Virus record (IMG/VR): IMGVR_UViG_3300015366_000306
Span: 1 to 38,317 of that record
DNA length: 38,317 bases
From: a virus
Strand: one strand, 5' to 3'
The notes beneath the pieces are model-generated. The model saw only the letters and a program-made list of their open reading frames with translations, made no database searches and was not told the origin of the DNA. Of the stretch, positions 1 to 38,317 are shown in pieces; within the stretch, counting starts at the first letter, position 1, and each line of letters begins with the position of its first letter. Both the position numbers and the translations under genes were made by a program.

Positions 1-18
1 AGACGCGGAGGAAGAGGA

Positions 19-330
19 ATGAGCGAACAACAAGCCTGCTATTACTGCGGGGCTGTTCAGTCCGAATTGTCTTTTGGTGAATGGTGCGTAGTTTGCCTTG
101 GCGAACTTGCGGAGGTTAGAAGCAAGCACTGTTACAAGCGAGAGCTTGCCGCAAAGTCTGCGAAGATTGAAAGACTTGAAACAGTGCTTACAAACATTGC
201 CGAACACGGCGGCATGACTGACGATGAATCCGGCCTAAGTCATAACGGTTCGTGGTGTGCGGAACAAGCGCGGCGTGCGCTGGAGTCAGTCCAGCCGGAA
301 CAAATCATTAAAACTGAAAATGAAACATGA
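19..330 (+). CDS. Hypothetical zinc-ribbon-like phage protein
   Basis: Function not recognised. The 103-aa protein opens with two CxxC knuckles (CYYC near residues 7-10 and CVVC near 23-26), the spacing of a small zinc ribbon. A charged helical stretch (about 35-60) and a short acidic tail follow. The start is well supported by a purine-rich GGAGGAAGAGG directly upstream. Its stop overlaps the ATG of the next gene, so the two are probably translationally coupled. It lies just before the packaging genes and on the same strand. It resembles the small genes typical of the early-to-late boundary in phages, but I cannot name a family. Confidence 0.72.
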   Translation: MSEQQACYYCGAVQSELSFGEWCVVCLGELAEVRSKHCYKRELAAKSAKIERLETVLTNIAEHGGMTDDESGLSHNGSWCAEQARRALESVQPEQIIKTENET

Positions 331-539
331 CCAAGTACATAGAAAATTGTGAAGGATGCGGCGTTAAGATGGTGAATGAAGTCAGGATGAAATTATGCCC
401 ACATTGCGACCATGTTCGCCGGACTCAATCTGAGGCAGATGGCTGCATGACCGTGCTGGGCATTCTCATAATTTACGTGGTGGTCATGTACATCACGGGC
501 AGCGATGCATGGCATTGGCTAATTACATGGGGGAACTGA
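327..539 (+). CDS. Small zinc-ribbon protein with one membrane segment
   Basis: This 70-aa protein has CxxC pairs near residues 8-11 (CEGC) and 24-27 (CPHC), a zinc-ribbon arrangement. A single hydrophobic segment follows at about residues 41-57 (LGILIIYVVVMYI), with an aromatic C-terminus. The likely topology is a cytoplasmic zinc ribbon tethered to the inner membrane. The ATG overlaps the stop of the upstream gene. No function can be assigned; a membrane-anchored regulator or superinfection factor are only possibilities. Confidence 0.68.
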   Translation: MTKYIENCEGCGVKMVNEVRMKLCPHCDHVRRTQSEADGCMTVLGILIIYVVVMYITGSDAWHWLITWGN

Positions 540-540
540 C

Positions 541-828
541 ATGAGCAAAGCATTTTGGGCTGGGTTCAAAGAAGGGCTGTCCCTGCAATGGCTGTTCAAG
601 TGGCGAAGGGAAACCAAGGAAAGCATTTGGCGGCGGGGATATGAATACGCTGACCGCAAATTAAGAGAGAATCCAAACAACTCTAAACAATTGGAAGCCC
701 ACATTTTCAACAGTTGCGACCCATTTGATTTGGGCATATTGGATAGGCTATTTGATGAAGACCGCGCAAAAGAGCAGCAGGAGCAAAAGAACGCCGCAAA
801 ATGTTCCACGGGAAACATTCTGACGTAA
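541..828 (+). CDS. Hypothetical phage protein
   Basis: A 95-aa charged protein with no recognised domain. The N-terminus (AFWAGFKEGLSLQWLFKW) is an amphipathic, tryptophan-rich helix and the rest is mostly polar helix. The start follows GGGGAACTGAC, a good ribosome site one base beyond the preceding stop, so it belongs to the same small operon. A long antisense reading frame overlaps it but looks like a shadow. It sits just upstream of the small terminase, where phages often carry short accessory genes. Confidence 0.7.
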   Translation: MSKAFWAGFKEGLSLQWLFKWRRETKESIWRRGYEYADRKLRENPNNSKQLEAHIFNSCDPFDLGILDRLFDEDRAKEQQEQKNAAKCSTGNILT

Positions 829-864
829 ATAGCTGAAAACCAGCCGGTTATTGGTAAGCCAGAA

Positions 865-1227
865 ATGGTGTACCATCCGGCCATGACACCACCCACAGGC
901 GAACCAAGGGGCAGGCCACGCGTGCATGACCGGCAGCAACTGCTGGAATTGCTGGAACAGTACATTGCCAACACGCCCATTCCCATACTTGCGGAATTTG
1001 CATACCTGAACAATCTGCATAGGCAGCAATTATATGAATTTCCCGAATTATCTGACGCTATAAAAAAGGCGATTTCCAAAAAGGAAGCAGCACTGGAAAT
1101 GGGGGGATTGACCGGATCCCTGAACCCAAGCATGGCCATATTCAGCCTGAAGCAGTTGGGCTGGGCTGACAGCCAGAAGACCGTCACTGAACACGAAATC
1201 AAAATTGTGGGCGGGTTACCGGATTGA
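865..1227 (+). CDS. terS: Terminase small subunit (probable)
   Basis: Probable small terminase, which binds the packaging site and hands DNA to the large subunit. The 120-aa protein has a basic N-terminus (GEPRGRPRVHD), a helix-turn-helix-like middle (LLELLEQYIAN ... LYEFPELSDAIKKAISKKE) and a C-terminal segment containing NPSMAIFSLKQLGW. That last segment is the pattern usual in phage small terminases (AIFALKNxGW). It sits directly before the large terminase and overlaps it by 4 nt. A later start at the ATG in MTPPTGE is also possible. Confidence 0.75.
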   Translation: MVYHPAMTPPTGEPRGRPRVHDRQQLLELLEQYIANTPIPILAEFAYLNNLHRQQLYEFPELSDAIKKAISKKEAALEMGGLTGSLNPSMAIFSLKQLGWADSQKTVTEHEIKIVGGLPD

Positions 1228-2498
1228 TTATCAAACTGCCAACCCTTCACACCGGTCAGGTTGATATTTACCGGAACAGGGGCAAGCTAAATGCCATCAG
1301 TTGCGGCAGGCGTTACGGCAAAACCATCCTGCTGAATACATTGGCGGCTGACACGGCGGCCAAGGGCAGACGGTTTGGTTTCTTTGCACCTGAACATAAG
1401 CAGCTGGCCGAACCGTATGACGCTATCAAGGAAATCCTGCTGCCGCTGATTTCCAGTTCCAGCCGGAATGATGGCCGAATTATCACCAAGACCGGCGGCG
1501 TGGTCGATTTCTGGCCGCTGGAAAACAATGAACTGGCTGGGCGTGGGCGCGAATATCACCGGATAGGCATTGATGAAGCGGCGTTCACCAAGAACGGCCA
1601 AATGTCAGACATATGGCGCAAGAGCATCAAGCCAACCCTGCTGACCACGCGGGGTGATGCGTGGGTGGCCAGCACGCCAAGCGGGGTAGATCCTGAGAAT
1701 TTCTTTTACCAGATCTGGCATGACCCGAATCTGGGGTTCAAAACGCACCACGCACCTACATCCGGAAACCCATTTGTACCGGCTGACGAACTGGAGCTGG
1801 AAAGGAAAATGGCGCATCCACTGGTATGGAGGCAGGAATTTCTGGCCGAATTTGTCAGCTGGGACGGGGACGCGTTTTTCCGCATAGATTATTTCTTGGA
1901 TGAAGGCCAGCCGGTGGAATACCCGCACATGTGCGATGCGGTTTTTGCCATCATGGATTGCGCGGTCAAATCCGGATCTGAGCATGATGCAACAGCGGTT
2001 GTGTATTGCTCATTGTCAGAATTCCACGGTCACCAGCTAATCTGGCTGGATTACGAAATGCATTCCATTGATGCCGCATCACTTGAGCATCTGGCACCAA
2101 GGGTGCTGCAACGGTGCGAAGACCTAGCCAAACAGTGCAAGGCCAGAAATGGATCCATTGGGTTGCTGGTAGAAGACGCGGCTGGCGGTCAGGTGCTGAT
2201 CCAGCAGGCAAGGGCAAGAGGGTGGCCAATCAAGCCAATTGATTCTAAGATCACGGCGCGGGGAAAGGACGAACGGGCGATGATTGCTGGCGGTGCGGCC
2301 TATGCTGGCAAATGCAAAATCAGCCGCCATGCCTACGATAAAACCGTGGAATGGAGAGGCAGGACGATGAATCATCTGATACAACAGGTCACCACTTTCC
2401 GAATTGGCGACAAAGAAGCGTACAAACGTGCCGATGATCTGCTGGATTGCGCTGCATATTCCATGATTGTCGGCTGTACCGATGCAAGGGTTCTGTAA
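1224..2498 (+). CDS. terL: Terminase large subunit (ATPase and nuclease)
   Basis: Packaging motor. The 424-aa length is normal for the family. The N-terminal ATPase shows a Walker A-like loop GRRYGKT (28-34) and a Walker B segment RIGIDEA with D117/E118. The RNase H-like nuclease domain has acidic candidates at D245 (IMDCAVKSG), E317/D318 (LLVEDAAGG) and D404/D405/D408 (DDLLD). The start is TTG, overlapping the TGA of the small subunit. A later ATG would remove residues ahead of the Walker loop, so TTG is preferred, with GGGCGGG upstream as a possible ribosome site. Its stop TAATG overlaps the portal start. Confidence 0.95.
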   Translation: MIIKLPTLHTGQVDIYRNRGKLNAISCGRRYGKTILLNTLAADTAAKGRRFGFFAPEHKQLAEPYDAIKEILLPLISSSSRNDGRIITKTGGVVDFWPLENNELAGRGREYHRIGIDEAAFTKNGQMSDIWRKSIKPTLLTTRGDAWVASTPSGVDPENFFYQIWHDPNLGFKTHHAPTSGNPFVPADELELERKMAHPLVWRQEFLAEFVSWDGDAFFRIDYFLDEGQPVEYPHMCDAVFAIMDCAVKSGSEHDATAVVYCSLSEFHGHQLIWLDYEMHSIDAASLEHLAPRVLQRCEDLAKQCKARNGSIGLLVEDAAGGQVLIQQARARGWPIKPIDSKITARGKDERAMIAGGAAYAGKCKISRHAYDKTVEWRGRTMNHLIQQVTTFRIGDKEAYKRADDLLDCAAYSMIVGCTDARVL

Positions 2499-5400
2499 TG
2501 AGTTCAATTAACATAAATTCCACCGTACTGCCGTCAGAATTGCTCAAAATTCTGGATGCCAATGAAGTTCAAGTTGGTTCATCGGTCAGTTACCAGCTAT
2601 GCAAATTGCTTTGGGAATATCACCCGCTGGCCGGAAAGATCATTGAAAAACCAATCCGGCTGGCATTGTCCAAGTCCCGCAAGATCAACATTCCGTGCGC
2701 AATTGAAGATCAGCTGAAGGAAGCGTTTGAACGGGAATGGGAGCGGCTGGGGGCAACAAACCACATCCGAGACACCATGTATTTGTCCCGTGTGTATGGC
2801 GCATCAGCGATTGTTTACGGGTCACCCGCTATCCCAACCACTGACCCAATTGATCCGTGGAAATTGGCAGATCTGCCGGATCTGTATTTTAACCAGCTGG
2901 ATCCGCTGAATCTGGCCGGATCCATTGTGACCAACCAAAACCCGAATGCACCGGATTTCCAAAAGCCAAACCAAAGCATTACCGCCGCCGGACAACCGTA
3001 CCACCAAAGCCGTACATGTACGATTTTTTGCGGCACGCCAATTTACCTTTCATTCCAAGGATCCAGCTTCAGTTTCAGCGGCAGATCCCTATTTTTGAGA
3101 GCGTTGTATCCGCTGAAATCATTCATCCAAACCATGACGGTGGATGATCTGGTTTCCCTGAAGGCGGGGCTATTGATTGCCAAGATCCAGCAATCTGGAT
3201 CCATCGTGAATCGGTTGATGCAGGCTGGCGCGACTGGCAAGCGGGATCTGCTGAAGGAAGGGCAAACCGGAAATGTGCTTTCCATCAATCCTGACGAATC
3301 CATTGAATCAATCGACTTGAACAATACGGACAAGGCCATGACCGTGGCGCGGAACAACATCATTGCCAACATTGCGGCGGCATGTGACGTTCCGGCCATC
3401 CTGCTGAAGGATGAAGCATACACGCAAGGGTTTGGGGAAGGCACCGAAGATGCCAAGGCGGTGGCGCAGTACATTGAGGGGTTGCGCCATGACATGGCCA
3501 GCCTGTATGCCTATTTCGACAAAATTGTTCAGCACCGCGCATGGAATAAGGAATTCTACCAAGCGTTGTCCAATGACCATCCTGAAGAAATCGGGCAAAT
3601 GTCATATGAACAATTTTTCTATTTTGCACATAACCTGTTCAAAACAGAGTGGCCAACCCTGCTGGAAGAACCGGAATCCGAAAAGATCCGGCGTGACTCA
3701 GACAAGCTGAAAGCTATGGCTGACGTACTGAAGACGCTGGGCGCAATGGTGGATCCAGAAAATAAGGCGCGGGTGGTTGAGTGGTTCACGGACAACATCA
3801 ACGGCATGACCGGCCTGTTTGCATCACCGATGGAGCTGGACATTGAAGCATTGGCCGAATACGAACCGCCACAAGAGGGCGGCGGTATGCCTGACATGGG
3901 CGGCGGTGATACGCCTGACGGCCATGATCATGACCACGGCGGCGGTGGTGGCGGCATTGCTGCCAAAGCAGATTCTGATTGGAAAGAGTCTGATCACCCG
4001 CGGGCGAAGGATGGCAAGTTTGGCAGCGGCGGCGGCGCGGCCAGTGAACCGGCCAATAAGTCAAAAGATTACGGATTCAAGCGCACTCAAAAATCCCAAT
4101 GGATGGGTACTGGATTTGGGAAAATGCCAGCAAGTCATGGGTTGACCGTAGGCGGCAAAGAAACGGGCTTTACAATATCCGGAACAAGGTCAGGCAATTA
4201 TTATGTATATGATCCAACCGGCAAAAAGGTAGAAACGTCATCTTCATTTGAGTTGGCCAAAGAAGCTGCCCGTGAACATTACGAAAATTACAATCGCAAA
4301 GAATACAACCGCAAAGAACGGCAGCCGCATGAACCAAAAGAAGAAAAGCCAGTACTAACCGTGCCTGAACAGTTGGCAGAACGTGAGTCTGATTTGGGAT
4401 CCATTGATATTCCACAGGCTGAAGGTTCAAGCATCAAGCCAGATCAAACCAGAAAGGATTTAGGCGCGAAGTACAAAGAAGCGGCCAAGCTGAAGCCAAA
4501 ATACGATGATCAGATGCTGGGGATTGCCACTGAGCTGGGCGTTCAGGATCAGATCATGCTGGCACCGCTGAAAGGCGTGAAGCGTGCAGTGGAAAAGATT
4601 GTGGGCGATTACAAGGGCAATGCAAACAAGATCAAAGATCTGGTACGCGGAACCATTGTGGTGGATGACTTTGAACAGACATTGAAAGCCATTGACATGA
4701 TCAGCCAGCGCATGGGTAAACCGCTGGGCTTGCGCAATGGGTTGGTTGAGGGATCCGAAGCCGAATCACCGGACGGATACCGCGACATTAAAATGAACAT
4801 TGAAATTGACGGCCATGTGACTGAAGTTCAGGTGAACTTCAAAGAAATGATTGAGGCAAAAGATGGCGAAGGTCACAAGCTGTATGAGGCTGCACGAAAA
4901 ATTCAAACAAATGCAAATGCCGAAGGCAGGCAGCTGACTGAAAATGAAGAACGTGAAGTTTTCAGATTATTTGCAGAACAAAAGAAAGTTTACAATGCGG
5001 CATGGGACAAAATCCAAGCCAGAGCATCCAAAGGAGGCGGGAAATCAACCGCAAAAAAAGCTGACGCGGTTACAGCCGCAAATGACGATGAACACTGGAT
5101 CACGTTAAACGGCGGCGAAGGCAAGGATGGCGAGGGTCACGGTCAGCATGTGCTGATCAATGGATCCGGCGAGGTTGTGGGCGGTGCTGGCGGCAAACTG
5201 AACGGCAAGAAGCTGGAGGGCGTACAGTCCAAGTCCAAGGATGTGGATTTCAAAGTACCAAGGCCAGCCGGAGAGCAAAAGACGGCTGCAACAGAATTAA
5301 CCGGTGATCAAAAAGCATTGGCCAGCTGGGGCAGCAACTCGCATGACGGCATGATCAATTTCTGGAAAACAGATCCAACCAGAGAAACGCCAGATGGCAA

Positions 5401-6970
5401 AAATCTGGAAGAAATGGCCGAAAGTGAACTTCAAAAGCTGGAAGAAGGCAAAGACACCGTTACGCAATACCTGACCGAACGTGATATGCCGAAGGAAGTT
5501 GTTGAGCAGATACGTCAGGAAGCAATCCAGAAATGGACTGATTTGGTAAGAACGTCAAAGGACACGAAATCCATATTGAGTATGGAAACAAAAAGCCCAC
5601 ATTTAAGGGACACTATTCTTGATGATTTCAAGGCCGCTATTGTGGCAGGCGAAGGAATTGACAGAGTAGAAAGGCAGGCCGTGCAAATGGTCAAAGAAAT
5701 GGGCGTGAGTGAAGAAGCCGCAAAAGAATATGTAAACAAAATCAAAGAAGAAACCACGGATTCAAGTCAAATCAGATCAATGGCCAGAAAATTTATTCTC
5801 ACGCCTGCACAACAAAAGGCTTGGGACATGGGCTGGAAATTAAATCAAGCAATTGCAAATAATACATACGCTGGCCAATCTGATCTTGGAAAATTATTGC
5901 TGGAGCTTGATGAATTAAGAACCCAATCCATTGAAAAAATGGTCAAGTTGGGCATGGATAAAGAACAGGCCGAAAGTTGGGGAGACAGCATAAGAGATTA
6001 CGGTATGCCCAGAATGATGGAGTCCCATAAAAAATGGGAAATCCAACAAGAGCTAAATGCAAATCAAGCTAAAAGTAGACAGCAATTGATTGAAAAGACT
6101 CATGCGGATGCCTTAATAGACAGGCAGCGCGTGGAAAAGAACAAAACAAATTTTGTTCCATATACCCCACAAAAAACGGTTGCAGATGCTGCAAGGTTTG
6201 TTGTTCAAAGCAATTACGCGGCAGCCGCTAATTTTGGAAAAATGAACATTGATGTTGTAAATGCTCAGATTGAATCGCTGTCATTCCATTTGCAAAAATT
6301 CCCTGAATTGGCCGCAGAACAAAGAAACATGGGATCCATTCAGGTCAGGGCAAAGGATATTGTTAAGGCAGGAAAAAGTTCAGAAAAAGAGTGGGCTAAA
6401 CTTGCTGTAAAGAAAATCCAACCAAATCTGACTGAAGAGCAGCTGGAAAAAGAAGTTGAGGCTTTTCTAAACAGAAGACATAAGCTGGAAAAAACCAGTG
6501 GCAAAACGTGGGCATATAGCGTTGGTGATGCACATACTTATGACACTCAACGTGATTGGAAAGGAGTGTTCTTTAATGAAAAGTATGCTGCTGATACAGA
6601 ATTGTTTCAAAAAACATTAGATGTATCACTTGCGATCAAATGGCATCCAGTAGGATGCGACACTATAAAATCTGTCGCTGATCATGAATACGGTCATCAA
6701 ATGGATAATTTGTTGAAATTGGTTGATAAAACCGGAGTTGGCACCAGAGGTTTTACTGATCCCAGAATGCAAAAAATATGGGAAGATGCCAGCAAAGACG
6801 GTAAAGCAGGCATGAAGGAGCTGGTGAGTGAATATGCCGCAGAAAATAAAATGGAATTTATTGCTGAATGTTGGGCTGAATACTTGAATAACCCACAGCC
6901 AAGAAGTACAGCATTGGCAATGGGTTGGTTGATTGAAGACATTTACGCTGAAAAATTTGGGAAAAAATAG
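2498..6970 (+). CDS. Giant portal protein fused to RelA/SpoT-like and zincin metalloprotease modules
   Basis: A 1490-aa protein, about three times a normal portal. Residues 1 to about 465 resemble DUF1073-type portals, which form the DNA entry vertex. A Gly/His-rich linker and the motif SDWKESDHPRAKDGKFG (493-509) follow. Next come a small beta-rich segment (about 520-595) and a RelA/SpoT-like region (about 625-845). This carries IKDLVRG (D714, R717), GYRD (G760-Y761), EVQV (E776, Q778) and HKLYE (H793-E797), which match the nucleotide- and metal-binding positions of (p)ppGpp synthetases. A second linker (about 862-903, ending GGKLNGKKL) leads into a long helical region. The C-terminus is a zincin with HEYGH (H1396-E1397-H1400) and FIAECWAEY (E1457). 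The start overlaps the terminase stop (TAATG). The portal assignment is firm from motif and position. Enzyme activity is inference. Confidence 0.92.
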   Translation: MSSININSTVLPSELLKILDANEVQVGSSVSYQLCKLLWEYHPLAGKIIEKPIRLALSKSRKINIPCAIEDQLKEAFEREWERLGATNHIRDTMYLSRVYGASAIVYGSPAIPTTDPIDPWKLADLPDLYFNQLDPLNLAGSIVTNQNPNAPDFQKPNQSITAAGQPYHQSRTCTIFCGTPIYLSFQGSSFSFSGRSLFLRALYPLKSFIQTMTVDDLVSLKAGLLIAKIQQSGSIVNRLMQAGATGKRDLLKEGQTGNVLSINPDESIESIDLNNTDKAMTVARNNIIANIAAACDVPAILLKDEAYTQGFGEGTEDAKAVAQYIEGLRHDMASLYAYFDKIVQHRAWNKEFYQALSNDHPEEIGQMSYEQFFYFAHNLFKTEWPTLLEEPESEKIRRDSDKLKAMADVLKTLGAMVDPENKARVVEWFTDNINGMTGLFASPMELDIEALAEYEPPQEGGGMPDMGGGDTPDGHDHDHGGGGGGIAAKADSDWKESDHPRAKDGKFGSGGGAASEPANKSKDYGFKRTQKSQWMGTGFGKMPASHGLTVGGKETGFTISGTRSGNYYVYDPTGKKVETSSSFELAKEAAREHYENYNRKEYNRKERQPHEPKEEKPVLTVPEQLAERESDLGSIDIPQAEGSSIKPDQTRKDLGAKYKEAAKLKPKYDDQMLGIATELGVQDQIMLAPLKGVKRAVEKIVGDYKGNANKIKDLVRGTIVVDDFEQTLKAIDMISQRMGKPLGLRNGLVEGSEAESPDGYRDIKMNIEIDGHVTEVQVNFKEMIEAKDGEGHKLYEAARKIQTNANAEGRQLTENEEREVFRLFAEQKKVYNAAWDKIQARASKGGGKSTAKKADAVTAANDDEHWITLNGGEGKDGEGHGQHVLINGSGEVVGGAGGKLNGKKLEGVQSKSKDVDFKVPRPAGEQKTAATELTGDQKALASWGSNSHDGMINFWKTDPTRETPDGKNLEEMAESELQKLEEGKDTVTQYLTERDMPKEVVEQIRQEAIQKWTDLVRTSKDTKSILSMETKSPHLRDTILDDFKAAIVAGEGIDRVERQAVQMVKEMGVSEEAAKEYVNKIKEETTDSSQIRSMARKFILTPAQQKAWDMGWKLNQAIANNTYAGQSDLGKLLLELDELRTQSIEKMVKLGMDKEQAESWGDSIRDYGMPRMMESHKKWEIQQELNANQAKSRQQLIEKTHADALIDRQRVEKNKTNFVPYTPQKTVADAARFVVQSNYAAAANFGKMNIDVVNAQIESLSFHLQKFPELAAEQRNMGSIQVRAKDIVKAGKSSEKEWAKLAVKKIQPNLTEEQLEKEVEAFLNRRHKLEKTSGKTWAYSVGDAHTYDTQRDWKGVFFNEKYAADTELFQKTLDVSLAIKWHPVGCDTIKSVADHEYGHQMDNLLKLVDKTGVGTRGFTDPRMQKIWEDASKDGKAGMKELVSEYAAENKMEFIAECWAEYLNNPQPRSTALAMGWLIEDIYAEKFGKK

Positions 6971-6978
6971 GTGAATAC

Positions 6979-7260
6979 ATGAGCAAGTTCAGTGAAGTCG
7001 TAATCAAAATCCGAGAAAATGAACCAGTAACAGTGGAAGAAAAGTTTGAAGCGTGTCTGGATGATGGCGTTATAAATCAAAAGAAAATTGAATTTATGAC
7101 CGATGAAATTTTTCGGCCAGCATTTATTCGGGATGTGTATGCAGGCGGCAAGGAAGAGCAAATTGCCGCTGACAAAGAAAAGGATGAAGAAAATGCAGCC
7201 AATGGCTATGACGAAATGGGCAACGTCATAGCCCCAGAAATTCCACCGGAATGGATGTGA
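6979..7260 (+). CDS. Small acidic protein downstream of the portal fusion, unknown function
   Basis: The 93-aa product is strongly acidic towards its C-terminus (KEKDEENAANGYDEMGN) and ends in PEIPPEWM. No domain is recognised. The ribosome site is AGGTGAATAC just after the portal stop, so it is probably co-transcribed with the portal. The local sequence is more A/T-rich than the terminase region. Small acidic genes right after polymorphic toxin genes are often immunity proteins. That context makes it a candidate partner of the portal-borne modules, but nothing in its sequence proves this. Confidence 0.72.
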   Translation: MSKFSEVVIKIRENEPVTVEEKFEACLDDGVINQKKIEFMTDEIFRPAFIRDVYAGGKEEQIAADKEKDEENAANGYDEMGNVIAPEIPPEWM

Positions 7261-7443
7261 TCAATTGGCGTGTTCAGCTACCAATTTTTCCCATTCTTCA
7301 GGGCTGACTTTATATCCCCTGTGTAGGGCTTCAACCAAACTATATGGTCTGCCATTGGGAACATCAAAAGCCAAGCAAGAACGCCATTCAACTTTAACTG
7401 GCAACCCTTCAACGCTCAAAAACATTGGTTCTTCTGGAATCAT
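7261..7443 (-). CDS. Reverse-strand inserted gene (moron-like), unknown function
   Basis: A 60-aa protein encoded against the direction of the whole late block. Support is a near-perfect ribosome site (GGAGGAAATAAT before the ATG), sensible composition, and a promoter-like element upstream. Sequence features include MFLSVEGLPVKVEW and SPEEWEKLVAEH; no family is recognised. Its stop abuts the stop of the preceding forward gene with no gap. An oppositely oriented gene with its own promoter between portal and MuF is the layout of a moron (an independently expressed cargo gene). A role in immunity to the portal payload or in host modulation is speculation. Confidence 0.68.
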   Translation of the reverse strand: MIPEEPMFLSVEGLPVKVEWRSCLAFDVPNGRPYSLVEALHRGYKVSPEEWEKLVAEHAN

Positions 7444-7461
7444 ATTATTTCCTCCACCCCG

Positions 7462-7495
7462 ATTTTAACACAAAACCCACACAAATCTAATACTT
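7462..7495 (-). promoter_or_regulatory. Promoter-like palindromic element of the inserted reverse gene
   Basis: On the reverse strand the stretch reads AAGTATTAG, then about 20 nt, then TGTGTTAAAAT. It has the same AGTATT half-site and spacing as the elements before early genes elsewhere in the window, though the second half is degenerate (AAATC instead of TAATACT). TAAAAT is a plausible -10, about 20 nt before the ATG of the 60-aa gene. On the forward strand TTAACA-17 nt-TAATAC also looks promoter-like, but it would start transcription inside the MuF start codon region. Moderate confidence. Confidence 0.4.
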
Positions 7496-7497
7496 AA

Positions 7498-8313
7498 ATG
7501 GCCAGCCGCAAAACATTCTTTCAGGTTTTGACTGAAGCAATAGATTACTTTGCAGCCAAGGGCTATACGTCACAGGCTGACCTAAATCGCTGGATCCGTC
7601 TACTAAAAGAAGCACTGGACAGGCAATTGGGGTCGCCGAAACATTCAGAAGCTGAAGTACGGCGGGTGCTGAAGGCGGTCTATAACCGGCAGATCATCCG
7701 TGGCGGCGCACTGAAGCAAAACCCAACCGTGACCAAATTCAGCGTGGACATGCTGAAACCAACCATGCGGCGGGAGCTGGAACGGCGAATGCTGGCCAGT
7801 GCCAACCTGATCAAGCTGAACCGGCAAGAGGCCATTTCATCCACATTGCGGCGGTTTGAGGGCTGGGCAACCAGTATTCCCAAAGGCGGCAGCAAGGCGG
7901 TAGAAATCCGCAAGGAAAAAACCAAGATCCGGAAAGCGGTGATTGCCCTGACGTATCAAGAGCGGCGGGTGATCATTGACCAAAGCCAGAAATTTGCAGC
8001 CGCCCTGAATGCAACCATTGCCACGGACAACCGCGCAATTGCCGCTGAGTGGCACTCACGCTGGCGCACGGCTGGGTACGACTACCGCGAAGACCACAAG
8101 GAGCGGGATGGCAAAATCTATGCAGTGGCAGACAACTGGGCGATTCGAGAGGGGTTGATGAAGGCTGGAAAGCATGGCTACACTCAGGACATAACGCAAC
8201 CAGCAGAAGAAGTGTTCTGCCAGTGCCGTTACACGTACATTTACTCCATTGCTTCATTGCCCGATGACATGCTGACCGAAAAGGGGCGAAGGCTTCTGAA
8301 CTCCGCGAAATAA
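7498..8313 (+). CDS. MuF-like head morphogenesis (minor capsid) protein
   Basis: The 271-aa protein resembles the Mu gpF / SPP1 gp7 family, which sits at or near the portal and is packaged in small numbers. The N-terminal part is helical (FFQVLTEAIDYFAAKGYTS). The C-terminal part has the family pattern REDHKERDGKIY (near 197-208), GYTQDITQPAEEVFCQCR and a final helix. Position after the portal fits. No clear Shine-Dalgarno is seen before ATG 7498; the upstream 54 nt belong to the inserted reverse gene's control region, so the insertion may have replaced its original leader. Unlike many MuF proteins it has no C-terminal toxin extension, since here the portal carries the extra modules. Confidence 0.85.
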   Translation: MASRKTFFQVLTEAIDYFAAKGYTSQADLNRWIRLLKEALDRQLGSPKHSEAEVRRVLKAVYNRQIIRGGALKQNPTVTKFSVDMLKPTMRRELERRMLASANLIKLNRQEAISSTLRRFEGWATSIPKGGSKAVEIRKEKTKIRKAVIALTYQERRVIIDQSQKFAAALNATIATDNRAIAAEWHSRWRTAGYDYREDHKERDGKIYAVADNWAIREGLMKAGKHGYTQDITQPAEEVFCQCRYTYIYSIASLPDDMLTEKGRRLLNSAK

Positions 8314-10202
8314 TGCCAGCCAAATCCGCAGCACAAGAAAGGCTCATGCAGGGCGTTGCCCATAATCCAGAATTTGCGCGGAAGGTGGGCATTCCACAGC
8401 GCGTGGGTAAGGAATTTGTGGATGATCAGTCACTGCTGACCCCACGGGTTGAGGCGGCATCAATTGCGCCTTCCGGATCCGGTGGCCGTGCGGCGGGAAT
8501 CATGTTCCTGACGGATTCCGGCGAAACTTTGTTATTGCGTAGGGGTGACGGCGGGGACTATCCCAACACGTTTGGGCTGGCCGGTGGCCATCAAGAGCAT
8601 GGCGAGACGCTGGAGCAGTGCGCAAGGCGGGAGGCCGAAGAAGAAACCGGCATGAAGTATTCCGGCAAGCTGGAGCTGATACAGGACAACGGCCAATTTG
8701 CGACCTATCTGGCACGGATCCCTGAACAGTTCCCAGTCCATTTGTGCGATGAATCCACCGGCTATGTCTGGTGCAAACCGTCCGAAGCACCGCAACCGCT
8801 GCATCCGGCCATGAATGTGACGCTACGGGTGGCCAGCGCACAAACCGAATATGACGTTGCCCAATTGATGGCTGAAGGGCTGCTGTCATCACCACAGGTG
8901 TACGCCAACATGCACCTGCTGGCGTTGCGGATCACCGGAACAGGGTTGGCATACCGCAGTGCCATTGGCGAACACGTTTGGCGGGACGCGTCCCTGTACC
9001 TGAATGATGAATTTTTGAAGCGTTGCAACGGTCTAATGGTCATCATGGATCACCCTGAAGGATCCATCCTGACCGGCGAGGAATTCAAGAAACGTGCGAT
9101 TGGCGCGGTCATGCTGCCATACATCCGAGGGGATGAAGTCTGGGGAATCGCACGGATCTATGATGAAGAGGCAATGAATGAGATTTGCGAAGGCGAAATC
9201 TCAACGAGTCCGAGCGTAGTGTTTGACGATACAGCCGAAAACACCACGCTCAAAACAGAGGAAGGCGAACCGCTCTTGATAGAAGGCAAAGCGTTCCTAC
9301 TAGATCACATTGCCATTGTGACCAAAGAAAGAGGGTCACGGGGCGTGTGGGACAAAGGCGGTGCGCCAACAGGCGTTGAACTTAATAACCCAGAGGTAAT
9401 TCCCATGACCGATGCAGTAGCAAAGGCAGATGCGGCCAGCGATAAGCTGGATCAGCTGCTTTCCCTAATGACCAAGATCAGTGCGCGTGTAGATGCACTG
9501 GAAAACATGCCAGCAGCACCGCTAGTCAAAGCTGCTGACAAAAAGCACGATGACGATGATTCAGCCCATCATGAAGTCAAAGAAGACGATGAAGAGGCCG
9601 GTTCTGAAGTCAAAATGGACGATGAAGAAGCGTTCGACCATCACATGAGCAAGGCCGCCGGTCACCATCTGCTGAAGGCCGCCGACAAAAAGCGGAAAGA
9701 TGCCGAAGGATCCAATCCGGTGGAAAATGCACTTGAAGGCGAACATGCCGGTGAAATGCGTCCCGATGACGATGATCTGGCCGCCGAAAAGGAAGACGAA
9801 AAACATGCCCGTATGGACGATTACCGCGCAAAGGCAGATTCAGTTCTGGCCGCGTTCGGCAAATCAGCCAGCCGCCCATTGCAGGGCGAAGGCGTGACCG
9901 CATACCGCAAGCGTTTACTGCGCGGTTTGCAGGGTTACAGCGATGCATACAAGGGCGTGAATCTGCGTTCTATCAGCGATGCCAAGTTGCTGGAAATTGC
10001 TGAAAAGCAGATCTACGCAGATGCAATGGTTGCTGCCAAGTCGCCAGTTGCTTACGGTGATGCCCTAGTGGAACACCGCACAACTGACCGTGCTGGCCGC
10101 ACCATCAGCACATTCACGGGTAAGGTCAGCGCATGGTTGGATCAATTCAAAGTTGAACCAATGCGTGTGGTTGAATTCCGTACCCACAACGTCAACCGTT
10201 AA
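8313..10202 (+). CDS. DUF3008-like / Nudix hydrolase / DUF2213 prohead maturation protein with scaffold tail
   Basis: A 629-aa multidomain fusion. Residues 1-38 (MPAKSAAQERLMQG ... GIPQRVGKEF) match the short DUF3008-like peptide common in phages. Residues about 55-165 are a Nudix hydrolase with a complete Nudix box: G92, E98, R106-E107, E110-E111, G113. Such enzymes cleave nucleoside diphosphates linked to another group. Residues about 180-365 resemble DUF2213 (VIMDHPEGSILTGEEF; STSPSV), a family in prohead-protease position. From 365 on there is a coiled, acidic, scaffold-like tail with a DDDD/EDDEEA-rich middle. ATG 8313 overlaps the MuF stop (TAATG). The capsid genes follow directly. The substrate of the Nudix domain is unknown. 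Confidence 0.9.
   Translation: MPAKSAAQERLMQGVAHNPEFARKVGIPQRVGKEFVDDQSLLTPRVEAASIAPSGSGGRAAGIMFLTDSGETLLLRRGDGGDYPNTFGLAGGHQEHGETLEQCARREAEEETGMKYSGKLELIQDNGQFATYLARIPEQFPVHLCDESTGYVWCKPSEAPQPLHPAMNVTLRVASAQTEYDVAQLMAEGLLSSPQVYANMHLLALRITGTGLAYRSAIGEHVWRDASLYLNDEFLKRCNGLMVIMDHPEGSILTGEEFKKRAIGAVMLPYIRGDEVWGIARIYDEEAMNEICEGEISTSPSVVFDDTAENTTLKTEEGEPLLIEGKAFLLDHIAIVTKERGSRGVWDKGGAPTGVELNNPEVIPMTDAVAKADAASDKLDQLLSLMTKISARVDALENMPAAPLVKAADKKHDDDDSAHHEVKEDDEEAGSEVKMDDEEAFDHHMSKAAGHHLLKAADKKRKDAEGSNPVENALEGEHAGEMRPDDDDLAAEKEDEKHARMDDYRAKADSVLAAFGKSASRPLQGEGVTAYRKRLLRGLQGYSDAYKGVNLRSISDAKLLEIAEKQIYADAMVAAKSPVAYGDALVEHRTTDRAGRTISTFTGKVSAWLDQFKVEPMRVVEFRTHNVNR
9405..10202 (+). CDS. Nested in-frame scaffold protein (alternative internal start)
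   Basis: Inside the maturation fusion, in the same frame, GAGGTAATTCCC precedes ATG 9405. This is a stronger ribosome site than that of the parent gene. The product (265 aa, starting MTDAVAKADAAS) would be the helical, acidic C-terminal part alone: a coiled coil LDQLLSLMTKISARVDALE, an acidic middle, then a folded end. This mirrors the lambda C/Nu3 arrangement, in which the protease gene contains the scaffold gene. Translation from this start is inferred from the sequence only. Confidence 0.5.
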   Translation: MTDAVAKADAASDKLDQLLSLMTKISARVDALENMPAAPLVKAADKKHDDDDSAHHEVKEDDEEAGSEVKMDDEEAFDHHMSKAAGHHLLKAADKKRKDAEGSNPVENALEGEHAGEMRPDDDDLAAEKEDEKHARMDDYRAKADSVLAAFGKSASRPLQGEGVTAYRKRLLRGLQGYSDAYKGVNLRSISDAKLLEIAEKQIYADAMVAAKSPVAYGDALVEHRTTDRAGRTISTFTGKVSAWLDQFKVEPMRVVEFRTHNVNR

Positions 10203-10227
10203 TCCATTCACTTGAAGGTAAATTGAA

Positions 10228-10839
10228 ATGTCGAATTCCATTTCTTTGAACCCTATGGCGACAACCACCGCTTCCGGCTTATTTGCCGTGAATTCCGGTG
10301 GTTTCACACAGGGCGATGCGCAGGATGATCCTGCTGTCAAATTTGCATTGTGCGGTGGCGTTTGGGCTACTGACAACACATCACCAGTTTGGGGCGGTAT
10401 GCCCATCGTGGAAACAATTCCGCTGGATTCAGCCGGTAACAACGTAGGATTGGGCGCACCAATCTATGCCGCTGCTGCTGACTATGATCCAACCGGCATT
10501 TGCGTTTTCAATCAAGCATTCGGTGGCATTACTACCCCGCAAAGCAATGCTCCGTTGTTTTCTGGCGGCATGAGCGTGAATTACTACCGTTTTGGCAGTG
10601 GCGCACGCATTCCGCTTCCAATCAATCCAGCTTTGACCCTTCAGGGTGAAACAATTGCATCAGCCCCGCTATATTGGGACTTTGTGAACAATTGGATCAC
10701 AGGCACTGGCACGACTACCGCATTCCCAGTGAAAATCCTGAAAATCACCCTGACAAATAACCTGTTGGTTTCATACGACAGCGTTACAGGCAACGCCAAC
10801 TGGACAAACACGGGCGCACTTGCTCTGTGCTTGATCTAA
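10228..10839 (+). CDS. Probable head decoration / capsid-associated protein
   Basis: A 203-aa beta-rich protein, Gly/Thr/Asn-rich, with no membrane segment or enzymatic motif. Position between the maturation/scaffold gene and the major capsid gene is where cement proteins are usually encoded. The ribosome site is GAAGGTAAATTGAA before ATG 10228. It has the look of the capsid-stabilising proteins that accompany DUF2184 capsids, but I cannot identify a family by motif. A structural role is likely and the exact role uncertain. Confidence 0.7.
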   Translation: MSNSISLNPMATTTASGLFAVNSGGFTQGDAQDDPAVKFALCGGVWATDNTSPVWGGMPIVETIPLDSAGNNVGLGAPIYAAAADYDPTGICVFNQAFGGITTPQSNAPLFSGGMSVNYYRFGSGARIPLPINPALTLQGETIASAPLYWDFVNNWITGTGTTTAFPVKILKITLTNNLLVSYDSVTGNANWTNTGALALCLI

Positions 10840-10855
10840 TCCGAGGTAAAAAACA

Positions 10856-11881
10856 ATGAGTGCATTTGCCCCTAGTTACGTCACCGTAAATCCAAACTAC
10901 ATGCTGCCTGAGTTGATCATGCAGTACAGTTTGGCTTCCGGTGCCTTTTCCACTTTGGCATCGGAAAATCCAATGCCACGGCTTGGAGAATCAGATCTGT
11001 ACGTGTATGCAAAGAAAGTACAGCTGACAACCCAAGTTGCCGCCAACCAATCAACCGCCAACCAGCTGCCAAGTGCATCAGTGATTCCATCAATGATCAG
11101 CACCGCAACGTACCGGTTGCAGACTCGCGCTCAATATGACGGCTTTGATGAATCAGCCGCCAGCCATTGGAACATTGCACTTCCGGAGGCCATGCGTTTG
11201 GCTGCCCGTCAGGGCATTGCGCAGCAGTTGCGTAATGCACTGCTGTACGGATTCAATCCGGCCAACGGTGAAGGGCTTCTGACTTCAGCAGGTACGAACG
11301 TCAATCTGGGATCAGATTCCAACGGCAACACAACGTACTCCACATGGGATTCCGGCCAATTGGCGCAGTTCCTGCTGAACCTTATTGGTAGCCTGAAAAC
11401 CAGTACCTTGCAGATTGGCCAGCCACTCCGCTTGGTATTCTTGGCTCCGCAGCGTTTCATCAGCCAGATCAGCTATTCAGGCGTTGTTAGCCTGACCCAG
11501 TTCCAGCGCGTAGGTGCTGGCGTTGAGACAGCTGCCGGACTGATTGAGACGGTGGCAAAGTGGGCTGGCGGCGATACGGTGGAATTTGCCGTAGACGATA
11601 CCCTGATTGGTCAGGGTGCCGGTGGTACTGACGCAATCCTGTTGGTTGCACCTGAACTGAAGGTTCCAAAGGCAAACAGCGTGGTTAATACCAACGCATT
11701 TGCGACACTGGCACCAAACATTCAGGCAACCAGCTTGATGCTGTGCGATATGGCTGCTCCGCGTGAAATCCCCACTCCGCTGCCGGATGGTGCGATTACC
11801 ACGCTGTTCACGCTCCGTTCGACTTCTGGCTGGGCAATCCGTCCGGAAGCTGTCACGGTTCTGTCAGCTCAGTACGCTTGA
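10856..11881 (+). CDS. Major capsid protein (DUF2184-like)
   Basis: The 341-aa length is typical of a HK97-fold capsid protein. The composition matches the DUF2184 major capsid group: N-terminal arm (SAFAPSYVTVNPNYMLPEL), a long helix region with ARQGIAQQLRNALLYGFNPANGEGLL, and C-terminal WAIRPEAVTVLSAQYA. The ribosome site CCGAGGTAAAAAACA is strong. A terminator-like hairpin follows the stop, as is common after major capsid genes. The region is notable for lacking the GGATCC palindrome that is frequent elsewhere. Confidence 0.85.
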   Translation: MSAFAPSYVTVNPNYMLPELIMQYSLASGAFSTLASENPMPRLGESDLYVYAKKVQLTTQVAANQSTANQLPSASVIPSMISTATYRLQTRAQYDGFDESAASHWNIALPEAMRLAARQGIAQQLRNALLYGFNPANGEGLLTSAGTNVNLGSDSNGNTTYSTWDSGQLAQFLLNLIGSLKTSTLQIGQPLRLVFLAPQRFISQISYSGVVSLTQFQRVGAGVETAAGLIETVAKWAGGDTVEFAVDDTLIGQGAGGTDAILLVAPELKVPKANSVVNTNAFATLAPNIQATSLMLCDMAAPREIPTPLPDGAITTLFTLRSTSGWAIRPEAVTVLSAQYA

Positions 11882-11891
11882 TGTAACATGG

Positions 11892-11920
11892 CCGTCCCTG
11901 AAATATGGGACGGTCTTTCT
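11892..11920 (+). terminator. Terminator-like hairpin after the major capsid gene
   Basis: CCGTCCC (11892-11898) and GGGACGG (11907-11913) form a perfect 7-bp stem with an 8-nt loop, followed by TCTTTCT. This is a moderately good rho-independent terminator. It lies 11 nt after the capsid stop and would let capsid mRNA exceed that of the downstream connector genes. Confidence 0.6.
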
Positions 11921-11933
11921 ATCGGGGAAATTT

Positions 11934-12440
11934 ATGAGTCATCAACTTTACATTGCAAATTGTTCCAAATCGGATTTTTTGTTCACTTACATGCTGGTGG
12001 AAAATCCGCGTCCTTTCCATCACAAAATCAGAGCAGGTTCGCAAATTTGCCTGAGTTTGGATCAGGCTGACACCGAGCAGATCATCAAGCAGCATTCCAT
12101 TTATGGGATGCAGCCAGCCAACAACGTCAAAAAAGGTTTTTCAGGTCTTGCCTATGCCCATAAGCCAATTTCGGTGGAGGCAATTCAGGCCGGTATCAGC
12201 CAGAAGGATCAGGAAAACATTGAGCGTGCGTTAGAAACCCGAAAAAACACTGCTGCCGCCACAGATCACATCTTGCAGGAAAAGGCGCGTGAATTCGGAT
12301 CCAGACAAACCGCACCGCTGGAAATTGAGGTGGTGGAGGAAAAGCGGAACCCAACCGATGAAGGCACCGGATTCAGCGAAACCATCACCGTGGTCAAACA
12401 AGGTCTTGAGCCAACCGGCAAAAAAGGCAAGAAAAGGTAA
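11934..12440 (+). CDS. Hypothetical head protein
   Basis: A 168-aa protein starting MSHQLYIANCSKSDF. The N-terminal half is compact (YMLVENPRPFHHKIRAGSQICL) and the C-terminal half is charged helix ending in a Lys-rich tail (TGKKGKKR). ATG 11934 after ATCGGGGAAATTT is chosen because upstream codons overlap the capsid gene and the terminator-like hairpin. No family is recognised. Position between capsid and head-tail connector genes suggests a virion or assembly role. Confidence 0.7.
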   Translation: MSHQLYIANCSKSDFLFTYMLVENPRPFHHKIRAGSQICLSLDQADTEQIIKQHSIYGMQPANNVKKGFSGLAYAHKPISVEAIQAGISQKDQENIERALETRKNTAAATDHILQEKAREFGSRQTAPLEIEVVEEKRNPTDEGTGFSETITVVKQGLEPTGKKGKKR

Positions 12441-12449
12441 AGCAGACAG

Positions 12450-12896
12450 ATGGATACCACGCCAACGCTACTTGGATTCATTGCATTTTGCCGAACCGTT
12501 GTCGGCATTCCTGAAGCTGTCATGGCAGATGATGATGCAGGCTTCCAAGTGGCATTGGACTATTCCATTGAATGGATCCCGCTGAACCTGAATGTGTACA
12601 GCAAATCCTTGTACACGGCTGCCGTCTATAACTGGGGGGCATCAAACCTGATCCAGTATCAGCAAGATCCGTCCGGCCAAGTATTTTTCACCAATGCCAG
12701 AAATTCATTTGGGGTCAGCAATTTCATGGCGGGGGTGATCAGTTCCGCGTCCAATGAAGCAACCAGCCAATCCATGACCATCGGGAAAGGGCTTCAGGAT
12801 CTGTCCTTGATAGATCTGCAACGGGTTAAGGATCCATATGGCAGGCAGGCATTGGCCATCCTTCAGCAGCTGGGGACACTCTGGGGCTTGTCTTGA
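12450..12896 (+). CDS. Probable head-tail connector protein
   Basis: A 148-aa protein with a pattern common in myovirus and siphovirus connectors: an N-terminal helical part, then YTAAVYNWGASNLIQY, FTNARNSFGV and MTIGKGLQDLSLIDLQR. It resembles DUF4054-type adaptor proteins of the head-completion region. It lies between capsid and tail genes and its stop overlaps the TTG start of the next gene. Assignment is by position and pattern, not by a catalytic motif. Confidence 0.68.
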   Translation: MDTTPTLLGFIAFCRTVVGIPEAVMADDDAGFQVALDYSIEWIPLNLNVYSKSLYTAAVYNWGASNLIQYQQDPSGQVFFTNARNSFGVSNFMAGVISSASNEATSQSMTIGKGLQDLSLIDLQRVKDPYGRQALAILQQLGTLWGLS

Positions 12897-13312
12897 AGCT
12901 CAACCTTGGGGTCAATGACGTTCTTGAGGTGGTCAACAAAAGCGAACCGCCCAAACCACTGTATGACGTTGCTCTAGCACTTGAATCGAAATACGGGGTC
13001 TTTTCCAAATTTGCCGAAATCCACCATGATGATATTGAGTCAGAATTGGTGAAAAGCGTGAATGGCCAGCTGGCAAACATTCTGGCCGGTCAGCCAGCCG
13101 GAAACCCGTTTCAGGAAGGGCTGGAGAAAATCGAAAACCAATTTCAGGAGTTTTTGACGCTTGAAGAGCTGGCGGGGGTATCGGCTGGGGTGCCAACCAA
13201 GATGGCGGCTGAAGGCAGGAGCAGAATCAAGGGCGCGAAGCGGCGTGGACAATCCTTTGTGGACACTGGTACGCTCCGGACGCATTTGCGGATCTGGATA
13301 AGCGATACATAA
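12893..13312 (+). CDS. Probable head-tail joining / tail completion protein
   Basis: A 139-aa protein starting at a TTG that overlaps the previous stop (TTGA), with GGGG 7 nt upstream. It is helical and charged and ends in GQSFVDTGTLRTHLRIWIS. The phrase VDTGTLR...I is seen in phage tail-completion and neck proteins, which are placed on the virion between connector and tail. The next gene starts immediately after its stop. No other domain can be named. Confidence 0.62.
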   Translation: MKLNLGVNDVLEVVNKSEPPKPLYDVALALESKYGVFSKFAEIHHDDIESELVKSVNGQLANILAGQPAGNPFQEGLEKIENQFQEFLTLEELAGVSAGVPTKMAAEGRSRIKGAKRRGQSFVDTGTLRTHLRIWISDT

Positions 13313-14377
13313 ATGGCAACCATCACAGAGGCCAGCCAGCAATCGGGTTCATCCGATAAGGCCGCCGGTCTAATTGGCGCGATTGCCCTGATTTCAGGGG
13401 AGCAAACCTATACGTTTGATTTATACAAACGGGTTGTGCTGCCGCTGGACGGATACGTGTTTTGGATCAAAGCCACTGAACTGCCAAATTACATTGGCCG
13501 CAAGGGACTGAGCGCACTGTACAAACGAACCATGTTCGGCACAACCCTATACGATGCACTTTCTTTGGAAGTTGAACTGACCCCTGAACAGATGCAGCGG
13601 TATTCCTTCAGCATCAACGGAAGCCTGCACCTATCGCAAGAAATCAGTCAGGATCCGGATACTACTTACGTAAACCAGCAGATTTCATTCACGACCAAGA
13701 CTCAAATCAATCCGTTTGAATCGGTTGCGCCCAATGAAATGTACATTGTGACCATTCCAAATGGCGCACGGGTGGCGTTCGGCAACCAGAACAACAGATA
13801 TTCACTGGCTGGACTTTGGCATTACCACGGCAAAGCTGTGTACAGCACGATGGCAACCCAGATTGTTGACAACGTGGCCAAGATCCAGCCCAACCAGCAA
13901 ATTGTTTCCAACAGCTTGCCATATTGGTTGGCACTGTCCACGCCAAGCATTCCGGTGTATCCATCGTTTTTGTCACCAAAAAACCTGACACCGCCATATG
14001 TAACGGCAGACATTAAGCAAACAGAAGGGATAGCGGGGTATCCTTTGTACAATGACAACCTTGATCAAGGCCAGCTTGTCACTGATACAATCGAATTCAC
14101 CATGTATGGCTTGAACAATGACGCTGCACTGGATTTCCAGTTGGCGGTTTTGTCCAACTCAGAAAATGGAGAATACGGGATCCAAAATGTTCCCGTTCCG
14201 GTAGACGTAAAGGTAAACCAAACTGAATTTCAGGTCATTGCCCAAAAGAAAACAATGACCGTTCAGGTTGATTATTACCAATACAGAACAAGGCAATTTG
14301 CACGGCGGCTGATCACCAAGGCCACTATCAAGTTGACCCCGATTCCCCACAACTTTCCCGTTCCAATCATTGTTTGA
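13313..14377 (+). CDS. Structural protein of the neck/tail region, unknown family
   Basis: A 354-aa beta-rich protein (ALISGEQTYTFDLYKRVVLPLDGYVFW near the start; SFSINGSLHLSQE near 100). The mix of short beta strands, no signal peptide and no enzyme motif suggests a virion component. It sits directly before the sheath gene and abuts the previous stop. Homologous-looking proteins occur in DUF3383-type myophages, but I cannot give a specific role. A neck or tail-terminator function is possible. Confidence 0.7.
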   Translation: MATITEASQQSGSSDKAAGLIGAIALISGEQTYTFDLYKRVVLPLDGYVFWIKATELPNYIGRKGLSALYKRTMFGTTLYDALSLEVELTPEQMQRYSFSINGSLHLSQEISQDPDTTYVNQQISFTTKTQINPFESVAPNEMYIVTIPNGARVAFGNQNNRYSLAGLWHYHGKAVYSTMATQIVDNVAKIQPNQQIVSNSLPYWLALSTPSIPVYPSFLSPKNLTPPYVTADIKQTEGIAGYPLYNDNLDQGQLVTDTIEFTMYGLNNDAALDFQLAVLSNSENGEYGIQNVPVPVDVKVNQTEFQVIAQKKTMTVQVDYYQYRTRQFARRLITKATIKLTPIPHNFPVPIIV

Positions 14378-14385
14378 GGTCAATC

Positions 14386-14682
14386 ATGGCAATTACACAA
14401 CCCGCATACGTGGCACTTCCATACAACACGCGTTCACGACTGAATATCAGTGCTGATACAGTCATCAAGGCAAGCAAAGGCTATATTGCCGTAGTCAATG
14501 TTCTGGTGGCCGGTGCTGCCGGTGAGATTCATGATTGCGCTACCGTTGCCGCTGCTGCAAATGCAAACAGAGTTGCCGCTATTCCGGCAACAGTCGGAAT
14601 CCATGTCCTGAATTTCCCATGCGCAAACGGCATTGTTTACAAAGTCGGTGCGGGACAGGTCATTTCTGTTTCGTATCTGTAA
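14386..14682 (+). CDS. Small beta-rich virion protein
   Basis: 98 aa from ATG 14386, preceded by GAGGTCAATC. The ATG is preferred over an upstream TTG at 14374, which overlaps the preceding gene. The pattern (ISADTVIKASKGYIAVVNVLVAG ... IHDCATVAAAANANRVAAIP) is a small Ig- or cement-like domain found repeatedly in phage structural operons. Its role is probably virion decoration or a neck adaptor. Confidence 0.65.
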   Translation: MAITQPAYVALPYNTRSRLNISADTVIKASKGYIAVVNVLVAGAAGEIHDCATVAAAANANRVAAIPATVGIHVLNFPCANGIVYKVGAGQVISVSYL

Positions 14683-14706
14683 TCCGTCCAAACAGAGGGC
14701 GTTCAC

Positions 14707-15852
14707 ATGGTTCAAATTGTTAATGTACAGGTATCGCAGCAAGTTGCCAGTACGCCATCTGTTTTGCAGAAAACAGGCGCGTTTGTCACTCAAGGCGGTA
14801 CAAATACCACCCAATACACGGCAACCTTTCTGACTTCATTGGCTGATCTATCAGCTATTGTTGCCAGCAATGCCGCCGGTTTGGAACTTCAGGCGATGGC
14901 CAACACGTTCTTTGCTCAAGGAACAAACCAAGGGGTTTATGTTCTTGAAGTAGGGACTGACGGCACGCCTACACCAGCAGAGGGCGTTGCCACTCTGTCC
15001 AACTACATCACAAATTTGGCAGGAACTGGAGCTGGCACGCTTGATTACAAGCCAAGGTTCTATGCCTATCTTGTACCGGCTGAATGGAACACTGAATCAA
15101 CATTCAGGGCATTGGTCAATGAGCATTCATCGCCAACGTCACAGATGTATTTCTATGTAACCACCACAATCAGCACATATACGTCATGGGAAGTTCTGGG
15201 AGCTAAAGGCGCGTTTTGCGTTCTGCAATCAGAAAGCGCACCAAGCACAGAGTTTGATGCGGCTGCATTCTTCCATGTGGCTTTGTCATATAGTCCAAAT
15301 TCATCGAATTTGGTATCCCCAATGGCATGGTCATACCTGTACGGGGTCACCGCGTACACTCAGCTAACCGCAACCCAGCAGATTACTTTGCTGAATGCCG
15401 GTATGAACTGGGTTGGCACGGGTGCAGAGGGCGGCATTTCCAATAAGCTGGTTGTTGGCGGCCAGTTCATGGATGTGAACGTATCCAACCCGCAGGGCGG
15501 CAACCCGTTCAATTACTGGTATGCAGTCGATTGGCTGTCCATCAATTGCGAACTGTATTTGGCTGCCGCAGTGATCAATGGATCCAACAATCCACAATCA
15601 CCGCTGTACTACAATCAGAACGGCATCAACAGATTGCGAAGCACGGCGCAAAGCGTGGTGGATAACGGCATCAGCTTTGGCATGATTCTGTCGCCAGCAA
15701 CGGTTCAGGCGGTTCCATTCAATACCTACGTTGAACAGAACCCAAGTGACTATGCAATTGGCCACTACAATGGTCTGTCATTAACTTTCGTACCGGCGCG
15801 TGGATTCCAAGAAATTACGATCTACCTGACCGCTTCCAACATTCCAGTTTGA
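14707..15852 (+). CDS. Tail sheath protein (DUF3383-like)
   Basis: A 381-aa contractile sheath candidate. It resembles the DUF3383 family of myophage sheaths: N-terminal strand (VQIVNVQVSQQVASTPS), FLTSLADLSAIVASNAAGLELQAMANTFFAQ, and a C-terminal domain ending FVPARGFQEITIYLTASNIPV. The ribosome site is GAGGGCGTTCAC. The tube gene follows 10 nt later, the usual sheath-tube order. Its presence is the main reason for calling the tail contractile. Confidence 0.85.
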   Translation: MVQIVNVQVSQQVASTPSVLQKTGAFVTQGGTNTTQYTATFLTSLADLSAIVASNAAGLELQAMANTFFAQGTNQGVYVLEVGTDGTPTPAEGVATLSNYITNLAGTGAGTLDYKPRFYAYLVPAEWNTESTFRALVNEHSSPTSQMYFYVTTTISTYTSWEVLGAKGAFCVLQSESAPSTEFDAAAFFHVALSYSPNSSNLVSPMAWSYLYGVTAYTQLTATQQITLLNAGMNWVGTGAEGGISNKLVVGGQFMDVNVSNPQGGNPFNYWYAVDWLSINCELYLAAAVINGSNNPQSPLYYNQNGINRLRSTAQSVVDNGISFGMILSPATVQAVPFNTYVEQNPSDYAIGHYNGLSLTFVPARGFQEITIYLTASNIPV

Positions 15853-15862
15853 GGTCTAAACA

Positions 15863-16327
15863 ATGTCAAACCCATTAGTCAGACAAGGGACATTGAACCG
15901 GATCCGTGGCAGCGTAATCATTGCCACGTATCCGCAGCTAAATGTTACCGCTCCGTATCTTGGCAAGGAGGGCATCAGCTTCCAGCTTGAAGGTGAGGCT
16001 TCTTTGTTGCTTGGAACCATGACCGGTGCTGTTACAAGTCCGGAACCATACCAGTATGCAACGGTCACCATTCATTTGCTAAAAACGCAAAATTTGGCAA
16101 TGCTTTATCAGGATCAGATGCTTCTGACCACCAACCTGAATGTTGTGGAAGTAATTCCGGACGTTGATGTTGGCCTGCTGAACACTGGCGGCCTAAATCC
16201 ATATCTTCTGCAAAATGCAGTCATTTCAAGCGTTCAGGAAATGTCATTCAATGGCACAAACGCTGAAATGATTGTTCGCATACGCGGAACAATCATCCAG
16301 AATGCAGCACTGTATGTTTCAGGATAA
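15863..16327 (+). CDS. Tail tube protein (DUF3277-like)
   Basis: A 154-aa beta-rich protein following the sheath. It contains GTLNRIRGSVIIATYPQLNVTAPYLGK and ends GTIIQNAALYVSG. It resembles the small DUF3277-type tube proteins of simple myophages, which polymerise into the inner tube around the tape measure. The ribosome site GAGGTCTAAACA is good. The assembly chaperone gene follows, which fits. Confidence 0.8.
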   Translation: MSNPLVRQGTLNRIRGSVIIATYPQLNVTAPYLGKEGISFQLEGEASLLLGTMTGAVTSPEPYQYATVTIHLLKTQNLAMLYQDQMLLTTNLNVVEVIPDVDVGLLNTGGLNPYLLQNAVISSVQEMSFNGTNAEMIVRIRGTIIQNAALYVSG

Positions 16328-16330
16328 CGC

Positions 16331-16900
16331 ATGAGAATCGACCAAAAGCTGAACTTTGTCTTTCCAATTGAAACCCCTAAAAACGGGGTTGCATACGTCT
16401 ATTCATTGCCCGTTAGCAGAAATGTTTTTGAGCAATTTTATGGAATCCTTGGAAAGGTATTTACTCAATGCTTTTATGACGAAGATCCAAAGCACGTTGC
16501 GCTGACAGCCCCGCAAATTGCCTATCCTGCACTGAAAACCATTTCGGCGCAGGCAGGCAAATGGGAGGCGGTACAGGCCGGATTGATCAATGAAATCATC
16601 CGGCTGACTACCGTAATGTATGTTGGTGAAAATGGCTGGGAAACTTTGCCAATGGACATTGTGACCAAGCGCGGCATCTTTGATGAAGATTGTGAAGCGG
16701 AGGTTTTAAGTGCGCTGGTTTTTTTTACGTCAATTTCCAAGGTTGCACCGAAGCAGCTGGCTGGGACTTTCTTGGAAATGGCGGGTTCCCTGAGAAACTG
16801 GCAGTTCACATCCTTGGGATGTACGGAGTTCAAGAATTCTTTGCCGACATTGACAGATCTGCCAGATACGACAATGAATCAGTCACAGGTTATTTCCTGA
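16331..16900 (+). CDS. Tail assembly chaperone (G-like)
   Basis: 189 aa, between tube and tape measure, which is the standard place for the chaperone pair that wraps the tape measure during tail assembly. The protein is helical (FEQFYGILGKVFTQCFYDEDPK; LAGTFLEMAGSLRNWQF) and ends with the pattern TSLGCTEFKNSLPTLTD, typical of this family. A T8 run at 16719-16726 and an open -1 frame from 16696 suggest a ribosomal frameshift that makes a longer G-T form. The exact shift site is uncertain. Confidence 0.8.
   Translation: MRIDQKLNFVFPIETPKNGVAYVYSLPVSRNVFEQFYGILGKVFTQCFYDEDPKHVALTAPQIAYPALKTISAQAGKWEAVQAGLINEIIRLTTVMYVGENGWETLPMDIVTKRGIFDEDCEAEVLSALVFFTSISKVAPKQLAGTFLEMAGSLRNWQFTSLGCTEFKNSLPTLTDLPDTTMNQSQVIS
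16719..16726 (+). promoter_or_regulatory. Candidate -1 ribosomal frameshift slippery site
   Basis: A run of eight T lies in the chaperone frame as GTT TTT TTT ACG, which satisfies the T TTT TTT slippery heptamer. The -1 frame is open from 16696 to the stop at 17022. Slipping here would give about 230 residues ending AAKMRSFF. An alternative is a shift nearer 16811, which would keep more of the chaperone C-terminus. Confidence 0.42.
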
Positions 16901-17022
16901 ATTATCTTGCATGGAATGGCTTTGAGCATTTAATGCGGGAGGTTGGAGGAAGCTGGACAGATTCAACTGAGTTTAGACAGCGGCACCTGATCAATGCCGC
17001 AAAGATGCGTTCATTTTTTTGA
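16819..17022 (+). CDS. Frameshift extension (T-like) of the tail assembly chaperone
   Basis: A reading frame in the -1 frame relative to the chaperone, overlapping its end, 67 aa if read from ATG 16819 (MYGVQEFFADIDRSARYDNE). The composition looks like genuine protein, with helices such as VTGYFLNYLAWNGFEHLM. No convincing ribosome site precedes ATG 16819, and the frame stays open back to 16696. Translation as a -1 frameshift fusion, as in lambda G/GT, is therefore the better reading. It ends just before the ribosome site of the tape measure gene. Confidence 0.62.
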   Translation: MYGVQEFFADIDRSARYDNESVTGYFLNYLAWNGFEHLMREVGGSWTDSTEFRQRHLINAAKMRSFF

Positions 17023-17030
17023 GGTTTGCG

Positions 17031-18548
17031 ATGCCGAAACAAGTCATACAAATTGAAGTTGAGGATCAATCCTTCAAGGCGTTTGTTGAGGCATTTGGCA
17101 AATTCCAGCAAGCATTGACCGATGCGCAAAAAAAGCTGGATGAAGTAGGAAAGAAATCTGACGAAGCTGGCAAAAAAGGGAAAAACAGCTTTGAAAATTT
17201 TCGCAAAGAGCTAGATTCACTCAGCCGGTCAGCGCAGGCCGTTCTGACTCCATTGATGAAAATTGGCAGTGTCATCTATGATGTTGCCAAATCTGCCGCC
17301 AGCACCGCACTGAGCTTTGCCAAATGGCTGGCATTCGGCGCAATAGGGTCAGGCTTTGGGTTGGGTGGGCTTGCATCCAGCGTGGTCAATGTGGGCGGTC
17401 AGGCGCGTTCTGCTGGCATGACTTCAGGCCAATTGCGTGCGGCAAAAACCGCATATGGCAAATTTGACATTGATGTTGAAGGTTTGCTTTCAAAGATTAC
17501 CGAAGCAAGATCAGATCCCAGCAAATGGGCGGCATTTCAAGCATTGGGGGTCACCAATCCACAATCTGGATCCACTGCCGACATTCTTGCCCAAGTTTTG
17601 AAAGGCGGCAAAGCAAGGGCTGGCGAAGCAATCGCAGGCGGTGGCGTTAAAGACCTGATTTCCCCATTGCTGGGGATTCAGGAATTAAGGAATTTGCAAG
17701 GGCTGTCTTCTGAAAGGCTTGATGAAGCTGCACGCAGACAAAAGCAGCTTGCACCACAATATGAAACATCCGAAAGAGGATGGCAGGATTTTTTTCAGGC
17801 ATTGCAAGAAGCCGGTCAGCAAATTGAAACATCATTGATTAAAAACCTGATCACGCTTACCCCTGTATTATCAAAGCTGGCTTTAACGATTTCCAAGGAT
17901 CTGAATGAGCTATTAACCAGCAAGGGCTTTCATGAAGGGTTAAAAAATTTCGGTGATTTGATTTTGCAATTTGCCAAATACCTTGGATCCAAGGATTTCA
18001 AAGCAGACATTTTGGCTTTTGGCAAAGGACTGAAAGAAATGACTGAAGCCATCTTTGATGTTATTCAGTTCATTCGGCATCCGCTAGACACCACTATGAA
18101 TTGGCTTGGTGGAATTGGCGCATCTATTGGAAGCAATGCTTTTGATGCCATGCAAAATTTGAAATTTAGTCAGACTGGCGTAAATAAAGATGTGGCATCA
18201 AAGGCTGGCATTTCGCAAAACCTGTTGGCCGCTCAAATGGAAATTTTGCATCCACAAGGCAAAGGCATAGATCCAAGCACATATGAATATGAGGCCAGAT
18301 CCACGGCCAAAGCATTGCGTAGTACATTGGCAAAATATGCAAAGGATAAGGATGCCGTGCTAGAAACATTGGCGGCCTACAACTTTGGCGGTACGGATCC
18401 AAAGTTTATGGGCAAGATTGGAACAGCAAATTGGCAAAATGATCAACGCGTGCAGGCTTTAACCAAAGTTCCGCAAGTCAATTTGGTTATTCATGATGCA
18501 ACTGCTGGCAATATATTCCTGAATGCCGCAACGCAAGGTGCTTACTAA
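17031..18548 (+). CDS. Tape measure protein
   Basis: A 505-aa protein following the chaperone pair. It has a charged coiled coil at about residues 30-75, a hydrophobic glycine-rich segment at about 90-125 (FAKWLAFGAIGSGFGLGG), then long helical repeats. Tape measures set tail length at roughly 1.5 angstrom per residue, so this one implies a short tail of about 75 nm. ATG 17031 is preferred over upstream codons because GAGG lies 7 nt before it. Near the C-terminus VLETLAAYNFGGTDPKF looks like the end of a lytic transglycosylase domain, but the catalytic part is not evident. Confidence 0.82.
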   Translation: MPKQVIQIEVEDQSFKAFVEAFGKFQQALTDAQKKLDEVGKKSDEAGKKGKNSFENFRKELDSLSRSAQAVLTPLMKIGSVIYDVAKSAASTALSFAKWLAFGAIGSGFGLGGLASSVVNVGGQARSAGMTSGQLRAAKTAYGKFDIDVEGLLSKITEARSDPSKWAAFQALGVTNPQSGSTADILAQVLKGGKARAGEAIAGGGVKDLISPLLGIQELRNLQGLSSERLDEAARRQKQLAPQYETSERGWQDFFQALQEAGQQIETSLIKNLITLTPVLSKLALTISKDLNELLTSKGFHEGLKNFGDLILQFAKYLGSKDFKADILAFGKGLKEMTEAIFDVIQFIRHPLDTTMNWLGGIGASIGSNAFDAMQNLKFSQTGVNKDVASKAGISQNLLAAQMEILHPQGKGIDPSTYEYEARSTAKALRSTLAKYAKDKDAVLETLAAYNFGGTDPKFMGKIGTANWQNDQRVQALTKVPQVNLVIHDATAGNIFLNAATQGAY

Positions 18549-19226
18549 ATGGCCGGTTTCCAATCTGGTTTTACTGCATACGAAAGGCAATTTGAACTTG
18601 CCCCTATTTTATTGATTGGCGGCATTGCTGAAAATTTGCCGAATAAAGCCATGTCTATCCTTCAATTGACTGAAGGTGATGAAAACGTGGTGTATCCAAG
18701 AAATGACAGCTATTTTGCCCATTTCAAAGTTGTATCCGGTGGAACCTTGCAAGAGTGGTCGCCAGCTGAATACCCGTTTGCCAGCATGGTCATGGCTGCC
18801 AATGCTGTTATACAGCAGCCGCTGAAAGTCAGCTTGATGATGATTTGTCCCGCAAAAGCTGGAACTAATGATGATGGTTACAGAAACAATTTAGTGGACA
18901 GAGCAACCAAAATATCCAATTTGAAATTTCAATTGGATAATCACATTGCATCAGGCGGTACTTTTGGGGTCAATACTCCATCCTATTACTACAACAATTG
19001 TTTGCTTACTTCATTGGTGGACATGTCTGTACAGTCTGACAAACAGGTTCAATATATGTGGCAATGGAATTTTGTACAGCCGTTGATTACCCAAAGCCAA
19101 GCATCACAGGTTTACAACGATCTTTACAATAAAATGGCGCAAGGGGTTCCAGTTCAAGATCCTGTTGAAAATAGCGGATTGAACAATGTGACAGATTTGC
19201 CGCCAGAACAGCCGGTGTACGATTAA
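18549..19226 (+). CDS. Dit-like baseplate/distal tail protein
   Basis: A 225-aa protein directly after the tape measure. The N-terminus (FQSGFTAYERQFELAPILLIGGIAENLP) fits the Dit-like phage tail protein N-terminal domain of simple myophages. The rest is beta-rich with a conserved-looking FQLDNHIASGG region and a Pro/Asn-rich C-terminus. It would join tube and baseplate hub. Neighbours (plug, hub, spike) support this. Moderately sure. Confidence 0.7.
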   Translation: MAGFQSGFTAYERQFELAPILLIGGIAENLPNKAMSILQLTEGDENVVYPRNDSYFAHFKVVSGGTLQEWSPAEYPFASMVMAANAVIQQPLKVSLMMICPAKAGTNDDGYRNNLVDRATKISNLKFQLDNHIASGGTFGVNTPSYYYNNCLLTSLVDMSVQSDKQVQYMWQWNFVQPLITQSQASQVYNDLYNKMAQGVPVQDPVENSGLNNVTDLPPEQPVYD

Positions 19227-19227
19227 C

Positions 19228-19494
19228 ATGGCAACAATTGTTCCATTCAACCCAGCACCAAATGCTGTATTTCAATTTAATCCTTTGCTGGATGGGGTTA
19301 CTTATGTTGCAACTACAACATGGAATCTATACAGCCAGAGATATTACCTGAACATTTACACTGTCAATCAAGTGCTAGTGTTCAACATTCCCCTTATTGC
19401 ATCACCAGATACTGGCAGCATCAATTTGGCGGCTGGATATTTTGATACGCCAATTGTGTTTAGAGCCAGTTCAAATAATTTTGAGATTGGCTAA
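19228..19494 (+). CDS. Pam3 gp18-like baseplate plug protein
   Basis: An 88-aa beta protein. The pattern VPFNPAPNAVFQFNPLLDG, then TTWNLYSQRYYLNIY, then INLAAGYFDTPIVFRASSNNFEIG matches the small plug domain described in the baseplate of cyanophage Pam3, which closes the tube end. It is encoded between the Dit-like and hub proteins, as expected, and its stop overlaps the ATG of the hub gene. Confidence 0.75.
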   Translation: MATIVPFNPAPNAVFQFNPLLDGVTYVATTTWNLYSQRYYLNIYTVNQVLVFNIPLIASPDTGSINLAAGYFDTPIVFRASSNNFEIG

Positions 19495-20459
19495 TGCGAT
19501 ATTACGCAATCATAGTAACCAATCCAAAAACCGGAGTTGATACGCTCCGGTATAGCACTTTGAATTTGGATAGATCAAACAACCCGCAGGCTTTGCGTGT
19601 TTATTTTGATATTCCACAGTTTAATGCCGCGTCTCCAGCTGGCCTAGCAATGGTCAGAATTTATGGCGTGACATTTCAGGAATTAAATCAAGCCAATTTG
19701 CTGGTTGGTCAAAACATTGTTGTTTATGGCGGCATGAGCAAAGGGCTTCCGCTTGCAAATCCTTTGGAGGCTGGCGCATTGCTCAGAGGAACCGTTTGGC
19801 AGGCATATGGAAATTGGCAGGGCAATGAAATAACTTTGGATTTAATTGTGACCCCATTTTTCAATGGGAATACGGATCCTGTAAATCTCAGCTTTATTTG
19901 GCAGGCCGGTGAAACGCTTGAATCAATGGTTAAGCGAACATTGCAGCAAGCATTCCCAAATCCGCAACCGGTAATTTATGGATCTTTTTTGTCTAATTTG
20001 GTTGCCAGCTCAACAGTGTCTGGTTCCTATACTGATTTGAAATCATTTGCTCAAGCAGTTGAGCAAACTAGCCATGCCATAAATCCGGATCCAAATTATA
20101 AGGGTGCGCAAATTTCGGCAATTCCAAATGGCTTTTATTTGAGTGATTACGTTGATCAATCGGATCCACTTGAACTGTCATTCACTGATTTCATTGGAAA
20201 TGCCACATATCAGTCTTACAACGTAATCAATTTCAAGGTCACAATGAGAGGTGATTTGACTGTTGGCCAAGTAATAAAAATGCCGCCAAAGTCAAACATT
20301 GCCAACACTCAAAACACATTCACCCAGTATCGGGACAACATTTCATTCCAAAACAATTTTGCAATTAGTAGGATCCGGCATGTTGGGGATAGTCGCCAAC
20401 CTTCAGCTGATAGCTGGGCAACTATTATTGATGCGTACACATTTGGAAGCCAACAATGA
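19494..20459 (+). CDS. Baseplate hub protein
   Basis: A 321-aa beta-rich protein (gp27-like by position) that would form the trimeric hub above the spike. It contains RVYFDIPQFNAASPAGLAMV, NLSFIWQAGETLESMV and YNVINFKVTMRGDLTVGQVI, the alternation of domains expected of hub proteins. ATG overlaps the plug stop (TAATG), and its stop overlaps the spike start (ATGA), indicating tight coupling. The assignment rests on synteny with simple myophage baseplates. Confidence 0.72.
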   Translation: MRYYAIIVTNPKTGVDTLRYSTLNLDRSNNPQALRVYFDIPQFNAASPAGLAMVRIYGVTFQELNQANLLVGQNIVVYGGMSKGLPLANPLEAGALLRGTVWQAYGNWQGNEITLDLIVTPFFNGNTDPVNLSFIWQAGETLESMVKRTLQQAFPNPQPVIYGSFLSNLVASSTVSGSYTDLKSFAQAVEQTSHAINPDPNYKGAQISAIPNGFYLSDYVDQSDPLELSFTDFIGNATYQSYNVINFKVTMRGDLTVGQVIKMPPKSNIANTQNTFTQYRDNISFQNNFAISRIRHVGDSRQPSADSWATIIDAYTFGSQQ

Positions 20460-21064
20460 GTGCAGCACAAAAAAGGCCGTTTAATGTATCTTTGGAAAAT
20501 TTTGCAAAGCGGAATGCTTCCGATTTACGAAATGCATGGGGGCAGGCACTGCCTTGTCATGTAGTGGCCAGAAATGGCGCAATTGTTACAGTTGCCTTTG
20601 ACGTTCAGCCAGTTGTTGGGATTCAGCTGCCAACCGTTGAATGTCCAATTCTTGAAAGTCAATACATCAAGCTGCCGGTAAAAATTGGTGACAGGGGGAT
20701 TACCATTCCCGCAGATGCCAACATTGCGCCATCAGCTGGGCTTGGTGGCGAAGCTGCCCCATTCTTGAATCGTCCATTCAATTTGAGTTCACTGATTTTT
20801 GTTCCCATTGGCAATTCCGGCTGGAGCAATCCAGATCCTACGGCATCCGTGGTTACGTCACAGGATGGCAGTTCCGTGGTTATTGTAGGGAATGGCAGCA
20901 TCACCATGACCAAAGGCAGTTCTACAATCACGGTCACAGATTCAAGCATTACAATCCATGCCGATTCTGTAACCATTCAGGACAGTGCGGGAACTTGGGA
21001 GTTTGCTGCCCATACCCATAGCAATGGCGGCGGTGGCTATCCAACTGGAGGGGTTATCCCATGA
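20456..21064 (+). CDS. Baseplate spike (gp138-like membrane-puncturing protein)
   Basis: A 202-aa central spike candidate. Residues about 30-120 resemble the gp138 N-terminal OB-fold (WGQALPCHVVARNGAIVTV ... VECPILESQYIKLPVKIGDRG). The C-terminal half is a run of beta strands (GSITMTKGSSTITVTDSSIT) as in a triangular beta-helix. It ends AAHTHSNGGGG; the HTH triad is the HxH motif that binds iron at the spike apex in P2 gpV-type proteins. It pierces the outer membrane on sheath contraction. Confidence 0.82.
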   Translation: MSAAQKRPFNVSLENFAKRNASDLRNAWGQALPCHVVARNGAIVTVAFDVQPVVGIQLPTVECPILESQYIKLPVKIGDRGITIPADANIAPSAGLGGEAAPFLNRPFNLSSLIFVPIGNSGWSNPDPTASVVTSQDGSSVVIVGNGSITMTKGSSTITVTDSSITIHADSVTIQDSAGTWEFAAHTHSNGGGGYPTGGVIP

Positions 21065-21381
21065 GAACCTACGGCAGAGATTCAACCGGTACTTGGGTCG
21101 AAATTTCGGATCCAAGTTACGTCCAGCTTGCAACTTTGGCGCAGGTTTTGAGGCTCCAGCAGGGTGAATCCCCGTTTTTTGGCAATTACGGTCTTCCGGC
21201 CATCCAATCCGTTCAGTCACAGATTGCTCCGCAGGCTGCATTAAACCGCACACAAAGCCAGTTCAGCCGGTTCTTTGCATCACTTATCATCACCCGCTTG
21301 AACGGCTACACTGCCCCAACGTACAGCGTTAGAGCGGTATTCCTGAACGGAACGGTCATTCAATCAACTTTGGCAACCTGA
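21061..21381 (+). CDS. gp25-like baseplate wedge protein (probable)
   Basis: A 106-aa protein following the spike. It starts MRTYGRDSTGTWVEI and contains GESPFFGNYGLPAIQSVQS. Phage baseplate genes normally run spike, gp25-like, J-like, and the order here fits. The ATG overlaps the spike stop. The LxxxLGTxxGExx motif of gp25 is not evident, so the name rests on position and size. Confidence 0.65.
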   Translation: MRTYGRDSTGTWVEISDPSYVQLATLAQVLRLQQGESPFFGNYGLPAIQSVQSQIAPQAALNRTQSQFSRFFASLIITRLNGYTAPTYSVRAVFLNGTVIQSTLAT

Positions 21382-21382
21382 T

Positions 21383-22600
21383 ATGGCACAAATTACTTCC
21401 GGCGGCGCAGTTCCTGATTCACCGGCCACGCTTAGAACCCAGCTGGTGGCGGCGGCTACACAGCTGCAACCCAGTATCAGCGCGGATCTGCCAGCGTCCC
21501 TGATTGAAGACATGGCCAGTACCGGTGCCGGTGGATTGGTGGTGATGGATCAGGCATACGTGGATGCCATCAATTCAATTTCCCCGATAACCGCCAACGA
21601 AAACATTTTGCTCCAGCTGGGCAACGTCTATGGCGTGCAGCGCGGGATTGGCAGCAATACCAGCGTATATGTTGTGTTCCGTGACAGTACAGTTGGTTTT
21701 GTGATTCCAAAAGGATTTTTGGTTGGTGATGGCACGCATCAATATGCTTTGCAAGATTCCACCATCATTAAATCGGATGGTACTTCTGATCCGGTCAATT
21801 GCTTGGCAACAACGGAAGGTTCATGGACTGTTGCTGGAGCAAGCAGCGGTTTGCCGTTCGGAACCGTAACAACGGTTGTTACCAGCGTTCCTTCTACTGT
21901 CACTTTATATGTGGGGAATCCAAATGCGGGAACCGCAGGGCTTCCGGCGCAAAGCATTGATGAATTCAGGCTGCAAGTCATTCAAGCCGGTAGAGCAGTG
22001 GCCACTGGCGTTCCTACGCTATTAAAAACAACCCTGCAAAATGTTGTTGGCGTTCAAAGACGATTGATTGCAGTAAAGCAAGTTTCTGGCGAAACTGGAA
22101 CAGGCTGGGAAGTAATTGTAGGTGGCGGCGATGTTTACTCAGTTGCAAATGCCATCTATCAATCATTGTTCAATATCAATGATCTGATTGGTGCGCAAAC
22201 ATATGGAACCACCGAAATCGTAACAATTTTGGATTATCCAGATTCCTACAACATTACATATGTTGCTCCGAGAAACGTCACTGCAAATGTTTTTGTTTAT
22301 TGGACAACCATAGTTGGAACAAACTTTGTATCCAATACGGTTGTTGCTGCTGCTGTTCAGCCAGCTATTCAGGAATACATAAACAGCTTGTATGTTGGCC
22401 AGCCAATCAGCTTGGCCGAACTTCAGGCAATCTTTTTTGCATCTACGGTCAACATCCTAAGTCCAGCAACATTGGCAACACTGGGGTTTACTGTATTTGC
22501 ACCAACAGAATTGACCCCGACAGGATTGCTTTATCCGGTAGATCCTGAATCTTATTACACCGCCGGAACGGTGGTTGTCTCAAATACGACACCGCCATGA
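21383..22600 (+). CDS. Baseplate J-like protein
   Basis: 405 aa, baseplate wedge protein of the gpJ / Mu gp47 group that ties wedges into the ring and triggers the sheath. The N-terminus (SPATLRTQLVAAATQLQPSISADLPASLIEDMASTG in pieces) and the central AGLPAQSIDEFRLQVIQAGRAVATG match the usual J-family segments (E-F-R-xR loop region). The C-terminus contains EYINSLYVGQPISLAELQAIFF. The stop overlaps the next start. Confidence 0.86.
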   Translation: MAQITSGGAVPDSPATLRTQLVAAATQLQPSISADLPASLIEDMASTGAGGLVVMDQAYVDAINSISPITANENILLQLGNVYGVQRGIGSNTSVYVVFRDSTVGFVIPKGFLVGDGTHQYALQDSTIIKSDGTSDPVNCLATTEGSWTVAGASSGLPFGTVTTVVTSVPSTVTLYVGNPNAGTAGLPAQSIDEFRLQVIQAGRAVATGVPTLLKTTLQNVVGVQRRLIAVKQVSGETGTGWEVIVGGGDVYSVANAIYQSLFNINDLIGAQTYGTTEIVTILDYPDSYNITYVAPRNVTANVFVYWTTIVGTNFVSNTVVAAAVQPAIQEYINSLYVGQPISLAELQAIFFASTVNILSPATLATLGFTVFAPTELTPTGLLYPVDPESYYTAGTVVVSNTTPP

Positions 22601-23241
22601 GCAACTTAACAAAGCAAATACGGGCTTATGCTTATCAACAGTATTCGGATGATCCGAATATCACGGCATGGTTTGCGGCTTATAACAATAGCGTGAATTA
22701 TCCAACGCCTGTTGAAGGCAGTCCCACATCACCATCTGCCCAAAATTATCTGGACTTGATGAATAGTTTGTCATTGCCAGATTATTCAAATAAAACCGGA
22801 AATTTGCTCAATTGGGTTGCCGAAAACATTTATGGGGAAATTAGACATTCATTGCCGATTGGAACATATCGGCCAATAGGCATGGTTGATACATTTGGGT
22901 ACGATGAAGAAACATCCAACACTTATCGAATTCAGTATTCAGATACAACGTCCTTTACTGTCAGCGATGGTGTATTCAAATCAATTGTGCAATGGAACAT
23001 ATTCAAGGGCGATGGTTTTCAATTTACTGTTACATGGCTAAAAAGGCGTGTTCATAGATTTTTGAATGGCAACCCATTTTCACAAAACACTTTTGATACA
23101 AGCGTAGAGTTTACGGGCGCAACCAGCGTTGTTATTACTGTTCCGGCAGTCAGTTCATATGGCACTGCATTGCAAGCGGCAGTTGAAAGCAGAACGGTTC
23201 TTCTTCCATTTCAATATGATTTTTCGGTGGTGCTTGCATAA
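22597..23241 (+). CDS. Baseplate wedge protein, gpI-position
   Basis: A 214-aa protein encoded after the J-like gene, the place of P2 gpI, which joins baseplate and tail fibres. It contains GNLLNWVAENIYGEIRHSLP, VQWNIFKGDGFQFTV and WLKRRVHRFLNG, a recurrent pattern in myophage baseplates. No enzymatic motif is seen. It probably anchors the fibres encoded next. Confidence 0.68.
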   Translation: MSNLTKQIRAYAYQQYSDDPNITAWFAAYNNSVNYPTPVEGSPTSPSAQNYLDLMNSLSLPDYSNKTGNLLNWVAENIYGEIRHSLPIGTYRPIGMVDTFGYDEETSNTYRIQYSDTTSFTVSDGVFKSIVQWNIFKGDGFQFTVTWLKRRVHRFLNGNPFSQNTFDTSVEFTGATSVVITVPAVSSYGTALQAAVESRTVLLPFQYDFSVVLA

Positions 23242-23255
23242 GCACTGAGGCATAA

Positions 23256-24065
23256 ATGACAATTTTGAAATACAACAATGATGTACGGACTGTTCTTGCC
23301 AATTCAATTTCGGCTGGAACAACTATCATTCAAGTTGGTGCTGGAACTGGTAATGACTTTCCGGCAATTGTTGATGGAGTAAGTTCCTTTTATTGCACCA
23401 TTCTTGATGCGGCAACTTTGACTCAAAAAGAAATTGTATGGTGCTATTCCAGAACGGGCGATTATTTGACGGTTGCACGCGGTCAGCAGGGAACCAGTTC
23501 GCCTGCATCGTGGCCAGCTGGATCCATTGTTGCGCAGCTAATTACTGCCGGTGATTTGACGGCTTTCCTGCAACAGGCGCAATTGCCCGATGCAATCAAT
23601 CCACCAATTGGGTCAATCATGTATTGGGCGACTACAACGGCACCAACTGCATGGTTGTTTTGCGATGGCAGTTCTGTTTTGCAGGCTTCATATCCTTTGC
23701 TTTATGACATTTGTGGAACAACATTTGGAACTGCGTTATCTGGATATTTTAAGTTGCCGGATCTGCGCGGGGAATTTGTTCGTGGCTGGAATAACACGGG
23801 CGCGGGATTGGACGCTGGGCGTGCGTTTGCTTCTACTCAAACAGATTTGTTTAAGGCGCATACGCATACAATCACCACGCACAATGGTGGCAATGACCAA
23901 TACGGATGGGTTCCATATGGCGGCAGTGGCGCACAGCAATCAGGCAGTATTGGCGGCGGTGGTGGTCGCTGGTATTTGGATGGAATATCCGCTCTAAGCA
24001 CGGGCGGCACTGAAACGCGGCCTGCTAACATTGCATTGTTGCCAATTATCCGCGCACTTGCTTGA
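23256..24065 (+). CDS. Tail fibre protein with phage tail collar domain
   Basis: 269 aa. The N-terminal about 110 residues ([18 protein letters not shown] ... [17 protein letters not shown]) resemble the N-terminus of the next, larger fibre. They probably form a shared docking domain. Residues about 120-190 are a phage tail collar domain: [22 protein letters not shown] and [17 protein letters not shown] His-rich [12 protein letters not shown] and Gly-rich end follow. Ribosome site GAGGCATAA. It is likely a side or short fibre. Confidence 0.85.
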
Positions 24066-24075
24066 GGAAATAGAA

Positions 24076-27000
24076 ATGACGACCCTACTTTATGCCAACA
24101 ATGCGCAAACCACTTTGGCTGCTCCGGTCTTATCAACTGACACGGCCATAACGCTTGCAACCGGCACAAGCGGAGCGTTTCCCCAACCTGCAAGCGGGGA
24201 AGGTTTTTATTTGACCCTAAACGATGCCAATACCGGTTTGCTTTCGGAAATTGTGCTTGTAACTGCCATTGTTGGGGATGTGGCTACGGTTGAACGTGCG
24301 CAGCAGGAAACCGTTGCTCAAAATTGGGCAATTGGTGATCTGGCATCACAGCTGTACACGGCTGGCGATGCGGCTGCCTACGTGCAGGAAACCGCACCAA
24401 TCATTGTTGGCACCACCACAATTTCCGGAGGTACGGACGGCAATGTTTTGGTAGACAACGGCGGGGTTGTGGGCGAAATCCCCGTTGTCACAGAATTGGT
24501 GGCTGGAACCAATGTCACTCTGTCTGGAAACACGGGCAGCATTGTCATTGATGCGATTGGCGCGGTTTCAAAGATCATTGCCGGTGAAAACATCGGGGTC
24601 AATCCGCTGGAAGGCACGGGCGAAGTGACCATTACCGCAACCGCACCGGTCATTCAGATCAACGCAGGCGACAATGTAACTGTCAGCCCTGAAAGCGGCT
24701 TGGGATCCGTCACGGTAAGCGCAACCGTCCCTGTTCAGGATGTTGTGGCCGGTGATAACGTCACGGTCACTGACATTGATGGGGTTTTTACCGTCAATGC
24801 GGAAATACCGGTCACCAGAATTTTGGCTGGGGATAATGTCACGTTGAACCCGACTGACGGATTGGGCGATGTGACGGTCAGCGCGGTGGTGCCAGTTACC
24901 CAAATTGTTGCCGGATCCAATGTCACAATTGATCCAACTGACGGGTTGGGCGTGGTCACAATCAGTGCTGAGTCAGCACCGGTCACCAAAATCACCGCTG
25001 GTGACAATGTGGTGGTCAGTCCCAGCGATGGATTGGGCGATGTGACCGTCAGTGCAGTTGTGCCGGTCACAAAGCTGGTGGCCGGTACTAACGTCACCCT
25101 GAGTCCATCCGATGGATTGGGCGAAGTCACAATCAGTGCTGAAGTTGCCGTTGCACCAGTAACGTCCCTGATTGCCGGTACAAATATCACCCTGAGTCCA
25201 TCCGATGGCTTGGGGGATGTGACCATCAACGCGGATGCACCGCCAGTTACAAAGCTGATTGCTGGATCCCATGTCACCCTATTGCCAACCGATGGGCTGG
25301 GGGATGTAACAATCAGCGCGGATGCACCGCCAGTAACCAAAATTGTGGCCGGTGATAACGTCACTGTTTCGCCATCTGACGGTCTTGGCGATGTGACCAT
25401 TACGGCGGTGATTCCAGATGCACCGGTTCAGCAGCTGGTGGCCGGAACCAATGTGACCCTGACCCCAACGGACGGCTTGGGAATTGTCACAATCAGCGCA
25501 GAACCCGCACCTGTAACCAAGCTGGTTGCCGGTGACTACGTGGTTTTGAGTCCATCCAGTGGGCTGGGTGACGTAACCATTGATGTTGTCTTGCCGGATC
25601 CACCTATTACCAAACTGATTGCTGGAACCAACATTGACTTGGATCCATCCGATGGGCTTGGCGAGGTCACAATCAGTGCGGTGCCTGCACCTGTAACCAG
25701 AATTGTTGCTGGCGATAACGTGGTTTTGGATCCTTCAAGTGGGCTTGGCGATGTAACAGTGAATGCTGTTTTTGTTCCACCGGTAACCAAACTGGTGGCC
25801 GGATCTGGAATTGTGCTAAGTCCACCCAATGGGCTTGGTGAAGTCACCATTATCAGCGTAGGCGGCGGCGGTGGTGGTGCCGTAAACCAGCTTATAGCTG
25901 GCCAAAATGTCGCCCTGAGTCCAGAAGATGGCATCGGAACCGTTACGATTGCAGCCTATGCAGTCACGGAAATTATTGCATCTGATACACCAAACAACGG
26001 TTTATATCTTACCGGTGGAACCATAAGTGACACCGGCACCATTGGGCTTGGCGGCACATTGAGCGATGTGGATTTGGGCAGCCAAGTCACCGGCAATCTG
26101 CCAATCAATCATTTGAATTCAGGCACTGGTGCCAGCGATACAACATATTGGCGCGGCGATGGTACGTGGGCAACGCCAAGCGGCGGCGGTGGATCCTTTA
26201 TTGGTTCGGCACCGTTTATTTTGGGCGGTGAAAACACGGCATTTGATTCGCCAGCAACGCAACTATATTCCGCAATACTTTCAGGGCTTACTAATCAAAT
26301 TAGTTGCAGCACATCTATTATTGGTGGTGGAAGCTACAATTTAATAGATGTTGATTCTTTCAATGGCACAAATTTTATTGGCGGCGGCAATGGAAACATT
26401 ATTGAAGCCCCATTTTTTTCGGATATTAGCGGGTTTAATACAATCGTAGCTGGATCAGGAAATGACATTAACGGACACCATAACTTCATTGGTGGCGGTT
26501 TTGCGAATATCATTTTAGATAGTAGTTCTGTAATTGGTGGCGGTCATGAAAATTACATTGATCAAGCAATTTATGACTCACCAACTTTTGGAAGTAATAC
26601 CGTATCGGGCGGTTACCAAAACGTGATCCTTAGATCTTTGTATAGCACGGTTGCAGGCGGTAGAGAAAATTTCGCTGGTGACTCAACAGGTTCAGTTGGC
26701 TATGTTGGAAATTTTATAGGCGGTGGTCAGGGCAATATCACAACCGGTGATTATTCTGTTGTTGTAGGTGGTCAACTAAATTATACCAGTCAGGCCAATT
26801 ATTCTTCTGTTGGTAGCGGTAAATTGAATTACGTTGACAGATCAAGTTATAGCTTTGTTGGCGGCGGTAATACCAACTACATAACTCTTTCAGATGGGTC
26901 TTTTATAGGCAGCGGGTTCAATAATCAAATTAACTTTACTGGCTCTTATAGCTCAATAGCTGGCGGCCAAAATAACAACATTGGTTTTTATAGCAACAGC

Positions 27001-27660
27001 AGTTTTATTGGCGGCGGCGACACCAATGTAGTGGCATCTTCTTATTACAGTTCAATTGTTGGCGGTCAGCTTAATATGGTGGACACTGCCGACAATTCAG
27101 TTGTAACTGGCGGTCGATTTAATAAAGCTAAAACGCCATATACAGAAGCATTTGGCTTTGGAGCGATTTCATATGCTCCGATGGCATCATTTGATGGCGC
27201 GTTGCCATCACAAGATGTTTTGTCAGGATACAATAATTTCAATTATGTAGATGGCGCACCTACTAACGATTCATGCAATGTCACGCGGTATGTGATGGGT
27301 CTAAGCATTGCGGCTGGGGTCACATATGGACAAACATTTGATGTGCGTGGCGTACTTCTTAACAAACAAGCGGTTTATATCACCTGTACTTTTGTTGGTG
27401 CATATGAAAGCGGCGGCATTACCCAATTTGCAAAATTTAAGCGCGGTGCATTTCTTGCCAATGCCAACACAATTGCTTCAGCCGTAAATCAGGTGATTGA
27501 TACGGATGTGGGTAGCAATTCTGGTTCACCACCGGCAGGAATGGATGCTGAGATTGTATGGGTCAGCGCAAATAGGGTTAAATTCAATTTAACCGGTGCT
27601 GGTTTCAGAACGTATTGGACAATTTATGTAGAAGCGGTCGAAGTTACGAGTGCGTCATAA
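24076..27660 (+). CDS. Long tail fibre / adhesin with tandem repeats and YadA-like head
   Basis: 1194 aa from ATG 24076, behind GAGGAAATAGAA. Residues 1 to about 120 form a docking domain like that of the previous gene. Residues about 138-630 hold about 17 near-tandem repeats of 26-33 residues (core [25 protein letters not shown]), probably a beta-shaft. Next is a fibre connector ([24 protein letters not shown]). Then come about 14 repeats around SxIGGGxxNxI (about 735-1015), the look of trimeric adhesin (YadA-type) heads. A C-terminal knob of about 170 residues follows. It is the likely host-recognition fibre. Confidence 0.88.
24490..25965 (+). repeat. About 17 degenerate tandem repeats of the fibre shaft
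   Basis: Units of roughly 78-99 nt encode variations on [26 protein letters not shown]. The DNA of neighbouring units is similar but not identical, so copies are old or selected at protein level. Units are all in frame. Repeat number may vary between relatives by recombination. Antisense reading frames appear open here only because of repeated codon patterns. Confidence 0.85.
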
Positions 27661-27824
27661 TGCCTATTGATCCAAACAATCCACCTGATCAGGTTTCCAA
27701 TCCAGATGCGGCCATACCCGTATATGTGGTGACGGCGGTATCAGTGCCAAATCCATCGGATCCACCCACGCAGGTTACTATTCCAGCTGGGGCGATTCCG
27801 ATTTACATTGTTCCTCAACCTTGA
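27660..27824 (+). CDS. Short proline-rich tail-tip accessory protein
   Basis: 54 aa, ATG 27660 overlapping the fibre stop (TAATG). It contains the motif NPPDQVSNPDAAIPVYVV, then a second version PSDPPTQVTIPAGAIPIYIV. The same motif begins the next protein. The pattern is common in phage fibre-associated proteins but its role is unknown. It could be a chaperone or attachment peptide for the tail tip. Confidence 0.6.
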   Translation: MPIDPNNPPDQVSNPDAAIPVYVVTAVSVPNPSDPPTQVTIPAGAIPIYIVPQP

Positions 27825-27833
27825 GAAAACGCC

Positions 27834-28250
27834 ATGCCCGTTAATCCATCAAATCCACCGAATCAGATCACCAACCCCAATGCGGCAATTCCCGTCTACA
27901 TTGCTGGCGGTGGATCTTATTCAAGCGTTAATAGTCAGGTTTCTGTTCCGTTTCCTTGGGATTGGGATTCAACCGGATTCAGTATGCAGGCCATTACTGC
28001 ACAAAATGTGGCTTTGCAAATTTCTGCCGATAGCGGCAATCCTACGGATGGGCAGCAAAACATATTCCGTATTCAAGACGCTGGATCACCAGTTCAAATT
28101 ATTTTGGCGCAAGGCTCTCCAAAGAGCTTTGAAATCATTGGCGTGACAGTTCCTGACGTTACCGTTGCCAACAAAATTTTGTACATTGGCTGTATTTATA
28201 ACGCCAACCGCGTGCGTTGGGACGTTGTTGCAGTCAGCGTTGAGGCTTAA
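27834..28250 (+). CDS. Tail-associated protein with AAIPVYI motif
   Basis: 138 aa. Residues 1-25 (NPSNPPNQITNPNAAIPVYIAG) repeat the motif of the previous gene. The remainder is a beta-sandwich-like domain (YSSVNSQVSVPFPWDWDSTG ... VRWDVVAVSVEA) with no enzymatic motif. It is similar in style to the C-terminal knob of the large fibre. Position between fibre and another tail protein suggests a tail-tip accessory. Confidence 0.68.
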   Translation: MPVNPSNPPNQITNPNAAIPVYIAGGGSYSSVNSQVSVPFPWDWDSTGFSMQAITAQNVALQISADSGNPTDGQQNIFRIQDAGSPVQIILAQGSPKSFEIIGVTVPDVTVANKILYIGCIYNANRVRWDVVAVSVEA

Positions 28251-28252
28251 AC

Positions 28253-29341
28253 ATGGCCAGATATTGGGTTGGTGGCGCAGGCACTTGGAACAATCAAACA
28301 ACGCATTGGTCTGCCACTAGCGGCGGTGCAGCTGGTGCTTCAGTGCCTACTTTGAATGATGATGTGATATTTGATCAAAATTCAGGGTCAGGTTCATACG
28401 TCATTACCTTCAGCCCAAACGCCCAAACAACTTGCCGCAATTTCACCATGTCAAATTGCAGCGGCACAATCACCAGCAATCCAAATGGCGTTTTGCAGGT
28501 ATATGGAACTGCGTTTACTTTGGATCCAACTGGAACATTTGATCCAACAAATTACCCGCAAGTGAATTTTAATGGTGCCGCAGGTTGCAGCATTACATGC
28601 TCAAGTCAGTCTTTTGGCAATGTTGCGTTTAACGGTGGAAATTCAGCTGTATATAATTTACTTGATAATTTTCACGCATTTGATTTTTCTTCCCAAATTG
28701 CGGTCAATAGCGGAACCATTAACGCAAACAATCACAATGTCAATGTTGGGCATTGGCGGCATTTGGGAACTGGCACAAAGGTTTTGAACATGGGTTCAGG
28801 TCTTTGGTCATTGTCCGGAAATGCCATTTCCAATCCAAATGTGTGGTTGATGGATCAACACACAACTTTGAACAAAGGCACCGCCAACATCATTTTGACA
28901 AATGACGGAAGCCCAAACAGAACTTTTGCTGGCGGCGGTTTCACGTACAACAAATTGACCATTGGCGCGGCAGCCGGTAATGGAATTTTGACAATACTGG
29001 GTTCCAATACTTTTTCAGAGTTGGCTTCTATAAAAACAGGAAGCCATACTATTATTTTTGGAACCGCTGAATTTAATAATTTTGGTGCGTTCACTGTATC
29101 TGGATCCGCTGGCAACATAGTCACGATACAAAGCAGCAGCGGGACTCAAACCAATTTGGTCAAAACATCCGATTCAGATTATTGGTATGTTGGCGCACAC
29201 AGCATTGATGGAGGCGGCAATACAAACATTGTCTTTACTGCTGGCGCGGGTATCGACTATTTGAACTTCACCAACATTCATGGCTTTCCTGCTGTTCCAC
29301 CGCCTTCAAGCGGTTCTCAATTTCTCATGTTCTTACGATAA
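28253..29341 (+). CDS. Beta-helix tail protein (RYWVGGxGTWN type)
   Basis: 362 aa. The start ARYWVGGAGTWNNQTTHWSA is a hallmark of a family of phage tail/fibre proteins with many short beta repeats. The body shows regular strands (NVAFNGGNSAVYNLLDNFHA; ITSNPNGVLQVYG) expected for a right-handed beta-helix. No catalytic residues can be picked out, so depolymerase activity is not claimed. ATG is 3 nt after the previous stop. Confidence 0.72.
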   Translation: MARYWVGGAGTWNNQTTHWSATSGGAAGASVPTLNDDVIFDQNSGSGSYVITFSPNAQTTCRNFTMSNCSGTITSNPNGVLQVYGTAFTLDPTGTFDPTNYPQVNFNGAAGCSITCSSQSFGNVAFNGGNSAVYNLLDNFHAFDFSSQIAVNSGTINANNHNVNVGHWRHLGTGTKVLNMGSGLWSLSGNAISNPNVWLMDQHTTLNKGTANIILTNDGSPNRTFAGGGFTYNKLTIGAAAGNGILTILGSNTFSELASIKTGSHTIIFGTAEFNNFGAFTVSGSAGNIVTIQSSSGTQTNLVKTSDSDYWYVGAHSIDGGGNTNIVFTAGAGIDYLNFTNIHGFPAVPPPSSGSQFLMFLR

Positions 29342-29352
29342 AGGTATAAATC

Positions 29353-29628
29353 ATGGTTTCATATTCTGTTGATTTTAATGGCAGCGTTCACACGTTCACA
29401 ATTTCCGATGCCGATGCTGCCCGTATCATGACTGCATATCAGGCAATGCTTTCCAAAAGAGGCGCAAACGGCGTTGTGACCGTACCAAATGAATCACAGG
29501 TGATTGAGGCAATTGCCAAAACAACCGTAAATCAATTGATCTTTGCGGCACAGCGATATGAGCAGCAGGAGGCCGCAAAAGCGGCTGCTGCAACAGTGCA
29601 GCCAATAACCATCACCCCAGCCACTTGA
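29353..29628 (+). CDS. Hypothetical protein before the lysis genes
   Basis: 91 aa, mostly helical after a short beta start (VSYSVDFNGSVHTFTISDADAARI), ending in an Ala/Gln-rich and Thr/Pro-rich tail. It sits between the last tail gene and the membrane/lysis genes. Small proteins of this shape are frequent at this place in phages; function unknown. Ribosome site is AAAGGTATAAATC before ATG. Confidence 0.68.
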   Translation: MVSYSVDFNGSVHTFTISDADAARIMTAYQAMLSKRGANGVVTVPNESQVIEAIAKTTVNQLIFAAQRYEQQEAAKAAAATVQPITITPAT

Positions 29629-29709
29629 TGAAAGAATCCAAATCACCGGCTGGATCTTGATGCGTTCCCCGACTAGCGGATGGATCTGGCCGGTGGTGAG
29701 GTTAAAATT

Positions 29710-29925
29710 ATGTTTCAATTGTCAGATTTGCATTTTGTTTGGGGCATCGCCATAGGGTTGCTTGGCGTTGTGTACAAATTGGTTTTGACCCGTGTGGAAC
29801 AATCTGAACGGCACATAAACAAAATTTTTGAAAAGTTAGAAGAGCAATTCAAGCAACACAGTACGCGGCACATAGAATTGTTGACTGCGTTACATGATGG
29901 TTTGTCTCACAAGCAGGACAAATGA
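29710..29925 (+). CDS. Membrane protein with coiled coil, lysis region (holin or spanin-like)
   Basis: 71 aa from ATG 29710 after GGTGAGGTTAAAATT; an earlier in-frame ATG has no ribosome site. A hydrophobic segment (HFVWGIAIGLLGVVYKLV, about 8-25) is followed by a charged coiled coil (VEQSERHINKIFEKLEEQF). A single N-terminal transmembrane segment with a soluble helix fits an i-spanin-like or accessory holin role. It precedes the endolysin gene and nearly touches it, so it belongs to the lysis cassette. Confidence 0.65.
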   Translation: MFQLSDLHFVWGIAIGLLGVVYKLVLTRVEQSERHINKIFEKLEEQFKQHSTRHIELLTALHDGLSHKQDK

Positions 29926-29926
29926 C

Positions 29927-30367
29927 ATGCAGATAACAGAACATTTTAGCCTAGAGGAAATGACGTTTTCAGAGGCGGCATTGCGCAATGGCTGGGACAA
30001 CACGCCAAATGCACACCAATTCAGCAATTTAACCAGAACGGCTGAATTGCTGGAAAAAGTCAGGGGAATACTGAATGCGCCTATTATTGTAAACAGCGCA
30101 TTTAGAAATCAACAGGTCAATGCAGCGGTTGGCGGTAAATCAACCAGCCAGCACCGTAATGGTTGCGCTGCCGACATTAAGGTTCACGGCATGACTCCGG
30201 ATCAGGTTTGCATGAAAATCCTGCAAAGCGGCATTTTATTTGATCAGCTGATCAGGGAATTCAACAGCTGGACTCATATCAGCGTGCCTGAAGAGCAGGA
30301 CGGGATCTGGAGAAAGCAGGCACTGATCATTGACAGCACCGGCACACGGCCATTTATTTGGAAATGA
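29927..30367 (+). CDS. Endolysin, peptidase M15 family
   Basis: A 146-aa peptidoglycan peptidase of the D-Ala-D-Ala carboxypeptidase-like M15 group. The zinc motif is SQHRNGCAADI (H76, D83) and the third ligand H117 lies in WTHIS. SAFRN (57-61) is the family's conserved turn. No signal peptide is present, so a holin is needed for release. ATG 29927 is chosen because upstream codons lie inside the previous gene and the conserved domain starts here (ITEHFSLEEMTFS). Length is typical of single-domain phage endolysins. Confidence 0.88.
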   Translation: MQITEHFSLEEMTFSEAALRNGWDNTPNAHQFSNLTRTAELLEKVRGILNAPIIVNSAFRNQQVNAAVGGKSTSQHRNGCAADIKVHGMTPDQVCMKILQSGILFDQLIREFNSWTHISVPEEQDGIWRKQALIIDSTGTRPFIWK

Positions 30368-30409
30368 ATCCTGATGGTGGGTTTCACCATTGCTTGTGAG
30401 GTAGATACG

Positions 30410-30589
30410 ATGAACTTTGAAATTGCGCTGGGGTTATTCCGTCACGTTTTGACCATTGTGGGCGGCTATTACGTTTCCCAAGGCAAGCTGGATGCATCCA
30501 GCGTGGACACTATTGTGGGCGGCGTTTCTATGCTGATTGGCACCGTTTGGAGCGTGCAGCACAAGGTTTCTATCAACAGCGGAAATTGA
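30410..30589 (+). CDS. Probable holin (two transmembrane segments)
   Basis: 59 aa with two hydrophobic segments (about 6-22, FRHVLTIVGGYYVSQG, and about 32-50, VDTIVGGVSMLIGTVW) and a polar tail. Both ends would lie on the same side of the membrane, as in class II holins. ATG 30410 follows GAGGTAGATAC. The gene is last in the rightward late block and directly after the endolysin. Confidence 0.68.
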   Translation: MNFEIALGLFRHVLTIVGGYYVSQGKLDASSVDTIVGGVSMLIGTVWSVQHKVSINSGN

Positions 30590-30592
30590 TGA

Positions 30593-30712
30593 TCAATTGC
30601 CGTGGTCTTCTGGATCACGGCAATCATCCAGATCATTAAATCCAAGGAACTTACAAATCAAATAAACTGCTGCACAATACAACAATCCGTATCCCAGTAA
30701 CTTTTCCACCAT
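30593..30712 (-). CDS. Small membrane protein, leftward early block
   Basis: 39 aa with one hydrophobic segment (LLGYGLLYCAAVYLICKFLGF) and an acidic tail (DLDDCRDPEDHGN). GGAGAAAGAAAA precedes the ATG, a strong site. It ends 3 nt from the stop of the holin gene, so the late and early blocks converge here. It could be a superinfection or lysis-control peptide; not determinable. Confidence 0.58.
   Translation of the reverse strand: MVEKLLGYGLLYCAAVYLICKFLGFNDLDDCRDPEDHGN
30597..30623. terminator. Hairpin at the convergent gene junction
   Basis: TTGCCGTG (30597-30604) and CACGGCAA (30616-30623) form a perfect 8-bp stem with an 11-nt loop; an outer GATG/CATC pair could extend it with a bulge. 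It lies between converging operons, where a bidirectional terminator is expected. No T-run follows on either strand, so it is a weak terminator candidate. Confidence 0.35.
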
Positions 30713-30771
30713 TTTTCTTTCTCCAGCAATCGGCGCAAATAAATCGCCTGTTGTTTGCGTGGCCGCCCCAT
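30658..30771 (-). CDS. Possible tiny basic protein overlapping the membrane protein gene
   Basis: 37 aa, MGRPRKQQAIYLRRLLEKEK followed by a Trp-rich end (WWKSYWD). The basic start looks like a real phage peptide, but it overlaps the 39-aa membrane gene in another frame and has no strong ribosome site. A four-codon frame ending TGA just upstream could allow re-initiation. Uncertain. Confidence 0.35.
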   Translation of the reverse strand: MGRPRKQQAIYLRRLLEKEKWWKSYWDTDCCIVQQFI

Positions 30772-30804
30772 ATTTCACGGTGCTGACCACATACGCTGCA
30801 ACGT

Positions 30805-30972
30805 CTAGTGATTACCACGGTCAATGGTGCTGATCAGTAAACTTTCGGCAGATGCTTCCAATTTGATTTCCTCTTCAGCTGGTTGGCCAAAGGCTTCCGC
30901 AATTTTTCTGTCAACAACGGCATGGATCCATTGTTTGAATAAATCAAATTCATTCTGATCTTGATTGCTCAT
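30805..30972 (-). CDS. Small acidic phage protein
   Basis: 55 aa (starts MSNQDQNEFDLFKQWIHAVV). It is helical, acidic and has no cysteine or membrane segment. ATG 30972 follows GGAATCACT. It lies in the leftward early block downstream of the palindromic promoter at 31.45 kb. Its pattern (WxHxVVDRKIAEAFG) suggests a short helical adaptor, but no family is recognised. Confidence 0.6.
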   Translation of the reverse strand: MSNQDQNEFDLFKQWIHAVVDRKIAEAFGQPAEEEIKLEASAESLLISTIDRGNH

Positions 30973-30984
30973 AGTGATTCCAAA

Positions 30985-31203
30985 TTAAAATAATGGATGC
31001 CCGTAGCTAAACCGTGCCGGAATCACTCCAGCTTTGCGCCTTCTGGCGTTGACATGGTGAACTGCCAGCCGTGCAATTTCAATACCCTGCTGTTTCATAA
31101 CCGATTCCGCTGCCCAAATTACGGGCAACGGATCCGCTACCAGCACGCCACATTCATATTTGTTATGCAACTCATTGACCACCGGATTATTGGCTAGGCT
31201 CAT
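30985..31203 (-). CDS. Hypothetical early protein
   Basis: 72 aa from ATG 31203, behind GGGGTAATGCA. It is basic at the C-terminus (HHVNARRRKAGVIPARFSYG) and contains a helix AESVMKQQGIEIARLAV. It may bind nucleic acid, but no motif proves this. The upstream gene ends 4 nt before its start, so both are in one transcript. Confidence 0.64.
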   Translation of the reverse strand: MSLANNPVVNELHNKYECGVLVADPLPVIWAAESVMKQQGIEIARLAVHHVNARRRKAGVIPARFSYGHPLF

Positions 31204-31207
31204 TGCA

Positions 31208-31417
31208 TTACCCCAGTACATTTATGAATGCCAGATATTCTGGTTCAGGGATTTTTTCTTCCAAGACATTTGAAGCCAAAAAGAAAATCATTCCAGAACC
31301 CAGCTGATTGCTTTTGTATGCCAGCTGAACAATTTCTTTCAGCTTTGGGATACTTAACCCGTTCAACATAAACAGGATTTTTTCTTGATTCTGTTTTTTT
31401 TCTGCATTTGCATTCAT
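31208..31417 (-). CDS. Hypothetical helical early protein
   Basis: 69 aa, charged N-terminus (NANAEKKQNQEKILF) and helices (PKLKEIVQLAYKSNQL). The ribosome site GGAGAATTATC is strong. It is the first gene after the palindromic promoter element at 31453-31488 and heads a small leftward operon running to 30593. Function unknown. Confidence 0.65.
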   Translation of the reverse strand: MNANAEKKQNQEKILFMLNGLSIPKLKEIVQLAYKSNQLGSGMIFFLASNVLEEKIPEPEYLAFINVLG

Positions 31418-31452
31418 GATAATTCTCCGTGAGTGATGATTTCGCCTTCAGA

Positions 31453-31488
31453 AGTATTACAACACACAATCCAATGTGTTGCAATACT
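31453..31488 (-). promoter_or_regulatory. Palindromic promoter/operator element (copy 1)
   Basis: A near-perfect palindrome: AGTATTACAACACA on one side and TGTGTTGCAATACT on the other, 8 nt apart. Read leftward it gives TTGCAA-17 nt-TAATAC, a plausible sigma-70 promoter for the operon starting at 31417. The overlap of promoter and symmetry suggests repressor or activator control. The same element precedes other early genes. Confidence 0.65.
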
Positions 31489-31494
31489 TTTGTT

Positions 31495-31707
31495 TCAACT
31501 TGGTTGTTGATTTTTCAATGCAAGCATTCTGTTTTTTGAATTATTTCTGCACACAATTAAAATCATTAAAACGGCACTGTCTATTTCAACTTCTCTTTGA
31601 ACCAACTTACCGGCGGCACAAAGCAGTTCTTTATGTAAATCCGCTTCAGACAATTCTGCAAACTTTTGCCAGCTTGCCTTGAAAAGATCTTCTTTTTCAT
31701 CTTGCAT
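31495..31707 (-). CDS. Hypothetical helical early protein
   Basis: 70 aa (MQDEKEDLFKASWQKFAELS ...), helical and charged, with one LMILIVCR stretch. The ribosome site GAGGAAAAATC is strong, and the palindromic element copy 2 lies about 35-65 nt upstream. Function unknown; no domain recognised. Confidence 0.66.
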   Translation of the reverse strand: MQDEKEDLFKASWQKFAELSEADLHKELLCAAGKLVQREVEIDSAVLMILIVCRNNSKNRMLALKNQQPS

Positions 31708-31742
31708 GATTTTTCCTCTTGAGTGATAAATGAACTGTCAAA

Positions 31743-31774
31743 AGTATTAGAACATGTCTTGTGTTTTGGTGCAA
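31743..31774 (-). promoter_or_regulatory. Promoter/operator element (copy 2, one half degenerate)
   Basis: Reading leftward: TTGCAC-19 nt-TAATACTTTTG. The half-site TGTTCTAATACTT is identical to copies 4 and 6; the other half is degenerate. It overlaps the end of the 56-aa gene and lies before the 70-aa gene at 31707, whose leader ATCACTCAAGAGG resembles leaders of the other copies. Confidence 0.55.
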
Positions 31775-31917
31775 CGGTCATTTTGCAAAAGCGGTGGAAT
31801 TTCTATGACTTTTTTTATTTCATCATTGGTTGTGGTGTATCCAGCTGACTCCAACGCTTTCTGAACGTCATTAAAAAATTTTGCTGATACGCTGATTAAA
31901 ATTGGATCCTGATTCAT
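31747..31917 (-). CDS. Short early protein, unknown
   Basis: 56 aa, start MNQDPILISVSAKFFNDVQK; helical with a basic end (NDRCTKTQDMF). It follows the Ref-like nuclease gene after 3 nt, so it is likely translated from the replication transcript. The ribosome site (AGGTGAAAT) is moderate. The final codons overlap the copy 2 promoter element. Confidence 0.6.
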   Translation of the reverse strand: MNQDPILISVSAKFFNDVQKALESAGYTTTNDEIKKVIEIPPLLQNDRCTKTQDMF

Positions 31918-31920
31918 ATT

Positions 31921-32196
31921 TCACCTGTTGTTTGACAATAAATTTTGTGTGGTTTCCAAAAGGTCTTCTTCGGTTAGCCCATAGCGGGAAACAAACGCTT
32001 TTCTGCCCAACCCGTGGACTCCGGTGGATCCACGGTGATGTTCAGGGCAAAGCGGGATGATTGGTGACTTTGCCCTGACTGCGCCAAATCGCCTGAGATG
32101 ATGAATTTCGGCTGGGGTGCTACCGTACCCAAGGGTGCGGCACAAAACGCAACCCAGCGCGGCGGTATCTGATAGCAGGCGGGTTTTTTTGGTCAT
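31921..32196 (-). CDS. Ref-like RecA-dependent nuclease / HNH-type protein
   Basis: 91 aa from ATG 32196, which overlaps the stop of the P-like gene (ATGA). The pattern is CVLCR, EIHHLRRFGAVRAKSPIIPLC in pieces, PEHHRGSTGVHGLG and YGLTEEDLL. This is the signature of the P1 Ref family (HNH-like fold with a Zn knuckle), which cuts DNA at RecA D-loops. The role is likely recombination or Holliday-type processing during phage replication. Good match by pattern; activity not shown. Confidence 0.75.
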   Translation of the reverse strand: MTKKTRLLSDTAALGCVLCRTLGYGSTPAEIHHLRRFGAVRAKSPIIPLCPEHHRGSTGVHGLGRKAFVSRYGLTEEDLLETTQNLLSNNR

Positions 32197-32702
32197 CTGT
32201 CGGCCATTTTGTAGGTAACCCTGTCCCATGCTGCAAACATGGCTGTTTTTATGTCAGCACCGGTCAATGATGGATCTTCTTGCATCATTTGCTGAAAATC
32301 GACCACCAGCCGGTTTTTCTCACGGATGCACTCTTCCAGCTGAACTGCGGTGACTTTGTTTGTCCAGCAATAGGCCAGCAGGCAACGCTGTGCATGGGCA
32401 TAGACTGGATCCGCATATTCTGGACGCGGCAACGCTGGCCGCTGAACTTCAGGCGGCGTGTCTTCATCAGCGTATTTACAAGCAGCCACAAACTGCGGCA
32501 ACGTGGGCGGCGTAGCACCGCCTTTGAACAATAGCTTGCGCAAACCGCGCTGCAATTCAAAATCCTTGAAGCCATTGATGGCTGCCTTCCACATTTGGGG
32601 TGGAACGTCCCCATAATTTGCAATGAACTTGCTGCCGTACATTTCAGCCAAACTTGTCCAAATTTCCACCGATTTGTCTCTGGGTGCTGACCACTCGCCC
32701 AT
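32193..32702 (-). CDS. Replication protein P-like helicase loader
   Basis: 169 aa from ATG 32702 (MGEWSAPRDKSVEIWTSLAE), chosen because GGGAG lies 7 nt upstream; a second ATG 6 nt earlier is too close to it. The sequence AEMYGSKFIANYGDVPPQMWKAA and GGATPPTLPQFVAACK follow the lambda P / phage replication P family (LxxxYGxxFxxxYG, PPTLPEF). Such proteins load the host DnaB helicase at the origin. It overlaps the end of the O-like gene by about 60 nt. Confidence 0.72.
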   Translation of the reverse strand: MGEWSAPRDKSVEIWTSLAEMYGSKFIANYGDVPPQMWKAAINGFKDFELQRGLRKLLFKGGATPPTLPQFVAACKYADEDTPPEVQRPALPRPEYADPVYAHAQRCLLAYCWTNKVTAVQLEECIREKNRLVVDFQQMMQEDPSLTGADIKTAMFAAWDRVTYKMADR

Positions 32703-33582
32703 CTTCATTCTCCCGATTTTGATTTGCCAACCGTACACGATCAATTGCCGAAACCTGTCTAACGTCCTGAACCTGATTGGGTGCTGTCCACGGTTCTTTG
32801 AACCCAGCATTACGGCCAAGGAACGTGGCCGCCTGCTGCACAAACTCTGTCCCAACCTTGCCGGTTACCCGCATGAATTGGGCGTACCGGCTGACACCGG
32901 CCATGATTTCTTCATGGGTCACCCCGCTGGCAAGCTGGGCGTGATATGCCCGTTCCGCATCTTTCCACCGCTGGCCGCCGCCGCGTTGTGGGTACGCCAT
33001 CCGGATTTCTTCAAACCTACTGGCCAATTCATCCGCTTTTTGTTCCCGCTCACGCTTGGCGTGTGCGCTCTTAAATTCTTTCTTCTTCTTTTCTGCATCT
33101 GCATCTGCATCTGCATCTGCTATGTGTGATGTTACGTCACTGTCACGTAACGTCACGGCGTTACGCCTACGTTCACGCATCCGTCTTTGGCGTTCTGCTG
33201 CTGTATGGTCGCGGTCACGGTATCGAAAGTAATTCAGGACGATGAAACCGCCATTGATGCGAACCAGCCGCCTTCCGTCATAGTCTTCTGAGCGGGACTC
33301 AGGATCTGGATTCCCCAACCTTTCCAAGGCGGCCATGCCGGTTTCCTGATCCAGCAGCGCACGATTGACTATGCCAATGCCTGCTGCACGCACGAACCCG
33401 TACCAACCCACTGGCACCATGAACCCTGAAGGCTCAATAGCGCGAACCTGAAGGGCTTCAGCCGGTTCCGTCAGTTCAAACGGTTCTGCCATGAGCAGTG
33501 CGGTGATAAACATTTCACGCACTGGCCGGTCAACCCACAAGGTTGAATCCAGCACGCCCGTATCTAATTTCACAAATGCCAT
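32644..33582 (-). CDS. Replication initiator, O-like
   Basis: 312 aa. The N-terminus (FVKLDTGVLDSTLWVDRPVREMF) resembles phage replication initiators that carry a winged-helix DNA-binding domain. The middle is basic (AERQRRMRERRRN) with an ADADADADAEKKKK linker from a hexanucleotide repeat. The C-terminal part (MAYPQRGGGQRWKDAERAYHAQL) resembles replication-protein helicase-interacting domains. A sigma-70 promoter lies 30-60 nt upstream and GGTGAATTT precedes ATG. The P-like gene follows, as O/P in lambda. Confidence 0.75.
   Translation of the reverse strand: MAFVKLDTGVLDSTLWVDRPVREMFITALLMAEPFELTEPAEALQVRAIEPSGFMVPVGWYGFVRAAGIGIVNRALLDQETGMAALERLGNPDPESRSEDYDGRRLVRINGGFIVLNYFRYRDRDHTAAERQRRMRERRRNAVTLRDSDVTSHIADADADADAEKKKKEFKSAHAKREREQKADELASRFEEIRMAYPQRGGGQRWKDAERAYHAQLASGVTHEEIMAGVSRYAQFMRVTGKVGTEFVQQAATFLGRNAGFKEPWTAPNQVQDVRQVSAIDRVRLANQNRENEDGRVVSTQRQIGGNLDKFG
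33093..33120. repeat. Hexanucleotide microsatellite (CTGCAT)n in the initiator gene
   Basis: CTGCAT repeats four full times plus CTGC over 28 nt. On the coding (reverse) strand it is GCAGAT and encodes alternating Ala-Asp between the basic region and the Lys/Glu run. Six-nt units keep the frame, so slippage would only change linker length. Confidence 0.85.
33131..33163. other. Candidate origin repeats inside the initiator gene
   Basis: GTTACGT (33131-33137) and ACGTAAC (33145-33151) are inverted 7-mers. GTCACGGCGTTA at 33152-33163 recurs at 33607-33618 in the promoter region. Clustered symmetric and direct repeats inside an initiator gene are as in lambda O. No DnaA box was noticed. Candidate only. 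Confidence 0.35.
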
Positions 33583-33614
33583 AAATTCACCGTTACACGT
33601 TACGCTGTCACGGC

Positions 33615-33644
33615 GTTATATCGTGACTGGTTTAATTCTGTCAA
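33615..33644 (-). promoter_or_regulatory. Sigma-70-like promoter of the replication genes
   Basis: On the reverse strand TTGACA (33639-33644), an 18-nt spacer and TATAAC (33615-33620), about 35 nt before the initiator start. A perfect -35. It overlaps GTCACGGCGTTA (33607-33618), which also occurs inside the initiator gene, suggesting autoregulation. Confidence 0.68.
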
Positions 33645-33695
33645 CTGTCGCTGGAAAACTCAACCAAAAATTTAAGCCTGAGTTTCTTTGACAAC

Positions 33696-33734
33696 CCGCA
33701 CGATAAGGGGCGTTTTTTTCTGGTTATCGTGCGG
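33696..33734. repeat. Perfect 11-bp inverted repeat in the intergenic region
   Basis: CCGCACGATAA at 33696-33706 and TTATCGTGCGG at 33724-33734, separated by 17 nt with a T7 run. It lies between RusA (ends 33769) and the replication promoter. No T-run follows the stem on the reverse strand, so it is not a classic terminator. An operator or origin element is more likely. Confidence 0.7.
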
Positions 33735-33768
33735 TGACTATCGGCATTGGCCAATGGGCAAAGATTGC

Positions 33769-34164
33769 CTATATGCCCACGGTTGTTTGCCCACGGTTCC
33801 GTATGTGACGGATTTTGACCACGCACTGGCCGCCGGTTACCGGTGGCATTCTGACAATCAGCAGCCGATCTACCTGAAAATCATCATTCCAAACCCCTGC
33901 ACTCTTTAGCGCATCAAGTAACGGTTTTTGCACATTGTCCAAATCCCTGATCCGTTTATCCGGCGGGTACAAATAGATCCTGCAATCAACTTTCGCATCA
34001 CCAAATGGCTGAATGCCAGAATCAACATATGCAATCCATGTTCTGGATTTGAATGCCACTGCTGTTTTTGTAAGCCATCGGCGTGATCCATTGAAGCCCC
34101 AATATGTATTCACGGAAGGTGGATATGGCAAAATCAATGTTGCAATACTTTTTTTGTCAGGCAT
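33769..34164 (-). CDS. rusA: RusA-family Holliday junction resolvase
   Basis: 131 aa, near the 120 aa of E. coli RusA. The N-terminus PYPPSVNTYWG (13-23) and the motif PPDKRIRDLDNVQKPLLDAL carry the catalytic aspartates: D74, D76 and D95 correspond to RusA D70, D72 and D91, and K80 to K76. It resolves four-way junctions produced by replication and by the ERF/exonuclease system encoded next to it. It starts 36 nt from the divergent ERF gene, with GGGGTTCATT as ribosome site. Confidence 0.9.
   Translation of the reverse strand: MPDKKSIATLILPYPPSVNTYWGFNGSRRWLTKTAVAFKSRTWIAYVDSGIQPFGDAKVDCRIYLYPPDKRIRDLDNVQKPLLDALKSAGVWNDDFQVDRLLIVRMPPVTGGQCVVKIRHIRNRGQTTVGI
34137..34150 (+). promoter_or_regulatory. 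Promoter half-element (copy 3) before the ERF gene
   Basis: ATGTTGCAATACTT is the right half of the repeated element. It lies about 50 nt before ATG 34201, followed by the leader AATCATCAAAAAGGTGAATCAC similar to the leaders of the other copies. It overlaps the start of rusA, so its bases also code for KKSIATL. No clear -35; medium-low confidence. Confidence 0.45.
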
Positions 34165-34200
34165 AATGAACCCCGTTTAATCATCAAAAAGGTGAATCAC

Positions 34201-34809
34201 ATGAAAGTCTATACAGCAATAAATCAAGTTCAGGAAGAGCTTTCCAAAATGGGGATTGCCAAGGATAGAAAAGGCGAAGGCATCAATTATAAATTCCGTG
34301 GCATTGATGACATTTACAACGTGCTTGCCGGTTTGCTGGCAAAGTATAAGTTGTGCATTCTTCCACGGGTTCTGACGCGTAACTGTCAGGAGCGCACCAC
34401 CAGAAATGGCGCAATGCTTTATTTCACCACGCTGGATGTTGAATACGATTTCGTATCAGCTGACGATGGTAGCAAGCACACAATCCGCGTATCTGGTGAA
34501 GCAATGGATACCAGTGACAAATCTACCAATAAAGCCATGTCTGCGGCGTATAAATACGCATGTTTGCAAACATTCTGTATTCCAACAGAAGCTGATAACG
34601 ACATTGAAAATGAAAGTCATGAGGTAATGCCTACGGTCAATGTTGATACGCTGGTTGCTGAAATCAACAATGCAAAAACATTGGATGAACTGAGGAAAAC
34701 CTATCTGGTTGCATTGAAACAGGCATCTGCCAATTCTCATGCAAAGAAAAGGCTTGAAGAGGCCAAAGACAAAATGAAAATCATTCTTTCAGACAAGGCA
34801 GGTGTGTAA
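34201..34809 (+). CDS. erf: ERF-family single-strand annealing protein
   Basis: 202 aa from ATG 34201 after AAAAAGGTGAATCAC; an upstream GTG at 34192 is within that site. The family signature is INYKFRGIDDIYNVL near residue 28, then GEAMDTSDKSTNKAMSAAYKYACLQTFCIP in pieces near 98-125. ERF proteins anneal complementary strands and act with a 5'-3' exonuclease. The exonuclease gene follows with a TAATG overlap, so the pair is a Red-like recombination system. Confidence 0.88.
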   Translation: MKVYTAINQVQEELSKMGIAKDRKGEGINYKFRGIDDIYNVLAGLLAKYKLCILPRVLTRNCQERTTRNGAMLYFTTLDVEYDFVSADDGSKHTIRVSGEAMDTSDKSTNKAMSAAYKYACLQTFCIPTEADNDIENESHEVMPTVNVDTLVAEINNAKTLDELRKTYLVALKQASANSHAKKRLEEAKDKMKIILSDKAGV

Positions 34810-35483
34810 TGTTGGTTTTAGATAAAACAATTGATACCAAACAGCTTGATCAAACAGATCCAGCTTGGATGTTGGCGCGGCTGGGGCATATCACCGCATC
34901 CTGCATGGATGATGTGATGGCCAAGGGCAAAACCGGTGAAGCGGTTACGCGGTACAAATACAAAATCAAGTTGCTTGCGGAACGTATGACCGGCGTGGGT
35001 CAGGACTCATACAACAACGCGGCAATGGATTGGGGCAAAAGTCAGGAACAGTTTGCGGCGCAGGCGTATGAGTTGCGGCGTGAAATACTGCTGGACAAGA
35101 CCGGATTCTGGCGGCATCCAACTATTGAATGGCTGGGGGCATCACCTGACCGGTTGGCCGGTGATGTTGGTCTGGTTGAGATTAAATGCCCGAATACGTC
35201 CACGCATTTAACGTGGATGCTGTCTGGATCCAGCACCATGCCGTCAGAGTATGTGAAGCAAGTGCAAGCGCAGTTGTGGATCTGCGAAAAGGAATGGTGT
35301 GATTTTGTCAGCTTTGATCCACGGCTGCCGGAAAAAAACCAGCTGCACATTATCCGTGTCACGCGTGATGAAGAGCTGATCAAGAAAATGGAGGCCGAAT
35401 CCATTTCATTTTTGCTGGAGGTGCAGGATCTGATCAATCAATTAAACAGCTGGCCATCGGTTCCGGTGGCGGCAGGGGTGTAA
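34809..35483 (+). CDS. YqaJ / lambda-exonuclease-like recombination nuclease
   Basis: 224 aa. Residues 17-31 (DPAWMLARLGHITAS) and the core LGASPDRL, VGLVEIKCPN provide D114 and E124-x-K126, the metal-binding triad of this PD-(D/E)xK family. QVQAQLWICEKEW is the usual helix behind the active site. It degrades 5' ends of linear DNA, feeding ERF. ATG overlaps the erf stop. Confidence 0.88.
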   Translation: MLVLDKTIDTKQLDQTDPAWMLARLGHITASCMDDVMAKGKTGEAVTRYKYKIKLLAERMTGVGQDSYNNAAMDWGKSQEQFAAQAYELRREILLDKTGFWRHPTIEWLGASPDRLAGDVGLVEIKCPNTSTHLTWMLSGSSTMPSEYVKQVQAQLWICEKEWCDFVSFDPRLPEKNQLHIIRVTRDEELIKKMEAESISFLLEVQDLINQLNSWPSVPVAAGV

Positions 35484-35485
35484 TC

Positions 35486-35923
35486 ATGTTGGGTGTAAAC
35501 AAAGTCATTGTTGTTGGCACGCTGGGCAAGGATCCAGAAATGCGCCAAATGCAGAACGGCAATCAAGTTGCCAATATCAGCGTTGCAGTTACAGAGAAAT
35601 ACAAAGACAAGGAAGGCAACAAACAAGAGCTGACCGAATGGATCAATGTTGTATTTTTCGGAAAGGTTGCGGAAATCGTTGGGGAGTATTGCCACAAAGG
35701 ATCCAAGATCTACGTTGAAGGCAAGATGAAAACAGAAAAGTACGAAAAGAACGGTCAGACTCATTACGCAACCAAGGTTGTGGCCGCTCAGATGCAGCTG
35801 CTGGGCGATAAGTCCGGCGGCCAACAGGAACGGTCACCGGCAAAAGAAACGCATAGCAAACAAAAGGCTAATGCGTATCAGAAGCAGGATGAAGCGGAAT
35901 TTGATGACGATATTCCATTCTGA
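35486..35923 (+). CDS. ssb: Single-stranded DNA-binding protein
   Basis: 145 aa with the SSB OB-fold pattern: MLGVNKVIVVGTLGKDPEMR, then TEWINVVFFGKVAEIVGEY and GSKIYVEGKMKTEKYEK. The tail is disordered and ends DDDIPF, the acidic peptide that recruits partner proteins. It would coat ssDNA made during phage replication and by the exonuclease. A terminator follows. Confidence 0.93.
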   Translation: MLGVNKVIVVGTLGKDPEMRQMQNGNQVANISVAVTEKYKDKEGNKQELTEWINVVFFGKVAEIVGEYCHKGSKIYVEGKMKTEKYEKNGQTHYATKVVAAQMQLLGDKSGGQQERSPAKETHSKQKANAYQKQDEAEFDDDIPF

Positions 35924-35925
35924 TC

Positions 35926-35959
35926 AAAAGACGGCTGGAGAAATCTGGCCGTTTTTTTT
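35926..35959 (+). terminator. Rho-independent terminator after ssb
   Basis: AAAAGACGGC pairs with GCCGTTTTTTTT across TGGAGAAATCTG (stem 35931-35935 with 35948-35952, extended by A-T pairs), followed by T8. It ends the erf-exo-ssb operon, just upstream of promoter element copy 4. Confidence 0.75.
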
Positions 35960-35973
35960 GGCCAATGAAAAAA

Positions 35974-36009
35974 AGTATTGCAAATGAATTTGCAGTATGT
36001 TCTAATACT
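35974..36009 (+). promoter_or_regulatory. Palindromic promoter/operator element (copy 4)
   Basis: AGTATTGCAA, an internal GCAAATGAATTTGC symmetric segment, then TGTTCTAATACT. As a promoter: TTGCAA-19 nt-TAATAC. It lies about 40 nt before the gene at 36048, and the leader AATCATTACTTTTTGGAGAAATCATC matches that of copy 5. Confidence 0.6.
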
Positions 36010-36047
36010 TCTGCGGTTGGAAATCATTACTTTTTGGAGAAATCATC

Positions 36048-36230
36048 ATGATCAAGAAATCAAATTATTACGCTCTTTGTGTTAATGACCGAATTGCCAG
36101 AAAGGGCAGCAAAGCGGAATTGGTTAAGGTCATGGTGGCAATGCTGAAGGAAAACCCAAACATGGATGTACACGTTAGCCCGTCATATGGTCAAGTTGGC
36201 GAAATCCAGAAAATCAATCTTGATATTTAA
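36048..36230 (+). CDS. Small early protein, unknown
   Basis: 60 aa (MIKKSNYYALCVNDRIARKG...), basic then helical (AELVKVMVAMLKENPNM). GGAGAAATCATC is a strong ribosome site. It stands alone between two copies of the promoter element, so it is probably its own transcription unit. No domain is recognised. The similar opening gene structure to the next gene suggests both are regulated alike. Confidence 0.68.
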   Translation: MIKKSNYYALCVNDRIARKGSKAELVKVMVAMLKENPNMDVHVSPSYGQVGEIQKINLDI

Positions 36231-36252
36231 GCGGCAGCATGTTGTAATACTT
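36220..36252 (+). promoter_or_regulatory. Promoter element (copy 5, right half only)
   Basis: TTGATA-19 nt-TAATAC with the conserved TGTTGTAATACTTT. It overlaps the stop of the 60-aa gene. The leader AATCATCATTTTTTGGAGAAATCATC before ATG 36289 is nearly identical to that of copy 4, probably by duplication. Confidence 0.58.
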
Positions 36253-36288
36253 TCCGTCCGGTAATCATCATTTTTTGGAGAAATCATC

Positions 36289-36579
36289 ATGGTCAAATTC
36301 AATCAATACAACGTCCAGCTTGGCAATGTGAAAGTCAAGGTTTCGTACTGGCAGAACAGCAATCTGGAAATCGTGATCTATGCCAAAGATTACGGATATG
36401 AACTGAAGGATGTGCTGCCGGATCTGGCTTATAACGGCAGTGACGTAATGATTGATTACTTTGAAAAAAGCAAGGCAGTCATTCCAGTGGGTCACCCGTT
36501 GTACAGTGCGGCGTATGACCGATACCTTGTGAACCAGATCAAGCAGGATCAGAAAAGAGCAGCGCGGAGGGTCGCATAA
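36289..36579 (+). CDS. Hypothetical early protein
   Basis: 96 aa. Beta strands first (VQLGNVKVKVSYWQNSNLEIVIY), then helices and a basic end (KQDQKRAARRV). The ribosome site GGAGAAATCATC is strong. Stop TAATG overlaps the next gene. Function unknown; a small DNA- or RNA-binding role is possible given the basic tail. Confidence 0.68.
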   Translation: MVKFNQYNVQLGNVKVKVSYWQNSNLEIVIYAKDYGYELKDVLPDLAYNGSDVMIDYFEKSKAVIPVGHPLYSAAYDRYLVNQIKQDQKRAARRVA

Positions 36580-36890
36580 TGAACTACGCAAGCAAAATTG
36601 GTTGGTCTGACATTGACCCGTATGAAATCGTGAAGCGGGTCAGCGAAAAGTGTCTGGAGGTTCGGGAAATGGATTCTGAGCGGGATCCATTTTGGCGGCC
36701 AGAAGCGGAGGTTGGCGGTTTTTTAGCCCACGTTAAAAATAACGTGGATCAGCGGTGGATCTGTTCCAGCAACCCAAAGGCGGCGGTGGTGCGGATCCGG
36801 TTGCATAAGGATGGCCGGTGGCGCGATAAGTTCGGCAATAAGTACCGGCTGGCAAATCAACCGGAAAAATTTTACGACTACAATTTCTGA
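36579..36890 (+). CDS. Hypothetical early protein
   Basis: 103 aa, acidic N-terminal helix (DIDPYEIVKRVSEKCLEVREM) and a basic C-terminal beta part (AVVRIRLHKDGRWRDKFGNKYRL). It overlaps the previous stop by one base. No family is recognised. Confidence 0.66.
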   Translation: MNYASKIGWSDIDPYEIVKRVSEKCLEVREMDSERDPFWRPEAEVGGFLAHVKNNVDQRWICSSNPKAAVVRIRLHKDGRWRDKFGNKYRLANQPEKFYDYNF

Positions 36891-36898
36891 GGTGAAAA

Positions 36899-37216
36899 AT
36901 GAACAAGGCATTGAGAAAAGAGCTGGGCGGGTACATTGATCAAATCACCGCAATCGCAACCGTAATTGAAAGCCAAGTGCGGGATCTAAATTTGATTGCG
37001 GAAAGGCTGGTTGAAATCCGCGATGAAAAGGAAGAAAAGTTTGAAATCTTATCAGACAGCGCAAAAGAGTCTGAAAAGGGGCAGGAGCGTTATCAGGTCA
37101 TTAGCGAATTGACCAATGCCATTGACCACATTGAAAGCGTGCTGACTGCGCTGGATTGCAATGACCTGACTGAAGCGGTATCAGAAATTGATAATGCAAG
37201 GGGACAGGAGGAATGA
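36899..37216 (+). CDS. Coiled-coil early protein
   Basis: 105 aa, almost wholly helical with heptad-like spacing (YIDQITAIATVIESQVRDL; IAERLVEIRDEKEEKFEIL). It starts after GAGGTGAAAA. An acidic end (EIDNARGQEE) overlaps the next gene (ATGA). Probably oligomeric; function unknown. Confidence 0.68.
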   Translation: MNKALRKELGGYIDQITAIATVIESQVRDLNLIAERLVEIRDEKEEKFEILSDSAKESEKGQERYQVISELTNAIDHIESVLTALDCNDLTEAVSEIDNARGQEE

Positions 37217-37413
37217 ACACGTACATTGTTCAGGTCTGTTCTTTAAGCAACCACAGAAAGACAATTGAAAAGATGGTTGTGATTGCGCCAAGCGTGGAGC
37301 TGGCGCATGAAAAAGCGGTGGCGAAATGTAGCAACCCAGACAATGGGGAGGTAAAGAAAGTTGAATGGGTTTTGGATGTGGTCAGAGTTTCGGCAACATC
37401 ATTTTACGCATAA
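37213..37413 (+). CDS. Hypothetical early protein
   Basis: 66 aa, an alternating strand-helix-strand pattern (NTYIVQVCSLSN; APSVELAHEKAVAKC; KKVEWVLDVVRVS), like a tiny ferredoxin-like fold. Ribosome site GGAGGA. It is the last gene of its operon, before promoter element copy 6 and the overlapping terminator. Function unknown. Confidence 0.66.
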   Translation: MNTYIVQVCSLSNHRKTIEKMVVIAPSVELAHEKAVAKCSNPDNGEVKKVEWVLDVVRVSATSFYA

Positions 37414-37449
37414 AGTATTGCAAACCCGTTTTGGATGTGTTCTAATACT
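37414..37449 (+). promoter_or_regulatory. Palindromic promoter/operator element (copy 6)
   Basis: AGTATTGCAAACC ... GGATGTGTTCTAATACT; as promoter TTGCAA-19 nt-TAATAC. It begins at the stop codon of the preceding gene and lies about 40 nt before ATG 37491, whose leader (AATCATCACTCAGGAGAATC) is close to that of copy 1. Confidence 0.62.
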
Positions 37450-37467
37450 TCTGACGGGTTTTTTTTT
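37422..37467 (+). terminator. Terminator that encloses the promoter element
   Basis: AAACCCGT (37422-37429) pairs with ACGGGTTT (37454-37461), followed by more T (to 37467). The 24-nt loop contains the TAATACT of promoter copy 6. It would stop transcripts coming from upstream, while initiation inside it would make transcripts lacking the left arm, so it would not stop those. Confidence 0.6.
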
Positions 37468-37490
37468 AATCATCACTCAGGAGAATCGAC

Positions 37491-37853
37491 ATGAATTTGC
37501 AAGTTTCTGGCGTTGAACACAACCAGCGCATTGCCGGTCAGTATGAAATGGTTGAGGCTATTCGGGCATACATTGCCCACATTTTGGCCGATTATGACCA
37601 ATATGATCCAAACCCAGTGCCATCAAACCGCATGAGCTACGTGGCTGAAGCTGGTAGCAAGTACATCAAAATTATAAGGGTGTATTCGGACAATAGCAGA
37701 TCTGTTCACAGTTTCGTTGCCATTCAGGATGGCGGCAAGTTCAAGGCTGGTGACATTCTCAAGGCTGCTGGATGGAAGGCACCGGCATTGAATTTTGCAC
37801 GCGGTAACGTGCTGAGTGGCGATTTCAAGGGCATCCGTTGGATGGGGGCGTAA
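37491..37853 (+). CDS. Hypothetical early protein
   Basis: 120 aa with a helix (EMVEAIRAYIAHILADY) and a beta part (KYIKIIRVYSDNSRSVHSFVAI) followed by FKAGDILKAAGWKAPA, a pattern seen in small phage proteins of unknown function. AGGAGAATCGAC precedes ATG. It is the first gene behind promoter copy 6. Confidence 0.7.
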   Translation: MNLQVSGVEHNQRIAGQYEMVEAIRAYIAHILADYDQYDPNPVPSNRMSYVAEAGSKYIKIIRVYSDNSRSVHSFVAIQDGGKFKAGDILKAAGWKAPALNFARGNVLSGDFKGIRWMGA

Positions 37854-37902
37854 TTGTTTGGCTGGTGAACTTGGATTTAATTTAATCAATTGGAGAAATG
37901 AA

Positions 37903-38202
37903 ATGAATTACCGCGATTTTGACAAAGAATACCCTGATAGCAGTTTAATTGCTGTTGGTGAATTGCCTGACAATATGCGTGCAGAAATTTTTATTTCAGC
38001 GCAACAGCAAAGCGGTTTTATATCTGAATTCGGTATTGCATTGCGTGATATGGATTCCGGCAACATCGTGCCTGAATCTGTACATCGTGGGTATAAATGT
38101 TTAAGCAACGCAAAGCAGGCAATTTTCTATTTGTACGCAAAGCAAATTGGCGATGTTTCACCAATTTCAATCAATGAAATTTATGTGAGTTCAGCAGCAT
38201 GA
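37903..38202 (+). CDS. Hypothetical early protein
   Basis: 99 aa from ATG 37903, after TTGGAGAAATGAA. Upstream in-frame codons overlap the preceding gene and lack a ribosome site. It contains beta strands and a helix (MRAEIFISAQQQSGFISEFG; NAKQAIFYLYAKQI). Stop overlaps the next ATG. No family is recognised. Confidence 0.66.
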   Translation: MNYRDFDKEYPDSSLIAVGELPDNMRAEIFISAQQQSGFISEFGIALRDMDSGNIVPESVHRGYKCLSNAKQAIFYLYAKQIGDVSPISINEIYVSSAA

Positions 38203-38317
38203 AAGATTCAGCATTCAGCAAAGGTTGGTATTACCAGATTGAAGTTTTTGATCAGGAGGAATTGTTGGTTTGCAAGGTGCAAATCAATAATTTTGAAAAC
38301 GTCCAGATGGTAAAAGA
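38199..38317 (+). CDS. Hypothetical protein, truncated by the window end
   Basis: A start ATG overlaps the preceding stop (ATGA). 39 full codons are visible (MKDSAFSKGWYYQIEVFDQE ...), open to the last base. The rest lies outside the window. The strand-rich start suggests a small soluble protein; nothing more can be said. Confidence 0.55.
   Translation, partial: MKDSAFSKGWYYQIEVFDQEELLVCKVQINNFENVQMVK

Follow-up and report, generated by a model that had tools for sequence, protein, structure and literature searches.

The 38,317-nt stretch analysed here (the window; positions 1 to 38,317 of IMGVR_UViG_3300015366_000306, from an uncultured tailed phage) probably carries a reiterated early-promoter cassette, in which host-type promoters lie mostly inside a shared, operator-like dyad of one presumed regulator. 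The dyad is an 11-bp inverted repeat, AAGTATTGCAA-N16-TTSTAATACTT, set in a fixed 38-bp frame that overlaps the predicted -35 and -10 hexamers. A second contig, IMGVR_UViG_3300014933_000358 (hereafter L046), which was retrieved by the IMG/VR motif scan, matches window positions 1-2256 with 100% identity over 2,256 bp; the two records overlap and belong to one phage, which L046 extends leftward by about 5.7 kb. The same site stands at several promoters of this phage, with five strong copies in the window and three in L046 (Table 1), which brings the strong copies of the phage to at least eight. No viral contig was found that spans the gap from the end of the window to the distal end of L046.

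The sequence, spacing, register and placement of the element are directly observed, as is its conservation in one relative. An earlier note on this DNA had described a repeated promoter/operator serving both strands in six copies. Such an element is supported by five strong copies (31464-, 31754-, 35998+, 36240+ and 37438+); the sixth (34138+) is weak, and nowhere else in the window is a comparable score reached. A search of the window for AGTATT-N18..26-TAATACT confirmed the observation, with three exact two-armed matches against 0.00 expected in shuffles, and the motif is not equally frequent in coding DNA. The right half, TGTTSYAATACTT, had been called nearly constant; it is exact at all six listed copies, and the 38,317 bases contain seven exact occurrences in all, the remaining one being the second arm of the palindrome at 31453. 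The palindrome itself was recovered at 31453, 35974 and 37414, but 31743 and 36220 hold the right arm with a TTG box, and 34137 the right arm alone. When 56 regions preceding likely genes were searched de novo, the box was the most repeated 13-mer (six occurrences, against three to four in shuffles). Because the position weight matrix was built from ten sites, those of the window included, its scores show how far these sites stand out from the remaining window sequence and are no independent test: the five strong window sites reach 30-53 bits, besides them only two positions of the window, both of them palindromes read on the reverse strand, pass 12 bits (seven in total), and the maximum in a reversed-sequence control is 1.6. 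The supposed partial copy at 7462-7495 proved to be a different element: it consists of TCTAATACTT alone, a few bases upstream of an ATG, falls below the threshold and was dropped.

Table 1. Copies of the element and accompanying features (window coordinates unless L046 is named; promoters and the genes that they drive are predicted)
Feature	Position	Strand	Details
Full dyad promoter	31450..31491	-	left arm 31489-31479, right arm 31462-31452; -35 TTGCAA 31484-31479, N17, -10 TGTAAT 31461-31456; predicted to drive ORF starting 31417
Right-arm promoter	31740..31781	-	TTGCAC-N17-TCTAAT; predicted to drive ORF starting 31707
Weak copy	34111..34152	+	right arm TGTTGCAATACTT only, without -35; 50 nt before erf (34201)
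Full dyad promoter	35971..36012	+	left arm 35973-35983, right arm 36000-36010; -35 35978-35983, -10 TCTAAT 36001-36006; predicted to drive ORF 36048-36230
Right-arm promoter	36213..36254	+	TTGATA-N17-TGTAAT; predicted to drive ORF 36289-36579
Full dyad promoter	37411..37452	+	left arm 37413-37423, right arm 37440-37450; -35 37418-37423, -10 TCTAAT 37441-37446; predicted to drive ORF 37491-37853
Further full dyads in L046	3435, 3833, 7341		each before a gene
Cassette leader	31415..31451	-	AATCATCACTCACGGAGAATTATCATG
Cassette leader	31705..31741	-	TTTATCACTCAAGAGGAAAAATCATG
Cassette leader	36011..36050	+	AATCATTACTTTTTGGAGAAATCATCATG
Cassette leader	36253..36291	+	AATCATCATTTTTTGGAGAAATCATCATG
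Cassette leader	37451..37493	+	AATCATCACTCAGGAGAATCGACATG
Terminator-like hairpin and T run	35932..35959	+	between ssb and next promoter; same place in L089

Aligned on the right arm, the ten strong copies (five in the window, three in L046 and two in the relative L089) have the form TTGnnn-N17-T[C/G]TAAT with an extended -10 TG, and are best read as predicted host sigma-70 early promoters. The distance from TTG to TGTTSTAAT is constant at 10/10 strong sites in two phages, and the spacer between them is not conserved between copies. Each of the ten immediately precedes a gene and is oriented with it, and the gene positions fit the predicted split early regulon. The gap had been given as 19 nt in four copies and 17 in one; this does not hold, the five strong copies being identical, with 19 nt to TAATAC equal to 17 nt to TSTAAT. 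In other words, TTGnnn-N19-TAATAC, common to all five strong window copies, is the N17 alignment read two bases later. The N17 register is preferred because its hexamers match at 5/6 positions against 3/6, and because of the TG. Its real weakness is the second -10 position, which is C or G in every copy and never A; this is a sigma-70 defect, on account of which a generic promoter scan omits the strong sites. The longer gap would suit activator-dependent promoters, composed of a -35 TTGnnn, a 19-bp spacer and a -10 TAATAC, with a spacer-centred dyad for a MerR-type activator of host or phage origin. The centre of the dyad does coincide with that of the spacer, the gap is constant at 19, and TAATAC supplies the A at the second -10 position. 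Nevertheless, TAATAC matches at only 3/6 positions and the TG fit is lost, two strong sites hold the gap without a dyad, the arms overlap the hexamers, counter to a MerR-type promoter, and the MerR_1 domain was not found in the three records; we consider such activation very unlikely.

The left arm provides the case for an operator. The sequence AAGTATTGCAA, or a close variant, lies 16 bp before TTSTAATACTT at 8/11 sites (the ten strong and one weak), and at these eight it is the reverse complement of the right arm at 8-10 of 11 positions; agreement with the consensus arm at nine or more positions is found in about 0.03% of 11-mers drawn at random from the window. It is present at all eight sites with non-coding upstream DNA and at none of the three where this DNA is coding (exact probability 1/165), a result which is suggestive only, since the sites are few and related, those of one phage not being independent. 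At 31754 and 36240 the position of the missing arm falls in the 3' ends of ORFs 31747-31917 and 36048-36230, respectively, and the weak copy at 34138 lies inside the 5' end of rusA (33769-34164, minus strand). The retention of the left arm in non-coding DNA and its absence from coding DNA thus suggest an operator, and the sharing of one 38-bp inverted repeat by most of the promoters points to one DNA-binding protein controlling them jointly.

A possible, if rather unlikely, alternative is that these are constitutive early promoters only, the arms being an extended consensus liked by host RNA polymerase and spread or homogenised by recombination, with nothing else binding the palindrome. Lytic phages commonly carry many near-identical early promoters, and other relatives have repeated promoter-like boxes of their own (L017). 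The right arm and the TTG also persist without the left arm at two sites, and a regulator gene was not found in our scans. Such an account would nonetheless leave the AAGTA upstream of the -35 and the last bases of the latter, CAA, as mirrors of the right arm, although promoter recognition needs neither; nor does it sit well with a left arm retained at every non-coding site, or with a second -10 position that is always C or G and never the better A. A third possibility is an intergenic RNA hairpin, acting as a terminator or processing site. Two copies do fold strongly as RNA (z about -7), but the other six are weaker (z -1.5 to -4.3), and the 16 inner bases are not conserved and pair no better than bases permuted between copies (20/64 pairs, p 0.48), so that the element consists of two arms held apart rather than a long hairpin. 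The stem has no U run after it, and neither the fixed loop length nor the TTG found where the left arm is absent would be explained; we therefore regard the RNA hairpin as extremely unlikely.

In the reading that we favour, of promoters mostly enclosed by an operator, the host RNA polymerase, carrying the housekeeping sigma factor, would start at TTGnnn-N17-T[C/G]TAAT (extended -10 TG) and would transcribe a short leader followed by one small early gene or a few of them. The left arm would cover the -35 and the right arm the -10, so that a bound protein would exclude RNA polymerase. The dyad would then be a likely shared operator, through which one regulator may shut off or delay all early promoters on both strands together. 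We infer from this arrangement that the promoters are active, that there is a regulator and that it represses rather than activates. The leaders had been said to match, and those of the strong window copies indeed have in common a similar sequence and a Shine-Dalgarno motif, AATCATCAYT...GGAG...ATG, of 34-40 nt in total. The distance from arm to ATG measured 34-40 nt (50 for 34137), in place of the 35-75 nt first proposed. The left arm often starts a few bases from the upstream stop codon, and most copies other than the one after ssb lie directly after stop codons. An inverted repeat, AACCCGT...ACGGGTTTTTTTTT, at window positions 37423-37467 spans the promoter at 37411 and is terminator-like for upstream transcripts.

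As for the regulator itself, the suggestion that one protein serves the whole set draws on the dyad, which is conserved, kept in non-coding DNA and present in L089, and it is from the dyad only that we infer such control; neither a phage regulator nor a host regulon with the motif was found in the scans. No regulator was recognised among about 30 early genes with Pfam, PHROGs and NCBIfam, scans to which non-HTH repressors are invisible. HTH_3 (PF01381) and phage integrase (PF00589), like MerR_1, gave no match in G000, G001 and G002, all of them genome fragments, and an immunity region of the temperate type, with integrase and CI/Cro-like genes, was not found in these three fragmentary records. 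A GTDB scan yielded no host regulon with the motif, its 15 single matches being scattered over unrelated taxa and near chance. A lambda CII-like TTGCN6TTGC pattern was also considered and differs from the one observed. The regulator may be encoded in the gap between the window and L046 or supplied by the host, or it may be of a family that such scans do not recognise; there may also be none. The half-sites are 27 bp apart, which is unusual for a simple HTH dimer. It can be imagined, although we find it quite unlikely, that this is a lytic phage with a genome-wide early shut-off operator, whose half-sites would be bridged by a regulator in which no DNA-binding domain can be recognised, or by a co-opted host protein; the phage shows no lysogeny genes in its fragmentary records. 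If the dyad is an operator, its sequence would offer a bait for fishing out the phage or host regulator, and would mark small unannotated genes of one early regulon.

The distribution of the element is narrow. A motif-only scan covered 2.9 million IMG/VR viral contigs, and a looser scan gave about 60 contigs that were scored by matrix; two contigs, L046 and L089, carry repeated sites of the dyad-promoter type, the other pattern matches being single or low-scoring among the matches listed. L089 is also the closest early-region relative found by protein comparison (SSB 66-79% by segment, Exo 65%, Erf 62%, RusA 57%). The proteins that it has in common with the phage are mainly those of recombination and replication and a Cys-rich protein; a small protein has its counterpart at L089 2241-2438, and a DUF1828 protein is weakly matched. 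Adjoining early genes with DUF1828 and DUF6978-like domains are found at L046 4392-5316. Of the two sites of L089, one follows ssb and the other a small Cys-rich gene; both are near those of the phage, but the genes downstream differ from those of the phage. The former is the counterpart, at the equivalent place, of the 35971..36012 promoter. The two sites stand 13 and 31 nt from the ATG, with a similar leader at the second only, and leader length is not common to this relative. No high-scoring copy was detected by matrix in 80 Exo relatives or 27 Erf relatives, the structural relatives PdC23 and YenM are without the element by the same measure, and isolate phages gave no convincing match to the cassette. 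The distant Erf relatives L018 (7285, 10130), L020, L022 (10682-10703) and L025 (3695) carry, a short distance upstream of genes, a TGTAATACT box with a different common leader, CACGAAAGGAAAT; this box may be related to the element or arise by chance. In relative L017 a promoter-like box of another kind, TTGT...GATAATAG, is repeated, at 7628-7673 and 9573-9618.

Two further features of the window may be recorded. Positions 2447-6970 hold a portal ORF of 1507 aa, whose long C-terminal extension matches head-morphogenesis and, weakly, zinc-peptidase profiles, and a separate Mu F-like ORF follows at 7498-8313. Over the whole window GGATCC occurs 52 times against 38 by Markov estimate, and AAGCTT and CTGCAG are absent against about 8 and 12 estimated; CGATCG is also absent, and the absence of these three words perhaps reflects restriction avoidance.

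Several known systems resemble the proposed cassette in part. The SPbeta repeated element (SPBRE) precedes several dispersed phage genes and was first seen in silico as an orphan operator, and its repressor, MrpR, has a tyrosine-recombinase fold instead of a classical repressor fold (PMC10516654). The likeness is one of arrangement, a conserved element before several dispersed phage genes; SPbeta is a Bacillus prophage with lysogeny functions, whereas neither integrase nor repressor was found in the records of this phage. The operators and stoperators of mycobacteriophage L5 and Cluster A also provide many copies of one site across a phage genome, as would be the case here for a putative regulator. 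However, each of those is an asymmetric 13-bp site to which a monomer binds, and most lie away from promoters (PMC6550527, PMC9283540), while the present sites are mostly dyads, all at promoter-like sequences. The T4-type PeSLs, as cited in PMC4503421 (Arbiol 2010, Comeau 2014), are reiterated early promoter/stem-loop cassettes between small genes with turnover of the adjacent genes. As far as that account goes, the likeness extends to the reiterated cassette, its place between small genes and the turnover next to it, and one copy here follows a terminator, but most copies in this phage are without a stem-loop terminator. PeSLs combine an early promoter with a stem-loop terminator; at the site after ssb, in both phages, a terminator-like hairpin precedes the predicted promoter. 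We know of no dyad operator in PeSLs. Promoters that stay fixed while downstream genes are exchanged would extend the T4 promoter-cassette idea to another kind of phage. The AimR operator of SPbeta phages, ATCACT-25-AGTGAT, has inverted repeats far apart (6-25-6, 37 bp overall; PMC9232636), close to the 38 bp found here, and shows that a distance of this order can be spanned by a phage dimer; AimR is, however, a Bacillus arbitrium receptor with an operator sequence unlike this element, and no such receptor is known here. We regard SPbeta and AimR as precedents and not as evidence of membership. Since dispersed operators (SPbeta/MrpR, L5) and early-promoter cassettes (T4 PeSLs) are both known, the general design is not new; what is new, as far as the searched collections show, is the sequence of the element and its presumed regulator.
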